From: Xanthomonas hyacinthi
Lineage (GTDB): Bacteria; Pseudomonadota; Gammaproteobacteria; Xanthomonadales; Xanthomonadaceae
Reading direction: 5' to 3'
Length of the DNA: 64,000 nt
Assembly (NCBI RefSeq): GCF_009769165.1
Contig: NZ_CP043476.1
Location: forward strand, 1,364,001 to 1,428,000
Of this stretch, positions 1 to 64,000 are shown piece after piece; the first letter of the stretch is position 1; each line of letters begins with the position of its first letter. A model generated the notes under the pieces. It did no database searches, was not told the DNA's origin, and worked only from the letters and a program-made list of their open reading frames with translations. The translations under genes were made by a program, and so were the position numbers.

Positions 1-279
1 GTCGGCCCGCACAGCACCGAGGTGTTCGCCAGCCTGCACGTGGACGGGCGCTGGGCGCCGGCGTGGGCGGTGCGCTGGCTGGTGTGGCCGCTGCTGCGCC
101 AGATCGGCGAGCAGGACCGGCGCATGCTCGCACTGCAGGCGCGCAACCTGCAGCGCTTTCCCGGCGTGCGCGGCGCCTCCACCGCGCTGGACCTGGTGCG
201 CGAACCGCTGCGCCGCTACTGGGACGGCGAACCGCTGCCTGCCCCCGGTGCGCAGCACGGCATCGAGCTCATGCTGTGA
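1..279 (+). CDS. C-terminal fragment of an unidentified protein, possibly a Rieske-type oxygenase
   Basis: An open frame runs from base 1 to a TGA at 277-279 (92 residues visible); the start lies outside the window. The residues after [16 protein letters not shown] resemble the C-terminal QDxxxLxxQ helix seen in some Rieske ring-hydroxylating oxygenase alpha subunits, but no Rieske or iron-binding motif falls inside the window, so the function is only a guess. The gene converges with the EAL-domain gene and their ends overlap by 11 bases. Codon use and GC match the surrounding core genes. Confidence 0.55.
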
Positions 280-3200
280 CCGGATCGCGCCTGCCCAGCG
301 CAGCGATCGCCTGCGGCAACGGTGCCGGCCGTCCCAGCAGATAGCCCTGCACCAGGTCGCAGCCATGCGCGCGCAGCCACTGCAGTTGTTCCTCGCTCTC
401 CACGCCTTCGGCGACCACTTCCAGGCCCAGGCTGCGGCCGAGCGTCAGCAAGGCCTCGCAGATCGAGGCGTTGCGCGCGTCGCGATGCACGTCGGCGACG
501 AAGCTGCGGTCGATCTTCAGCGTGTCCAACGGCAGGTCGCGCAGGTAGGCCATGCTGGAGAAGCCGGTGCCGACGTCGTCCAGCGCCACGCTCACGCCCA
601 GCGCACGCAGCTGCCGCAGCACCTCCAGCGCCTGCTGCGGCTGCCGCATCAGGCTGCTCTCGGTCAGCTCCAGGTGCAGGCCGTCGGCGGCCAGGCCGGC
701 CGCGGCGCAGGCCTGCACCAGGTCCGCGACCAGGTCGCCGTCGAAGAACTGCAGCGCCGACACGTTCACCGCCACCGGCAGGTCGGCCCAGCCGTGCAGC
801 GCCAGCTGGCGCCGCGCCTGCGCGGCGGCCTGCAGCACCCAGCGGCCGAGCGGCAGGATCAGCCCGGTGTCCTCGCACAGCTGGATGAACTGGTCCGGGG
901 CGATGCAGCTGCCGTCGGCCTGCGGCCAGCGGATCAGCGCCTCGAGCAGGCGCGGCGCACCACTGTCGGCACGCAGGATCGGCTGGAAATGCAGCTCGAA
1001 CTCCTGCCGCGCGATCGCCTGATGGAGGCGCCCGGCCAGGCGCAGGCGTTCGCCGATGCGCGCGGACATGCTGCGCTCGAAGCGGGCCACGCTGCGCCCC
1101 TCGGCCTGCGCCGCATGCGCGGCCTGCGCGGCGCTGCCGATGGTCTCCTCGGCGCCCGCGGCATCGTCCGGGCAGCGCGCCACGCCGATGTGCGCCTGCA
1201 GCTGCTGGGTGAAGGCGCCGCCCTGGACCGGTGCGGACACCGCCTCGAGCAGCGCCTGCAGCGCCTGCGGCAGCTGCTGCGGATCCAGCACCGCCAGCAC
1301 GAAGTCCTGCGACGGCTGGTGCGCGGTCAGGCCGAACCGTTCCCCCAGCCCGCGCAGCCGCGCCGCCACCGCGCAGCGCACCGCATCGCCGGCGGCGTGG
1401 CCCAGGGTGTCGCCGATCAGCGCCAGCCCGCGCAGCTGCACATAGGCCACCGCATAGCCGCCCGCCTGCTGGCGCGCATCCAGCGCCTCGGCCAGGGCGC
1501 GCGGATTGAGCAGACCGGTGGCGACGTCGTGGCTGGCGCGGAACGCCAGTTCGCGCTCGTCGGCCATGCGCTGGCTGACGTCCTCGGCCAGGATCAGGCG
1601 CGCCGGCACGCCGCCGAAGTCCACGTCCGCGCTGTGGATCCGCACCGACAGCAGGCTGCCGTCCTTGCGCCGGTGGGTCCACACGCTCGGCGCGTCGAAG
1701 CCGTCGCGCGGCTTGCGCACGTTCTGCAACAACCGTTCGGCCTCGCTGGGCGGGCGCAGTTCGAGCAGGGTCATGCCCAGGAATTCGTCGCGGCTGTAGC
1801 CGTACTGGCGGATCGCCGCCTGGTTCACCTCCAGGAAGCGCAGGCTGTCCACCGCGAACAGCCAGAACGGCAGCGGGTTGCGTTCGAACATCAGCCGGAA
1901 CCGACGCTCGGCGTCGAGCAGCCGCGCCTGCACCTCGATCCGTTCGCTGACGTCCTGCACCGCACCGGTCATGCACAGCCCGTCGCGGCCTTGCACCCGC
2001 GCACCACGCGCGGCCAGCCAGCGCAGGCCGCCATCGGGCAAGTGCATGCGGTACACCACGTTGTACTCGCCGTTGCCATGCAGCGCCGCGTCGTACAACT
2101 GCTCGATCCGCGCACGATCGTCGTCATGCACCCGGGCCAGGAACGCGGGCAGGCTCATGCGCAGCTGCCGCGCCCCGAACAGGGCGCCGGTCTGCTCGGC
2201 CAGCAGCAGGTGGCGCCGGTCGGCCTCGACCCGCCAGGTGCCGATGCCGCCCATCGCGTGCGCCAGGCGCAGCTCCTCGTCGCCGCGGCGCAAGCGCTCC
2301 AGCAGTTGCCGCTGGCGGTCCTCGGCGCGGCGCAGGCTGCTCAGCAGGTAGGCGAACCCCACCAGATACAGCAGATAGACCAGCAACGCCGCGGCGGCGA
2401 ACCAGCGCCACGGCGCCAGCGCCTCGCGCACCGCCAGCCCGGCGACCACCAGCACGGGATAGTCGCGCCCGCCGCTGACCGCCAGCATGCGCGCCTGCTG
2501 GCCGAACACCGCCTGCTGCATGCCCAGCGCGCTGCCTTGCGGCAATCCGCGCACTAGGCCCAACGGCAGCGGCACGCGGGTACCGGTGGCGCCGGCGGCG
2601 GCGCTGCTGGCCGCAAGCAGCAGGCCATGCGTATCGGTCAGCGCGACCACCCCATCGCGCCCGGCATCGACCCCGCCGACGATGCGTTGCAGCGCCGCGA
2701 CCCGCCAATTCGCCACCACCCAGTCGCCCGACGCCAGCGGCAGCGCAAGCGGCACCACGGCTTCCCCATCGGCCAGGCGTCGGCACGGGCCGACGAACAC
2801 GCCGTCGCCACTGCGGCGCGAGCCCAGCGCCCATTCGCGCAGGCCCGGATCGCCCGGCCCACCGAACCGGCGCCGGCCCTGCGCATCCAGCAGCGCGACG
2901 TCGTGCAGCTGCGGATGGCGCCGCAACACCCCGCGCAGCGACGCCTCGATCAGTTGCGGGATCAGTTCCGGCGCGCGCCTCGGCGCGTCGGCCAGCAGCG
3001 CTTGCGCGGCCACGCCTTCGCCGCGCAGCGCCTGGCTGAGGGTGTCCAGTTCCAGCTGCAGCAGGCGGTCGGCGCCGGTCGCCAGCGCCAGGCTCTGCCG
3101 CTGCGCGGCGGCCAGGCGGTTGCCGCGGTCCTGCACCAGTACATAGGCCAGCCCGCAGGCCAGCAGCAGCGCCAGGGCCAGGCCCCAGACCAGGATCGCG

Positions 3201-3286
3201 CGCAACGGCGCGCGCAACGCGCGCCGCAGGCGCTGCCTGAAGCGGACGTCGTAGCTCTTGTCGGCGGCGGAGAAACGGCGCTGCAT
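269..3286 (-). CDS. Membrane-bound PAS / degenerate GGDEF / EAL cyclic-di-GMP phosphodiesterase
   Basis: A 1005-residue sensor-type protein predicted to hydrolyse cyclic di-GMP at the inner membrane. A membrane helix lies near residues 30-52, followed by a periplasmic sensor region of about 240 residues, a second helix ([20 protein letters not shown]) near 295-315, then two PAS-like regions. The GGDEF-like domain starts at DVATGLLNP, but where GGDEF is expected it reads HQPSQDFV, so it is probably inactive as a cyclase. The EAL domain looks complete: [34 protein letters not shown] and VVAEGVES are all present, which supports phosphodiesterase activity. The ATG at 3286 was preferred; a GTG seven codons upstream (3307) is possible. 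The signal sensed is unknown. Confidence 0.85.
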
Positions 3287-3410
3287 GGGTCCTGCATAGA
3301 GCGGCACGGGCGCGGCGATCTTGACCGGATGGCGGCGCCGCGGCGCACGCCGTACGGCGCAGCGCCCCTACCGTTCAGCTTTGCCGGCGCGGCGGCGCCC
3401 GGCCCCGCGC

Positions 3411-3426
3411 GCCGGCAGCTGCCGGC
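3411..3426 (-). terminator. 16-bp perfect palindrome just past the mpaB-like stop
   Basis: GCCGGCAGCTGCCGGC reads the same on both strands and sits 8 bases downstream of the stop of the MpaB-like gene. It could form a hairpin that ends that transcript, but no T-run follows, so a rho-independent terminator is not demonstrated. Confidence 0.3.
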
Positions 3427-3433
3427 GGCCTGC

Positions 3434-4354
3434 TCAATCGGGCCACTGCGCCAGGCGCTGCGGGGCGATGCCGACCCGGCGGCAGGCGCGCTGCGCGATA
3501 CCGTCATTGAGCGCGATGCGAAACAGCGGCGCCAGTCCCTGCAGCACCCGCGCCGCGGCCGCGGCCTGGGCGCCTTGCAGGCGCCCGCGCCCAAGCATCG
3601 CGCTCGCCCAGGGTGGCAGCAGCGCCGCGCCGGCGCCGAGGAACAGCTCGCGCGACAGGCCCGCCGCCGGCACCGGCAGGCGCAACCCGGCCAGGACCGC
3701 GAGCACCTCGCGCGAGCGCGCATCCACACGCAATTGCGGGCGCACCTGTGCGAAGTAGGCCAGCACCTCGCGCTCGCTGGCCGGCACCGCCTGCGCGCCG
3801 AGCGCCTCGGCCACGCGCCGGCCCTCGGCGTAGTAGCGATCGGCGATGGCCGCCGGCACCGCGCGGCAGTAGCGGCGATAGCCCTGCAGGAAGCCATACG
3901 CCTCGGTGACATGGACCCAGGTCAGCAGCGCCGGATCGGCGGCGGCGTAGGCGCGGCCGTCGGGCGTGTGGCCGCGGATCCGCGCGTGGATGGCGCGCAC
4001 CCGCTGGATCTGGCGCTGCGCCTCGGCCAGCGGCGCATAGCTGGTGGCGGCAACGAACTGGGTGGTGCGGCGCAGGCGCCCGACCAGGTCCTGGCGGAAA
4101 TTGGAATGGTCGTAGACGCCGGCCAGCGCCAACGGATGCAGGGTCTGCAGCAGCAACGCGCACAACCCGCCGGAGAGCATGCCGGGGAACTCGGCATGGA
4201 CGCGCCAGGTGACGCTGTCGGGGCCGAACAGGCCGGCATCGCCTAGCGGCTGGTCGTAGTCGATGCCGCCCTGCCCGCGCGGGAACACGCCCAGCACCCA
4301 GCGGCGGATGCGGGCGGCGGCAGGGGCGGTGAGCGTACGCAGCATGACAGTCAT
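3434..4354 (-). CDS. Oxygenase MpaB family protein (DUF2236)
   Basis: 306 residues, the usual size of the DUF2236/MpaB family, haem-dependent oxygenases named after the mycophenolic-acid enzyme MpaB and related to latex-clearing protein Lcp. Family-like stretches include DSVTWRVHAEF near the N-terminus, LLQTLHPLALAGVYDHSNF with the conserved His residues, RRTTQFV, and LLTWVHVTEAYGF, where the WVH histidine is a plausible haem ligand. The ATG at 4354 has an AGGTGG ribosome site 4 bases upstream. No signal peptide is evident, so it is probably cytoplasmic or membrane-associated. The substrate cannot be read from the sequence. It lies downstream of no obvious partner and borders the accessory region. 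Confidence 0.85.
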   Translation of the reverse strand: MTVMLRTLTAPAAARIRRWVLGVFPRGQGGIDYDQPLGDAGLFGPDSVTWRVHAEFPGMLSGGLCALLLQTLHPLALAGVYDHSNFRQDLVGRLRRTTQFVAATSYAPLAEAQRQIQRVRAIHARIRGHTPDGRAYAAADPALLTWVHVTEAYGFLQGYRRYCRAVPAAIADRYYAEGRRVAEALGAQAVPASEREVLAYFAQVRPQLRVDARSREVLAVLAGLRLPVPAAGLSRELFLGAGAALLPPWASAMLGRGRLQGAQAAAAARVLQGLAPLFRIALNDGIAQRACRRVGIAPQRLAQWPD

Positions 4355-4399
4355 CGCACCACCTGATTAGGGCCTGTTAACGCTATCGGGGGAAGTATC

Positions 4400-4415
4400 C
4401 CCCGGCAAGCCGGGG
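4400..4415 (+). terminator. Rho-independent-type hairpin with a short T-run
   Basis: CCCCGGC-AA-GCCGGGG followed by CTTTT is a compact GC stem with a T-run on the plus strand. No intact plus-strand gene ends here. It sits at the edge of the decayed IS3 fragment and is probably a remnant of a lost gene or element. Confidence 0.4.
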
Positions 4416-4423
4416 CTTTTGTC

Positions 4424-4565
4424 CAGCGGATCTTCCAGCTGAAAGGCTGGCAGGTTCGAAAGCGACCCCAGGCAGCGCCCGCGCATTGAGGCGACGCTGT
4501 CCCGGGCCGAGCGGCCTGATCAGCGCTGGGCGACGGATCTGGGTCGGGAAGACGCGATGGCGTGA
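4424..4565 (+). pseudogene. Decayed fragment of an IS3-family transposase (OrfB)
   Basis: Two plus-strand pieces in different frames encode RIFQLKGWQVRKRP and then RAERPDQRWATDLGRE, which match successive parts of the IS3-family OrfB integrase (IS407/IS1404-like proteins read RIFQLKGWQVRKRP...RWATDL). A stop (AH then TGA) and a frameshift separate them and the reading stops soon after DAMA. Only about 45 codons survive, with no catalytic DDE residues. The scar marks the left edge of the accessory region. Confidence 0.6.
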
Positions 4566-5413
4566 TCAAGCTTGATGAGCGCTTGTCACTGCACGGTTTG
4601 AAGCATCGCCGCGTTACCGGCACCGAGGGCAGTCGAGGCGATACGCAAGATGCGGCGGGACACGTCTCTTCGTCGACGACCGATGGTTACGACCACGAAT
4701 TGCCGGTCGTGAAACCGCCGCAACGGCGCTGAATTTTCTCAACAATTTTCCCAAGGACATAAAACAGGTGCTTCGACTCGCGTCCAAGCGCCTGGTGTCC
4801 CACCAACAACCGCAATTTCTCCGTAAGCCATTGTAATTTATATACTTATAAATAAAAATTAGTTATAACGACTCACAATTTGACTCACTTCTTGACCTAC
4901 TTAGCTGGGCTTCTTTGGCCAACTCTGGAAGTCAAGCATGCCCAAGTGGAATCGATGTCCCAACCATGGACCATGGCTCCTGGGTTCGCTATCGACTGGG
5001 CGCTCTTGGCCAGCCTCCTGTGGGACAAGGAGAGCACTGAATGCGAGACACGACGTGTCGGTTCATGTACCCACACGGCCGTCTTTGCCAGAGCCGTCGG
5101 CTCCCATAGGCTTCCACATCGAAATGGACAGCCACCCAGGCGCATTCTGGAATATCACGATGGCCTCGACAGGCTTACCGCAAACAGAGAAACGAGCGCC
5201 ATTCTGCAGCAAGTGTGTACCTGATCCTGCAGATACTTCTCTACTCAACGTCCGCCAACGGCCCCTGCTCGTACCACCAGCCACGATAGGCAGGCGCGCC
5301 GGAGCGACGATGACATCCACGTACACTATGGACCACGCCGAATGGAATTTCGCTTTTAAGGGTAAGCGCCACTCTAAAATGGCGAGAAACTGGAAAAATA
5401 GCTAACTGACCTT
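4566..5413. other. Gene-poor, AT-richer spacer at the island edge
   Basis: About 850 bases with no protein that can be recognised. The stretch around 4830-4870 is very AT-rich (TTATATACTTATAAATAAAA) compared with the flanking genes, as expected for foreign DNA or a promoter-like region. Short open frames here (for example 4880-5224) have unusual composition, no ribosome site and no recognisable motif, so they are not called. Confidence 0.5.
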
Positions 5414-6415
5414 CTAGACCAGAGTAAAGCGATGGGGACTGTTCTCGACGACGGCTTCCAGAGCATTTATCAGCCTACTATCAACAACCAACGGCTCCTG
5501 CTCCAACCAAAGACCATCTCGCACCAGATCGCGCACCAGTTTGGGCGCATCGCGCAGATCTAGCGTAGCAGACCATGGTTGTTTCACCTTCCTGGGAGCA
5601 ACGCACTCGGACCAGAACGGGGGAACGAACCAGTGCAGGTCCGACCGCCGCTCCCGCAGCTTTAGGAAAATGCGCACGCCGTTCGGGTCCAGATCACCGA
5701 AGTGAACGAGAGGAACCTCGGGTTTTACCTGGGCGAGCAAATGCACGACGGTGCTTGTATCCCAACCCGGAACATGGGCGATGAGCCATCCATCCAGTGC
5801 CGGCATATCACGCCAGGCGCCTTGGTTTTCAACCAACAATACTGCTCGCAGAGGGCCTTCCAGGGTGAGGCCATCGAGGAAGGCCCGCTCCGGAATCGGC
5901 GCTTCACCGAGCGAACTGGCAAGTGTCCATAGATCCAGGATGCCCTGCGTGGTCTGTGCCACGAGTCCACGCGGTGGTCGCAAACGCAACAGGCCGTCAT
6001 GCGTCTGTTCGGTGCTGGCCAGCGGGGCTTGCCGGCGCGGTGTCACTGCCGCTTTGGAGTGTGGTGCGGTGAGTGCGGCCGCCGTCCGGCGATTGAGGCG
6101 TTCCGGCAGCACTGGAAGTCGTCCTGCGCGGCGCGCATCTTCCAGGCGAGCCCAACCGTCGGGCGTGGGAGCAAATCCACCCGCCGTCAGTGCCGCCAGC
6201 TCGTCCTTCCAGTCCGGCCATACCCGTTCCAACAGCGCAACGAGTTCGGCGCGATAGGCCTCGACCAGAGCGATCTGGTCGCGCCGACCAGTCGCGCGGT
6301 TCCAGGAGAGCTCGGCTAGAGTGTCATATGCCTTCGCCTGTGAGGCGCGCCGCTTGAGCGTCCCCTGCATCAGCAGTTCGAGCAGAGCGATGCGCTGCTG
6401 CGGTGTCTGCCACAT
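5414..6415 (-). CDS. jetD: Wadjet nuclease subunit JetD (DUF2220/Toprim)
   Basis: 333 residues. JetD is the DNA-cleaving subunit of Wadjet/MksG-type SMC defence systems, which recognise and linearise closed circular plasmids. The C-terminal half has a Toprim-like core with LVHFGDLDPNGVRIF, where the DLD acidic pair should bind the metal; LLVENQGAWRDMPAL before it fits the conserved Glu strand of Toprim domains. The N-terminal helical part (WQTPQQRIALLELL onward) is the arm-like DUF3322-type region. The ATG at 6415 overlaps the jetC stop as TGATG, so translation is coupled. A longer open frame exists upstream but lies inside jetC. It is the last gene of the operon. Confidence 0.85.
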   Translation of the reverse strand: MWQTPQQRIALLELLMQGTLKRRASQAKAYDTLAELSWNRATGRRDQIALVEAYRAELVALLERVWPDWKDELAALTAGGFAPTPDGWARLEDARRAGRLPVLPERLNRRTAAALTAPHSKAAVTPRRQAPLASTEQTHDGLLRLRPPRGLVAQTTQGILDLWTLASSLGEAPIPERAFLDGLTLEGPLRAVLLVENQGAWRDMPALDGWLIAHVPGWDTSTVVHLLAQVKPEVPLVHFGDLDPNGVRIFLKLRERRSDLHWFVPPFWSECVAPRKVKQPWSATLDLRDAPKLVRDLVRDGLWLEQEPLVVDSRLINALEAVVENSPHRFTLV

Positions 6416-9400
6416 CAGCCTGCGCTCCGGGTACGACGGCCGAACACCTGGACTTCCTCGTGCCCTTCGGGCGTCACCTGACGCACCAGGTGATAGGTTG
6501 TATTGCCTCCGGCTCGTGCCACTTCGGGGGCCGCTATCATCAACTGCAGATCCAGTGTCTGGCACAGGTCGAACAGGACGCCGAGATTGTCCGTAGACAG
6601 GCGGTTGGCCTCGTCCAGGAACAGGAAACGCAGCGAACCATGGACTCGCTTGCCGCGCAACAAGGTCGCGTCGCGCTCCCATTCGGTGAGAATCACCATC
6701 ATCAACGCGGCGCCGACGCCGATTGCCTCACCGGTCGACAAGCGTGTTGGGTTGGCGATCTCCCAGTCGGCGCCTGACTTGCGGCGGACCTCCACTTGCA
6801 AATGCACGTATTCCCGATAGTCGAGCAGGCGTTGCCCTGCGGAGCGACCTCCGCCGTAGCGGCGAAAGATCTCGTCGAGTGCCTCCTCGATCGGCATGTC
6901 CGTTTGAAACAGCAGCTCCTGGGCCGCGCCTTCACGCAGAGCGCGCAGGATCTGCTCCATGCGTTCGACTGGCTGCAGGCGCACACGGATGTTCTTGATG
7001 TTGCCGAAGCTGACCTTCTCCAAGTTGTTGGTCAAGCGGGTGACCTGACCACGCGCCTTGCGGATCTGCACATCGATGCCGCGCGCCACATCTTCGCTGG
7101 TTCCGCGCAGGTCGCTTTCCTGACGGGTGAGACGCTCTTCGAGGTCGGATAACTGGTCGCGCAGCCGGACAAGCGCTTCGCGCGGGTCATCGACCTCGGC
7201 CACTTGGGCCGGCAGGCGACGGCGCAGCCAGTCGCGCACGGCCAACCAGAGTTCCAAGATGGCATCAGCGAAGGCGGCATCGGACGTATCGCGCAGCAAC
7301 TGCAATTCGGCGAGCAAGGTCTCCCCGCCGCGCGCACTGCCCAAGCGCTCCAGCAGGACGACTCGGCGTATCTTGGCCTCCTGGACAAAATTGATGTGGC
7401 CGCGGATGTCGGCAAATCCTTCAGGGGTTTTGGTCAGCAACTCGCCTACCAGGCCATCGCGCATCGCCCAGCCGAGCAGGTCGTCCCAGCGCTTACGTGC
7501 CGGCTCCGCCTCGCGGCGTTCGGCGGCAAGTTTGTCGTCAGCCAATTGCAGATCCTGCTGGGCGCTCTGCAAGCCATGTTCCTGGTTGCCTTTAGCAGTC
7601 AACAATTCATCGCGTCGTGCCCAATGGGTATGCAGTTCCTGTTCCAGCCGCTCGACCTCGGCAATAGCTGACGAAAGGGCCTCCTCGGTAGGAGCGGGTA
7701 TTCCTAGGGCATTGAAATATTCAGCAGCGGATTCATGTCCATGTTTTGCGTTGGCGTACTGGCTCTGTATAGCAAGAAAGCGCGTGTGCGCTCGGTCATA
7801 CTGGGCTTCCGCCTGGGCGACCTTGTTCTCGATATCTTGCTGTAACGTTTCGGCCTCGCTCAGTTGCGCTTGCAGCGCCGGAACCAGTTCCTGCGAGTCT
7901 TCGAGCCGGCGTGGCGCTTCCTCCCAAGCCAGCGCTTCAGCGTTGTCGCACAGGTATTCGAGTGCTTCGACTCCAGCATCAAGCTGCTGACGTTGTTTCT
8001 CCAGGGCATCCGTGTGGCGCTTCAGGTCTTCCATGTCCATGTCCGACAGCGGAAGCTGGCGCAAGTCGCCAAGCCCACGCTCCACACGAAGGGCACGCTC
8101 CTGGTTGGCGGCGATCCAGTTCCTGGCCTCGCCTGCCTGCGACGCTCTTTCGCTAAGTGTCTGCACCCGCTCGGCATGGTCAGGCGGATCGAGCAGCATC
8201 GCCTCGCCCAGCAACGAACGCAGCCTGCCAATACGTGGCTGCAGCGCCTGTGCCTCTGCAGCATGGCGATCTGCCGTTTCGCGCTGCTGTTCGATCTGTT
8301 CGTCGGTCAAGGCGATCGCCTGCTGCGCCTCGATGATGGCGTCCGCAGGATCGCCTGCCAGCCACACCTCCAGTCCGGCAAGCAGCGCATCGCCATCCGC
8401 CAGCAGCCGTTCCAGCGTGCGGCGCACATTCCTCGCCGCGTTCAGTTCAAGGGTTCTCTCCTCGGCCTGCGCCTGCAGGTCAGCCGCGCGCTTCTCCCGC
8501 GCACGCCGCCCTAGGCGCGGCTTGGCGGGGATACGGGACACGCGCAGGGCGATACCTTCCTGGACGACGAGATCACCTTCGCCTGCCATCGTACTGCCGG
8601 AGGCTTCTGCCAGACGATAGAGGTCGGCATCACGAGACACCAGTAGCACGTCAGTCAATTCCTCTGGCCGGTCAATAGCGATGCGGGTTGCCACAGTGGG
8701 ATCGTCGACGACCAGCGCCTGCGCCAGGGCGCCAAGTCGGGCTTCCAGCACCGCCGCCTCCTCGATCGCCACTTCTTCGTAACTGCCGGCCAGCAATTCG
8801 GCACCGAGCCGATCCTTGAGCTGCAACAACGCGGGCGAAAATGGACCACCAGCCGCCAGCAGCTCGCGCGCCTCCTGGATCAGCCGCTCCTGTGCTTGCC
8901 GTGCCTGCTGTTCGGCCCGGCCCGTCTCGGCGTGCTGTTCGCTCAAGAGGGGCCGGGCTGCATCTAGGCTGTTCCGATCCTTCACCCGGGTACCGAGGTG
9001 CTCGGACAGGCGGATGGCGCATTGTGCTAGCGTGCACCATTGCGGCTCCCGTGCCAGTAAGTGCCGAAGCTGTTTCTGGAGGTCTTCGCGCCGGCGCCGT
9101 AGCTCGGCCACTTCGTGATTGGCCGTGCGTTGCGCCTGCTCGTGTGCTGACCGTTCGGCTTCAGTGCCGATCAGCAAAGCATCGACGACCTGCGTAGCAG
9201 GAGCCTGGTTCAGAACCACACCCACCTCGCTTGCCTGTGCGCGCACCCGGGCCTGCCGGACCTGCAGCTGCTGCGCTTCGGCCAGTTCGCGCTCAATACC
9301 AGGAAGCTGCTCGGCCAATACGCTCAGTTGCCGATGATGATTCAATGCTTCAGTGGCCACATCGTGCGCAGCGATGACCTCGACATCCCGTCCCACGAGC

Positions 9401-10836
9401 CGTCGCAAAGCCGCCAGGAGCTGCTCATGGCGCGCACGGTGCTCCAGCGCGTCGGACAGGCGTGTCCTGGCCTCCCGACGCTCCCGATCAATGCGCTCGA
9501 GTGTGTCACGTGCCGAAGCAAGATGGTCGGCGAACTGCGCGGGTAGCAAGGGTGCAGCCTGTACATTCGCCTCGGCTTGCCGCAGCCGTCGGGTGGCCTG
9601 GCGATAGGCAGCGGCGCGGCGATGCAGCTCCTCGATGCCCTGCTGCAGATCGGCGAGTCCCTTGGCGGCACGCATGTAGTCCTCCCGGGCACGCTTGAGT
9701 TCCTCGCGATTACGCGTGCGCAGTGTCTCAGCCTCGCTTTGCAGCCTACCCGCTTCCTGCGCTTCGCTCTCGGTCTCCGCGAGCCGGGTGACACACTGTT
9801 GCAGGGTACTCAACGCCGCCAAAGCATCTTTCATTTTGGCGCACCAAATGCGCGCGGATTCGAGCACACGGTCGAGTTCGCCCTTGCGAGTATCGAGCGC
9901 ATTCAGCTCGGCCAGGATCTCGCCGAGCACTTCGCGCGCAGCCTCTTGTGCCTGGAAGGCATGATCACGTGCGCTTTGCGCCTCGACCATCCGGCGCGCC
10001 AACTCGTCGGCGCGTTCGCGCGTCGCGAGGAAGGCCGCGGCGAACATAGCCTGGCCCGCTTCGAAGACACTGCCGATCTCCTGCTCCAGACGGCGCGACT
10101 CCTGCACTTCCACCCGCGTGCGCCGGCAGGCGTCCAGATTCGTCCGCATTCTCTGCAAGGTGTCGGCGAGACCGCTTTGCTCCCTGAGCAGAAACGAGCG
10201 CAACTCCGAAGTGAGTACCCGCGAGATACCGCCGGTCATGCTGGTTCGCAGCATTTCGTTGAACTTATTGCGCTCCTCGTCTGTACCGAGGCGCAGGGGC
10301 ATCACGCCCTGGTCGAACAGCGCGGCGAAGTACTCCCGCGCCGACGGGAACGACTGTAGTCGTCCGCCAAGCCGCGCTGCGTTGTCGCGCAGTTCCTGCA
10401 ACTCCGGTACAGACTCGACACCGCCCTGCGCGACCAGCAACAGATCCTGCAGACGAACCGCAGGGTCGAGATTCCAGACGATGAACGAGATTGGCTCCAC
10501 GGAAGGCTCGCCCTTGCGCTCCAGGTGCACCCCCGCAACCAATCGTTGTGCGCCGGCAAGGACAAAGTCGATCACTGCATAGGAGGGGCGTCCAGGATCA
10601 CCGAGACGGCCCCAAATGCCCTTGTCGCCGCCGGTCGCCCCGGTCTCGCCGAGATTGGTGAAGCGCAGGCGAGACATGTCGGGAAGCAGGGCAACGTAGG
10701 CGGCAATCATCACCGTGGTCTTGCCGGCACCGTTGCTACCCTCCAGCGCAGTGACGTGCCGGTCGAGCAGGTAGCGTTCGTAGAAGACGCCTTTCCAGTT
10801 GACCAGGACCAGTGCCTCGGCAAGCGTTCGGCTCAT
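6415..10836 (-). CDS. jetC: Wadjet SMC ATPase JetC, MukB/MksB-like
   Basis: 1473 residues, an SMC-type ATPase that would form the DNA-extruding motor with JetA and JetB. Walker A GSNGAGKTT lies at residues 33-41 within LVNWKGVFYERYLLDRHVTALEG, a layout like the MukB head. The ABC signature LSTGEAIGVG is near residue 1366 and Walker B FLFLDEAN near 1404-1410. Between the heads lie two long coiled-coil blocks, rich in Glu, Arg, Ala and Gln, around a central hinge-like part (roughly 640-770). End motifs such as VSFGNIKNIRV, LLDYREYV and LMIAAPE match the MukB C-terminal head in order. Length is close to MukB (about 1480) rather than short JetC proteins. The start forms an ATGA overlap with jetB. 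Confidence 0.88.
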   Translation of the reverse strand: MSRTLAEALVLVNWKGVFYERYLLDRHVTALEGSNGAGKTTVMIAAYVALLPDMSRLRFTNLGETGATGGDKGIWGRLGDPGRPSYAVIDFVLAGAQRLVAGVHLERKGEPSVEPISFIVWNLDPAVRLQDLLLVAQGGVESVPELQELRDNAARLGGRLQSFPSAREYFAALFDQGVMPLRLGTDEERNKFNEMLRTSMTGGISRVLTSELRSFLLREQSGLADTLQRMRTNLDACRRTRVEVQESRRLEQEIGSVFEAGQAMFAAAFLATRERADELARRMVEAQSARDHAFQAQEAAREVLGEILAELNALDTRKGELDRVLESARIWCAKMKDALAALSTLQQCVTRLAETESEAQEAGRLQSEAETLRTRNREELKRAREDYMRAAKGLADLQQGIEELHRRAAAYRQATRRLRQAEANVQAAPLLPAQFADHLASARDTLERIDRERREARTRLSDALEHRARHEQLLAALRRLVGRDVEVIAAHDVATEALNHHRQLSVLAEQLPGIERELAEAQQLQVRQARVRAQASEVGVVLNQAPATQVVDALLIGTEAERSAHEQAQRTANHEVAELRRRREDLQKQLRHLLAREPQWCTLAQCAIRLSEHLGTRVKDRNSLDAARPLLSEQHAETGRAEQQARQAQERLIQEARELLAAGGPFSPALLQLKDRLGAELLAGSYEEVAIEEAAVLEARLGALAQALVVDDPTVATRIAIDRPEELTDVLLVSRDADLYRLAEASGSTMAGEGDLVVQEGIALRVSRIPAKPRLGRRAREKRAADLQAQAEERTLELNAARNVRRTLERLLADGDALLAGLEVWLAGDPADAIIEAQQAIALTDEQIEQQRETADRHAAEAQALQPRIGRLRSLLGEAMLLDPPDHAERVQTLSERASQAGEARNWIAANQERALRVERGLGDLRQLPLSDMDMEDLKRHTDALEKQRQQLDAGVEALEYLCDNAEALAWEEAPRRLEDSQELVPALQAQLSEAETLQQDIENKVAQAEAQYDRAHTRFLAIQSQYANAKHGHESAAEYFNALGIPAPTEEALSSAIAEVERLEQELHTHWARRDELLTAKGNQEHGLQSAQQDLQLADDKLAAERREAEPARKRWDDLLGWAMRDGLVGELLTKTPEGFADIRGHINFVQEAKIRRVVLLERLGSARGGETLLAELQLLRDTSDAAFADAILELWLAVRDWLRRRLPAQVAEVDDPREALVRLRDQLSDLEERLTRQESDLRGTSEDVARGIDVQIRKARGQVTRLTNNLEKVSFGNIKNIRVRLQPVERMEQILRALREGAAQELLFQTDMPIEEALDEIFRRYGGGRSAGQRLLDYREYVHLQVEVRRKSGADWEIANPTRLSTGEAIGVGAALMMVILTEWERDATLLRGKRVHGSLRFLFLDEANRLSTDNLGVLFDLCQTLDLQLMIAAPEVARAGGNTTYHLVRQVTPEGHEEVQVFGRRTRSAG

Positions 10837-11513
10837 GACGACATCTCCTCCCCTTCCGCGTCACCGCCATCATCATCCACGTCTGGAGCATCGCCCAGCA
10901 ACACCTCGCCGTGCGCAACCAGCCGCTCCAGTGCGTCGCCAGGATCGGTGAGTCCGCGAACCGGCTCAGCAAAGCGCATCAATGCTGGCCGTAGACGCAG
11001 CCGGGAAACATCCACGACATCGACGAAGCCTAGATCGGCCAGTTTGCGCAGAGCCTCGTCCACCTTGCCACGCACGGTCTCCGCGGCGATGCGTTCGTCA
11101 TACTTCCGCCTACGCGGAGTCAACGTGCGTACCAGCGCATCGGTGCCCAGCAAGCCGGACAGTCGCTGCAACAACGCTTCCCGCGTTGTCATGCCGCCGT
11201 GCTGCAAGGATGCGGGATCGAGATACAACAGCGCCAGCACCTGCCCAACGAGCATTTCGCCGACGGACAACTGGCGACGCCCTAGTCGATCGCCGTTGGG
11301 CAGCAAATAGAAATAGCCATCACTGCGCTGGATCAGTTCGCCGCCGAATCGCCGGTAGAAAGTCTCGAGCAACGCCTGCGCGTCGACTAGATAATCATAG
11401 AGACTGCCGTCATCACGACCGATATGGCGTCCGTGGCGCAGCATAAGATCCACCTCAGGAAAGCGTTCGTCGGCAATCACCAAATCCAGGGAAGCGAATC
11501 CGGCATCACTCAT
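10833..11513 (-). CDS. jetB: Wadjet kite subunit JetB, MukE/MksE-like
   Basis: 226 residues. JetB is the KITE (tandem winged-helix) subunit that binds the kleisin and DNA. The stretch FPEVDLMLRHGRHIGRDD followed by FYRRFGGELIQRSDGYFYLLP and MLVGQVLALLYLDP closely follows E. coli MukE (LRSGRHIG, FYARYNVELI, GFFYLRP, CYLYLSPE). The acidic tail (DVDDDGGDAEGEE) also parallels MukE. The ATG at 11513 overlaps the jetA stop as ATGA and was preferred over a start ten codons upstream. It overlaps jetC by the same ATGA pattern, so the three condensin subunits are translationally coupled. Confidence 0.85.
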   Translation of the reverse strand: MSDAGFASLDLVIADERFPEVDLMLRHGRHIGRDDGSLYDYLVDAQALLETFYRRFGGELIQRSDGYFYLLPNGDRLGRRQLSVGEMLVGQVLALLYLDPASLQHGGMTTREALLQRLSGLLGTDALVRTLTPRRRKYDERIAAETVRGKVDEALRKLADLGFVDVVDVSRLRLRPALMRFAEPVRGLTDPGDALERLVAHGEVLLGDAPDVDDDGGDAEGEEMSS

Positions 11514-12817
11514 TGCGCTTTCCTCTGGCCCTGAACGTTCCAATCCTCGATCTCAAGCCGTTCGTCTACCGCGCGCCATGGCCGTTCGCGGCTCGAACGC
11601 AGGCGGGCGAACCGCGCTACCGCGTCGGCGACCCGCCCCACAGTCACGTAATGGCTGTCTTCGGTCAACGTGGCGATTACTCGCAAAGTCACCCCCGCCA
11701 GGGAATCGATGCCCTCCTCGAGTGCAAGGTTCACCAGCACCTCGATATCCGCCAGCGCATTCTCGGCCTCCACCCAGGCCGGCTCGGCCTCGCGATCCGT
11801 CCTTGGCCTGGCCACCGCTGGACGCTCGACGCGTGCTTCGAGCGGGCGCAGCAGGCAGATGGACCCCGCATGCGCAACCACCAGATGGAAAGGCTTGTTC
11901 TGCCAGCCCACTATCTGGTCGCGCAAGCGTTGGCTCAGCGCCCGATCAGGATCCAGCCTGACCACGTCGCGTAGGTAACGATGCACGTATTGGTAGTACT
12001 CGGACCATGCCTTCTGGCGCGCGCTGCCCCAGGCTGCGATCCGGTCGACATGTTCGATGACCCGCTGTGCTGCCTCCTCGGGCTCGGCACGTTGCGCCGA
12101 CATGGCCAGTGCCTGGATGTCCTGTAGCAATGCGACGAAATGGTGCGCATCGCGCAGCAGGATCTCATTGAGTTCGCGCAATGTGCGGGTCGTTGCGTCA
12201 AGCAAGGCCTGGCATCGATCGACTGCACTGAACCAGTCGGTGGATAACAGGCTGGCGATCTCCGCCTGGACTTCTTCTTGCTGAGCATCGAGCCCGCGCT
12301 GCCGGCGTTCGATGCCTGCCACCAGATCGCCCACCGTGATCCTCAAGGGCGCAACCACGTGCCGGTGCCAATCCTCGTCATCCTGGGCCTTCCTGGCTGT
12401 CGCCAGCACGTCGGCGAGTTGCGCACGCAAGATACCTGTCAACAAGCTGAGGCTCTCCCTCGTCAGCGCCTCGTCTGTCAGAAAATACTCGATCACCGCA
12501 GCGGCAAGTCGCGTCAGCGCGTACTCGCCCGCCCTCACGATACCGGCGCCATCGACCCGGGCCAGCATGCGCTGCTCACGCAGGCGCTGGATGGCATGGG
12601 TCGCGCGCTTGCGCGGGTTCTCGGCAGCGGGTTCGACGACATCGCAGACTTGCTCGAACAGGTCGACCAGCAAATCCTCCTCGAATGACGCCAGCCCAGC
12701 CTTGTCCGCCCTCAGGTAGAGGCCCGCGAGAAAGCAAATGTCTGCCGTCTTCAGGTCTAGATTGACCTGGTCCCGCACCAGCGAGGCAATAAGGCGATTG
12801 GGGTCGGCTACTGTCAT
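11510..12817 (-). CDS. jetA: Wadjet kleisin JetA, MukF/MksF-like
   Basis: 435 residues. JetA is the kleisin that closes the SMC ring. The middle reads WHRHVVAPLRITVGDL, then AEIASLLSTDWFSAVDRCQALLDATTRTLRELNE (given in pieces: STDWFSAVDRC, TTRTLRELNE), which aligns position by position with MukF (WHRNVYAPLKYSVAEI, NKDWRAAISSCELLL, GTLRELQD). The N-terminal winged-helix part and the C-terminal one that should contact JetC are present. The ATG at 12817 has an AAGGGG site about 12 bases upstream; a TTG 11 codons earlier is less likely. It begins 66 bases after the rloC-like stop, first gene of jetABCD. Confidence 0.85.
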   Translation of the reverse strand: MTVADPNRLIASLVRDQVNLDLKTADICFLAGLYLRADKAGLASFEEDLLVDLFEQVCDVVEPAAENPRKRATHAIQRLREQRMLARVDGAGIVRAGEYALTRLAAAVIEYFLTDEALTRESLSLLTGILRAQLADVLATARKAQDDEDWHRHVVAPLRITVGDLVAGIERRQRGLDAQQEEVQAEIASLLSTDWFSAVDRCQALLDATTRTLRELNEILLRDAHHFVALLQDIQALAMSAQRAEPEEAAQRVIEHVDRIAAWGSARQKAWSEYYQYVHRYLRDVVRLDPDRALSQRLRDQIVGWQNKPFHLVVAHAGSICLLRPLEARVERPAVARPRTDREAEPAWVEAENALADIEVLVNLALEEGIDSLAGVTLRVIATLTEDSHYVTVGRVADAVARFARLRSSRERPWRAVDERLEIEDWNVQGQRKAQ

Positions 12818-12883
12818 GCGCGCTGAATCAAACCCCTTGTCACACCGCAATCCTGCAGCGGCTTCATTCCGGATGCATAACCT

Positions 12884-15169
12884 TCAAGCATGGATAACCG
12901 CAGCGGCATTAGCCTGCTCCAATCGCTCCATGGCATTCGGTGCGATCTCAGGTTCATCCGAGTATGCTTCGCGCATCATCATTTTGTAGTGTGCCAGATG
13001 CCTGGACTTGACGAAGATCGCCTTGAAGATCCGCAAGTAGCTCTCCACCATGGCATCGTCGACCGCGACATACAGGTCGTCGTGCGAAAAATGGGAGCCA
13101 TCATTGACCCATGAAAAAAGCGATCGGCAGATGACCTTTTCGCTTCCCTCGAACAGGTTGCAGATGTCGTCGGTATCGGTTCCGCCGAGGATCTTGAAGT
13201 AGTTCTCGAGAATACGCCGGAGGGTGTTCTGGATCGAAAGATTAGATCGGTCGCCCCGCCGCACCTCCGCCCACAGCAACTCATATGAGGTGACGATCGG
13301 GTTGTTCGTATGGGCTTCTATTCTGGAAGCGTGGTGGGATTTGCGGACAACCCAGAAGGTTTCCTCGCTACGCATGGCGGTTCTGTCGGTGCGCCGAGGG
13401 TTGAAGGTCACTTCCTTGTGGAAGTAGACGTTGTGGGTCAGCACGAAGACCTGTTTGATGTGACCGATCCCTTGGCGCACCTCATCAAATAGCGCCTTGA
13501 TCAGGCTACTGACGATGAATAGGATGTCGCTGTCCAGGCTCGAAACCGGATCGTCGAAGACCACAACCCGGTCGGTCGTCACGCCGCTTTCCGAATCGCT
13601 GCCTTTGAGCAGATGATAGAAGTAGAGGAAGGTGACGAAGGTGCGTTCTCCTTCGCTCAAGGTTTCCTTCGCGTCCACGCCATCGGGCCGCCGCAGCACA
13701 TAGGCGGTGCCGCTGTCTGCCTTGCCCAGGGAGAAGCCATGGAAGCCGAACGAGGCCAGCAATGCGTTAATCGCATCGATGGTCGGTTGGACGCTGGTGG
13801 TCGCGCGCTCCAACTCGGCAATCTCCTTCTGCTTCTGCCGCCGGTCTATCTCCGCCACCTCGATCTTGCCGGTCAAGGCCATGATCGCGCCTGTCAACCC
13901 CTGCTTCCTCGTCGAATAGTCTTGCAAGGCGGTAGCCAACTCGACAGCGATGATGTGTTTCCATACCTGGTTTGCCAACTGCCGCTTCTCCTTGCCCAGA
14001 TTGGCCACCGTAGCGTTGTGTGCCTCGATCTGCTCGTTGGCCGCCACAAGCGCCTGGGAGATTCTCTCCAGCGTGTCGGCCAAGGGCTCCAGTGCAACGA
14101 GTTGACTTGGCTCGCGTTGCTTGTCGGCCAGATGCTGGCGATTGAGGGCGATCCGGGAAGCCAGCAGGGCCACTTCTGTCCTCAGTAGTTCTGCATCGAG
14201 GAATCGGCAAGGCGCATCGAGGGTTGCGGACAATTGCGCCAGGAGGTAGTCGGCCGAGGCGGCATAGGCCTTGGCCAGATCGTCGATGGCATGGCTAGCG
14301 GCCAGGAACGTGCCATCAAAATAGGCCTCCAGGCTGGCCGCAAAGGAGGCTTCAGTGGTCTGCTGGCAGAAGGGGCAGATGCTCGCTGCTTCATCGAAGT
14401 AGGCGCGCCCCTGTCGCACCCAGTCGCTATTGCCCAACGCCTTGATCATTGCCGCGATATCGACATCTTCCCGACCAAGAACGCGCTTGCTCAGGATTGG
14501 ATTCGATTCGTGGAACAAAAGGGCATCGAACGACGGGGATACGACGAGGGACTCCGGTGCAGGTGAAGGGCCAAAAATAGTCTTGGCCTTCTCATGGAGA
14601 TCGGCCAATGGAACCAATGCCGCTGAATTTCCGGCATGCTCTAGCAGCACACGGGCTTTGAAGTTCTCGGCATTGTTGCGCACGCCCTGGAATGCCAGGG
14701 CGAATTCACTGTCGTACTTTCTTTTCTGGGCCCAGCAAGCCTCCTGAAATTGGGTCTCGAGATCGGCAAGTTCTTTACGCTTACCTCCCTGGCCATCCAG
14801 CCCCTCCAAAGTCTCCTTCAGATTGGCGATGCGTCCACTGTAACTATCGGATTCCTGCTTAAGTGCCACGATCTTGGCAATATTGTCGACGTTCTTTGCA
14901 CCAAGGGTGAAGATGCCCTTGAGTTCTACGGAAGGGCCGAAATTACGTGCAACGAAGTCACGGTTGTAGACCATGACCTGCAGGGGAGTACCGTTCTTCC
15001 AGCCGATGTGGCAGCCGGGATAGCCGGCGGGGTCTGCAATCACCCGGGAGATCGTGGTTTTGCCACAGCCGTTGGCGCCGTAGAGGAAATTGAACTTCGT
15101 CAGCCCATCGAGCGCTTGGGCCTCCTGTCCATACGAGGCTACCCCCGCTATCTGCATCGATTCGATCAT
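12884..15169 (-). CDS. RloC-like ATPase with zinc hook and candidate anticodon nuclease
   Basis: 761 residues of the AAA_13/PrrC-RloC group. RloC proteins couple an ABC/Rad50-type ATPase, which senses DNA damage, to a C-terminal nuclease that cuts tRNA at the anticodon and stops phage growth. Walker A GANGCGKTT is at 31-39, a zinc-hook CPFC at 265-268 lies between helical coiled-coil parts, the signature LSEGERTF and Walker B VVVFDDPVSSLD follow near 530-565. The C-terminal part has RRILE (R-x3-E) and, 38 residues later, NDGSH, a spacing similar to the Arg-Glu-His triad of PrrC. The ATG at 15169 follows a strong GGAGGA site. It starts 47 bases after the helicase stop. A different AAA_13 effector is the main alternative. 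Confidence 0.72.
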   Translation of the reverse strand: MIESMQIAGVASYGQEAQALDGLTKFNFLYGANGCGKTTISRVIADPAGYPGCHIGWKNGTPLQVMVYNRDFVARNFGPSVELKGIFTLGAKNVDNIAKIVALKQESDSYSGRIANLKETLEGLDGQGGKRKELADLETQFQEACWAQKRKYDSEFALAFQGVRNNAENFKARVLLEHAGNSAALVPLADLHEKAKTIFGPSPAPESLVVSPSFDALLFHESNPILSKRVLGREDVDIAAMIKALGNSDWVRQGRAYFDEAASICPFCQQTTEASFAASLEAYFDGTFLAASHAIDDLAKAYAASADYLLAQLSATLDAPCRFLDAELLRTEVALLASRIALNRQHLADKQREPSQLVALEPLADTLERISQALVAANEQIEAHNATVANLGKEKRQLANQVWKHIIAVELATALQDYSTRKQGLTGAIMALTGKIEVAEIDRRQKQKEIAELERATTSVQPTIDAINALLASFGFHGFSLGKADSGTAYVLRRPDGVDAKETLSEGERTFVTFLYFYHLLKGSDSESGVTTDRVVVFDDPVSSLDSDILFIVSSLIKALFDEVRQGIGHIKQVFVLTHNVYFHKEVTFNPRRTDRTAMRSEETFWVVRKSHHASRIEAHTNNPIVTSYELLWAEVRRGDRSNLSIQNTLRRILENYFKILGGTDTDDICNLFEGSEKVICRSLFSWVNDGSHFSHDDLYVAVDDAMVESYLRIFKAIFVKSRHLAHYKMMMREAYSDEPEIAPNAMERLEQANAAAVIHA

Positions 15170-15216
15170 TCGCCTCTCTCCTCCGAGGATCGCTGCCGAT
15201 CTCTGATCGGCCCGCA

Positions 15217-18200
15217 CTACAGGAATTGCAACGCCTTCTCCAGACGCGCCCGGCTGGCCGCGCGCAACTGCTGCAGCCCCAGTTCGCGGGCCATGGCGTA
15301 GAACGCTCCCTCCCCCTGCTCGCCACGGTCCGTCACCTCGCGGGCCAAGGCCGACAGTTCAGGCAGGCTGATCTCGTCCGCCGGTCGCACGCTGTTTTCG
15401 TCGCCAGGCCGCCGAAAGGCGGGCGGTATGGCTGGATCGAGGTGAGCTGGCCAATAGAACACGCCCACGTCCTCTTGCGTGGTGCTGTAGTTGGCCTGCG
15501 CCAGTTGCAGCACGCGGTCGCGAATACGCGAACCGGTGCGCAGCCAGCCGTGCGCGCGGGCTATGCGCCGCGTCAGTACGCCATCGAGTACCGGGCCTTC
15601 GCGTTCGACCACGTGGGCAATCACGGCCGATAGGGTAGGCACATAGTCGTCGTCAAAAAACGCGTCCGCATCGATACCCGCTACCGTCGCGGCCGGATCG
15701 GTGATCAGGAAAGATGCCGCCAACGATGCCGGCAGCGGTTGCGTCTGAGGATGAGGGGCAGCCGGCGCCTGGCGGGTGTAGATATCTTCTGCGGCTACCG
15801 GAGGTGGGGCGGCAATCGCGATTTGCGTATCGGGCTGGGCAACAATGGGCGTTGCTGTACCGGCACCGTCTGCCGCAATAGCCATCGCCCGGGCGATCGC
15901 CGCCTCTGCGATCTGACGAGCTTGCGCTTCGCGCTGGGCCTGTGCCTCGCGCTGGCCGCGTGTCTCGACTAGCAGGGTCTGCAGGCGAGCATCGAGTTTG
16001 TCCAGCGTGCTGGCTGGGTCGATCCACCAGTCGGTAGACCAAACGCGTACCACCTTCCAGCCCAATCCACGCAGCACCTGCTCGCGCAACTTGTCGCGGT
16101 CGCGGGCGGTCGCACTGCGGTGATAGGTGGCGCCATCGCACTCGACACCGGCCAGGTAGCGGCCGGGCGCATCGGGATCGATCACGCCAAGGTCGATGCG
16201 GAACGACGAGGCACCAACCTGGGTCTGCACCCGCCAGCCGCGCTGGACCAGGGCAGCGGCCACGGCCTGCTCGAAGGGACTGTCGAAACCACCCAGGCTG
16301 CCGGGACTAGCCTCGACCAAGGCGCGCGCGCCACGCTCGGCGAATTCGAGGAAGTGCTTGAGGTCGCGCACGCCTATAGCCTGGGTGCGGGCCATATCCA
16401 TCTGCTCAGTCCTGAGGCTGGCGAACACGCGCAGTTCGTGGCGCGCCCGGGTGATGGCGACATTGAGCCGGCGCTCGCCGCCCTGGCGGTTGAGCGGCCC
16501 GAAGTTCATCGCCAGTTGGCCAGACGCATCCGCTCCATAGGTGATGGAGAAATAGATGATGTCGCGTTCGTCGCCCTGGACGCTTTCCAGGTTCTTGACG
16601 AACACCGGCTCCAGCTCGCTCTCGGCGAACCAAGGTTCCAATCGCGGATCCTTGCGCCGTGCGTCATCGAGCAGATCCTCGATCAGTTTCTGCTGCTCGG
16701 CATTGAAGGTGACCACGCCGATGGTCAGACCGCTTTCGCGGAAGCCCGGTGACGTCAGGCGCGCCACCACGTCGGCCACCAGCGCTTTCGCTTCTGCAGG
16801 ATTGGTACGCGAGCCGCCTTTCTCGTAAGTTCCGGCGATCTGCTGCAGGCTGACCGCATGATCGTCGGTGACCGGCGAAGGGAAAGTAACCAGCTTGCCG
16901 TCGTAGTAGTTGTGGTTGGAAAAGGCGATCAGGCTTTCGTGGCGGCTGCGGTAATGCCAATTGAGATGGCGGACCGGCAGGTTGGCGCCGATGCATTCAT
17001 CGAGGATGCTTTCCAGGTCGGCCTCGACATCCTCGTCGTCCAGATCCGATTCGGCACGGTCGAAGAAGGCAGTCGGCGGCAATTGCTTGGGATCGCCAAC
17101 CATCACCACCTGGCGACCACGGGCAATGGCACCGATCGCGTCCCACACCGGAATCTGCGAGGCTTCGTCGAAGATCACCAGATCGAAGGCGTTGGCGCCG
17201 GCATCCAGGTATTGGGCGATCGATAGCGGGCTCATCAAAAGACAGGGGGTGAGCTTGGTCAGCGCCTGGGGGATGCGCAGCATTAACTCGCGCAGTGGCA
17301 GGTGTGCGCGCTTCTTGCTCATCTCGTGGCGCAACACGCCCCATTCGGAGTTGCGGCTGACGTTCTCCTGGGCCGGCATGTCAGCGCACAGCCGGGCGCG
17401 CAGCCAGTCGCGGGTCAGGCCGGTGAAGCGTTCGTCCAACTCGCGGAAGTCGCGGATGCGCTGCTCGTGCTCGGCGCTGACGAAGCCGCGGATCACGGGC
17501 TCTTCGTCTACCGCGGCATTGAGCCACCAGCGCGCGTAGTTGGCCTCCAAGGCGCGTCGCGCCTGGCCGGGCGCCACATGCCCCTGTTCCATGCCGAGCA
17601 CCAGGGGGCCTAGACCCAGTGCGAATGCTTGTTCGCGCACCTGGCGCCAGGCGCACCAGTTGCGCAAGCCATGCTCGGCGCGGACGATGGCTTCGCAGCG
17701 CTCGATCAACTGCGGCAGCGGCGAGGCATGCAATTCGGCCTGCGCCGTTTCGGCGAACTGCCCGACAGTCGCCAACGCCCGCCGCCGTGGTTGCAGTTGC
17801 TGCCAGGCCTCGATATAGCGCGAACCGGCGCCGACGATCTGGCCGCCCGGCTCCAGCAACGCATTGGCATCGCCCAGCAGGGTATGCAGCGTCGCCTTGT
17901 ATGCGCCGATCTGCTCGGGCGTGGCGGCCAGGCGGGCGACGGCGGCAGCGACGGCGGCGTGCAATTGGCAGGCTTGCGCTGCGTCGTCCAGCCGCGTGCC
18001 CAGCCCCTGCCACAGCCCGGCGCTGGCTTCCCTCAAGTCGTCCAGCGCGTCCAGTGCCTCCTCGACCTCGGCACGTTGCTGCAGAAAATGCCAGTCGTTG
18101 GCCAACGTGGCGCCGCAGGCGTTTTCCGCCACCTGCACGTGCTCGGCCTGCAATGCGCCCTGCTGCAGATGGGCGCGCCGATCCGCCAGGAACTCCAAGG

Positions 18201-21200
18201 CGGCGCGCAGCCCATCGATGCGGGTGGCCTGTCCCGTCCACAGCCGCTCGGTGGGCTGCTCCAGCGACGCCAGGGCGGCGATCTCCTGATCCAACTGACG
18301 CAGGCGCCGCGCATTTTGCAAATCTGCCCGCAAGGCATTGCCGCAATGACCCTCTTCGATCAGGTCAAAACCCGCATCCTCCCAGGGCTGGTCGTCGCGC
18401 AGGGCGGTCAGTGCCGTTTGCCAGCGCAAGGCAGTGCGGACAGCCTCCGTTTGTGTCTGCAACCCTTTCCAGACGTCTGCAGTTTCCTTGCCAAAGCTAA
18501 GCGCTTGTACTTGACGGCGAAGCGCTCGAATAGCGTTCCATTGCTGCAAGTCGTTGCCGACGTTGGGCGCTATGACGCCGCTGACGGCGCTGACCAGTTG
18601 CGCCTTGACCTTGCGCTTGCCCAGCCAGGATCTGGGCCAGAACGTTTGTTCGGCCAGTTCCCAATCCACTTGCAGTTGCGCCACGTCCAGGCGCTCGATG
18701 GCCTCGTCATAAGGCACCGACAAGCTGGCCTGACGTTGTACGAGTTGAGCCAGTAGCTCCAGGCCCTGGTTGAGCAGCAAAATGGTGCGCACCGGCCAAG
18801 GCTCGCCCAGCCGTGCGTACGTCGCTTGGCGCTCGGCCAGCGCGGTCAGGCCCCGCTCGCAGGCGCTGACGATCGACGTCGGCCAAGGCGGGGATAACTG
18901 TGCATTCAACTCGGCGTGCCGGCGCACCAAGGTAGCGCCTTCCTGCACACGCTGAACCAGGCGCCTGGCATCGGGGCGCAGAATGAAACGCCAATCGTGC
19001 CCGGCCGCGCGGGGCAGACACTCAGCAAGCAACGCCAGGGCCTGGCAGGCCTCCTGGGTCGAGGGGGTGGCAGGCAATCCACTCGCTTGGACGAAGGCCT
19101 GTGCTGTGTCGATCGCTATCTGTGCGGCGGGCAACACTTCGCGCGCGGCCGCGACCAGTTGCTGCTGCCAGGACGGCGACCAGCCGCCTTGACCCACCAT
19201 GACCAGCGGATGGCTGACCAAGGCGGCATGACCAATGACCTGGGCATTGACCTCCAGCCGGTCGGCAAGGCTGCGCAGTCGATCCATGGCGACCCGATCA
19301 TGCTGGCTGGGCGAAGGCCAGGCCAGCCGCAGCGCGGTCACCTCCTGGCCGGCACTGACCTGGCCGATAGCGGCGAACAGGCTCAACCCGTTGCCGTGGA
19401 GCTGGTGCAGGCGCTCGACGTAGATATTGAGTTCATCGCGCAGGCGCTGGAGCTTTTCCGCTTCGGCATGCCACTGCTGCGCATCCGCCAGGCCGCTGCT
19501 TTCCCAGGCTGACTGCAATTGCGCCAGCACATCGAGCTTGCGTGCCTTGCTCGAGTGCAGTTCCAGGCAGAACTCGCCCAGGCCGATCTCGCGTAGGCGC
19601 CGGTAGACTACGTCCAGCGCCGCGATTTTCTCGGAGACGAACAGCACCCGGCGCCCTTCAGCCAACGACTGGGCGATCAGGTTGGCGATGGTCTGGCTCT
19701 TGCCGGTGCCTGGGGGCCCGATCAGCACGAAGTCCTTGCCCTGCGAAGCGGCGAGCACCGCCGAAAGTTGCGAAGAGTCCGCCGGCAGCGGGCAGAACAC
19801 CTGACGCGGGTCGAAACGTTGGTCGAGCTGGCGCACGTCGGGAAACGGCGTGCCCGAGGGATAGGCCTCGCGTGGGGTATCGAGCAAATGCCGCACCACT
19901 GGGTTCTGTCGCAATTGCTCGCTACGCTCCGCCAGATCCTTCCACATCAGGTACTTGGCGAAGGAGAACATGGACAACACCACGTCCTCGTTGACCTCCC
20001 AGCCCTTGATGTCCTTAATGGCGTAACCGACCGCTTTCCAGACCGCCCCGATATCCAGGCCTGCCTCATCGCGCGGCAGTTCGCCTTCAGCCACACCCAG
20101 GCCGAGTTGGAAATCCTGGCGCAGCATCTCAATCAGAGTCGGATTGAAGCGCGGCTCGTCATCGTGCAGGGTCAGCATAAAGCCGGAACGTGCGCTCTTG
20201 CGCTGCAGGCTGACCGGCACCAGAATCAGCGGCGCCCGGTAACGTTGCTCGGCGCGATCGTCACGCGTCCAGGACAGAAAGCCCAAGGCAAGGTACAACG
20301 TATTGGCACCGCCTTCCTGCAGCGTATTGCGCGCGCCGCGGAACAGCTCCACGAGACGGGACTCCAGTTCCGCCTCTGGCACGCTGACGAATACTTCGCG
20401 GCGTCTGAGCGCATCCAGCGCATGGGACCGCCGCACGTCTTCGCGCTCACGAGCCTCATAGATCGCTTGGTTGCGTGGATCGGCGCCGTCCATCAGGTCG
20501 GGCCGCGGCGACAGCTTCAGCGGCTGCCCGCTGGACAACAAGTCCTCCAGCGCTCCCGGATCCGGGGCATCCAGCTTCAGTGACTTCTTGCCGCCCTTGA
20601 AGTTGAGCAAGTTGTTGCGCAACGAGAGATCGAGCAGTTTGCGCTGCCAGCGCGCCAGCCGATCTATAGGATCCAGCAGAGGAGCTTCCAGGTCGCCATC
20701 TCGCTCATCATCCGACAATGCCGGGGCTTCCTCGAAGACCGGCAAGGTTGGCTTGGCAGGTGAGATCTGCTCCTCAGCAGGGGCGCGTGCGACAGCATCC
20801 GCACTGGCCAGTGGCTTGATCCGTTGCAGGCGGGCGCGGCGGATGTCCACCGCCAGGCGGAATACGGCGTCCTCAGTCTCGCTCACCTGGTGCGCGCCGC
20901 GTTCAGCGGCATAGCTGAAGGGCACAGCTGGGCGCTGGGTGATCAAGGTGGTCTCGAACAACACCAGCTCCCTGAGCTTGAGCCGCTTGCGCAATGCTGT
21001 GATGTCGTCGACCACGGTGGTCGAGAACTCCTCCGGCTTAAGCCAGAACCCAGCGAAGGCGTGGCCCTCGGTGAAGATCAGCAAAGGGTTCAGCCCAGCC
21101 TGCTCCAGCGCAGCACAGAACAGCAAGGCCAGGTCGAAGCAGGTTGCCAGTCCCGATTCGGCGATCTGGCTCGGACCACGCACCTTCTGCCCGGACTGCT

Positions 21201-21837
21201 CGAAGCTGGCGGGCGGCAGCGCATAGTCCAGACCCATACCAGCCACCGCACCCCAGATAGCCGAAGCCAGCTCCCAAGCGCGCTTGACGCCTCCGGAGTA
21301 ACCATCGAGCGCCGAGTTCCTGCCGTTCTGGCGCAGAATCTCTGCCGCCTGCTTGAGCAAACGTTCCACGGCTGGTTCGTTGGGCTGAACGAAAGCGGCC
21401 ACCAGATCCGGGAGATGGGAAAGCCCACCCCATTGGTTACGTGGCAAGAGTTCCAGGCGGAACTCGCGTCGGGCCAGTTCCTGGGAGGAATCCTCCCTTG
21501 CCGTGCAGTGAATCGCCAGCGAGACCGTGGCCAACTCCGATTCGGTCAGCCGCGCCAACATGCCACCGTCCAGCGCCAGGTCCAGATCGCGGATCGGATA
21601 GCGGGAACCGGCTGCAAGCGCATCAATGCGCCAGCGCTTTGGCTTGAGAAAAGCCGGGTCCGAGGTAAGGACCAGTTCCACGTTATCGAATGTCTGATCG
21701 GTGTCGTTAACGAGACACAGCTCCCGAACCACGGGGACCGCGTTCTGGAAGTCGGCCAGATTCAGCTTGGCGACTAAGGTCGCATCGATTCGCGGCTCGG
21801 CCAGAGCGCTCTGCCCGTCCGGTTGCATTTCATCCAT
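15217..21837 (-). CDS. Giant DUF4011 / superfamily-1 helicase / nuclease defence protein (Hhe-like)
   Basis: 2206 residues. In order: an N-terminal beta-rich part; a transglutaminase-like segment near 215-270 (GLATCFDLALLFCAAL then EGHAFAGFW); DUF4011 from about 395 (WQRKLLDLSLRNNLLNF); SF1 helicase motifs, GPPGTGKSQT and VIFDEASQIP then GDPKQLPPTAFF and RRLNVAITRARHEL; an MTES_1575/Vsr-like nuclease near 1850-1960 (FEQAVAAALVQRGWRV, RIDLGVID, GVECDGATYH, VVRVWSTDWW); and a DUF3320-like C-terminus. This architecture matches the single-gene Hhe antiphage system (helicase, DUF4011, Vsr) as I recall it. The ATG at 21837 sits just after a run of eight G; a second ATG three codons on is possible. 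First gene of the defence block. Confidence 0.85.
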   Translation of the reverse strand: MDEMQPDGQSALAEPRIDATLVAKLNLADFQNAVPVVRELCLVNDTDQTFDNVELVLTSDPAFLKPKRWRIDALAAGSRYPIRDLDLALDGGMLARLTESELATVSLAIHCTAREDSSQELARREFRLELLPRNQWGGLSHLPDLVAAFVQPNEPAVERLLKQAAEILRQNGRNSALDGYSGGVKRAWELASAIWGAVAGMGLDYALPPASFEQSGQKVRGPSQIAESGLATCFDLALLFCAALEQAGLNPLLIFTEGHAFAGFWLKPEEFSTTVVDDITALRKRLKLRELVLFETTLITQRPAVPFSYAAERGAHQVSETEDAVFRLAVDIRRARLQRIKPLASADAVARAPAEEQISPAKPTLPVFEEAPALSDDERDGDLEAPLLDPIDRLARWQRKLLDLSLRNNLLNFKGGKKSLKLDAPDPGALEDLLSSGQPLKLSPRPDLMDGADPRNQAIYEAREREDVRRSHALDALRRREVFVSVPEAELESRLVELFRGARNTLQEGGANTLYLALGFLSWTRDDRAEQRYRAPLILVPVSLQRKSARSGFMLTLHDDEPRFNPTLIEMLRQDFQLGLGVAEGELPRDEAGLDIGAVWKAVGYAIKDIKGWEVNEDVVLSMFSFAKYLMWKDLAERSEQLRQNPVVRHLLDTPREAYPSGTPFPDVRQLDQRFDPRQVFCPLPADSSQLSAVLAASQGKDFVLIGPPGTGKSQTIANLIAQSLAEGRRVLFVSEKIAALDVVYRRLREIGLGEFCLELHSSKARKLDVLAQLQSAWESSGLADAQQWHAEAEKLQRLRDELNIYVERLHQLHGNGLSLFAAIGQVSAGQEVTALRLAWPSPSQHDRVAMDRLRSLADRLEVNAQVIGHAALVSHPLVMVGQGGWSPSWQQQLVAAAREVLPAAQIAIDTAQAFVQASGLPATPSTQEACQALALLAECLPRAAGHDWRFILRPDARRLVQRVQEGATLVRRHAELNAQLSPPWPTSIVSACERGLTALAERQATYARLGEPWPVRTILLLNQGLELLAQLVQRQASLSVPYDEAIERLDVAQLQVDWELAEQTFWPRSWLGKRKVKAQLVSAVSGVIAPNVGNDLQQWNAIRALRRQVQALSFGKETADVWKGLQTQTEAVRTALRWQTALTALRDDQPWEDAGFDLIEEGHCGNALRADLQNARRLRQLDQEIAALASLEQPTERLWTGQATRIDGLRAALEFLADRRAHLQQGALQAEHVQVAENACGATLANDWHFLQQRAEVEEALDALDDLREASAGLWQGLGTRLDDAAQACQLHAAVAAAVARLAATPEQIGAYKATLHTLLGDANALLEPGGQIVGAGSRYIEAWQQLQPRRRALATVGQFAETAQAELHASPLPQLIERCEAIVRAEHGLRNWCAWRQVREQAFALGLGPLVLGMEQGHVAPGQARRALEANYARWWLNAAVDEEPVIRGFVSAEHEQRIRDFRELDERFTGLTRDWLRARLCADMPAQENVSRNSEWGVLRHEMSKKRAHLPLRELMLRIPQALTKLTPCLLMSPLSIAQYLDAGANAFDLVIFDEASQIPVWDAIGAIARGRQVVMVGDPKQLPPTAFFDRAESDLDDEDVEADLESILDECIGANLPVRHLNWHYRSRHESLIAFSNHNYYDGKLVTFPSPVTDDHAVSLQQIAGTYEKGGSRTNPAEAKALVADVVARLTSPGFRESGLTIGVVTFNAEQQKLIEDLLDDARRKDPRLEPWFAESELEPVFVKNLESVQGDERDIIYFSITYGADASGQLAMNFGPLNRQGGERRLNVAITRARHELRVFASLRTEQMDMARTQAIGVRDLKHFLEFAERGARALVEASPGSLGGFDSPFEQAVAAALVQRGWRVQTQVGASSFRIDLGVIDPDAPGRYLAGVECDGATYHRSATARDRDKLREQVLRGLGWKVVRVWSTDWWIDPASTLDKLDARLQTLLVETRGQREAQAQREAQARQIAEAAIARAMAIAADGAGTATPIVAQPDTQIAIAAPPPVAAEDIYTRQAPAAPHPQTQPLPASLAASFLITDPAATVAGIDADAFFDDDYVPTLSAVIAHVVEREGPVLDGVLTRRIARAHGWLRTGSRIRDRVLQLAQANYSTTQEDVGVFYWPAHLDPAIPPAFRRPGDENSVRPADEISLPELSALAREVTDRGEQGEGAFYAMARELGLQQLRAASRARLEKALQFL

Positions 21838-22087
21838 GGCCCCCCCCTGCTTGTCTGCGACCCACCCGGATCAGATCGACCGCACCCCAATATTTCTTGG
21901 CTCATAGTAACGCCGAATCCAGCTCCCAATGCTACCTCCAGCCGAGCTGGCGACCATCTCTGAGCCGGCCTGGTCCCGCACGGCGCCGCCACCACAGCAG
22001 CGGTTGACGATAGACGACGTGGTCGCTTTGCAGGTGGACGACGACGCGCACCTGTGGACGGCTCGGCGCAGCCAGCAACGGCGGCGG
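21838..22087. other. Spacer upstream of the helicase gene
   Basis: Presumed promoter region of the defence block. On the minus strand a G8 run lies 2 bases before the helicase ATG and forms part of its ribosome site. No confident -35/-10 pair can be named, and no gene is seen. Confidence 0.35.
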
Positions 22088-22340
22088 CGTGACACCCGGT
22101 CATGCTGTTCGGCGACGGAGCGGCGCTGTCGGCACTGACCCGCAACCTGATCGACAACGCGGTGCGCTACGCGCCGCAGGGCGGACAGATCGAAGCCGGA
22201 TGCGCGCAGGCCACGCGCAGGCCCTGCTCATTGCCGAGAACTATCGCCGAGGCAGCACGCGAGCGCATTCAAGCGGTTCCATCGGGAGTTCGGCAGCGGA
22301 GCGGAAGGCAACGGACTGGGTCTGGCGCTCTCATGGGACT
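22088..22340 (+). pseudogene. Relic of a sensor histidine kinase ATPase domain
   Basis: The plus strand encodes LFGDGAALSALTRNLIDNAVRYAPQGGQIE, quoted here in pieces as LTRNLIDNAVRYAP, the N-box of a QseC/PhoQ-type kinase. The G2 box follows in another frame near 22305 (EGNGLGLALSW). Upstream and downstream of these no kinase parts remain, and the G1 region is garbled by frameshifts. It is therefore a decayed C-terminal scrap of a two-component kinase. It lies between the defence block and the IS5 element. Confidence 0.65.
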
Positions 22341-22563
22341 TCCCAGCAGACCCACGTAATTTCCCCGCGCAGAGGCCAGAAAAGCCTTTCTTCAAGCCAA
22401 TCATTCGAGCATTCCGTGGCACCTACGTCGATCATCGACTATTCGAGCCCCCGGCAGCCGTAGACAGTTGCTCGGCGCACCTCCCAGAACAAGAAAGCCT
22501 GGCTCGCAAGCTAGCCATCCTCGTTGGCGGCTCGGCCTGGGGATCAAGACCTTCCAGTACTAA

Positions 22564-23715
22564 GGAACCTCTGATTCTGCTGATGATCCAAGTCATCAGC
22601 CCCCCCTCCCGCGGTGATTGCCATGTCTCGAACCCAGATGACCCTGTCGCTGCAGCACGATGCCAGCTTCGATGTGCACCGCAAGCCGACGCGGCGCGAC
22701 GTGTTCCTGTCGCAGATGGATCAGGTGGTGCCGTGGGCGCCGCTGTGCGCGTGCATCGCGCCGTTCTATCCGAAGGTGCGAGCGAGCGGCGGCCGTCCGC
22801 CGGTGGGGCTGGAGCGGATGCTGCGGATCCATTTTCTGCAGCAGTGGTATGCGCTGAGCGATCCGGCGGTGGAAGAGGCGCTGTACGACGTGCCGGCGAT
22901 GCGGCGGTTCGTGGGGATCGACCTGGGGCGCGAAGCGGCGCCGGACGAGACGACGGTGTGCAAGTTCCGGCATCTGCTGGAGAAGCACGGATTGGCCGAA
23001 CAGCTGTTTGCAGCGGTCAATGCTCACTTGCGCGAGCACGGCCTGCGGCTGTCGTCGGGGACGATGGTGGACGCAACGATCATCGCCGCGGCGCCGTCGA
23101 CGAAGAACAAGGCGCGCTCGCGCGATGGGCAGATGCACCAGACCCGGAAAGGCAAGCAGTGGTACTTCGGAATGAAGGCGCACATCGGGGTGGACCAGCG
23201 CACGGGACTGGTGCACCACGTGGTGAGCACGGCGGCCAACGTGGCCGACGTGACCCAGACGGCGCATCTGCTGCATGGCCAGGAGCAGCATGTGTTCGCC
23301 GACGCGGGCTATGCGGGGGCGGCGACGTATGCGCCGGCCGACGGACGCACCTTCTGGGTTGCAGAGAAGCGCAGCAAGGTGAAGGCGATCGCGCACCCGG
23401 GGATGCGCGCAATCACCGAGGAACTGGAACGGGCCAAGGCTTCGATCCGGGCGGCGGTGGAACATCCGTTTGGGGTACTCAAGCGGCAGTTCGGCTACGT
23501 CAAGGTGCGCTACAAGGGCCTGGCCAAGAACGCGGCGCAGGTGACGACGCTGTTCGCGTTGGTCAATCTGTGGAGGGCGCGCAGGACATTGCTGTCGGTG
23601 GCATAGGAGGGGTGCGCCCGCAGATCGCCCAAAGGCGGGATGCGGGACAAAACGCGGGCGATTGGATGTAAAACCTGCGAGATGTTGCCCTGCCTCCGTG
23701 TTGCGAGCAGGGGAA
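22564..23715 (+). mobile_element. IS5-family insertion sequence, right end not found
   Basis: The left end appears to be GGAACCTCTG at 22564, preceded by CTAA, a target typical for IS5 elements (YTAR). The element carries one transposase gene. The matching right-end sequence (GAGGTTCC on this strand) is not present in the following 200 bases, so the right end seems lost. Element-like sequence gives way near 23715 to the start of a minus-strand PIN-like gene. The right boundary is an estimate. Confidence 0.6.
22623..23606 (+). CDS. IS5-family transposase
   Basis: 327 residues, full length for the IS5 subgroup DDE transposases. The N-terminal DUF772-type region reads GRPPVGLERMLRIHFLQQWY and DETTVCKFRHLLE. 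The catalytic core shows MVDATIIAAAPSTKN (first Asp), HIGVDQRTGLVHHV, FADAGYAGA (second Asp) and the AAVEHPFGVLKRQFGY block carrying the Glu. The gene appears intact, so the protein could still act in trans even though the element's right end is missing. The ATG at 22623 was chosen; a GTG three codons upstream is also open. Confidence 0.92.
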   Translation: MSRTQMTLSLQHDASFDVHRKPTRRDVFLSQMDQVVPWAPLCACIAPFYPKVRASGGRPPVGLERMLRIHFLQQWYALSDPAVEEALYDVPAMRRFVGIDLGREAAPDETTVCKFRHLLEKHGLAEQLFAAVNAHLREHGLRLSSGTMVDATIIAAAPSTKNKARSRDGQMHQTRKGKQWYFGMKAHIGVDQRTGLVHHVVSTAANVADVTQTAHLLHGQEQHVFADAGYAGAATYAPADGRTFWVAEKRSKVKAIAHPGMRAITEELERAKASIRAAVEHPFGVLKRQFGYVKVRYKGLAKNAAQVTTLFALVNLWRARRTLLSVA

Positions 23716-23716
23716 C

Positions 23717-23791
23717 CTCGGCTACGGCTGGTAGATCAGGCATTCCCAAGGTAATCAGGAAACTCGTGTCCAACAACGCCGATGCCTTCAT
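23717..23791 (-). pseudogene. Beheaded PIN-domain-like gene cut by the IS5 element
   Basis: On the minus strand an ATG at 23791 overlaps the stop of the preceding 258-aa gene as ATGA and encodes MKASALLDTSFLITLGMP. LLDTSFLI is the typical first strand of a PIN ribonuclease, with the first catalytic Asp. After about 25 codons the reading enters the IS5 element sequence, and the rest of the domain is missing. The gene was therefore most likely the downstream partner of the 258-aa protein and was inactivated by the insertion. The exact junction near 23715 is inferred. Confidence 0.5.
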
Positions 23792-24564
23792 CCCTGATTG
23801 CTCCGCAATTCTTCCAGCCAGTCATCCGGCACGTCCTTCCACGCTTGCGTACCTTTCTGCACCAGCTTAGCGAATGCTGCTTCGTCCCATCCGGAATTCT
23901 CCGGCTGAAATGCCACTAGGCTGAGGTTGCGAAGTTCGCCGGACTTGAGGCTTTCCTCTTCCTCAGCCCGCACCAGCAAAGTGGCTGGCTTGTAGAGGCG
24001 GTTTCTTTCTTCGTTGGCGAGTAACTGCTGATCGGCAACGATGGTGAGCGCGCGGCCATCAGCCAGCTTCAGGTGGACGTTGGCTTTGGTAGCTCCACCC
24101 AAGTCGGTCACCAAACCGGTCAGGTACTTTTCGACAGGCACCCAGGCCGCTTCAATCTGATTGCGGAACCCGGTTTGGGAGTTAACAAGAACGGTGACCG
24201 CATTGCCCTCGTCTGCCAGTAAATAACGGCGATGGGGGTTCTTGCGGGCGGCCCTCTGCCAGCGCTCAACCACGGCGGCCCGCTTGGGGTCGATCAGACC
24301 CAGCGTGGCGGGATTCTGCAATTGAGCCACGTCTGCCCATAGGCCGACAGCTGCCAGCAGGCCATTGGCGACCAGGGCAAGAGAGCCTTCTTCGATTGAA
24401 ACGATGGTTTGGCTCGGATCGACCTCCTTGCCAGCACCCTTAAGGAACTCGGTGACATCCTTCTGGAACTCACCCAGCAATGCCAGCGGGACGTGCGACG
24501 GCCCGACCGGCGCATCGTCGATGCGGTCGCTCAGGGCGAAGCGAAGAGTGTCACGTGGCTTCAT
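23788..24564 (-). CDS. Hypothetical protein upstream of a PIN-like gene
   Basis: 258 residues, no family recognised. The protein starts MKPRDTLRFALSDRIDD at an ATG (24564) with an AAGG site 4-7 bases ahead; a longer upstream open frame runs into the tRNA and was discarded. It is rich in charged residues, has a hydrophobic helix (LALVANGLLAAVGLWADV) and no signal peptide, so it is probably cytoplasmic. It ends with an ATGA overlap onto a PIN-like gene, the tight coupling typical of toxin-antitoxin or effector-regulator pairs. It could be the antitoxin or a larger partner protein, but its size exceeds that of usual PIN antitoxins. Function unknown. Confidence 0.7.
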   Translation of the reverse strand: MKPRDTLRFALSDRIDDAPVGPSHVPLALLGEFQKDVTEFLKGAGKEVDPSQTIVSIEEGSLALVANGLLAAVGLWADVAQLQNPATLGLIDPKRAAVVERWQRAARKNPHRRYLLADEGNAVTVLVNSQTGFRNQIEAAWVPVEKYLTGLVTDLGGATKANVHLKLADGRALTIVADQQLLANEERNRLYKPATLLVRAEEEESLKSGELRNLSLVAFQPENSGWDEAAFAKLVQKGTQAWKDVPDDWLEELRSNQG

Positions 24565-24699
24565 AACCTTGGATTGTAGCGCCTGGCAATCGCAGGCTGC
24601 GAGACCGCGCGCGCAGACAGATGCAGGTGCGGTGTAGCTGTTGAGGCCGGCATAGGCAAACGGGCACCGAACGGGCACCAACAGGAGAACGCAGGCAAC

Positions 24700-24737
24700 G
24701 CCAAGGGCTCTAGATGAAGCCAAGGGCTCTAGATGAA
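24700..24737. repeat. Perfect 19-bp tandem duplication
   Basis: The 19-base unit GCCAAGGGCTCTAGATGAA occurs twice head to tail at 24700-24718 and 24719-24737, about 20 bases from the 3' end of the first tRNA-Ile gene. It may be a scar of integration or replication slippage. Confidence 0.8.
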
Positions 24738-24756
24738 TGCAAGTCATTGAATTTAT

Positions 24757-24832
24757 TGGTGGGCCCACCAGGATTCGAACCTGGAACCAAAGGATTATGA
24801 GTCCTCTGCTCTAACCGTTGAGCTATAGGCCC
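24757..24832 (-). tRNA. tRNA-Ile (CAT anticodon, ileX type), copy 1
   Basis: A 76-base cloverleaf can be folded by hand: acceptor GGGCCTA pairing TGGGCCC, D-stem GCTC/GAGC, anticodon stem GAGGA/TCCTT with loop CTCATAA, T-arm CCAGG-TTCGAAT-CCTGG, and encoded CCA. The CAT anticodon with GACTCATAATC context is that of tRNA-Ile2, whose C34 is normally changed to lysidine by TilS so that it reads AUA; elongator Met is the alternative. It is identical to the second copy at 28961. Confidence 0.92.
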
Positions 24833-25131
24833 GGAAGCGTCCGGAACGGGCGGCGATGCGCCGGCCGCCGGCTTGGCGCCTCTAGCGTGCATGCAGAGGA
24901 GGCGCCGAGGCGGGCGTGAGTTTAACGTCCGCGGCGGCGCCGTGTCTTCCCGGGGGTGTCGATGCACACCGACTGATCGGCCGCAGCGGCGCGTTCCTGA
25001 CCGGTGCCGCGCCTGATGCTCGCCCGTGTCAGGGCTCGTTGGCGTGGTGGCAACGACCGCATCGACAGCCGATGCGGTCATTGGGGATCCGCCAGCGGGG
25101 CAAGCGCAAGCGCCCTCCCCTCAATCCTCCA
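24757..25131. repeat. Left copy of duplicated tRNA-Ile / glgB-spacer block
   Basis: This block corresponds to 28961-29463. The tRNA is identical, the first 130 bases upstream of it (including a GGCGCCTCT...AGAGGxGGCGCC hairpin at 24875-24906) differ by scattered substitutions and small gaps, the middle is shorter and diverged, and the last 28 bases (25104-25131) are again identical. Those last bases include 11 bases of the glgB 3' end (stop codon and final codons) although no glgB follows here. Homology stops exactly at the tRNA CCA on one side and at 25131 on the other. Confidence 0.8.
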
Positions 25132-25136
25132 TTGCA

Positions 25137-25994
25137 TCACAATGAGATCGTCCCCAATCCCGAATTTCCTTGATGGAGCCCCTCGGTTATGCCCATGAAT
25201 AGCCGCTCCGCCCAGTAACTCTGTTTATCATAGTTATCGCTGGGCACACTATCCAGCGCGAGAAGAATTGGAGTCAAGTTAGCACTGGCAAACGTCATGG
25301 CGGAACGGTGACATTCTGCGAGCATGTGGAAGTCACCGGCTCTCGCACACCTCGCAGAGAGGTGAAACGGCATAGATTGCTGGCCCTTAAGAAGCAAGCC
25401 GGCTAAAGCGCTAATAGGATCGCATCTGTCGCCCCCCATCGCGTCGGCCGCAAGCAACATCCTACACGTGCGTCCATTCCCATCTTCGAAAGGATGAACT
25501 GTTAGTAGCGTTATGTAGGTTGAAAGAGCGAGCGCATTGTTGCGTTCCGCTTTCGCAGTCCACGCAGCACGTAGTCGAAAAATTTGTCGACACGCTTCTC
25601 GGGCCGATACCGGATTCGGGGGCAAATAATCTCTACTATATGCGTTTGGCGTTAGAACCCGATTTGTCGTAGTGCGAATTTTTGCCTTGTACGCCGTTAA
25701 CGATTGGGCCCTAACAACGCACGTGTCCAGCGTCCCCGCACTTCGCAGTGACCACAAACCCCGCTTCAAGCTGCGGAAACCCTCAAACTGTTCTAGTAGC
25801 TTCCGGTGATTCGCTAGGTAGTCCGGCAGGCTTGTCGTGCTGCCATGCATCAAAAGCGCCGCGACCCATGCGGGTGCGGCGCCATTGAATGAGGGACATT
25901 GCCCCTCCCAGGCAAGTTCACCGAGGTCGGCGAATGCTGACTGAACCCATTCGGTGCTTGCTGAGAACTGTGGAATTTCCCTGTCTAGCATCAT
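25137..25994 (-). CDS. Fic-domain protein (probable AMPylator)
   Basis: 285 residues. Fic enzymes transfer AMP or another nucleotide part onto a target hydroxyl. The full active-site motif HPFEDGNGRTCR is present (HPFx[DE]GNGR), near residue 165, with the catalytic His and the phosphate-binding loop intact, so activity is expected. No clear inhibitory [ST]xxxE[GN] helix could be assigned with confidence. No signal peptide. The start overlaps the stop of the exported 272-aa protein as ATGA, so the two are co-translated. The stop lies 6 bases from the duplicated glgB tail. It may be a toxin or a secreted effector; the neighbours suggest an effector-like operon. Confidence 0.85.
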   Translation of the reverse strand: MMLDREIPQFSASTEWVQSAFADLGELAWEGQCPSFNGAAPAWVAALLMHGSTTSLPDYLANHRKLLEQFEGFRSLKRGLWSLRSAGTLDTCVVRAQSLTAYKAKIRTTTNRVLTPNAYSRDYLPPNPVSAREACRQIFRLRAAWTAKAERNNALALSTYITLLTVHPFEDGNGRTCRMLLAADAMGGDRCDPISALAGLLLKGQQSMPFHLSARCARAGDFHMLAECHRSAMTFASANLTPILLALDSVPSDNYDKQSYWAERLFMGITEGLHQGNSGLGTISL

Positions 25995-26809
25995 GGTCCG
26001 TATACAGAGATCACGTCTGCGGATCCTCCTGTCGCCTGCAGCTTTTGCAGGTTCGCCCAGAGATCAGCATTAGGTCGCGGATCGGGACCTGCGGATGCTG
26101 TTCCCTGGGCCTGCGTATTGGCTCCCAGTTGGCGCAAAAACTCTGTCGTCTGAATCTGGACAGCCTGCGCATTTGCTTGGCTATCATAATTCGGGAAATA
26201 CTCAGAGAACAGCGCATCCGCCCGGTGATCTCCCATGATCTTCGCTACCTCCATACGTGCGCGAAATGCATTCTGGGTGCTCTGATCCACATCGCCTTTG
26301 TTGTTCTGAATCTGCTGCTTGAGCTGTGCGACAGCTGCCTCCTCATACGCATAAATGGAGCCATGCGAAGCTGCATTTTCCAGAACTGAGGCGGCGGAAG
26401 TCGTTTCGCCTCGGTCCAGTAGTCGCAATCCCCACAGAGTTTGCGACCGTGCGTCTGTGCGAGATGTTTTGAGCATCTCATCCGGAATAGCCTTCGCCGC
26501 CTCTATTTCCTCTTTGGTTAGGAATTGGTGGCTTTCCAGCCAAGCCCGCTCGTCCGCGGACAAGGCCACCATCCTGGTGTCTCCCGCAAGAATGTCGCCG
26601 ACCGCGACTTCCTTTGGTGCGGATGACTGCTTCTTCGTTGCCAGTCGTCGGAGCTCCTTCTCTGCAGCTGTGTACTCTCCCAATTGTCGGGGCGCACCAT
26701 CTGCGGCAACTTCCGAGGATTCGGGAGCACCCTTCTTGTAACTATATGCCGCTACTCCAGCAATTAGCGCGAAAACCAAGGCGCCGAGTGCAACTGCCTT
26801 ATGCCTCAT
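25991..26809 (-). CDS. Membrane-anchored exported hypothetical protein
   Basis: 272 residues, no family recognised. The start MRHKAVALGALVFALIAGVAAYSYKK is a short positive N-terminus and a hydrophobic segment (residues 5-22) with no clear Cys lipobox, so it is an uncleaved anchor or signal peptide with the bulk in the periplasm. The rest is charged and Ala/Gln-rich with helical repeats, resembling TPR-like folds (LLDRGETTSAASVLENAA). The ATG at 26809 has an AAGGA site 8 bases upstream; an ATG six codons earlier touches the phospholipase stop (TAAATG) but lacks such a site. Its place between a phospholipase-like gene and a fic gene would fit an immunity or chaperone role, which is an inference. 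Confidence 0.7.
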   Translation of the reverse strand: MRHKAVALGALVFALIAGVAAYSYKKGAPESSEVAADGAPRQLGEYTAAEKELRRLATKKQSSAPKEVAVGDILAGDTRMVALSADERAWLESHQFLTKEEIEAAKAIPDEMLKTSRTDARSQTLWGLRLLDRGETTSAASVLENAASHGSIYAYEEAAVAQLKQQIQNNKGDVDQSTQNAFRARMEVAKIMGDHRADALFSEYFPNYDSQANAQAVQIQTTEFLRQLGANTQAQGTASAGPDPRPNADLWANLQKLQATGGSADVISVYGP

Positions 26810-27399
26810 GAGCGAATTCCTTTCCATTTAGTGACAGTAGTACTTCATAGCGTCCGACCATGTCCGGCATCGAGCTTCAACCTGTGCATTTGCCCAGACA
26901 GGTCCTGAGACGAATGTGTCAATGGCCCCCCACTGCAGACCAGCCGAGTATGCATTCGCTTGCCCCTCCACATCAGCTTGGAAGAGCGGATAGACACTTG
27001 CTGGGATAGCAGCCTTAGCGCCGGCGATCATATCGTTCTTAAGATCAGCGTCGCACCATGCTTTGGTCTGCCACGATGTTCCATAGCAAACATCGTGCTT
27101 GTTGCAAGCCGCTGTAAAGATTCCGCCATACGATGCCGCACTCACTGAATTCGTGAACGAAACGAGAAAGTCCGGTACGTCTAGAGAAGACGTTCCACAT
27201 CCGTTCTGAATCAAGGGCGGCGGACTATTTACATTGCAGTTCGGTTCTGGGTTGGCGGTGAGGTCTTCGCACACAGCTTGCGGGTCCGGTTGCCCATACG
27301 TTTGGGTGTTGTCATAGCTGCCGGAGCCGCTTCCGCCACTTCCCCAGCCGGGCGGGGCGGACTCCCAGACATAGCAATTAGTGGGCGTACACGGCAGAC

Positions 27400-28459
27400 T
27401 CAACTTCCAAGTGCAACACCTCACAGAGCGTAGGGTGTTGCGATGGGAAGACAGTACAGTCATCTGAGTAGTGAGGAACGCGCGGTGCTTCAGGTCGAAC
27501 GCGATCGGGGAACGAGTCTTCGTGGGATCGGTCGCCGCCTGGGGCGTAGCGCATCGACGCTGAGCCGCGAGATCCGGCGTCTGGACAGCGGCGTGTACTC
27601 GGCGCATGCGGCAGCCCTGGTGTATCGATCGCGGCGATCGCGCAGCGTACGAGCACGCAGGCTGATCGCGGGCGCGGTGCTGTTCGAGTTCGTCCACGAC
27701 CGTCTTGTGTTCGATCGCTGGTCGCCGCAGCAGATCGCGGCCACACTGCGGGACATGCATCCAGACGACGCCAGCCAGCGGGTCAGTCACGAGACGATCT
27801 ACGCGGCCATCTACGCGCATCCGCGCGGCGGCCTGAAGCAGGCCCTGGTCGATGCATTGCGCCAGAGCAAGCCCACGCGAGGCCGCAGGCGCACCACAGC
27901 AGCGGCGCGCACCTGGGTACCGGAGGAGCTGCGCATCGTGCATCGGCCCGAAGCGGTGGAACAGCGCCTGCTGCCGGGGCATTGGGAGGGCGACCTGATC
28001 AAGGGCGCGTTCAACCGGTCCTGCGTGGGCACGCTGGTCGAGCGCAAGACACGCTTCGTGGTGCTGTGCAGGATGGATGGCTGCACCGCGGACGCCGCGC
28101 TGGAAGGCTTCACTCGCCAGATGAAGAAGCTGCCGGCCTTCCTGCGCGAGAGCCTGACCTACGACCGCGGAACGGAACTGACCTGTTACGAGGAGCTGAT
28201 GCGACGGTTGAACATCGACGTGTGGTTCGCCGATCCGTATGCGCCGTGGCAGCGGGGCAGCAACGAGAACACCAATGGCCTGCTGCGCCAGTTCCTGCCC
28301 AAGGGCGTGGACTTGTCGCAAGCGAGCCAGGAGTACCTCAATCACGTCGCCAAGCTGATGAATGGGCGTCCTCGCCAGACATTAGGCTGGGCCACGCCGG
28401 CAGCGGCCATGGAGAAGGAAATCCTCGCCTTCAAATCACGTGTTGCACTTGATTCTTGA
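27400..28459 (+). mobile_element. Complete IS30-family insertion sequence
   Basis: 1060 bp. The ends are imperfect inverted repeats of about 20 bp sharing CAAGTGCAACAC, at 27400-27419 and 28440-28459. A 3-bp target duplication GAC flanks it (27397-27399 and 28460-28462), typical of IS30 elements. It carries a single transposase gene whose stop codon is inside the right repeat. It interrupts the phospholipase-like gene on the opposite strand. Confidence 0.88.
27443..28459 (+). CDS. IS30-family transposase
   Basis: 338 residues, full length. The N-terminal helix-turn-helix reads HLSSEERAVLQVERDRG and GIGRRLGRSASTLSREI, the IS30 recognition region. The DDE core shows LPGHWEGDLIKG (first Asp), ESLTYDRGTEL (second Asp) and FADPYAPWQRGSNENTNGL (Glu), all intact. 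The last residues use the right inverted repeat. The transposase is probably functional, and the clean target duplication suggests a fairly recent insertion. Confidence 0.95.
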   Translation: MGRQYSHLSSEERAVLQVERDRGTSLRGIGRRLGRSASTLSREIRRLDSGVYSAHAAALVYRSRRSRSVRARRLIAGAVLFEFVHDRLVFDRWSPQQIAATLRDMHPDDASQRVSHETIYAAIYAHPRGGLKQALVDALRQSKPTRGRRRTTAAARTWVPEELRIVHRPEAVEQRLLPGHWEGDLIKGAFNRSCVGTLVERKTRFVVLCRMDGCTADAALEGFTRQMKKLPAFLRESLTYDRGTELTCYEELMRRLNIDVWFADPYAPWQRGSNENTNGLLRQFLPKGVDLSQASQEYLNHVAKLMNGRPRQTLGWATPAAAMEKEILAFKSRVALDS

Positions 28460-28471
28460 GACCGCCCTCCA

Positions 28472-28484
28472 CCCCCCCCCCCCC
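28472..28484 (-). repeat. Run of 13 G in the coding strand of the phospholipase-like gene
   Basis: Thirteen consecutive C on the plus strand (G on the coding strand) fall just after the predicted signal peptide. The downstream phospholipase frame would be restored by a tract of 14 or 11. Such long homopolymers slip easily and can act as on/off switches, but the gene is already split by IS30, and sequencing error in the tract is possible. Confidence 0.75.
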
Positions 28485-28564
28485 GCGTAAGCCAAAGTCG
28501 CCGCTGTGGTTCCAGCCACAAGGATGGTGCCTATGACTAGGCCAAGAACGTTCCCTCTCTTCAT

Positions 28565-28960
28565 TGCGTGGTTCCTTCCAGTTGAAATAACGGCGTGCTC
28601 GCGGCGACGCCGCGAACAGACGTAATAGTCAAGCTCCCCGACGGTTTGACCGTCTGCTTAGAATTTATCTGATAAATGTTAAATATGAGTGAAAGAGTAT
28701 TCTTGGTGGCGACAGCTTTTTTTGGAAGCCAGCTATGTCGCGCGCAGTTGTGGCCCTGCCACGCATGCGGTCTTTGTGCACGGCTTTTCCCGCCCCGCAA
28801 TCGATCGTCTACCGCATTTCCAGTAACGCTCCGGCGCCAGCACGCGCTCCTAGCCGCCTGCGAAACCCCACGTAAAAGGAAACCGCGCATGCCGAAGATC
28901 GGAAGTGCCCCGAGGCAACGCTGTAGACGCAAGATCCAAGAAACAGGGCCAGGATGCGTC
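28565..28960. other. Upstream region of the phospholipase-like operon with two inverted repeats
   Basis: About 400 bases without a gene. It holds GACGGT-TTG-ACCGTC at 28640-28654 and the perfect inverted repeat ATTTATC-T-GATAAAT at 28663-28677. The region is AT-richer than its surroundings and is the likely promoter area of the minus-strand phospholipase operon; the repeats could be operators or a hairpin. Nothing is recognised in the rest. Confidence 0.45.
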
Positions 28961-29036
28961 TGGTGGGCCCACCAGGATTCGAACCTGGAACCAAAGGATT
29001 ATGAGTCCTCTGCTCTAACCGTTGAGCTATAGGCCC
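28961..29036 (-). tRNA. tRNA-Ile (CAT anticodon, ileX type), copy 2
   Basis: Identical over all 76 bases to the copy at 24757, with encoded CCA. Its upstream neighbour is the intact glgB, so this is probably the ancestral locus. Confidence 0.92.
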
Positions 29037-29253
29037 GGAAGCGTCCGGAGCGGGCGGGCGATGCGTCGGCCGCCGGCTTGGCGCCTCTGGCGTGCATGCA
29101 GAGGAAGGCGCCGAGGCGGGCGTGAGTTTAGCGTCCGCGGTGGGTTGTGTCTTCTTGGGGCTGTCGATGCGCGCACTGCTGGCTCGCATGCGCCGTGGCT
29201 AAGGAGGTAGCGAATCGCCCGATTGCTATTGCTATGATCCCTGGTCTCCCGTG

Positions 29254-29318
29254 TGTGGGCGGGCTTCAGCCCGGGCAATGGGCCGGGACCGCGCGTCGGG
29301 GCTGAAGCCCCTCCCACA
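29254..29318. repeat. REP-like inverted repeat (TGTGGGxGGGGCTTCAGCCC type)
   Basis: Left arm TGTGGGCGGGCTTCAGCCC and a right arm that is the reverse complement of TGTGGGAGGGGCTTCAGCCC surround a short GC-rich centre. Such elements are scattered between genes in Xanthomonas and relatives. It is found in the right spacer copy only, so it was inserted or lost after the two copies separated. Confidence 0.65.
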
Positions 29319-29452
29319 ACGGCCGAAGTCGGCTATTTCCCCTATCGCCCGACGGCAGAACGTCGGCGCGCATCGGCAACCGTGTCGACGGCCGATACGG
29401 CGGCGCCGCTGGCCGCGCACGCGACGTCGCTAAGCGCGCAAGCGCCCTCCCC

Positions 29453-31635
29453 TCAATCCTCCAACCCCAACACCAGCACCCCCAGCGGCGGCACGGTCAG
29501 CGCCAGCGAGGTCGGGTAGCCGTGGGCGCCGACGTTGTCGGTGCGCACGCTGCCGCCGTTGCCGACGTTGCTGCCGCCGTAAATCTCCGCGTCGGAGTTC
29601 AGCAGTTCGCGCCAGCGGCCGCCGCGCGGGACGCCGATGCGGTAGCCGTGGTGCAGCAGCGGGGTGAGGTTGGCCACCACCAGCAGTGGGGCGTCGCTGC
29701 CCTGGGCTGTACGCACGTAGGCGAACAGGCTGTTGCCGGCGTCGTCGCCGATGACCCAGGCGAAGCCGTCGGGGTCGTCGTCGCGGGCGTGCAGCGCGGG
29801 GTGTTCGGCGTACAGGCGGTTGAGGTCGCGGACCAGGCGCTGGATGCCGCGGTGGCGTGGGTCGTCGAGCAGGTGCCAAGGCAGCGCGGCGTCGTGGTTC
29901 CACTCGGTGGGCTGGGCGATTTCGCAGCCCATGAACAGCAACTTGCGCCCGGGGTGGGTGTACATGTAGCCGAGGTAGGCGCGCAGGTTGGCGAAGCGCT
30001 GCCAGTCGTCGCCGGGCATGCGCCCGAGCAGGGAGCGTTTGCCGTGCACTACTTCGTCGTGCGAGATCGGCAGCATGAAACGCTCGGAATACGCGTAGAC
30101 CATGCTGAAGGTCAGTTCGCCGTGGTGGTAACGGCGGTAGATGGGGTCCAGTTCGATGTAGTGCAGGCTGTCGTGCATCCAGCCCATGTTCCATTTGTAA
30201 TTGAAGCCCAGGCCGCCATGCGCCAAGTCGGCGGTGACGCCGGGCCAGGCGGTGGATTCTTCGGCGATGGTGATGGCGCCCGGCGCGTGTTCGGCGACGA
30301 TCTGGTTGAGCCGGCGCAGGAAGGCGATGGTCTCGTAGTTCTCGCGGCCGCCGTGGATGTTGGGCACCCACTCGCCGGCATCGCGGCTGTAGTCGCGATA
30401 CAGCATGGAGGCGACGGCATCCACGCGCAGGCCGTCGACGTGGTAGCGCTGCAGGAATTCCAGGGCGCTGGCGATCAGGAAGCCGGAGACTTCGCGCCGG
30501 CCGTGGTTGTAGATGAGCGTGTTCCAGTCGCGGTGGAAGCCTTCGCGCGGGTCGGCGTGTTCGTACAGCGAGGTGCCGTCGAAATGGGCCAGGCCGTGCG
30601 CGTCGGTGGGGAAATGCGCCGGCACCCAGTCGACGATGACGCCGATGTCCTCGCGGTGGCAGCGGTCGACGAAGCGGGCGAAGCCGTCGGGCGAGCCGAA
30701 GCGCGCGGTCGGCGCGAACAGGCCCAGCGGCTGGTAGCCCCAGGAGCCGCCGAACGGATGTTCGGTGACCGGCATCAGTTCGATATGGGTGAAGCCCATG
30801 TCGGCGACGTAGGGAATCAGGCGCTCGGCCAGCGCGTCCCAGTCGAGCATGCTGCCGTCGTCGGCGCGCATCCACGAGCCGGCGTGGATCTCGTACACGC
30901 TCAGCGGCGCGCCGGGGCTGTGGCGGCGCGCGCGCGCCGCCATCCAGGCGTCGTCGCGCCACTGGAACGGGGTGGGATCGGCCACAATCGAGGCGGTGCC
31001 GGGCGCCAGTTCGGCGCGGCGCGCGACCGGGTCGGCCTTGGCCGGCAGGTCTTCGCCGCGCGGGCCGCGCAGCGCGTATTTGTAGTGCGCTCCGGCGGCG
31101 ACGCCGGGCACGAACAGCTCCCACACGCCGGCCTGGTGGCGCAGGCGCATCGGGTGGCGGCGCGCATCCCAGCTGTTGAAGTCGCCGATCACCGCCACAC
31201 GGGTAGCGTTGGGCGCCCACACCGCGAAGCGGGTGCCGCGCACGCCATCGACTTCGACCACGTTGGCGCCCAGCGCGTCGGCCAGCTGCAAGTGGTGGCC
31301 TTCGGCAATCAGGTGCAGGTCGAAATCGCTGAGCTGCGGGCCGAAGGCGTAGGCGTCCTCGGTGTCCTGCTCGCCGCCGGGCCAGCGGATGCGCAGCCGG
31401 TAGCAGCCGTCGTCGGGCAGCGTGGCGGCGAAGAAGCCGGGGCTGGGGCCTTCCTGCAGCGGCAGCTCGCGGCCGTCGTCGAGCACCGCGGTGACCGCCT
31501 CGGCGCCGGGCAGATGGCTGCGCAGCACACGCGCGTCGCCGATGCGGTGCGCACCGAGCACGGCGAACGGATCGCCGTGGCGGGCGTTGGCGAACGCGCG
31601 CAGCGTCGCCTCGTCCCAGGTGTGGCCGGCATCAC

Positions 31636-31639
<4 letters not shown>
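29453..31639 (-). CDS. glgB: 1,4-alpha-glucan branching enzyme GlgB
   Basis: 728 residues, normal length. GlgB cuts alpha-1,4 chains and re-attaches them as alpha-1,6 branches. An N-terminal carbohydrate-binding (CBM48-like) region precedes the GH13 barrel: VYEIHAGSW, then [14 protein letters not shown] with the Asp nucleophile, [13 protein letters not shown] with the Glu acid, and [15 protein letters not shown]. The start ATGA overlaps the treS-mak stop. As last gene of the glgE operon it would branch the linear glucan made by GlgE from maltose-1-phosphate. Its 3' end is partly duplicated next to the first tRNA-Ile. Confidence 0.95.
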
Positions 31640-34991
<3,352 letters not shown>

Positions 34992-34995
<4 letters not shown>

Positions 34996-37900
34996 GAAGT
35001 GGCTCCGGCGCGGAGACGCCATAGGGAAAACGGCCGCGAGGGATCGAGGCGAATGGTGTGCTGCTTGCCGTGCCAGGCGAAGGCGTGGCCGTCCCACAGG
35101 TCGTGCACGGCGACGCTGGCGTGGTCGGGCAGGCCCAGCTCCCACAGCGGCACTTCGATCTGCGCCTCCTGCGCGACGTGCGGGTCCAGGCTGATCGCCA
35201 CCAGCACCAGGCTGCGGCTGCGCGCCAGGTGCGCTTCGTCGAGGAACTTGCCGAAATACAGCACCTGCGCGTTGTGCGCCAGGTAGAAGCGCGTGCCTAG
35301 GTGCGACTGCAACTCCGGGTGCTGGCGCCGCAGCAGGTTCAGGCGGGTGATCTCGTCGACGATGTCGCCGGGCGCGCGCTCGGGCCACACGCGTAGCTGG
35401 TACTTCTCCGAATCCAGGTATTCCTCCTTGCCCGGCGCCAGCGGCGTGGCCTCGCACAGTTCGAAGCCCTGGTACATGCCCCACAGGCCGGACAGCGTGG
35501 TCGCCAGTGCGGCGCGGATCAGATGACCGCCGCGGCCGCTTTGCTGCAGGAACACCGGGTTGATGTCCGGCGTGTTGACGAAGAAATGCGGGCGGAAGCA
35601 TTCGCGCGGAATGCCGGCGTTGAGTTCTTCGATGTAGGCCTGCAGTTCGGCCTTGTGCTGGCGCCAGGTGAAGTAGGTGTAGGACTGCGAGAAGCCGACC
35701 TTGGCCAGCCGGTACATCGGCTTGGGCCGGGTGAAGGCTTCGGACAGGAACACCACCTGCGGATGGCGGCCGCGCACTTCGGCGATCAGCCATTCCCAGA
35801 ACGGGAACGGCTTGGTGTGCGGGTTGTCGACGCGGAACAGGTGCACGCCTTCGTTGACCCAGAACAGCACCGCGTCGCGCAGCGCGTTCCATAGCTCCGG
35901 CACCGCGCCGCTGGCGTAGAAATCGACGTTGACGATGTCCTGGTATTTCTTCGGCGGATTCTCCGCGTACGGGATCGAGCCATCGGCGCGCCAGGTGAAC
36001 CAGTCCGGGTGCTCGCGCAGCCACGGGTGGTCCGGCGCGCACTGGATCGCGAAATCCAGCGCCAGTTCCAGGCCCTGCGCGGCGGCGGCGGCGCGCAGCC
36101 GGCGGAAGCCGTCCAGCCCGCCGAGTTCGGCATGCACCTCGGTGTGCCCACCCTCGGCCGAGCCGATCGCGTACGGGCTGCCGGGTTCGCCGGGTTGCGC
36201 GGTGACGGCGTTGTTGCGGCCCTTGCGGTTCTTCTCGCCGATCGGATGGATCGGCGGCATGTACAGCACGTCGAAGCCCATCGCACGGATATGCGGCAGG
36301 CGCGCGATGACGTCGTCGAAGCTGCCGTGGCGCGCGAGGTCGCCGCTCTGCGAACGCGGAAACAGTTCGTACCAGCTGGAAAAATGCGCGCCGCGGCGCT
36401 CGGCCTCGACGCGGAAGGTCATCGGGTATTCGGTGCGGAACGGCTTGTCGTCGGCGCGTGCCATGGCCTCGGCGGTGCCCGGTTCGAGCAGGACTTCCGC
36501 ACGTGCTGCAGGATCATCGCTGCGGGTAATGCGCGCCACGATCGCCTTCAGCCGTGCGGCCAGCGCGCCGCGGCTGCGCGCGCGCGCCGCCTCGACCTGG
36601 GCCAGTGCTTCCTGCACGTCCACCGGCAGCAGGGTGCCGGCGGCGCGCTTCTTTTCCAGGTCGGCGTGGGTGGTGGCGAACACGTCGCGCCAGGCCTCGA
36701 TGCGGAACTCGTAGCGGCCCAGCCGCTCCAACGGGAATTCGCCGCGCCAGCGATCGTTGCCCAGCGCGCGCATCGGCGCGCTAGACCAGGTGCGTGCGTC
36801 GGCGGCCCGCCACAGCAGCGCCACCGCGATGCGGTCGTGGCCGTCGCAGAACGCATCGGCCTCCACGCAGATGCGGTCGCCGACGCTGCGCTTGACCGGG
36901 AAGCGGCCGTCGTCGACCGATGGCGTCACCGCTTCGATGCAGACCCGCGCCGCGCCGGCGGCGACCTCGGCCGGCGTGCGTACACGCGCCGCGGCCAGCA
37001 CCGAACGCGCCGGCACGCTGCGGTAGATCCGTACTTCGCCGGCTTCCAGGGTGCCGCCCTGATCGCCCTGGATCGGCTCGCCCTGGTCGCTGAGCAGGGA
37101 TTCGCTGTCGCCGAGCAGGCGCAGCAGCGCCGAGCCCGGCACCGGCAGCAGGTGGTCGCGGTCGCTGTTGAGCAGCACCAGCCAGGGCGCGGCGCCGAGC
37201 GGTTCCACGGCCACCGCGGTCAGCGCGCCGTCGCGCAGCAGCGGGCGCAGGCGCAGGGCGTGTGCGGCATCGACCGGGATGGTCGGCACTTCGTCGACAT
37301 CGGTGTCGGCCGGCACCGGCACTGCGGTGGGTTGAGCAATGACCCAGGCATCGCCGAACGCAGCAGCCAGCCGCACGCGCTGCGTGCGCTGCAGCGGCGG
37401 TGGCGCATCCGAAGGCGCGTCGGGATCGATGGTAGCGACCACGCGACGCGCCAGGCTGCGCAGCGCCACGTCCTCGTCGAAGAACCAGCTGCCGCGTCCG
37501 TCCCACCAGGCCAGCGACGAGAACGCCGCATCGAAGCCGGCGCCGTGCAGTCCGCGCAAGGCCTCCAGGCCCAGGCCAGGGGTCCAGGCCAGGAATGTCG
37601 CCGCAGGCATCTGCGCTTGTACATTGGCGATCAGGCTGCGCCACAACGTGGCCGGCACGCGCTGCGGCTGCAGCACGCGGAAGCCGGCCAGGCCGCTGCG
37701 CAGCCAGTCGCGCAGACGCACGCTCCACCAGTGCGCCAGGCCCGCACCCTCTTCGGCGTAGGCGAAGCGGCCCTGCGCGATCTCCGGCGTGCCGCGCTGC
37801 GTGCGCGGATCCGGCAGCGCCGAGCTGCGCGCGCGAAACCAGTGCGGATGTTCCTGCAGCAGGCGGCTGCCGCCGCCGATCTCGTCGATGCGCAGATCGA

Positions 37901-38126
37901 TCAGCAGCTTCAGGCCGTGCTGCTGCGCCAGCGCCAGCCATTGCCGCAATTGCGTGTCGTCGGCGGCATCGTCGGCAGCGGGATCCGCCAGCCGCCCCTG
38001 CGGATCCTGCGCGAACGGATTGGGCAGCAGCACATGGTCGCAGCCGTTGGCCTGCGCGGCGGCCATGGCCGCCTCCAGCGCGACCGCATCGTGGCTGGTC
38101 AAGGGGGACAGCAGGCAGACATGCAT
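34992..38126 (-). CDS. glgE: Maltosyltransferase GlgE with an extra N-terminal pseudo-amylase domain
   Basis: 1044 residues, against about 660-700 for classical GlgE. The GlgE core begins near residue 393 ([20 protein letters not shown]) and contains [36 protein letters not shown] with the Asp nucleophile, and [17 protein letters not shown] with the Glu. It transfers maltosyl units from maltose-1-phosphate onto glucan ends. Residues 1-375 look like a second amylase-type barrel ([25 protein letters not shown]) in which the GFRxD catalytic Asp is replaced, so it is probably non-catalytic, perhaps glucan-binding. The ATG at 38126 was chosen because upstream frame lacks homology. Confidence 0.93.
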
Positions 38127-38634
38127 TCGGATATCCCGTTCGGCGTCAATGGGGAGTGCACGATCCGGACCGCGCCGATCGCCGTCGGCAGCGCGGATCG
38201 ACCGTCGCACAAGACGGAGACGGAATGCGCCTGCACGCTGTGCCGCATCCGCATCAGCCTCCGCAATCTGATTCGGCGCCGGGGCGCCCATGGCGCTCGA
38301 GGCGATGCGACAGCGCCACAAGACCACAGCCGATGCCAATGAAATGTGTTCATGGCATTAAATGCGCGCATACATCGGTTGGCGGCGGAGGTCGGCCGAG
38401 CGGTCGCCACAACGCCGACGCAGCAACGCGGCATGGGCGTTGGCGAAGAACTACGTGCCGCACCAAAGCGCCGCCGACGCTTTAACGTCATCGTCCGTTC
38501 ACGCGCTTGCGACGGCTTGCATCCGCAGGCAGGCCTCTTCGCCGGCAGCGAAATGCCGGAGGCGATGCCAGCGGCCGCACCGGTGCGGCTATCGTCGTCG
38601 CGGCAACATGCCACGACGACGCTACGACGCTGGC
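38127..38634. other. Promoter spacer between the GH92 gene and glgE
   Basis: About 500 bases with no gene. The right end holds two inverted repeats (see separate entry and GCCGCACCGGTGCGGC at 38574-38589, a 16-bp perfect palindrome). The glgE operon promoter should lie here, but no convincing -35/-10 pair was found by eye. Confidence 0.4.
38593..38621 (-). terminator. Hairpin downstream of the GH92 gene
   Basis: Twelve-base arms CGTCGTCGCGGC and GCCACGACGACG with one mismatch and an AACAT loop lie 14 bases past the GH92 stop. The position suggests a transcript end; no T-run follows, so an intrinsic terminator is not certain. Confidence 0.4.
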
Positions 38635-40989
38635 TTATTCGCTCATCGAATAGGCGCGCGCAGCCCCGCCCGCGGCCCAGGCGGTGTTCGGTTCGGCCTG
38701 CAGGGTGAAGCGCAGTTCGCCGCCAGCCATGATTTCCTCGTGGCGCAGGAAGACGCGCTCCAGCGGGCGGCCGTTGAGGGTGACGCGGCCGATGTAGGGA
38801 TGCGCCTCGTCCAGGCCCTCGGCGACGATGCTGAAGCGCTTGCCGTTGGGCAGCGCCAGGGTGGCGTGCGGCAGGAACGGGCGGCCGATGATGTACTGGT
38901 TGCTGGCCGGCGCCACCGGATAGAAACCCAGCGCGGTGAACACGTACCACGCCGACATCTGCCCCAGGTCGTCGTTGCCGGCCAGGCCGTCGGGACGCGC
39001 CGCGTACTGGCTGCGCATGATCTGCTGCAGCCGCGCCTGGGTACGCCAGGGCTGCCCGGCATACGCGTACAGATAGGCGACGTGGTGGCTGGGTTCGTTG
39101 CCGTGCGCGTACCAGCCGATCAGCCCGGTGATGTCCTCCATGTGCTCGAACACCTTGGGATCGACCTTGGCCTCGAACACCTGATCCAGCCGCGCCAGCA
39201 GCGTGTCCACGCCGCCGTGCGCGCGGGCCAGGCCGGCCACGTCCTGCGGCACGTACCACGAGTACTGCCAGGCGTTGCCTTCGGTGTAGTCGCTGCCGTA
39301 GCCGCTGGCGCTGGGATCGAACGGCTCGCGGAAACGGCCGTCGCGCTTGCGCGCGCGCATGAAGCCGGTGCTGGCGTCGAAGGCGTGGCGCCAGTTGCCG
39401 GCGCGCTTGCCGAATGCGCTGGCGACCTCGGTGCGGCCCATCGCCTGCGCCATGCGCGCGATGGTCCAGTCGTCGAACGCGTACTCCAGCGTCTTGGATG
39501 CGGCCTCGGCTTCCTCGTCGATCGGCACATAGCCCAGTTCGCGGTACTGGGCGATGCCGTCGTAGGGACCGTAGTCGGCACTGGCCACCATCGCCTCGAG
39601 CGCGGCGTTGGTGTCGTAGCCGCGAATGCCCTTCATGTAGGCGTCGGCGATCACCGGCACCGCGTGGTAGCCGATCATGCACCAGGTCTCCAGGCCCTGG
39701 AACGACCACACCGGCAGCACCCCGTACGGGCTGTCGCGGCGATGCGCGAGCAACGAGTTGACGATGTCGTTGGTGCGCTGCGGCGGCTGCACCAGGGTCA
39801 GCAGCGGATGCAGCGCGCGGTAGGTGTCCCACAGCGAGAACGTCGAATAGTTGGTGAAACCTTGCGCCTGGTGCACCGCGTTGTCCGGGCCGCGGTAGCG
39901 GCCGTCGCTGTCCATGAACAGCGTGGGGCCGAGCAGGCTGTGGTACAGCGCGGTATAGAACTGGGTGCGCTGTTGCAGCGGTGCGTCCACTTCGATCGCG
40001 CCCAGCGCCTGCGCCCATTGCGCGCGGGCGGCGCGGCGCACGCCGTCGAAGTCCCAGCCCGGCACCTCGGCGTCGAGGTTGGCGATGGCGCTGTCCTCGC
40101 TGACCGGCGAGATCGACAGCTTCACCAGCAGCGGCTCGCGCACGGCCGCGCCGAAGTCGAAGCTGGCCACCAGCTGGCGGCCTTCGATCTGCGCGCGTTG
40201 CGCCGGATCGGTGTCGCCCGGTGGCGGGAAGCCCTTGTAGGGGATGTCCTGCTCGGTGTTGTGCAAGGCGTGGCCGCGCAGCGGCTGCGAGAAGCGCAGC
40301 GCGAAATACAGCTGCCGGCCCGGCGCCCAGCCGCGCGTCTCGCGGAAGCCGGTGACGGTGCCGTCGGCGCGCACGCGCAGCCGCGACCAGCTGATCTTGC
40401 CCGGGTAGTCGTACAGGCTGGTGCGCAGGTCCAGCAGCACGTGCGCCGGCTGGCCCCTGGGGAAGGTGTAGCGATGCACGCCGGCGCGCGCGCTGGCGGT
40501 GAGTTCGGCGCGCACCTTGTAGTCGTCCAGGGTCACCGCGTAGTAGCCGGGTTCGGCGCGCTCGTCGGCGTGGCGGAAGCGCGCGCTGTAGCCGCTGCCG
40601 GGCATGTCCGGATCGCCGCGCTGCAGCCGCACCGCGCCGCTGATCGGCATCAGCAGCACGTCGCCCAGGTCGGAATGGCCGCTGCCGGAGAAGTGCGTAT
40701 GCGAGAAGCCGACCAGGCTGCGGTCGTCGTAGCGGTAGCCGGCGGCCCAGCCGTAGGCGTCCTTGCGCGGCTGGATGCGCGTGTCCGGGCTCAGCTGGAC
40801 CATGCCGAACGGCACGGTGGCGCCGGGATAGGTATGGCCTTCGCCGCCGGTGCCGATGAACGGATCGACCGCGGCGACCGCGCGCTCGCCGGGACTGGCT
40901 GCAGCCTGCTGGGTGGCGGCGTGCGCGGCCGGCCACACGGCGGCCAGCAGCAGCGCGGCGGCCGCGCGCCTGGTCCAGGTGTTGTGCAT
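38635..40989 (-). CDS. Exported GH92 alpha-mannosidase
   Basis: 784 residues. GH92 enzymes are calcium-dependent exo-alpha-mannosidases that trim mannose from N-glycans and mannans. The N-terminal signal peptide MHNTWTRRAAAALLLAAVWP ends near AAHAA, so the protein is periplasmic or secreted. Family landmarks: VDPFIGTGGEGHTYPGATVP, SHTHFSGSGHSDLGD, and near the C-terminus NDDLGQMSAWYVFTALGFYP. The ATG at 40989 has a GGGGAGA site; an upstream in-frame start lacks one. It is transcribed away from lacI and shares the operator-rich promoter region. The presence of a mannose-type transporter and isomerase alongside supports mannose as the product. Confidence 0.9.
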   Translation of the reverse strand: MHNTWTRRAAAALLLAAVWPAAHAATQQAAASPGERAVAAVDPFIGTGGEGHTYPGATVPFGMVQLSPDTRIQPRKDAYGWAAGYRYDDRSLVGFSHTHFSGSGHSDLGDVLLMPISGAVRLQRGDPDMPGSGYSARFRHADERAEPGYYAVTLDDYKVRAELTASARAGVHRYTFPRGQPAHVLLDLRTSLYDYPGKISWSRLRVRADGTVTGFRETRGWAPGRQLYFALRFSQPLRGHALHNTEQDIPYKGFPPPGDTDPAQRAQIEGRQLVASFDFGAAVREPLLVKLSISPVSEDSAIANLDAEVPGWDFDGVRRAARAQWAQALGAIEVDAPLQQRTQFYTALYHSLLGPTLFMDSDGRYRGPDNAVHQAQGFTNYSTFSLWDTYRALHPLLTLVQPPQRTNDIVNSLLAHRRDSPYGVLPVWSFQGLETWCMIGYHAVPVIADAYMKGIRGYDTNAALEAMVASADYGPYDGIAQYRELGYVPIDEEAEAASKTLEYAFDDWTIARMAQAMGRTEVASAFGKRAGNWRHAFDASTGFMRARKRDGRFREPFDPSASGYGSDYTEGNAWQYSWYVPQDVAGLARAHGGVDTLLARLDQVFEAKVDPKVFEHMEDITGLIGWYAHGNEPSHHVAYLYAYAGQPWRTQARLQQIMRSQYAARPDGLAGNDDLGQMSAWYVFTALGFYPVAPASNQYIIGRPFLPHATLALPNGKRFSIVAEGLDEAHPYIGRVTLNGRPLERVFLRHEEIMAGGELRFTLQAEPNTAWAAGGAARAYSMSE

Positions 40990-41003
40990 GGCGTCTCCCC
41001 GGG

Positions 41004-41017
41004 TCGAATCGGTCCAA
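41004..41017. promoter_or_regulatory. Candidate LacI-type half-palindromic site near the GH92 start
   Basis: TCGAATCGGTCCAA lies 15 bases upstream of the GH92 ATG. Its reverse complement TTGGACCGATTCGA resembles the TTGAACCGGTCTAA site next to lacI, so both may be bound by the same regulator. Weak on its own. Confidence 0.35.
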
Positions 41018-41042
41018 CGAACGGATACCACAAAGCCGCCAT

Positions 41043-41066
41043 GCATTTTGCTGCACTGCAAAATGC
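41043..41066. promoter_or_regulatory. Perfect 9-bp-arm inverted repeat in the GH92-lacI divergent promoter
   Basis: GCATTTTGC-N6-GCAAAATGC is a perfect inverted repeat in the middle of the 131-bp divergent region. Its position between the two promoters and its symmetry fit an operator, either for the adjacent LacI-family protein or for a global regulator. It could also be only a promoter hairpin. Confidence 0.55.
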
Positions 41067-41101
41067 GCAGCGGATCACGACGGCGCAGGATGGGCGGCCT
41101 T

Positions 41102-41115
41102 TTGAACCGGTCTAA
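41102..41115. promoter_or_regulatory. Candidate LacI-family operator with central CCGG
   Basis: TTGAACCGGTCTAA has the central CG dyad usual in LacI-family sites and near-symmetrical arms. It lies 5 bases upstream of the lacI GTG start, so binding would repress lacI and the following genes. Confidence 0.5.
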
Positions 41116-41120
41116 TCGTC

Positions 41121-42170
41121 GTGCCGTCGTCCCCCGCCGACAAACGCGTCACCGTGTCCGACATTGCCGCCGCCTGCGGCGTGTCGCGGGCGACCGTGTC
41201 GCTGGTGCTGCGCAACAGCCCGCTGGTGCATGCGGACACGCGCGCACGGGTGGCGGCGGAGATCGCGCGGCAGGGCTACGTCTACCACCGCGGCGCGGCC
41301 AGCCTGCGCGGGCGCGCCTCCAATGCGGTGGCGCTGGTGGTCAACGACCTGGCCAATCCGTTCTTCGCCGAATTCGCCGGCGGCGTGGACGCGGCGCTGG
41401 CCGCGGCCGGCTACGTGATGCTGATGGGCAGTACCGGCGAATCGCCGGAGCGCCAGCACAGCGTGCTGGCCTCGCTGATCGAACACCAGCCGGCGGCGCT
41501 GATCCTGTCGCCCACCGGGAACACCGACGCGACGCGGCTGCGCCAGTTGCTCGGCGCGCGGTTGCCGGTGCTGCTGTTCAACCGCGCGCTGGACGGCGGC
41601 TGGCCGCTGCTGGCGCTGGACAACCGCCGCGGCGCGCGCCTGGCCACCGAGCACCTGCTGGCGCTGGGCCACCGCGCGATCGCGTTCTTCGGCGGCCACC
41701 GCCAGTCCAGCTCCTGCGCCGAACGCCGCGCCGGCTACCGCGACGCGCTCGCCGCCGCCGGCATCGCCGCCGACCCGGCCTGGCTGATCGAATGCACGCC
41801 GACCCGGCTGGACGCCGCGCGCCAGGCCGGCGCGCTGTGCGCGCGCGACCCGCTGCCGACCGCGCTGGTCTGCTACAACGACGTGGTCGCGCTGGGCCTG
41901 GCCAGCGGCCTGGCCGAACGCGGCCGCCACGCCGGCCGCGACTACGCGCTGATCGGCTTCGACGACATCGCCGAAGCCGCGGTCGCCACCCCGCCGCTGT
42001 CCACCGTCGCCGTCGCCCCGCGCGAACGCGGCATGCAGGCCGCGCAGCTGGTGCTAGACGCGTTGCGCCGGCAACAGACACTGCCTGCGCTTACCATCGC
42101 CCCGGCCCGGCTGTGCCTGCGCGCCAGCAGCCGGGTCGCCCTATCGTCCGTTCCCGGAGTCGCTGCATGA
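41121..42170 (+). CDS. LacI-family transcription regulator of the mannose cluster
   Basis: 349 residues, normal size. The N-terminal helix-turn-helix reads RVTVSDIAAACGVSRATVSL and the hinge helix follows at ASLRGRASN. The rest is the two-lobed sugar-binding domain (VALVVNDLANPFFAEF, LILSPTGNTD, LIGFDDIAEAAVATPPLSTV). It starts at GTG 41121 and ends with an ATGA overlap on the transporter gene, so the regulator, transporter and isomerase form an operon. It should sense a mannose-related inducer and repress this operon and the divergent GH92 gene; the inducer identity is an inference from neighbours. Confidence 0.9.
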   Translation: MPSSPADKRVTVSDIAAACGVSRATVSLVLRNSPLVHADTRARVAAEIARQGYVYHRGAASLRGRASNAVALVVNDLANPFFAEFAGGVDAALAAAGYVMLMGSTGESPERQHSVLASLIEHQPAALILSPTGNTDATRLRQLLGARLPVLLFNRALDGGWPLLALDNRRGARLATEHLLALGHRAIAFFGGHRQSSSCAERRAGYRDALAAAGIAADPAWLIECTPTRLDAARQAGALCARDPLPTALVCYNDVVALGLASGLAERGRHAGRDYALIGFDDIAEAAVATPPLSTVAVAPRERGMQAAQLVLDALRRQQTLPALTIAPARLCLRASSRVALSSVPGVAA

Positions 42171-43471
42171 GCCGTCGTCCGCTGTCCAACACTGCCGCCA
42201 TCGCGGTGGTCAGCATGATCTTCTTCACCTGGGGCGGCCTGACCAGCCTCAACGATGTGCTGATCCCGCACCTGAAAGCCGTGTTCCAGATGAACTACGC
42301 GCAGTCGATGCTGATCCAGTTCACCTTCTTCGGCGCGTACTTCCTGATGTCGCTGCCGGCCGGCGCGGTGGTGGCGCGGGTCGGCTACAAGGCCAGCATC
42401 GTCATCGGCCTGGTGGTCGCGGCGATCGGCGCGGCGATGTTCTATCCGGCCGCGCGGCTGCCGTCGTACCCGCTGTTTTTGACCGCGCTGTTCGTGCTGG
42501 CCAGCGGCATCACCTTGCTGCAGGTGGCGGCCAACCCGTACATCAGCCTGATCGGCGAACCGGGCAAGGCGCCGAGCCGGCTGAACTTCGCGCAGGCGCT
42601 GAACTCGCTGGGCACCACCACGTTCCCCTGGCTGATCGGCCCGCTGATCCTGGCCGGCGTGGTGCTCGGTGCGGACCAGCTGACGGCAATGAATCCGCAG
42701 CAATTGTCCGTCTATCGGATAGAACAGGCGCGATCGGTGGAAATTCCGTATCTGATGCTCGCCGGCGGGCTGCTGTTGCTGGCGCTATTCGTGGTCGTCA
42801 TGCGTATTCCTTCGCTGCGAGAGTCCGGCGACACGGCGACCGAATCCGAACATGGCTTTATGGACTCGCTACGCCATCCGCATCTCCGCTGGGGCGTGCT
42901 TGGCATCTTCATGTATGTTGGGGCAGAGGTTTCAATCGGTAGTTTTCTGATCAACTACATTGCCGAACCCGGTATCGGCGCGCTCACAGAATCGAAAGCC
43001 AGCGGCTATTTGTCGCTTTACTGGTTGGGCGCGATGATCGGCCGCTTCGCCGGCGCCGCGCTGCTGCAGGTGATTCCGGCGCGCAAGCTGCTGGCCGCCT
43101 TCGCCGGCGTCGCCTCGCTGCTGCTGATCGTGACCATGATCAGCAGCGGCCACGTGGCGATGTGGAGCGTGATCGCGATCGGCCTGTTCAACTCGATCAT
43201 GTTCCCGACCATCTTCACCGTGGCCATCGAACGCCTCGGGCCGCTAACCAGCAAGGCCTCGAGCCTGCTGATCATGGGCATCGTCGGCGGCGCGATCGTG
43301 CCGCTGGTGCAGGGCGCGCTGGCCGATGTGGTCGGCATCCAGCACGCTTTCGTGATCCCGCTACTGTGCTACGCCTACATCCTCTGGTACGGCCTGCGCG
43401 GCTCGCGGCTGTCGGCCAACCTGCCGGCCGAGGCGCCGGGCGCCACGCCGGCGGCGCGCGCGATGCATTGA
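42167..43471 (+). CDS. FucP-type sugar:proton symporter (major facilitator)
   Basis: 434 residues with about 12 hydrophobic helices, an inner-membrane symporter of the fucose/glucose/galactose group of the MFS. Features of FucP-like proteins: IFFTWGGLTSLNDVLIPHLK in helix 1, YFLMSLPAGAVVARVGYK in helix 2 and its loop, LQVAANPYISLIG and RLNFAQALNSLGTT in helices 4-5. It lies between lacI (4-bp overlap) and the AGE isomerase, so mannose or a mannoside is the likely substrate. A stretch from 42690 to 43010 shows lower GC than the rest, which may reflect local recombination. Confidence 0.88.
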   Translation: MSRRPLSNTAAIAVVSMIFFTWGGLTSLNDVLIPHLKAVFQMNYAQSMLIQFTFFGAYFLMSLPAGAVVARVGYKASIVIGLVVAAIGAAMFYPAARLPSYPLFLTALFVLASGITLLQVAANPYISLIGEPGKAPSRLNFAQALNSLGTTTFPWLIGPLILAGVVLGADQLTAMNPQQLSVYRIEQARSVEIPYLMLAGGLLLLALFVVVMRIPSLRESGDTATESEHGFMDSLRHPHLRWGVLGIFMYVGAEVSIGSFLINYIAEPGIGALTESKASGYLSLYWLGAMIGRFAGAALLQVIPARKLLAAFAGVASLLLIVTMISSGHVAMWSVIAIGLFNSIMFPTIFTVAIERLGPLTSKASSLLIMGIVGGAIVPLVQGALADVVGIQHAFVIPLLCYAYILWYGLRGSRLSANLPAEAPGATPAARAMH

Positions 43472-43561
43472 TCCGCGGCACGGGCGCGGCGGCGCGCTGC
43501 CGCCGCGCCCGTGCCTGGCCGTTCCTCCCCTTCCCCCACCCACCTGGCTCCCAGCGACCGC

Positions 43562-44848
43562 ATGAACCTGCCTGCCACGCCCCTGCCCGACTTCGCCGAT
43601 GCCGCCGTGCTGCGCGCGCATATCGCCGACACCATGGCCTTCTACCATCCGCGCGCGATCGATCCGGCCGGCGGCTTCTTCCACTACTTCCGCGACGACG
43701 GCAGCGTCTACGACGCCGGCCACCGCCACCTGGTCAGCAGCACCCGCTTCGTCTTCAACTACGCGATGGCGGCCACCGAGTTCGCCGATTCGCCGCGGGC
43801 CGCCGAGTACCTGGACGCCGCGCGCCACGGCCTGCGCTATCTGCGCGAAGTGCACCGCGATGCCGCCAGCGGTGGCTACGTGTGGACCCTGCGCGACGGC
43901 GTCGCCGAGGACCGCACCCAGCACGCCTACGGCGCCGCCTTCGTGCTGCTGGCCTATGCCACCGCGAAGAAGGCCGGCCTGGACACCGACGCGTGGATGG
44001 ACGAGACCTGGCAGCTGCTGGAAACCCGCTACTGGGACGCCGCCGCCGGCCTGTATCGCGACGAGGCCACGCCGGAATGGGTGTTCTCCAGCTACCGCGG
44101 ACAGAACGCCAACATGCACCTGTGCGAGGCGCTGATCGCCGCCTACGAGGCCAGCGCCGCGCCGCGCTACCTGCAGCGCGCGCTGCTGCTCGCCGACCAC
44201 ATCACCCGCCGCCAAGCGGCGCTGGCCGGCGGCCTGGTGTGGGAGCACTACGACGCGAACTGGCAGGTGGACTGGGACTACAACCGCGACAATCCCAAGC
44301 ACCTGTTCCGGCCATGGGGCTTCCAGCCCGGCCACCAGGTGGAATGGTCGAAGCTGCTGGTGCTGCTGCACGGGCATCTGCAGGCCGCCGATGGCGCGGC
44401 GCCGCAGTGGCTGCTGCCGACCGCGCGGCACCTGTTCGACACCGCGCTGGCGCACGGCTGGGACGCGCAGCACGGCGGCATCGTCTATGGCTTCGCCTCG
44501 GGCACCGAGGCCGCGCCGGAAGTCGGCGTGCCCGACGTGGCGCGACACCCGACCTACTTCTGCGACGACGACAAGTATTTCTGGGTGCAGGCCGAAGCGA
44601 TCGCCGCGGCCGCGCGGCTGCTGGCCGCGAGCGGCGATGCGCGCTATCGCGCCACCTACGACACGCTGTGGGCGTATTCGTGGGAGCACCTGGTCGACCA
44701 CCGCTACGGCGCCTGGTTCCGCATCCTCGGCCGCGACAATCGCAGCTACAGCGACGCGAAGAGCCCGGCCGGCAAGACCGACTACCACACCATGGGCGCC
44801 TGCCACGATGTGCTGGCGGTGATGCGCAGCAGCCAGGCATTCGCGTAA
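43562..44848 (+). CDS. AGE-family D-mannose isomerase
   Basis: 428 residues of the N-acylglucosamine 2-epimerase (AGE) family, an (alpha/alpha)6 barrel. Members in this group convert D-mannose to D-fructose without phosphorylation. Helices carry the expected His and Arg residues: HRHLVSSTRFVFNYAMA, DRTQHAYGAAFVLLAYA, YRGQNANMHLCEALIAAYE, WDYNRDNPKHLFRPWGF and GRDNRSYSDAKSPAGKTDYH. The ATG at 43562 aligns with the family start; an upstream ATG-like start has no homology. It is the last gene of the lacI operon, so imported mannose would be turned into fructose for glycolysis. A glucosamine epimerase is less likely given the GH92 gene. Confidence 0.85.
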   Translation: MNLPATPLPDFADAAVLRAHIADTMAFYHPRAIDPAGGFFHYFRDDGSVYDAGHRHLVSSTRFVFNYAMAATEFADSPRAAEYLDAARHGLRYLREVHRDAASGGYVWTLRDGVAEDRTQHAYGAAFVLLAYATAKKAGLDTDAWMDETWQLLETRYWDAAAGLYRDEATPEWVFSSYRGQNANMHLCEALIAAYEASAAPRYLQRALLLADHITRRQAALAGGLVWEHYDANWQVDWDYNRDNPKHLFRPWGFQPGHQVEWSKLLVLLHGHLQAADGAAPQWLLPTARHLFDTALAHGWDAQHGGIVYGFASGTEAAPEVGVPDVARHPTYFCDDDKYFWVQAEAIAAAARLLAASGDARYRATYDTLWAYSWEHLVDHRYGAWFRILGRDNRSYSDAKSPAGKTDYHTMGACHDVLAVMRSSQAFA

Positions 44849-44869
44849 CGCTGACAAGCTGAGATGCAC

Positions 44870-44938
44870 TGTGGGAGCGACTTCAGTCGCGACGAGGCTC
44901 TGCCAGGAACGCCCGTCGCGACTGAAGTCGCTCCCACA
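44870..44938. repeat. Large perfect palindromic REP-like element
   Basis: Two 25-base arms (44870-44894 and 44914-44938) starting TGTGGGAGCGACTTCAGTCG are exact reverse complements around a 19-base loop. The GTGGGAGCGACTT type is dispersed between genes in Xanthomonas and Stenotrophomonas. Sitting 21 bases after the isomerase stop, it may also stabilise or end that transcript. Confidence 0.85.
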
Positions 44939-45011
44939 AGGGTTGGCTGACTGCGCCGCGCAACATCGACCGCCATTGCTCGCACCGCACCCCCCCCACG
45001 CCATCGCCCAC

Positions 45012-45040
45012 AAAAAAGCCCCGCACATGGCGGGGCTTTT
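45012..45040 (-). terminator. rpoD: Bidirectional rho-independent terminator, rpoD side
   Basis: Stem GCCCCGC-ACATG-GCGGGGC is flanked by six A and four T, so on the minus strand the hairpin is followed by six T. It lies 24 bases past the rpoD stop. It is the most convincing terminator of the window and can also stop read-through from the plus-strand mannose operon. Confidence 0.9.
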
Positions 45041-45063
45041 CCGTTGCCGCGAACCGCGCTCGA

Positions 45064-46920
<1,857 letters not shown>

Positions 46921-47031
46921 GAGTGCTCGCGCCACCGGCAGGTAGATGAATGAGTGGACCTAGCATTATAACAGCCCGGACCGCCGCTTGCCGGACAAGG
47001 AGCTGAATCGCTCCGCCAGGAGCGCCCCGGC

Positions 47032-47472
47032 CTAGGGCCGAAGCAGGAAGGTGACCGGGCCGTCGTTGACCAGGCTGACGACCATATGGGCACCGAAGCG
47101 CCCGCTTTCCACCCCCGGCGGGTGCCGCGCGCGGCAGATTTCCAGCAAGCGGTTGAAGCCGCGTTCAGCCTCGGCCGGCGCCGCCGCGGTGGTGAAGCCG
47201 GGGCGCATGCCCGAGCCGGTGTCCGCGGCCAGGGTGAACTGGCTGACCAGCAGCAGGCCGCCGCCGGTGTCGCGCAGCGCGCGGTTCATGCGTCCGCTGG
47301 CGTCGGCGAACACGCGGTAACCGAGCAGGCGCTCGGCCATGCGCTGGAACCTGGCCTCGTCGTCGCCCGGCTCCACCGCGACCAAGGCCAGCAAGCCGGG
47401 GCCGATGCGGCCGACCACCGCGTCGTCGACGCGGACTTCGGCCTGGGTGACGCGCTGGATCAGGGAGAGCAT
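47032..47472 (-). CDS. dtd: D-aminoacyl-tRNA deacylase
   Basis: 146 residues, normal size. The enzyme frees tRNA mischarged with D-amino acids or glycine. The two signature motifs are present: [21 protein letters not shown] (SQFTL) and [15 protein letters not shown] (the NxGPVT cis-Gly-Pro loop), which together form the chiral proofreading site. The start [17 protein letters not shown] is typical. It lies 111 bases upstream of rpoD on the same strand and may be cotranscribed with nothing else; a 7-bp tandem repeat abuts its start. Confidence 0.96.
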
Positions 47473-47476
47473 GGGC

Positions 47477-47515
47477 GGGATTCGGGATTCGGGATTCGGG
47501 ATTCGGGATTCGGGA
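47477..47515. repeat. GGGATTC tandem repeat, 5.6 copies
   Basis: Five exact 7-bp GGGATTC units and a partial GGGA unit lie just upstream of the dtd start codon (4 bases away), where the ribosome site would be expected. Similar short GGGATTCGGGA repeats occur between genes in Xanthomonas. Copy-number change could alter dtd expression. Confidence 0.9.
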
Positions 47516-47679
47516 GCATCCGGTTTCGGCGCGGCGCTGTCATCCCGCCGGGATCATGGCCGAATCGCAGCGCCTGGCGGAAGCCGGGCCGGCGCGCACG
47601 CGGGCCGATCCGCGATGCCGATCGGGCCGTGCGGACGCGCTCGGCCTGGCGCGGTCGGCGCAGCGGATAAACTGGGGCG

Positions 47680-48606
47680 ATGAAATCCGCACCCCTCGCA
47701 ACACCCCTCGCCACCGTTCTGTACCGCTGCGCCGCCGCCGTGGCGCGCCTGCCCTGGCCGTGGCTGCGGCGCCTGGCCGACGGCCTGGCCTGGCTGTGGC
47801 TGCGCCTGGACGCGCGCGAGAGCCGGGTCACCCGCCGCAACCTGGAACTGGCCTACCCGCAGCTGCTGCCCAGCGAGCGCATCGCGCTGCACCGCGACGT
47901 GCTGCGCTCCACCGCGCGGCAGGCGTTCGAGACCCTGGTGCTGTGGACCCGGCCGCCGGCGCAGAACCTGGCGCGGCTGCGCCAGCGCCACGGCCAGGCG
48001 CTGTACGACGCCGCGCTGGCCTCGGGCCGCGGAGTGATCGTGGCCGCGCCGCACTTCGGCAACTGGGAGCTGCTCAACCAGTGGCTGGCCTCGCGCGGGG
48101 ACATCGCCATCGTCTACCGCGCGCCGGCCTCCGCGGTCGGCGACGCCTTCCTGCAACGGGTGCGCAGCGGCGACAAGGTGCGCCAGGTGCGCGCCGAAGG
48201 CCCGGCGGTGCGGCAGCTGTTCAAGGTGCTCAGGGACGGCGGCGCGGTCGGCATCCTCCCCGACCAGCAACCCAAGGCCGGCGACGGCGTGTTCGCGCCG
48301 TTCTTCGGCGTGCCGGCGCTGACCATGACCCTGCTCAACCGGCTGGCCGAACGCACCGGCGCGATCGTGCTGTTCGCGTGGTGCGAGCGGGTCGGCAACG
48401 ACCTGGAATTCGCGCTGCAGGTGCAGCCGGCGCCGGAAGCGATCGCCGACCCGGACCCCCTGCGCGCCGCGACCGCGCTGAACGAAGGCGTGGAGCGGGT
48501 AGCGCGCCGCGATCCGGCGCAATACCAATGGACCTACAAGCGCTACACGCTGCGCCCGGATCCGGCCGAAGCCAACCCCTACGCCACGCACAGGCATCCG
48601 CACTGA
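47680..48606 (+). CDS. LpxL/HtrB-family lipid A acyltransferase
   Basis: 308 residues of the lysophospholipid acyltransferase superfamily, typical of KDO-dependent lipid A late acyltransferases (LpxL/LpxM). The catalytic HxxxxE motif is in GVIVAAPHFGNWELLNQWL; further family blocks are AIVYRAP, VGILPDQQPKAGDGVFAPFFG (substrate pocket, DQxPK) and the C-terminal YQWTYKRY. An N-terminal hydrophobic region near residues 20-45 suggests inner-membrane attachment. It would add a secondary acyl chain to lipid A. No coding neighbour on its strand directly upstream; it converges with the GNAT gene. Confidence 0.87.
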   Translation: MKSAPLATPLATVLYRCAAAVARLPWPWLRRLADGLAWLWLRLDARESRVTRRNLELAYPQLLPSERIALHRDVLRSTARQAFETLVLWTRPPAQNLARLRQRHGQALYDAALASGRGVIVAAPHFGNWELLNQWLASRGDIAIVYRAPASAVGDAFLQRVRSGDKVRQVRAEGPAVRQLFKVLRDGGAVGILPDQQPKAGDGVFAPFFGVPALTMTLLNRLAERTGAIVLFAWCERVGNDLEFALQVQPAPEAIADPDPLRAATALNEGVERVARRDPAQYQWTYKRYTLRPDPAEANPYATHRHPH

Positions 48607-48620
48607 CCCGCCGCACCGCC

Positions 48621-49142
48621 CTAATCGTCGTGCGGCTGCGCCGGGCCGGCGAGGATGCGCTGGTAGAAGGCCAGGTCCAGCCAGCGCCCGAACTTGAAAC
48701 CGGCCTCGCGCACGGTGCCGGCATGCACGAAGCCCAACTGCTGGTGCAGCGCGATGCTGCCGGCGTTGCTGGCGTCGATGCCGCCCACCAGCACGTGCAC
48801 GCCGCGTTCCTGCGCCACTTCGACCAGCCCCAGCAGCAAGCGCCGCCCCAGGCCCTTGCCGCGGTGGTCGCGGTGCACGTAGACCGAATGCTCGACGCTG
48901 TACTTGAACGCCGGCCAGGCGCGGAAGGTGCCGTAGCTGGCGAAGCCGAGCAGGCTGCCGGCCGCGTCCTCGACCCCGATCACCGGGAAGCCGCCGGCGC
49001 GCTTGGCCGCGAACCAGCCGACCATGCTCTCCGGCGGGCGCGGCCGGTAGTCGTAGAGGGCGGTGGAATGGACGATGGCCTCGTTGAAGATCTCCAGGAT
49101 CGCGCCGGCATGGCGGTGTTCGGTGCATTCGACGAGGTGCAT
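48621..49142 (-). CDS. GNAT acetyltransferase, phosphinothricin-acetyltransferase-like
   Basis: 173 residues, the size of PAT/MddA enzymes that acetylate phosphinothricin, methionine sulfoximine or methionine sulfone. The acetyl-CoA loop is HRDHRGKGLGRRLLLGLVE, the substrate region ALYDYRPRPPESM and the C-terminal FGRWLDLAFYQRIL matches the group. The ATG at 49142 begins MHLVECTEHRHAGAILEIFN, which aligns with family N-termini; upstream in-frame sequence is not coding. Physiological substrate uncertain. It converges with the LpxL-like gene with only 14 bases between the stops. Confidence 0.88.
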   Translation of the reverse strand: MHLVECTEHRHAGAILEIFNEAIVHSTALYDYRPRPPESMVGWFAAKRAGGFPVIGVEDAAGSLLGFASYGTFRAWPAFKYSVEHSVYVHRDHRGKGLGRRLLLGLVEVAQERGVHVLVGGIDASNAGSIALHQQLGFVHAGTVREAGFKFGRWLDLAFYQRILAGPAQPHDD

Positions 49143-49455
49143 GCGCAGGTCCTGGAAACGGGATCGGCATAGTAAAAATGAATCGGTCGCGGTTGAACAT
49201 CCCCGGCGCCGCGCTTGCCGGATCAGGGCGGCCGCAACCGGGTGGGTGAGCGCGCGGGCGCGGGCGGTTGCATGCGATGCATGCCGAACGGCGCACAGTG
49301 CGTTCCATCGCGCGGATACTGGCGGCGCGGCCAAACCACGCGACAATGCCCCCCCCCGCAACCGCTGCCGCGCCCGCCCACGCGCGGCGCGAGCCGGGTG
49401 CGCCGGCGCCGACCCGCCTTGAAGCAGCGCCGCAGATCCCCATTTGGAGTCGTGC
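49143..49455. other. Spacer upstream of ribA
   Basis: About 310 bases between divergent GNAT and ribA genes. It holds the inverted repeat GCATGC-GAT-GCATGC at 49270-49284. No FMN riboswitch (RFN element) was recognised by eye and no gene is seen. Confidence 0.4.
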
Positions 49456-50580
49456 ATGACCAGCCCCGCCCCCACCTCCGTGCACGCCTTCGGCGATCCC
49501 GCCGCGATCCGCAGCGAGCGCGCGGCCTCGGAGCTGCGGGCCGGCCGCCCGGTGGTCGTCGAGGACCGCCACGGCCAGGCGCGCGCGGTGCTGGCGCTGG
49601 ACAGCAGCACCGCGCAGTCCTACCTGAGCTTCGCGCAGGCGGCGGCGCAGCGGCATTACCTGTTTCTCACCCCGACCCGCGCGCAGGTGCTGGGCCTGGC
49701 CGCGCCGCAGGGCGCGCGCATCGCCCTCGCCGACCAGTCCTACGATGCGCTGGCGGCGCTGGCCTACCTGCGCGACGGCACGCTGCCGGCGCACTGGCTG
49801 CCAGGCGACGCGCTGGATGCCGGCGCGGTGGAGATCGCGCGCCTGGGCCTGCTGCTGCCGGCGATGGTGGCGGCGGACCTGGGCACCGACGCCAGCGCCT
49901 TCCAGGGCTGCCAGTGGCTGCAGTTGCAGGACCTGGAACACGGCTGCGCGCTGGCCTCGTCCGGCGACTACGAACTGGTGACCCGCACCCAGGTGCCGCT
50001 GCGCGAGCTGGGCAGCAGCGAATTCGTGGTGTTCCGCGGCGGCGTGGCGCAGCGCGACCAGGTCGCGATCGTGATCGGCCAGCCCGACCTGTCCGCGCCG
50101 ATGCCGGTGCGGGTGCACTCCTCCTGCCTCACCGGCGACCTGTTCGGCTCGCTCAAGTGCGACTGCGGCGACCAGTTGCGGCATGGCCTGGCCAAGCTCG
50201 GGGAACTCGGCGGCGGCGTGCTGCTGTACCTGGACCAGGAAGGCCGCGGCACCGGCATCGCCACCAAGATGCGCGCCTACGGCTACCAGCACGACGGGCT
50301 GGACACCATCGACGCCGACGCGCAGCTGGGCTTCGGCGCCGACGAGCGCCGCTACGGCAGCGCGGTGGCGATGCTGCGCGGACTCGGCATCCAGCGCGTG
50401 CGCCTGCTGACCAACAATCCCTCCAAGGCCGAGCGCCTGCGCGCGGCCGGCATCGACGTGGTCGAGCGCATCCCGATCACCGGCGCGATCACCGCCGAGA
50501 ACGAGGGCTACCTGCGCACCAAGGCCGCCCGCGCCGGTCATGCGCTGGATGTGGACGCGCTGATCCACGCCGCGCGCTGA
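49456..50580 (+). CDS. ribA: GTP cyclohydrolase II with diverged RibB-like N-terminus
   Basis: 374 residues. The C-terminal half (from about 180) is GTP cyclohydrolase II, first committed step of riboflavin synthesis: VRVHSSCLTGDLFGSLKCDCG with the three zinc-binding Cys, GGGVLLYLDQEGRGTGIATK with the catalytic site, and RLLTNNPSKAERL. The N-terminal half looks like DHBP synthase (SERAASELRAGRPVVVEDRHG in pieces, THEN RHYLFLTPTRAQVLGL), but the DDExRENE motif is absent, so that activity is probably lost and another ribB is needed. ATG at 49456 follows GGAG; a TTG four codons earlier is less likely. Confidence 0.88.
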   Translation: MTSPAPTSVHAFGDPAAIRSERAASELRAGRPVVVEDRHGQARAVLALDSSTAQSYLSFAQAAAQRHYLFLTPTRAQVLGLAAPQGARIALADQSYDALAALAYLRDGTLPAHWLPGDALDAGAVEIARLGLLLPAMVAADLGTDASAFQGCQWLQLQDLEHGCALASSGDYELVTRTQVPLRELGSSEFVVFRGGVAQRDQVAIVIGQPDLSAPMPVRVHSSCLTGDLFGSLKCDCGDQLRHGLAKLGELGGGVLLYLDQEGRGTGIATKMRAYGYQHDGLDTIDADAQLGFGADERRYGSAVAMLRGLGIQRVRLLTNNPSKAERLRAAGIDVVERIPITGAITAENEGYLRTKAARAGHALDVDALIHAAR

Positions 50581-50764
50581 GCCGCGACGGCGCAAGCACC
50601 TGCAACGACGGCAGCGGCGCACGCCGAACGACAGGGCGCGCTGGGGATGGAGCCTCCAGACACCTCGCACCCGCTCGCGGAGCACGCCGGGCGCCGCCCG
50701 CGTTACGATCGAGGCCCTCGCGGCGCGCGTGCGCAGTGCCCGCCCATCGCTTCGAGAGCCCGCC

Positions 50765-51313
50765 GTGACCGCACCGCCGCCCCTGGATCCCTCCGCCACC
50801 GCGCTTGGCGCCGACCCGCAGGCCGCCATCGCGGCCGCGGCCGCGGACGGCTGGCAACCGCTGCCGCTGCGCGGCGCCTGGCTGGCCGCGCTCGGCGGCG
50901 GCTGCATGCTGGGCCTCAGCGGGCTGATCGGCGCGGCGATCTTCGGTCTCTCCCTGCACAGCCGCCAGACCTTGCTCATCAGTGCCGGCGCCGCGGCGCT
51001 CGGCGCGCTGTTCGGCGCCTGCATCGGCTTCGTGCGCCATCGCCGGATCCGCTGGCGGCTGGACGCGCAGGGCCTGGACCTGCGCCGCGGGCGGCTGTGG
51101 CAGAGCGAGGTGCACGTGCCGATTTCGCGCGTGCAGCACCTGGACCTGCGCCGCGGCCCGCTGGAGCGCGCCGCGCGCCTGGCGACCCTGGTGGTGCACA
51201 CCGCGGGCACCCGGCACAACGCGGTGGCGGTGCCCGGCCTGGACCAGGCCGACGCCGAGCGCCTGCGCGAACGCCTGGCGCACCAGCTCGACCACGACGA
51301 CGACGCGCTGTGA
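50765..51313 (+). CDS. PH-domain membrane protein, YdbS-like
   Basis: 182 residues with two hydrophobic helices near 45-70 and 73-95 and a C-terminal bacterial PH-like domain (bPH2) from about 105 (WRLDAQGLDLRRGRLWQSEVHVPIS, RVQHLDLRRGPLERAA). Its partner downstream is a YdbT-like protein; the pair is widespread and thought to be involved in membrane or envelope functions, but the molecular role is not settled. The GTG at 50765 is favoured by an upstream GAG-rich site; an ATG 12 codons earlier is open as well. The stop overlaps the next start as GTGA. Confidence 0.75.
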   Translation: MTAPPPLDPSATALGADPQAAIAAAAADGWQPLPLRGAWLAALGGGCMLGLSGLIGAAIFGLSLHSRQTLLISAGAAALGALFGACIGFVRHRRIRWRLDAQGLDLRRGRLWQSEVHVPISRVQHLDLRRGPLERAARLATLVVHTAGTRHNAVAVPGLDQADAERLRERLAHQLDHDDDAL

Positions 51314-52860
51314 GCGCCGCCGTGGACGCCGAGGACACTGCGGTCCGGCGCCTGCACCCGTGGTCGTGGCTGTTCGTGCTGCTGCAGCACCTCAAGCATT
51401 TCCTGCTGCCACTGCTGGCGCTGGCGGTGTTCGGCGGGCGCGACGACCGCAACCACCATATCGACCAGCTGATGCTGCTGCTGGCGGGCAGCGCGCTGAT
51501 CGCGGTGTCGCTGCTGCGCTACCTCACCTACCAGTACCGCATCGGCCGCGACAGCCTGAGCATCCGCAGCGGCTGGCTGCAACGCAGCCTGCGCGAGATC
51601 CCGTTCGCGCGCATCCACAACGTGGCCGTGCACCAGTCGCTGCTGCATCGGCTGTTCGGCGTGGCCGAAGTGCGGCTGGAATCGGCCGGCGGAACCAGGC
51701 CGGAAGCGCAGATGCGGGTGCTGCGGCTGGACCAGGCGCTGGCGCTGGAGCGGCAGATCCGCCATCGCGCGCGGGACGCCGCGGCAGCCTGCGCGGACGC
51801 CGCCGCGGCCAGCGACGTGCTGCTGGCGCTGCCGACCGCGGAGGTGCTGCGCCAGGGACTGATCTCCAACCGCGGCATGGTGGTGGTGGCGACCGCGTTC
51901 GGCGCCACCTATCACCTGTTCCCCGAGCGCATGGTCTCCAACGCGATCGAACGCTACGGACAGCAGCTGTTCGGCTACGCCAGCAATCTGCACCTGGGCT
52001 GGATGGCCGGCGCCGTCACCGCGACGCTGCTGCTGGTCACGCTGCTGCTGATCATGCGCGCGCTGTCGATGGCGCTGGCGCTGCTGCAGTATCACGGCTT
52101 CCGGCTCAGCGAGAGCGAGCGCCGGCTGACCGTGGAGCGCGGCCTGCTGACGCGGCTGCGCAGCAGCGTGGCGCGGCGCCGGATCCAGGCCTGGACCCTG
52201 CACGAGGGCGTGCTGCAACGCCTGCTGCGGCGGCGCAGCCTGCACATCGACACCGCGGTGATCGATGGGCACGGCGAGCAGGGCCGCGCGCTGAAGGAAT
52301 TGGCGCCGCTGGCCACCCCGGCAGCGGCCGATGCACTGCTGCATCGGCTACTGCCGCAGATCGCCTGGCCGCCGGCGCACTGGCATGCGATCGCCATGCG
52401 CGGCTGGTGGCGGCTATGCCTGCCGGCGCTGTGCCTGGTGCCGCTGGCCTGCGCCGGGCTGTGGCGCGGGTTCGGCGCCTGGGCCGCGCTGTCGCTGCTG
52501 TGGCTGCCGTGGTCGGCGTTCAAGGCCTGGCGCCAGGCGCAGCGCATGGCGTATGCGCTGGACGCGCGCTACGTGGCGGTACGCGGCGGCTGGTGGCGAC
52601 GCTGGTGGCGGCTGGCGGAAATCGACAAGCTGCAGGCGCTGCAGCTGACCCGCTCGCCGCTGGACCGCTGCTGCGGCACCGCCACGCTGTGGCTGGATAC
52701 CGCCGGCGCCCGTCACGGCGAGCCGCCGTTGCGGGTGCGGCGGCTGCCGGAAGGCGAGGCGCGGGCGGTGTATCGGCAGCTGCGTCATGTCATCCATGCC
52801 CGCGGAGGCCGCGTCGGTTCCGGCAAACCCGCGGCCGGTCCCTCATGGCGCAGCGCATGA
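51310..52860 (+). CDS. Multi-PH-domain membrane protein, YdbT-like
   Basis: 516 residues. Three PH-like (bPH2) units alternate with paired membrane helices: helices near 15-70, 235-262 and 385-415; PH units start YRIGRDSLSIRSGWLQRSLRE (in pieces YRIGRDSLSIRSG, IPFARIHNVAVHQS), FRLSESERRLTVERGLLTRL and YALDARYVAVRGGWW. LDTAGA and VHQSLLHRLFGVAEVRLESA are repeats typical of YdbT. The GTG start at 51310 overlaps the YdbS-like stop, so the two are coupled. Together they probably form a membrane complex of unknown function; related proteins confer tolerance to peptide antibiotics in Gram-positive bacteria. Confidence 0.78.
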   Translation: MSAAVDAEDTAVRRLHPWSWLFVLLQHLKHFLLPLLALAVFGGRDDRNHHIDQLMLLLAGSALIAVSLLRYLTYQYRIGRDSLSIRSGWLQRSLREIPFARIHNVAVHQSLLHRLFGVAEVRLESAGGTRPEAQMRVLRLDQALALERQIRHRARDAAAACADAAAASDVLLALPTAEVLRQGLISNRGMVVVATAFGATYHLFPERMVSNAIERYGQQLFGYASNLHLGWMAGAVTATLLLVTLLLIMRALSMALALLQYHGFRLSESERRLTVERGLLTRLRSSVARRRIQAWTLHEGVLQRLLRRRSLHIDTAVIDGHGEQGRALKELAPLATPAAADALLHRLLPQIAWPPAHWHAIAMRGWWRLCLPALCLVPLACAGLWRGFGAWAALSLLWLPWSAFKAWRQAQRMAYALDARYVAVRGGWWRRWWRLAEIDKLQALQLTRSPLDRCCGTATLWLDTAGARHGEPPLRVRRLPEGEARAVYRQLRHVIHARGGRVGSGKPAAGPSWRSA

Positions 52861-52967
52861 CCGAAGATCGAGCCACGCTATGCGATAGCGGCCGCAACCC
52901 TGTCATGGCCGCCAGGCGCGGTCGCCGCTTCGAGGCTTCGCCCTGTCATGAAAACCCGAGTCCGCCC

Positions 52968-54149
52968 TCAATCCAGTTGATACATGGTCACCACGCAGGC
53001 GCCTCCGAGTCCGATGTTGTGCTGCAATCCAACGCGCGCACCGGCCACCTGGCGGCGTCCGGCGTGTCCACGCAACTGCCAGACCAGTTCGGCACACTGC
53101 GCCAGCCCGGTCGCGCCGAGCGGATGGCCTTTCGACAGCAACCCGCCCGAAGGATTGGTGACGACGCGGCCGCCGTAGGTGTTGTCGCCATCGAGGATGA
53201 AGCGCTCGGCCTCGCCCGGCGCGCACAGCCCCAGCGCTTCGTAGCTGATCAGCTCGTTGGCGGTGAAGCAATCGTGCAGTTCGACGACGTCCACGTCCCG
53301 CGGGCCGATACCGGCGGCCTCGTAGACCTGAAGTGCGGCGTGCTGCGACATGCCGTAACCGACCAGGTCGAGCATCGACCCGCCGAAGCTGTCTTCACGA
53401 TCGCTGGTCAGCGCCTGCGCGGCGATGCCCACCGCGCCGGCGATGCCGTGGCGGCGAGCAAACGCGCCGGAACACAGGATCGCGCAGGCCGCGCCGCACG
53501 TCGGCGGACAGCATTGGTAGCGGGTCAGCGGATCGTAGACCGACGCTGAAGCCAGCACCTGCTCCAGGGTCAGCGGCTGAGCGAACAGCGCATAAGGGTT
53601 GTGCGCAGCGTGCGCGCGCGCCTTGACCGCGATGCGACCGAAGGTGTCCGCACCGATTCCGTAGGTCTGCCGATACTCGCGCGCGGCGGCGCCGAACAGG
53701 CGCGCCGCCAACGGGGCGGCACTGTCGTCCCCCTGCGACATCTCCAGTACCGCCTGGTGCCGCGACAGCGGCGATTCGCGGTCGCCGAAGACACTGCCGA
53801 GCGCGCCTGGCGCCATCTTCTCGAAGCCCAGCGCCATCGCACACTCGGCCGCGCCGGATGCGACGGCCTGCCGCGCCAGCCACAGCGCGGTCGAACCAGT
53901 GCAGCAGTTGTTGTTGACGTTGATCACCGGGATGCCGCTGAGTCCCAAGCCATACACCGCGCGCTGGCCACAGGTCGAATCGCCGTAGACGTAGCCGGCA
54001 TGAACCTGCTGGACCTGCGCATAGTCCAGACCGGCGTCGGCCAGCGCCAAGCGAGCGGCTTCGGCCGCCATGACATGGTATTCGGGACTGGTGCCGGGCT
54101 TGGAAAAACGGGTCATGCCGACGCCGGCGACCTGGACACGCTGGTGCAT
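52968..54149 (-). CDS. SCP-x-type thiolase / acetyl-CoA acetyltransferase
   Basis: 393 residues of the lipid-transfer thiolase group, which acts on long or steroid-like acyl-CoA substrates. The nucleophilic Cys lies in VINVNNNCCTGSTALWLAR, the His in SGGLLSKGHPLGATG, and the C-terminal Cys in GLGGACVVTMYQL. The DVVELHDCFTANELISYE block is typical of the SCP-x branch. It is the last gene of the minus-strand operon read from 58.6 kb, only 11 bases after the outer-membrane protein gene. With the ligase and SDR it would carry out the final cleavage of a beta-oxidation-like pathway. Confidence 0.87.
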   Translation of the reverse strand: MHQRVQVAGVGMTRFSKPGTSPEYHVMAAEAARLALADAGLDYAQVQQVHAGYVYGDSTCGQRAVYGLGLSGIPVINVNNNCCTGSTALWLARQAVASGAAECAMALGFEKMAPGALGSVFGDRESPLSRHQAVLEMSQGDDSAAPLAARLFGAAAREYRQTYGIGADTFGRIAVKARAHAAHNPYALFAQPLTLEQVLASASVYDPLTRYQCCPPTCGAACAILCSGAFARRHGIAGAVGIAAQALTSDREDSFGGSMLDLVGYGMSQHAALQVYEAAGIGPRDVDVVELHDCFTANELISYEALGLCAPGEAERFILDGDNTYGGRVVTNPSGGLLSKGHPLGATGLAQCAELVWQLRGHAGRRQVAGARVGLQHNIGLGGACVVTMYQLD

Positions 54150-54160
54150 GCAGGCGTTCC

Positions 54161-55036
54161 TCAGAAAAAGAGCTTCATGAAGCGGACCTGGGCGACGAGC
54201 CGTTGCTTGAATCCGCCTTCGACGTCGAACTGGGCGCCGAGCATGCCGTTGATCTGGAAGGTCGGCGTGAACATGTGGCTGGCGAAGATCTTGATCGTGT
54301 CGCCGCGGGTTTTCTGCATGGCATACACATCGCCGATGTAGCGCTTGCCGCCGAACATACCGGAGTAGCCGAACGAGACCGAGGTGGCGGCCGTCAACTG
54401 CCTGCGCAGATAGGCCTGGGCCTGCCAGGCGGGATCGACCGCGACTTCCACGCCGCGCTGCCTGTGGTCCTTCTGCCAGGACACGTCCAGCGCACCATCG
54501 AAAAACCAGCCGTTGCCGAAGCCATGGATCACGCCCAGCTGCGGCATGAAACTATAGGTACCCGAACCGATTCCCGACTTGTCCAGGTCGTACTCGGCGG
54601 TCGGCAGCACCACGTAACCGGTCAATCCGACTGTCGTACCTTTGCCCGGATCGGCCGGGGCGGCGAAGAACATGGTGAAGCCCAGGGTCAGATCGCCGAC
54701 ACCGCCGTTGCTGTCGGTGCGGGCACCGCCGACCTTGAAATTGTCGAGGCTGCCGAACGGCAGGAATGCCTGATACGCCACCGGCATGGCGCCGATCTGG
54801 CTGTAATGCAGGACGCGCAGGATGCCGAGGTTGGTGTCCAGACTCGAACGCGGCACCTTGCCTGCGCCGTCGAGCCGGAATTCGTCGCTGTGGGCGTGTT
54901 GTAGATAGACAAGGCCCAAGTTCGCGCCCTTGGGCAGCACGGTGTAGTCGGCCGGCACGATGTCGAGCGCGGCGGCGTTGCCTGCGAACGACCCGGCGAT
55001 TGCGAATGCGACGGCGATGCAACGCTTGCTTGACAT
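54161..55036 (-). CDS. Outer-membrane transporter, phenol_MetA_deg type
   Basis: 291 residues. A signal peptide (MSSKRCIAVAFAIAGSFAG, cleaved near NAAA-LD) precedes a run of amphipathic beta strands, ending in RFMKLFF, a C-terminal Phe typical of outer-membrane barrels. It resembles the PF13557 meta-pathway phenol degradation proteins, thought to let hydrophobic aromatic or fatty substrates through the outer membrane. The ATG at 55036 follows a GGGAGAG site. Position within a CoA-ligase/thiolase operon suggests it imports the pathway's substrate. Confidence 0.82.
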   Translation of the reverse strand: MSSKRCIAVAFAIAGSFAGNAAALDIVPADYTVLPKGANLGLVYLQHAHSDEFRLDGAGKVPRSSLDTNLGILRVLHYSQIGAMPVAYQAFLPFGSLDNFKVGGARTDSNGGVGDLTLGFTMFFAAPADPGKGTTVGLTGYVVLPTAEYDLDKSGIGSGTYSFMPQLGVIHGFGNGWFFDGALDVSWQKDHRQRGVEVAVDPAWQAQAYLRRQLTAATSVSFGYSGMFGGKRYIGDVYAMQKTRGDTIKIFASHMFTPTFQINGMLGAQFDVEGGFKQRLVAQVRFMKLFF

Positions 55037-55109
55037 GTGAACTCTCCCGATCCGACTGCAGTGATGGATGTGCGCCAGCGGGCAACCTGGCCCGTGAAGG
55101 CGATGGCGT

Positions 55110-56651
55110 TCAGGACGCGGCTTGTTTGGCCAGCAAGGCGGCGCGGATCTCCGGCTTGACGATTTTGCCGACCTTCGAGCGCGGCAAACTCGGCCACAAT
55201 TCGATCTGTTTGGGCGCCTTGACCCCGCCCAGCCGTTGCTTGACGAACGCGATGAGCGCGTCGGCGTCGGCGCTGGCGCCATGGCGTAGTTCGACCGCGG
55301 CGACGATGCGCTCGCCCCATTTGGGATCCGGCAGGCCGATCACGGCGCAGTCCTGCACCGCCGGATGCGCCTGCAGCGCCTGCTCGACCTCGATCGAATA
55401 GACGTTGAAGCCGCCGGTGATGACCATGTCCTTGGCCCGGTCGACCACGTACAGGAAGCCGTCGCGGTCGAGGTAGCCGATGTCGCCGGTGCGATGCCAG
55501 CCGTGGAGCGAAGCCTCGGCGGTGGCTTGCGGATTTTTGTAGTAGCCGGCCATGACCAGCGAGCCGCGCACGACGATTTCACCGCGCTCGCCCGCGGCCA
55601 GGAGATCGCCGTCGGGGTTCATGATCGCCACCTGCAGCAGTGCGCCCGGCCGCCCGGCCGAGGCCAGGCGCGCGCTGGCGATGGACCCGTCGGCGGCGTA
55701 GTGATCGGCCGGAGCCATGGTCGCGATCACCATGGGCGCCTCGGTCTGGCCGAAGAACTGCGCCATCGGGCCGATCCGCCGCAGCGCCTCGGCCAGCCGT
55801 TCCGGGGAGATCGGCGCGGCGCCGTACCAGAAGCATTGCAGCGAACTCAAGTCGGTCGCGTCGAGCTGCGGGTGTTCGAGCAGCATGTAGATCGCGGTCG
55901 GCGGCAACAAGGTATGGGTGACGCGATAGCGGACGATCGCGACAAGGAATTGGCCGTAGTCGCTGCCCGCCATGACCACGATGCGCCCGCCCAGCGCCAG
56001 GATCGGCAGGCTGAAGACACCGGCCGAATGGGTCAGCGGCGCCAGCGCCAGGAAGGTCGGACGGCCGCGAAACGGATAGGCGAGCAAGACCTGCGCGGTC
56101 ATCGCCTCCAGGTTGCCCCCGGTCAGCATCACCCCCTTGGGCGTTCCGGTGGTGCCGCCGGTCCCTGGCAGCATGACCACCGCGTCCGCCGGGTCTCGCT
56201 GGAAGAACGTGTCCTGCAGATCTTGCAGCCATGCCTCAAGCGAGATCGCGAAAGGCAACTCGGTGTCCAGGCACACCGTCGCGCGCAATTTCGGCAAGCC
56301 CGGCAACATCTGCTGGACCATCGCCGCATAGGCGCTATGGAAGATCAGCAGCGCGCAGTCGAAATCGTCGAGCACCGCGCGATTCTCGGATGCCTCGTTG
56401 CGCGGATTGATCGGGCACCACACCGCGCCGGCCCGGGAAACGCCGAATACGCAGGCGAAGGCGATGGCATGGTTGCCCGACAGGATCGCCACCTTGTCGC
56501 CGGGCGCTACCCCGCTGCGCGCCAGCGCGCGCGCGACGCGGTAGCTCCAGGCCTGTACCTGGGCATAGCTCAGGTCGGCGCCGTCCATGCTCAGGCACGC
56601 CGCCTGAGCGCCGAGCGAGGCGCCCTTGTCGAGATAGTCGATCAGCCGCAT
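55110..56651 (-). CDS. Acyl-CoA ligase (AMP-dependent synthetase family)
   Basis: 513 residues, an ANL-superfamily enzyme that activates a carboxylic acid as acyl-AMP and then acyl-CoA. Motifs in order: MLPGTGGTTGTPKGVMLT (P-loop), YGAAPISPERLAEAL, FFGQTEAP, HRTGDIGYLDRDGFLYVVDR, AKDMVITGGFNVYSIEVEQA (hinge) and SKVGKIVKPEIR with the final catalytic Lys. No signal peptide, so cytoplasmic. Upstream start MRLIDYLDKGASLGAQAA begins 18 bases after the reductase stop. Likely role is activation of the imported substrate in this catabolic operon; chain type unknown. Confidence 0.88.
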   Translation of the reverse strand: MRLIDYLDKGASLGAQAACLSMDGADLSYAQVQAWSYRVARALARSGVAPGDKVAILSGNHAIAFACVFGVSRAGAVWCPINPRNEASENRAVLDDFDCALLIFHSAYAAMVQQMLPGLPKLRATVCLDTELPFAISLEAWLQDLQDTFFQRDPADAVVMLPGTGGTTGTPKGVMLTGGNLEAMTAQVLLAYPFRGRPTFLALAPLTHSAGVFSLPILALGGRIVVMAGSDYGQFLVAIVRYRVTHTLLPPTAIYMLLEHPQLDATDLSSLQCFWYGAAPISPERLAEALRRIGPMAQFFGQTEAPMVIATMAPADHYAADGSIASARLASAGRPGALLQVAIMNPDGDLLAAGERGEIVVRGSLVMAGYYKNPQATAEASLHGWHRTGDIGYLDRDGFLYVVDRAKDMVITGGFNVYSIEVEQALQAHPAVQDCAVIGLPDPKWGERIVAAVELRHGASADADALIAFVKQRLGGVKAPKQIELWPSLPRSKVGKIVKPEIRAALLAKQAAS

Positions 56652-56669
56652 CGCAACGCCTCCTGTCGG

Positions 56670-57800
56670 TCAATCGTGCACGCTCAGCACCGGCGCCTGC
56701 ACCAGACCGAAGCTGCGCAATGCGCCGAGCAGTTCGCGATGGCCGAACGCCTGGCAGGCCGAGGCGAAGCCGGCACGCCGGGGCGGCTGTTGCAGCAGCC
56801 ACGCGGCGGCGAAAGCCTGCAGCAGACCGGTCTGCCGATAGTTGCAATTGCCGAAGATCACGCAATGCGCGCGCCCCAGCGGCCCGGAGGCATGGACCGA
56901 ATCGACCGACTTGTTCAGGCGTGGGTTTTCGCGCGGCGGCATGCTGTTCATCACCCCGGCCGCAGTCTGCGCCAGCACCGCGTAGCGCTGCTCGGGCGGC
57001 AGGTCCTTGGTCGCGTCAAGCGCCGCGGCGACGATCTTCGGCACGCCCTGCATCAACGCCTTGCTGAACACGCCGCCCAGTGCGCGTACGTTCGCGACCC
57101 GCGGATCGCGCCTGAACCAGACCGGATGCGAGGTGCCGCCCCACGGCAGCGCCAGCGCGGCCTCGTGCTGACCGGGGATCGACAATGGAGAGAGGCCGGC
57201 GTCCGGCTCCCACTCCACGTAGCGGTTCTGCTGCAGGTAATAGGCCTTGGACATCGCCGCATTGACCAGGATGGTCTGAGTCGAGGCGACGGTCGGGCTG
57301 CCGCCCCAGAACACCGCGATGTCGAGTGTGTCCAGCCCCGGCGTTTCCAGGCAAAGCTGTGCGGCGATCTCGCCGGTGGTGTACATGTGGGCGATGCCCG
57401 GCGACAACAGCAGACCGGCGTCGCCGAAACGCCGGCCCCAGGTTTCGTCGAGGTGGATCAACCAGTCCTGCTCGCCAGTCGTGTCGGCATAGTGGCAGCC
57501 AGCGGCGAGGCAGGCGGCCACCACGTCATTGCCGAAGCGGCTGAACGGCCCGACCGTGTTGAGCACCACACGCGCGCCGCGGAACAGCTCGGTCAGCGCA
57601 GCGGCGGTGTGTTCGACCGCGACGATTTCGTAGTCGGCGGTCTCGATGCCCGGCACGTTGGCCTGCATCGCCGCATCGAGCTTGTCGCGGCTGCGCCCGG
57701 CGGCGATGAAGCCGATGCCGTACTCGCGCAGGTATTCGCAGATCAACCTGCCGGTATAGCCGGAGGCGCCGTAAACCACGACGGGTCGCTTATCGTTCAT
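56670..57800 (-). CDS. Saccharopine-dehydrogenase-like reductase
   Basis: 376 residues. The N-terminal Rossmann fold reads RPVVVYGASGYTGRLICEYL with the GxSGxTG dinucleotide loop, then VLNTVGPFSRFG and GCHYADTTGEQDW, as in saccharopine-dehydrogenase-like proteins including the mycobacterial trans-acting enoyl reductase. Those act on NAD(P)H-dependent reduction of lipids, not on saccharopine. The ATG at 57800 has a strong GGGAGA site 7 bases upstream; a longer frame upstream is not coding. It lies 31 bases after the SDR gene. Its exact substrate cannot be deduced. Confidence 0.8.
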   Translation of the reverse strand: MNDKRPVVVYGASGYTGRLICEYLREYGIGFIAAGRSRDKLDAAMQANVPGIETADYEIVAVEHTAAALTELFRGARVVLNTVGPFSRFGNDVVAACLAAGCHYADTTGEQDWLIHLDETWGRRFGDAGLLLSPGIAHMYTTGEIAAQLCLETPGLDTLDIAVFWGGSPTVASTQTILVNAAMSKAYYLQQNRYVEWEPDAGLSPLSIPGQHEAALALPWGGTSHPVWFRRDPRVANVRALGGVFSKALMQGVPKIVAAALDATKDLPPEQRYAVLAQTAAGVMNSMPPRENPRLNKSVDSVHASGPLGRAHCVIFGNCNYRQTGLLQAFAAAWLLQQPPRRAGFASACQAFGHRELLGALRSFGLVQAPVLSVHD

Positions 57801-57831
57801 CGGTTTTCTCCCTGGAAGATCGCAGGCGCGC

Positions 57832-58632
57832 TCACATGCCCATGCCGCCGTCGACCGGCAGGCCGGCGCCAGTGATGAAGCGCGCCTGCGGCGAGGACAG
57901 GAACACCACGGCATCGGCAACGTCGCCGACCTCGGCCAAGCGGCCCAGCGGGGTCTGCTCGATCACGCTGGCCACCGCCCCGCCCACGTCGACGGCCAGG
58001 CCGTTGACGACGATGTCGTTCGCCAGCTTCATGCCCATCTCGGTTGGAATCAGGCCGGGGTACAGGCAGTTCACCCGTACCCCGTAGCCGAGTTTTCCAG
58101 CCTCCATCGCCGCGACCCGGGTCATCCGGTCCACAGCCGATTTGGTGCTTGAGTAGCCGGCGATGGCCGGGAACGCGATGGTCGCTGCGACCGAAGCGAT
58201 GTTGACCACGCTGCCGCCCTGCCCGGCGGCGGCACCGGGACGCATCGCGCGGAAAGCGTGCTTCATGCCGAGGGCGACGCCGACGATATTGACTTCGCAC
58301 ATGCGGCGCAGATCGGCCGCGTCGAGGTCGATGACCAGCGCGGTGATCTCGATGCCGGCGTTGTTGACCAACAGGTCGAAACCACCGAATTCGGCGATGG
58401 TCGCCGCGACGGCGCTTTGCCACTGCGCGTCATCGACCACGTCCAGGCGGACGAAGCCGGCCCGCCCTTGCCTGCTCAGTTCGGCCGCGGTCTGCCGGCC
58501 GAGATCTTCGAGAATGTCCGCGATCATCACCGAAGCGCCCGCGGCGACCAGCGCCGCGGCGATGGATGCCCCGATGCCACGCGCGCCGCCCGTCACCAGT
58601 GCCTTGCGTCCCGCCAAATTCCGCTCGCCCAT
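57832..58632 (-). CDS. Short-chain dehydrogenase/reductase
   Basis: 266 residues, classical SDR. NAD(P)-binding TGGARGIG near residue 14, DLLVNNAGIE, the catalytic Ser in NIASVAA, and YSSTK (Tyr-x3-Lys), then NCLYPGLIPTEMG and the C-terminal SSPQARFITGAGLPVDGGMG. An Asp after the second strand (MIADI) suggests NAD rather than NADP as the cofactor. It is the first gene of the operon, adjacent to the two TetR-type palindromes. A beta-hydroxyacyl or steroid alcohol substrate fits the neighbours. Confidence 0.9.
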   Translation of the reverse strand: MGERNLAGRKALVTGGARGIGASIAAALVAAGASVMIADILEDLGRQTAAELSRQGRAGFVRLDVVDDAQWQSAVAATIAEFGGFDLLVNNAGIEITALVIDLDAADLRRMCEVNIVGVALGMKHAFRAMRPGAAAGQGGSVVNIASVAATIAFPAIAGYSSTKSAVDRMTRVAAMEAGKLGYGVRVNCLYPGLIPTEMGMKLANDIVVNGLAVDVGGAVASVIEQTPLGRLAEVGDVADAVVFLSSPQARFITGAGLPVDGGMGM

Positions 58633-58702
58633 ATCGCTCTCCCGTCGGTGTGATGACCCAGCCCGCGATGCGCGCCCGGAACGCAATGCCGCCGCCGAGC
58701 GA

Positions 58703-58720
58703 TCTTGACACTCGTCAAGA
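58703..58720. promoter_or_regulatory. Palindromic TetR operator candidate 1
   Basis: TCTTGAC-N4-GTCAAGA is a perfect inverted repeat with 7-base arms in the 143-bp space between the divergent SDR operon and tetR. Confidence 0.65.
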
Positions 58721-58724
58721 AAAA

Positions 58725-58742
58725 TCTTGACGTATGTAAAGT
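58725..58742. promoter_or_regulatory. Palindromic TetR operator candidate 2
   Basis: TCTTGAC-N4-GTAAAGT repeats the left arm of candidate 1 at the same spacing with two mismatches in the right arm. The two sites are 22 bp apart centre to centre, about two helical turns, so both could be bound on the same DNA face. TTGACG in it could be the -35 box of the SDR operon. Confidence 0.55.
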
Positions 58743-58775
58743 TATCTCTGGACGATTGTCACGCTGCGCTGCGCA

Positions 58776-59510
58776 ATGGCAAGATCGGGCAGCCCCGCAG
58801 CAGCGAGAACCGACGTGCCGCCCCAATCCCGCCCGCGGAGCAAACCCGTCTCCAAGCCGTCCACTTCCGAGGTGGCCGCGTCGAAACCGGGCGCACACCG
58901 CTCCACCGCCAAGCCGCCGGCGGACAAGTTCGCCCAGCGCCGCGGCGAACTGGCCCAAGCCACCCTGCAGACCCTGGCCGACCTCGGCTATGCGCGCACC
59001 AGCCTGCGCGAGATTGCGCAGAACTCGGAGTACAGCCACGGGGTGCTGCACTATTACTTCACCGACAAGCTCGATCTGATCAGCTGCAGCATCCGCGCGT
59101 ACAAAACCCGCTGCGCCACGCGCTACGACGATGTGATTGCGCACGCCGGCAACGCCGAGGAACTGGTCGCCGGCTTCCTGAAGCGCCTGAGCGAAACCCT
59201 GCGCAACGACGCCCCGGTGCACAGCCTGTGGTACGACCTGCGCTCGCAGGCATTGTTTGAGCAATTCCTGCGCGCCGACGTGATCGAGATCGACCTGCTG
59301 CTGCAAGACATGGTCTGGCGCGTGGTCTCGCGTTATGCGCAGATGGTTCGGCACGAACTGGCGGTGGCGCCAGAGGCCGCTTACGCGCTGCTCGACGGGC
59401 TGTTCCAGCGCGCGCTTCTGCGCCATGTCAACGGCGACACCGCAGCGGCAACGGACCTGCGACGGCAAGTGCAGGAGGCGATGCCGCTGCTGCTGGTGCG
59501 ATCCGCCTGA
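58776..59510 (+). CDS. TetR-family regulator of the catabolic operon
   Basis: 244 residues. A long Ser/Pro/Lys-rich N-terminal tail (residues 1-50) precedes the TetR helix-turn-helix, RRGELAQATLQTLADLGYAR then TSLREIAQNSEYSHGVLHYY. The C-terminal part is the variable ligand-binding domain and belongs to no subgroup recognised here. It is divergent from the SDR gene with two palindromes between, so it probably represses the catabolic operon and itself until an acyl-CoA or the substrate binds. The ATG at 58776 was chosen; GTG 58812 would give a shorter tail. Confidence 0.85.
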   Translation: MARSGSPAAARTDVPPQSRPRSKPVSKPSTSEVAASKPGAHRSTAKPPADKFAQRRGELAQATLQTLADLGYARTSLREIAQNSEYSHGVLHYYFTDKLDLISCSIRAYKTRCATRYDDVIAHAGNAEELVAGFLKRLSETLRNDAPVHSLWYDLRSQALFEQFLRADVIEIDLLLQDMVWRVVSRYAQMVRHELAVAPEAAYALLDGLFQRALLRHVNGDTAAATDLRRQVQEAMPLLLVRSA

Positions 59511-59586
59511 CTTTCAAGCGCGCGGCGCGGCGCCCCACACCGTCGCGGCCGCCGCATGCGGTCACGCCTCGCGCTGCGGCGCAGCC

Positions 59587-60624
59587 TCACCCGCGCGCGC
59601 CGCGGCCCCAATAGCCGATGCGCCGGCGGATCTTCAGCTTGCGCCAGAAATTCCACGGCTTGCGCCGGGGATTGCGCGCACCCTCGGCGACGAAGGCGTC
59701 GATCGCGCGCAGCACGCGTTCGCTGGACTGGCCGTCGCGGTAGGGATGCAGGCCGTCGGCGAAGTCGCGGATCGCCGCCATCAGTTGCGGCGGCCGCGCC
59801 AGCGCGCGGCGGATCGCCGGCTCGAACTGCGCCGGATCGTCGATGTCGATCAGCTGCGGACCCGGGCGCCGGTTCTTGAACGTCACCACCGGCTTGTAGG
59901 TGAGCAGGAACTCGTTGAGCGCCGAGGAGGTGTCCGAGCACATCAGGTCCACCTGCGGGAACAGCTCCAGGATGTTGTCGTTGTCGGCCAAGTGCAGGTA
60001 GTCGTTCTGCAGCGCGCGGTAGCGTGCGACCAGGTCCGGATCCATCTTCGGATGGAAGGTCACGATCCAGCGCCACTCGCCGCTGCGCGACAGCCGCGCG
60101 ACCTCGTCGTGGAGGATGCCGGCCGCGCTCCACGACGGCGAGAACGTGGAGTGGTACAGGATCACCGGCGGCTGCCGCACCGGCGCCAGCGCGGCGCCGA
60201 TCTCGCGCATGAACGGGTCGATCTTGGGAAAGCCGGTTTCCTTCACCGCGAAGTGGCCGAGCCTGCGCGCCAGCGCGCCGAACGCGGCGGTGTCGCGCGG
60301 GCCGGTGGTGCAGTACAGGTCGAAGAAGCCGCGCACGTAGATGTGCCGCGGCTTGCCGGCGTCGAAGCCGTGGAAGGTCTCGACCTTCACCCCGGGGAAG
60401 AAATGCGGCACCGCATTGCTGGAGGTGATCACCGCATACGGATCCCACGCCAGCACCTCCTCGACCGTGGCCAGATGGCGCTCGTCGGCGCTCAGATCGG
60501 CGGCGCCGGGGCCGTCGAAGAACCACGCCGCCGCGTCGCCGCGCGCGCGGATCGCCGCCTGCAGCGGGCGCAGGATCGCCAGCGCGTAGCGTTCGGACCC
60601 GTACAGCAGATAGTGCTTGCTCAT
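59587..60624 (-). CDS. CDP-glycerol glycerophosphotransferase-like protein
   Basis: 345 residues with the TagB/SpsB-type GT-B fold signature: FHGFDAGKPRHIYVRGFFDLY, KETGFPKIDPFM, VILYHSTFSPSW, IVTFHPKMD and LMCSDTSSALNEFLLTYKP. These enzymes transfer glycerol phosphate or sugar phosphate to glycan acceptors. The C-terminal tail is rich in Arg and Lys (NFWRKLKIRRRIGYWGRG) and may bind the membrane. The start overlaps the GT2 stop as TGATG. It is last in the cluster and probably decorates the LPS or a capsule-like glycan. Confidence 0.82.
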   Translation of the reverse strand: MSKHYLLYGSERYALAILRPLQAAIRARGDAAAWFFDGPGAADLSADERHLATVEEVLAWDPYAVITSSNAVPHFFPGVKVETFHGFDAGKPRHIYVRGFFDLYCTTGPRDTAAFGALARRLGHFAVKETGFPKIDPFMREIGAALAPVRQPPVILYHSTFSPSWSAAGILHDEVARLSRSGEWRWIVTFHPKMDPDLVARYRALQNDYLHLADNDNILELFPQVDLMCSDTSSALNEFLLTYKPVVTFKNRRPGPQLIDIDDPAQFEPAIRRALARPPQLMAAIRDFADGLHPYRDGQSSERVLRAIDAFVAEGARNPRRKPWNFWRKLKIRRRIGYWGRGARG

Positions 60625-61457
60625 CAGTGCTCCAGATCGTGCCGTTGCAGCTGCGCCCGCGCCTGCTCCACCGAGGCCGGGTTGTACTGCATTTCGTAAT
60701 AGCGCATGCGCTTGTACAGCGCGTAGCTGGCCGCGGTCTGCGCCACCACGAAGCCGCGCCAGCCGTCGAACATCGCCAGGCGCAGCAGGTAGTCCTTGAG
60801 GAAGGCGCCGGCGAACACGAACGGGCTTTGCCACATCCGCACCGGCTTGCGCGTGTCGCGCCAGCCGAGCGCCTTCAGTTCGGCGTAGCGCAGCACCTTG
60901 AGCTGCTTGTGCACCAGGGTCGGGTTGTGCAGGTGGTTGAACGGCGGCGCGAACTCGGCGCTGGCGCCGTCGAAGCGCAGCGATTCGTGCACCCGCGCAT
61001 CGCTCCAGCGCGCCCGCCCGCGGTGGTACAGCCGCGCCAGGCGCTCGCCGACCATCGGCCGGTACCAGCGCATCGGCGCGCCCATGTACCAGGTGCTGCG
61101 GCGCAGCCACACCGCGTCCAACCGGTCCTCGGCCAGCAGCTGCGGCAGCCGCGCCAGGCATTCGGCGCGCAGCGCGTCGGACAGGAATTCGTCCGCGTCC
61201 AGCACCAGGATCCAGTCGTGCGCGGCCTGGGTGGAGGCGAAATTGCGCTGCGCGCCGAAGCCGAGCCAGGCCTGCTCGACCACGCGCGCGCCATGCGCGC
61301 GGGCGATCGCCGCGGTGGCGTCGCTGCTGCCGCAGTCCACCACCAGCTTGTCGGCGGCGAACGGCACGCTGTCCAGGCAGCGCGCGATGTTGCCGGCTTC
61401 GTTGTAGGTCATCACCACCAGGCTGAGCGGCAAGGTGGTCGCAGCGGCGTCGGCCAT
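60624..61457 (-). CDS. Family 2 glycosyltransferase, WaaE/KdtX-like
   Basis: 277 residues. LSLVVMTYNEAGNIARCLDS begins the GT-A fold, followed by LVVDCGSSDATAAIA and WILVLDADEFLS with the DxD metal site. The sequence WLRRSTWYMGAPMRWYRP and GRARWSDARVHESLRF is like the WaaE/KdtX beta-1,4-glucosyltransferases of LPS core. A hydrophobic patch near the C-terminus suggests peripheral membrane attachment. It is cotranscribed with an O-antigen ligase homologue and a GT4 enzyme, which supports a role in LPS core building. Confidence 0.85.
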   Translation of the reverse strand: MADAAATTLPLSLVVMTYNEAGNIARCLDSVPFAADKLVVDCGSSDATAAIARAHGARVVEQAWLGFGAQRNFASTQAAHDWILVLDADEFLSDALRAECLARLPQLLAEDRLDAVWLRRSTWYMGAPMRWYRPMVGERLARLYHRGRARWSDARVHESLRFDGASAEFAPPFNHLHNPTLVHKQLKVLRYAELKALGWRDTRKPVRMWQSPFVFAGAFLKDYLLRLAMFDGWRGFVVAQTAASYALYKRMRYYEMQYNPASVEQARAQLQRHDLEH

Positions 61458-61541
61458 GGCGCTCGGTCTCCGGGACAGCGGTGCAGCCTGCGGTCGCGGC
61501 GCGGACGGCGCCGCGCCGGTCGGCGGTGCGGGATCGGCAGT

Positions 61542-62846
61542 CTACCGGCTTCCGCCAGCGCCTTCAGCGGCGTCGGCGCGCGGCCGCGGCGCTTCGGCGT
61601 CGCAGGCCGCCAGCCCGATCAGCACGCCGACCAGGGACACGTAGAAACCGGTGGTGACCTGGTGCGCGAACATCGACTGGGTCATGCCGCACAGGATGTA
61701 GGCGGCCACCACCATGATCCCGGTCGCGGCCGGGCCATGGAATTCGGGACGCGGGCGGCGCCGGTACAGGCGCAGCAGCAGCCACAGCGGCACGCCGTAG
61801 ACCAGCACGATCAGCAGCGTGCCGGGCAGGCCCTGGGTCGCACTCCATTCGGCCAGGTCGTTGTGCGCATGGCCCAGGTGGCAACGCTCCACCCAGGTCT
61901 TGCTGCGGCAATCCGGCAGGCGCAGCATCGCATTGTCGAAGCGGCCCACGCCGACCCCGACCAGCGGATGCTCGACGAAGGTCGCCGCCGCCACCTGCAG
62001 GCGCTCGATGCGCGCACCGGCCGAGGAATCGCTGTCGCCGCGCTCGTAGCGCTGCACGTCGTGATGCAGTTCGGCCAGGCGCGTCTGCCGGGTCAGCGCC
62101 GGCACGCTCAGCACCAGGGTCGCCGCCAGCGCGGCGAGCACGCCCAGGATCACCAGCCGCACGCGACCGCTGCGCCAGCGCACGCACAGCGCAGTGACCA
62201 CCAGCAGCAACAGCATGCCCAGCCACACGCCACGGCTGCCGCTGAGCAGGATGGTCGCGCAGCCAGCGACGATCGCGACGATGGTCCATGGCCAACGCCC
62301 GTGCGGCCGGCAGAACACCGCCACCACCATCAGCACCAGCACCACGTCGGCGAGCACGATCGCGTTGGTCCAGCCCTCGGCACGCGGCTGGCCCTGCAGC
62401 ACCTGCACGATCGCCAGCGCCACGGTGGCGAAGATGCCCAGCAACGCGCCCCACCACAGCAGCTGCCGTGGCGGACGCAGTGCGTAGACCCACAACGCGG
62501 TCCAGGGCAGCACCAGGAACCGGGTGCGGTTGTCGATGTCCTTTAACGCCTGGCCGAAGTACAGCAACGAGAACAGCGACAGCCCGATCACCAGCAGCGC
62601 CAGCACCCACAGCCAGCGCAGCGATGGCTGCAGCCCGGCCGCCGCGCGGCGCATGCGGTCCAGCGCCAGCAGGCTGGTCGCCAACAGCAGCAGACCGAAC
62701 GGCAGCAGCCCGCCCGGGATGCCGACCACCAGCGCCGGCAGGCACAGCAGGCCCAGCGCGGCGCCCCACTCCGCCAAGCAATGGCGATGGGACGGGAACG
62801 CGGCCAGCGGCGCTGCGGCGCGGGGCGGGGTGGCTTCTTCGGTCAT
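61542..62846 (-). CDS. O-antigen ligase family protein (WaaL/Wzy_C)
   Basis: 434 residues with about ten to twelve hydrophobic helices and a large periplasmic loop before the last ones. The Wzy_C landmark ILLSGSRGVWLGMLLLL near residue 195 and VEHPLVGVGVGRFDN plus HAHNDLAEWSATQGLPG in the periplasmic loop are typical of O-antigen ligases, with the HxHN-type His. The enzyme joins O-polysaccharide or a sugar unit to lipid A-core in the periplasm. A fused upstream frame belongs to the preceding gene. The ATG at 62846 begins MTEEATPPRAAAPLA. Confidence 0.87.
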   Translation of the reverse strand: MTEEATPPRAAAPLAAFPSHRHCLAEWGAALGLLCLPALVVGIPGGLLPFGLLLLATSLLALDRMRRAAAGLQPSLRWLWVLALLVIGLSLFSLLYFGQALKDIDNRTRFLVLPWTALWVYALRPPRQLLWWGALLGIFATVALAIVQVLQGQPRAEGWTNAIVLADVVLVLMVVAVFCRPHGRWPWTIVAIVAGCATILLSGSRGVWLGMLLLLVVTALCVRWRSGRVRLVILGVLAALAATLVLSVPALTRQTRLAELHHDVQRYERGDSDSSAGARIERLQVAAATFVEHPLVGVGVGRFDNAMLRLPDCRSKTWVERCHLGHAHNDLAEWSATQGLPGTLLIVLVYGVPLWLLLRLYRRRPRPEFHGPAATGIMVVAAYILCGMTQSMFAHQVTTGFYVSLVGVLIGLAACDAEAPRPRADAAEGAGGSR

Positions 62847-62899
62847 CGCGTGGAAAACGGACGAAAAGACGATGGGGGGCGATGATCCAAGTGCGACCC

Positions 62900-63937
62900 C
62901 TAACCCGACCTGACCTGCACGCGGCCGGTCGCGGCCGGCGCCAACGTGGCCGGCGGCGGCGCATCGCCGAGCAGATCGGCCACCACCGCCTGCAGGCGCT
63001 CGCCGAACTCGTGCTGGCGCGACTCGAAGAACGCGCGCGCCGCGGTGCCCAGCGCATCGCATTGCATCGGCGCCAGCGCCAGCGCCTGCGCCATCGCCCG
63101 CTCGATGCCGGCCGCGTCGATCCGGTAGCGCACGCCGAAGTTGTCCTCGCGCTGGCCGACCGGCGCGATCAGCACGCCGCGCTCGGCGCTCACCAGTTCG
63201 TTCATCGGCGCGCCGTCGGTGGCGATCACCACCGCGCCGACGCTCAGCGCCTCCATGATGTAGTGGCCGAAGCCCTCGACCTCGGACGGGCACAGGTGGA
63301 AGCGGTGCGCGTTCTGCAGCCGGCGCAGCTCGCGCTGGTCCAGATAGCCGGTCAGGTAGTCGATGTTCTCGGCCTCGATCGGGCGCGACTTCTTCGTGCT
63401 CTGCACCACCGTCAGCCGCGGCCATTCCGGATGCCGCGCCCAGGTCTGCAGCAGCACCGCGGTGCCCTTGGCCGAGCTGCGCCCGGCCACGTGCAGGCAG
63501 ACGCGCTCGCGCGGCACCTCCGGGCGATAGCAATCGTTGCTGCAGAAGCCGATGAACGCAGTCGCCGGACCCAGCGCGGCAAAGCGCCGCTCGGCCTGCC
63601 AGGTCTTGCATAGCACCCGCTGGAAACGCGGCAGCCAGCGCAGCCACTTGCGGCGGAACCATTCCGGATTGGGAACCAGGGCATTGCACCGGCCGGCGCC
63701 CAGGCAGCGCGGATACACCCGTTCCAGGAAGATCTGCAGATCGGCGCGGCCGCGCAGCAGGCTGCGCAGGGCCAGGCGCAGTTCGCGCAGGTGGTTGGCG
63801 AAGCGCATCGTGCCGAAGCCGAGCACCTCCACCCGGTAACGGCCGCTGCTGCGCAGCGCCTCGGCGACCACTTGCAGGTCGCGGCTCAGGCCGCCGCCGT
63901 TGTCGCGGCTGATCAGCCGGATCAGGCGCATCGGCAC
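62900..63937 (-). CDS. Glycosyltransferase, GT4-like
   Basis: 345 residues of GT-B type. The N-terminus MPMRLIRLISRDNGGGLSRD has the Gly-rich acceptor loop; the C-terminal half contains HVAGRSSAKGTAVLLQTW and CPSEVEGFGHYIMEALSVGA, the ExxxGxxxxEAL-type nucleotide-sugar site. The GTG at 63937 follows an AGGAGG site by 7 bases; an ATG two codons on is also possible. It is first in the LPS cluster as seen in this window, with only 63 bases before the window end. It would add a sugar to the LPS core or lipid-linked acceptor. Confidence 0.82.
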   Translation of the reverse strand: MPMRLIRLISRDNGGGLSRDLQVVAEALRSSGRYRVEVLGFGTMRFANHLRELRLALRSLLRGRADLQIFLERVYPRCLGAGRCNALVPNPEWFRRKWLRWLPRFQRVLCKTWQAERRFAALGPATAFIGFCSNDCYRPEVPRERVCLHVAGRSSAKGTAVLLQTWARHPEWPRLTVVQSTKKSRPIEAENIDYLTGYLDQRELRRLQNAHRFHLCPSEVEGFGHYIMEALSVGAVVIATDGAPMNELVSAERGVLIAPVGQREDNFGVRYRIDAAGIERAMAQALALAPMQCDALGTAARAFFESRQHEFGERLQAVVADLLGDAPPPATLAPAATGRVQVRSG

Positions 63938-64000
63938 GCACGCCCTCCTGCGCGCACGGCGCCAGCGTTGCGAGCGAAGCGGGCGCGGGCGCGGCTCACT

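Follow-up and report, generated by a model that had tools for sequence, protein, structure and literature searches.

The Wadjet systems of types I-III (JetABCD/MksBEFG) are encoded by four colinear genes, for a kleisin, a KITE protein, an SMC protein and a Toprim nuclease of the JetD family. E. coli MukBEF is built of MukF, MukE and MukB, and the locus described here has genes of the same identity and order. How Wadjet relates to other SMC complexes is unsettled according to a review from 2023, which finds the idea of Wadjet as the source of MukBEF "tempting" (PMC10586767). The authors of PADLOC name MukFEB as a Wadjet look-alike (PMC9252829). MukBEF is described without JetD in PMC7617805, whose Data S1 lists Wadjet-group operons, and operons with both MukB and JetD may already be among these. 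In the open-access literature we found no description of MukB proper together with JetD, or of JetD near the mukFEB genes of Aeromonas.

We analysed a window of 64,000 nucleotides of the Xanthomonas hyacinthi genome (contig NZ_CP043476.1, positions 1,364,001 to 1,428,000; assembly GCF_009769165.1). Six genes, all on the minus strand, occupy positions 5414-21837 of the window, in the order proA, RloC-like gene, mukF, mukE, mukB, jetD:

15217..21837, minus strand: proA, 2206 aa (NF058533; PADLOC family PDC-S37)
15170..15216, minus strand: gap of 47 nt between proA and the RloC-like gene; the DNA block shared with Stutzerimonas stutzeri TS44 reaches all of it but 5 nt
12884..15169, minus strand: gene for an RloC-like AAA_13 ATPase, 761 aa (PDC-S06 family)
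12818..12883, minus strand: gap of 66 nt between the RloC-like gene and mukF
11510..12817, minus strand: mukF, kleisin (Pfam MukF_M and KicB above cut-off)
10833..11513, minus strand: mukE, KITE subunit (Pfam MukE, 120 bits; N-terminal FASLD peptide)
6415..10836, minus strand: mukB, SMC protein with a MukB hinge, 1473 aa (NF003422, PF16330)
5414..6415, minus strand: jetD, Toprim nuclease subunit, 333 aa (PF09983)

These coordinates confirm the original prediction of six minus-strand genes with three overlapping joints (mukF/mukE 4 nt, mukE/mukB 4 nt, mukB/jetD 1 nt) and two short gaps, of 47 and 66 nt, and the gene identities bear out its view of three defence-related modules in colinear packing. 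A jetD start at 6682 was rejected as an over-extended reading frame; alignment with the listed homologues begins at the ATG of position 6415. Both gaps lacked promoter- or terminator-like sites in a consensus scan, whose totals were no higher than in shuffled sequences (promoters, 1 against 3.1 expected; terminators, 14 against 12.4 expected). Judged from the sequence, co-transcription across the gaps is plausible. We interpret the run, with a probability of roughly 0.7, as a defence stack of nested modules: a MukBEF core with its own JetD, an RloC-like gene that travels with it, and a separate ProA gene that abuts them.

The SMC protein scored 1129 bits against NCBIfam model NF003422 (cut-off 699) and its hinge 138 bits against PF16330 (cut-off 27), and a sequence search of the PDB matched solely MukB chains. 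MukF and MukE passed their Pfam models and fell under the cut-offs of the corresponding NCBIfam models (383.5 bits against NF003615, cut-off 407, and 117.9 bits against NF003602, cut-off 250, respectively). PADLOC recognised neither JetA nor JetB in the window, and its matches to JetC (at most 35.6 bits) and JetD (at most 27.5 bits) were weak. The label of Wadjet I-III was rejected for this module, as JetA, JetB, JetC and JetD of one PADLOC type were not recognised together; in contrast to those systems, its 1473-aa SMC protein is of the MukB type and carries a MukB hinge. A first tree of head domains took in 43 of the 45 rows, leaving out two that had no Walker motif within the first 200 residues, and used outgroups of the type I-like and type II kinds; the split between MukB-type proteins and JetC had a support of 99/97 there. 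The support was 100/100 in a second tree with the type I-like outgroup only (36 rows, after removal of 13 near-duplicate, unmatched or long-branch rows). JetC3 (type III) was left out of both trees, and long-branch warnings apply to both and to the JetD tree below. The nearest neighbour of the window MukB, its sister on the tree, was the MukB of S. stutzeri TS44.

One operon holds the Wadjet-like gene set of kleisin, KITE, SMC and JetD-family nuclease with the catalytic residues kept, and the core appears to be a machine of the Wadjet kind with MukBEF as its base. In naming Wadjet, the original prediction pointed reasonably well to the sort of function but not to the type; an assignment to Wadjet types I-III did not stand. 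From MukBEF the core differs by the overlap of jetD with mukB, by its sporadic and mobile spread, and by an aromatic peptide at the N-terminus of MukE. Since jetD overlaps mukB, the operon does not fit MukBEF as described, without JetD, in PMC7617805. Divergence at the DNA level is very large, with no blastn match between the window core and two canonical loci (L193 and L185).

The Toprim residues E196, D241, D243, E305 and E307 of JetD were invariant in the 33 homologues aligned out of 120 listed proteins. In Foldseek searches the JetD structure model resembled MksG, JetD and TopoVI-A, the matches lying mainly over residues 136-328. An N-terminal aromatic-x-x-L peptide, by a pattern defined post hoc after the sequences had been inspected, was present in 32 of 32 JetD-associated MukE proteins and in none of seven canonical ones. 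According to the review cited above, type-I JetB touches JetD via an N-terminal IFDR motif (PMC10586767); in parallel, the MukE peptide may be a candidate docking signature for JetD.

A scan of a collection of species genomes returned 45 loci with a JetD of the window type. A MukB sequence lay directly upstream of JetD at 36 of them, and all four genes, mukF-mukE-mukB-jetD, were present at 29 (mukB is fragmented in L016 and jetD in L043). Among the hosts are members of Pseudomonadota, Myxococcota, Planctomycetota, Acidobacteriota, Binatota, Gemmatimonadota and UBP9; closely related nuclease-armed loci turn up in distant hosts. No MukB reading frame was found upstream of JetD at the remaining nine loci; L007, L018 and L019 start at contig ends, the matches at L042, L044 and L048 are weak or incomplete, and in L024, L025 and L049 pieces of mukF are fused to a partial jetD. 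Some of the mukB-less loci look like collapsed operons. JetD was absent from all 59 other relatives searched, 19 of them congeners, and the family of TS44 gave one strong and two weak matches among 248 genomes. On an 880 kb plasmid of Burkholderia pyrrocinia the core stands behind SMODS, ThiF/E2, Mov34, WYL and SAVED genes, which form a CBASS-like set. A plasmid search with window positions 5414-15220 gave no near DNA match; a search of plasmids with the JetD protein gave two records, one a megaplasmid from Burkholderia and the other a chromosome from Aeromonas that is catalogued as a plasmid. Eighteen pattern matches among viral contigs included no relative of JetD. The distribution of the core is patchy and mobile, and its four-gene order is widely conserved; the six-gene order, which the original prediction had proposed to search for across genomes, is not.

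GC content across about 4-30 kb of the window is below that of most flanking stretches. This, together with the absence of JetD from the 59 relatives, suggests that the region was acquired by the host. Scanning the window for an island edge, we found tRNA-Met in two copies (24757 and 28961), with no third match elsewhere in the window, and no integrase in the ten flanking reading frames scanned.

Comparison with S. stutzeri TS44 revealed a single aligned block (window 5457-15211, 83.0% identity over 9758 columns) that spans jetD, mukB, mukE, mukF and the RloC-like gene and stops 5 nt before ProA. The spacing from the RloC-like gene to mukF is 57-66 nt across the two genomes. Upstream of the RloC-like gene, TS44 carries a RES/Xre toxin-antitoxin pair, with a phage-type integrase beyond it. 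In four armed loci without an RloC-like gene (L058, L026, L011 and L010), DNA similarity to the window starts at 12796-12808, just within mukF. The limits of these alignments define two nested borders, of a four-gene core and of a five-gene cassette, with ProA outside both.

The closest known counterparts of the RloC-like protein are the anticodon nucleases RloC and PrrC; it has an AAA_13 ATPase and a CXXC motif, with RxxxE and H further along as candidate nuclease residues. It matched PF13166 across almost its full length, as well as PADLOC family PDC-S06, which is a candidate family only; its best PADLOC match to PrrC reached 42 bits. Its residues CPFC (265-268), R651, R652, E655 and H693 were invariant in 31 of 31 homologues aligned, out of 120 listed proteins. 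We compared R-x3-E plus H with what we take to be the nuclease triad of PrrC/RloC. The structure model (pLDDT 74.6, pTM 0.46) gave Foldseek matches to Rad50, SMC, PtuA and Lamassu-type ATPases with low TM-scores, covering the ATPase and not the nuclease part. The protein appears to be a Rad50/SMC-like ATPase with candidate anticodon-nuclease residues. Among the proteins listed, the two closest share 85% and 82% identity with it (the latter from Azotobacter chroococcum) and the rest at most 63%. In the TS44 family, 21 of the 368 genomes have a relative (E ≤ 1e-50), all except that of TS44 at 49% identity or below.

The first gene of the run had been predicted to be Hhe-like. It has the same DUF4011, helicase, MTES_1575 nuclease and DUF3320 domains as Hhe, but its score against the Hhe model is under the cut-off (NF042953, 855 bits, cut-off 2000), and that label was rejected in favour of ProA, whose model it passes (NF058533, 2441 bits, cut-off 1500). 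Our literature search found no paper on ProA. There was no ProA match in the whole genome of TS44, and none of seven other ProA-family regions (four above the family cut-off and three below; some truncated by contig ends, with at least one contig terminating at ProA) had an RloC-like, Muk or JetD match. We read ProA as a helicase-nuclease defence gene in its own right, abutting the cassette.

Some other armed loci carry different genes in the place of the RloC-like gene. The upstream side could be read at 27 JetD loci that have mukF preceded by 850 bases or more. Seven of these had a co-directional gene of a PADLOC family ahead of mukF, as close as in an operon (the joints range from an overlap of 4 nt to a gap of 57 nt). 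The gene is RloC-like in one (L005, from TS44), AbiEii in L010 (with a fragment in L012), TmtA in L011, LmuB in L013 and L036, and a YhcG-type PDC-S02 gene in L021. Counting the window, this makes 8 of 28 loci and five families, which implies about five arrangements that arose independently. L036 has a run of three colinear genes, CTD6, MC2 and LmuB (ABC-3C/Lamassu-type), ahead of mukF. Ten reading frames near the upstream slot were negative with PADLOC (two each in L020 and L026, and one each in L006, L008, L029, L035, L037 and L040), as were more distant frames of L033 and L043. Downstream of jetD we found GajA in L010, QatA in L023 and no defence gene in L011. Since defence genes also occur 3′ of jetD, the clustering around the core may be island-wide rather than tied to a special slot, and may have no bearing on joint action. 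Stacking ahead of mukF recurs, and the partners vary.

The analysis established the identities and order of the genes, the conservation of the core and of the catalytic residues, and the borders of the cassette; how the parts might work can be proposed by analogy with studied Wadjet systems. MukFEB would load on DNA and extrude loops, and where extrusion is blocked on a small circle, such as a plasmid, the Toprim nuclease JetD would cut. The aromatic peptide at the start of MukE may serve as a docking site for JetD. The RloC-like partner would probably be a back-up that halts translation through tRNA cleavage, and the modules would then divide the labour between them.

In a tighter arrangement, the RloC-like ATPase would be coupled to MukFEB-JetD in one five-gene system, for example as an abortive back-up upon inhibition of the SMC-nuclease, much as PrrC guards a restriction enzyme. 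The five genes do travel as one block, 83% identical, in two distant genomes, with 57-66 nt before mukF in both; however, apart from the window, just one of the 27 readable JetD loci shows the pairing, and RloC-like relatives are frequent in the TS44 family, where JetD is rare, which makes such a system rather doubtful. The original prediction went further and suggested a joint function for all six genes. Packing in one direction, the 47-nt gap and the lack of a terminator-like site in either gap would suit one integrated system, but TS44 has no ProA, the block shared with it stops short of that gene, and none of the seven other ProA-family regions has such neighbours; joint function is unsupported, and we give it hardly any credence. 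E. coli MukB is the SMC protein of a chromosome organiser, which counts against a role in defence, and MukFEB-JetD could be imagined as an accessory chromosome organiser or repair complex, given an SMC protein nearer to chromosomal MukB than to JetC and related JetD proteins near canonical mukFEB genes in Aeromonas. Its patchy spread and absence from the 59 relatives, its place on a plasmid beside CBASS-like genes, the neighbouring defence genes and the remnants of collapsed operons all speak against this, and we consider it improbable. Our preferred reading remains the defence stack of nested modules.

The JetD proteins of Aeromonas and its relatives bear on the origin of MukBEF. A chromosome of Aeromonas caviae, catalogued as a plasmid, carries canonical mukFEB and, 7.2 kb downstream of it, a JetD that belongs to the same branch. 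A protein search found 140 proteins of this Aeromonas-type JetD family, 120 of them listed, across many species of Aeromonas. Of the order, 345 genomes were searched and 24 matched. They fall into three genera: g338 (19 genomes), taken from sequence identity to be Aeromonas, g316 (four, family f202) and g325 (one, family f211). Ten g338 genomes have a first copy (54-74% identity), and in eight of these regions mukB lies upstream on the same strand, 2.4-9.8 kb away; it was not seen in the other two, one of which is truncated by a contig end and one not. All 19 g338 genomes have a second, weaker match (30-39% identity). Three of these second copies group together on a single branch; both of those inspected have lost the VEN, GDLD and EQE motifs. 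In one f202 genome (G748), JetD starts 3 nt after canonical mukB and has lost the glutamate of VEN and the aspartates of GDLD. Around the other three f202 copies, a stretch of about 9-10 kb holds no mukB, and the two of these copies inspected retain the motifs. The single f211 copy (L194) adjoins an incomplete mukB and was placed outside the Enterobacterales JetD clade.

In a JetD tree of 35 rows, a hand-picked subset, the Aeromonas and f202 copies formed one clade (100/99). In the second MukB tree, the MukB proteins of G748 and of four Aeromonas loci fell inside the canonical clade (100/100). JetD-associated MukB proteins appeared there as two lineages, yet a single clade was not rejected (p-AU 0.268), so that canonical MukB may be nested within the armed MukB proteins or be their sister. 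The simplest reading of the Aeromonas and f202 pattern is co-descent, followed by displacement, decay and loss of JetD. As the same value leaves the deep branches poorly settled, capture of JetD at a later date keeps a share of the probability. JetD beside or near canonical mukFEB supports, short of proof, the descent of MukBEF from a nuclease-armed complex. We regard it as an even bet that chromosomal MukBEF, the condensin of E. coli, derives from a JetD-armed MukB-type complex, of which the window operon would be a living armed member. Under descent, JetD would be intact but displaced in the first Aeromonas copy, decayed in the second and in G748, and lost in E. coli. The intact, displaced JetD of Aeromonas may continue to act with chromosomal MukBEF.

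Operons of MukB plus JetD, and JetD near or beside canonical mukFEB, are natural intermediates for testing the descent of MukBEF. They also mark a blind spot in detection, because the JetA and JetB models of PADLOC overlook armed operons of the MukB type, and the varying genes before mukF give a view of how defence stacks get assembled. The lasting point of the locus is the nuclease-armed MukBEF and its bearing on the origin of MukBEF, rather than the six-gene stack.

Elsewhere, the host genome has two Wadjet operons of the classic type I, one at C1:4497968-4504716 and the other at about C1:1584095-1591328. Both encode DUF3375 and DUF4194 proteins, presumably JetA and JetB, respectively, an SMC-type ATPase, and a DUF3322+JetD_C protein. 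The JetD proteins of these operons have a DUF3322 N-terminus, in contrast to the 333-aa JetD of the window, which has no DUF3322 match.

Two additional operons of classic type-I Wadjet are present in the same genome as the window; with the window's core operon, this single genome therefore holds three SMC systems with JetD.

L136:5968-12716, classic type-I Wadjet operon, window's genome
L137:6095-13328, classic type-I Wadjet operon, window's genome

JetD of the MukB-associated type, with intact motifs, lies in Aeromonas 2-10 kb downstream of canonical mukFEB on the same strand (L155; L181-L189), in contrast to MukBEF as described in PMC7617805, where JetD is absent. In the relative G748, only 3 nt separate canonical mukB from the start of a JetD-like gene, whose product has lost the Toprim residues, a pattern suggestive of a nuclease degenerating at its original site.

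L155:11915-18425 and 25597-26622, same strand, Aeromonas canonical mukFEB and downstream JetD
L193:5695-11091, canonical mukB and degenerate JetD-like gene, G748

Three loci with related JetD (L024, L025, L049) look like collapsed operons, in which partial jetD is joined to mukF pieces and mukE and mukB are missing. At two others, Lamassu/ABC-3C genes, LmuB last, precede mukF by ~46 nt, forming a one-direction stack of two SMC-type systems.

L036:3-10966, Lamassu/ABC-3C genes and mukF
L013:1124-10915, Lamassu/ABC-3C genes and mukF

The window also carries a direct repeat of a tRNA-Met gene and the sequence after it, with no integrase nearby among the ORFs scanned; the copies, ~4.2 kb apart, flank a Fic-domain gene.

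window 24757-25131 and 28961-29463, tRNA-Met repeat copies, direct orientation
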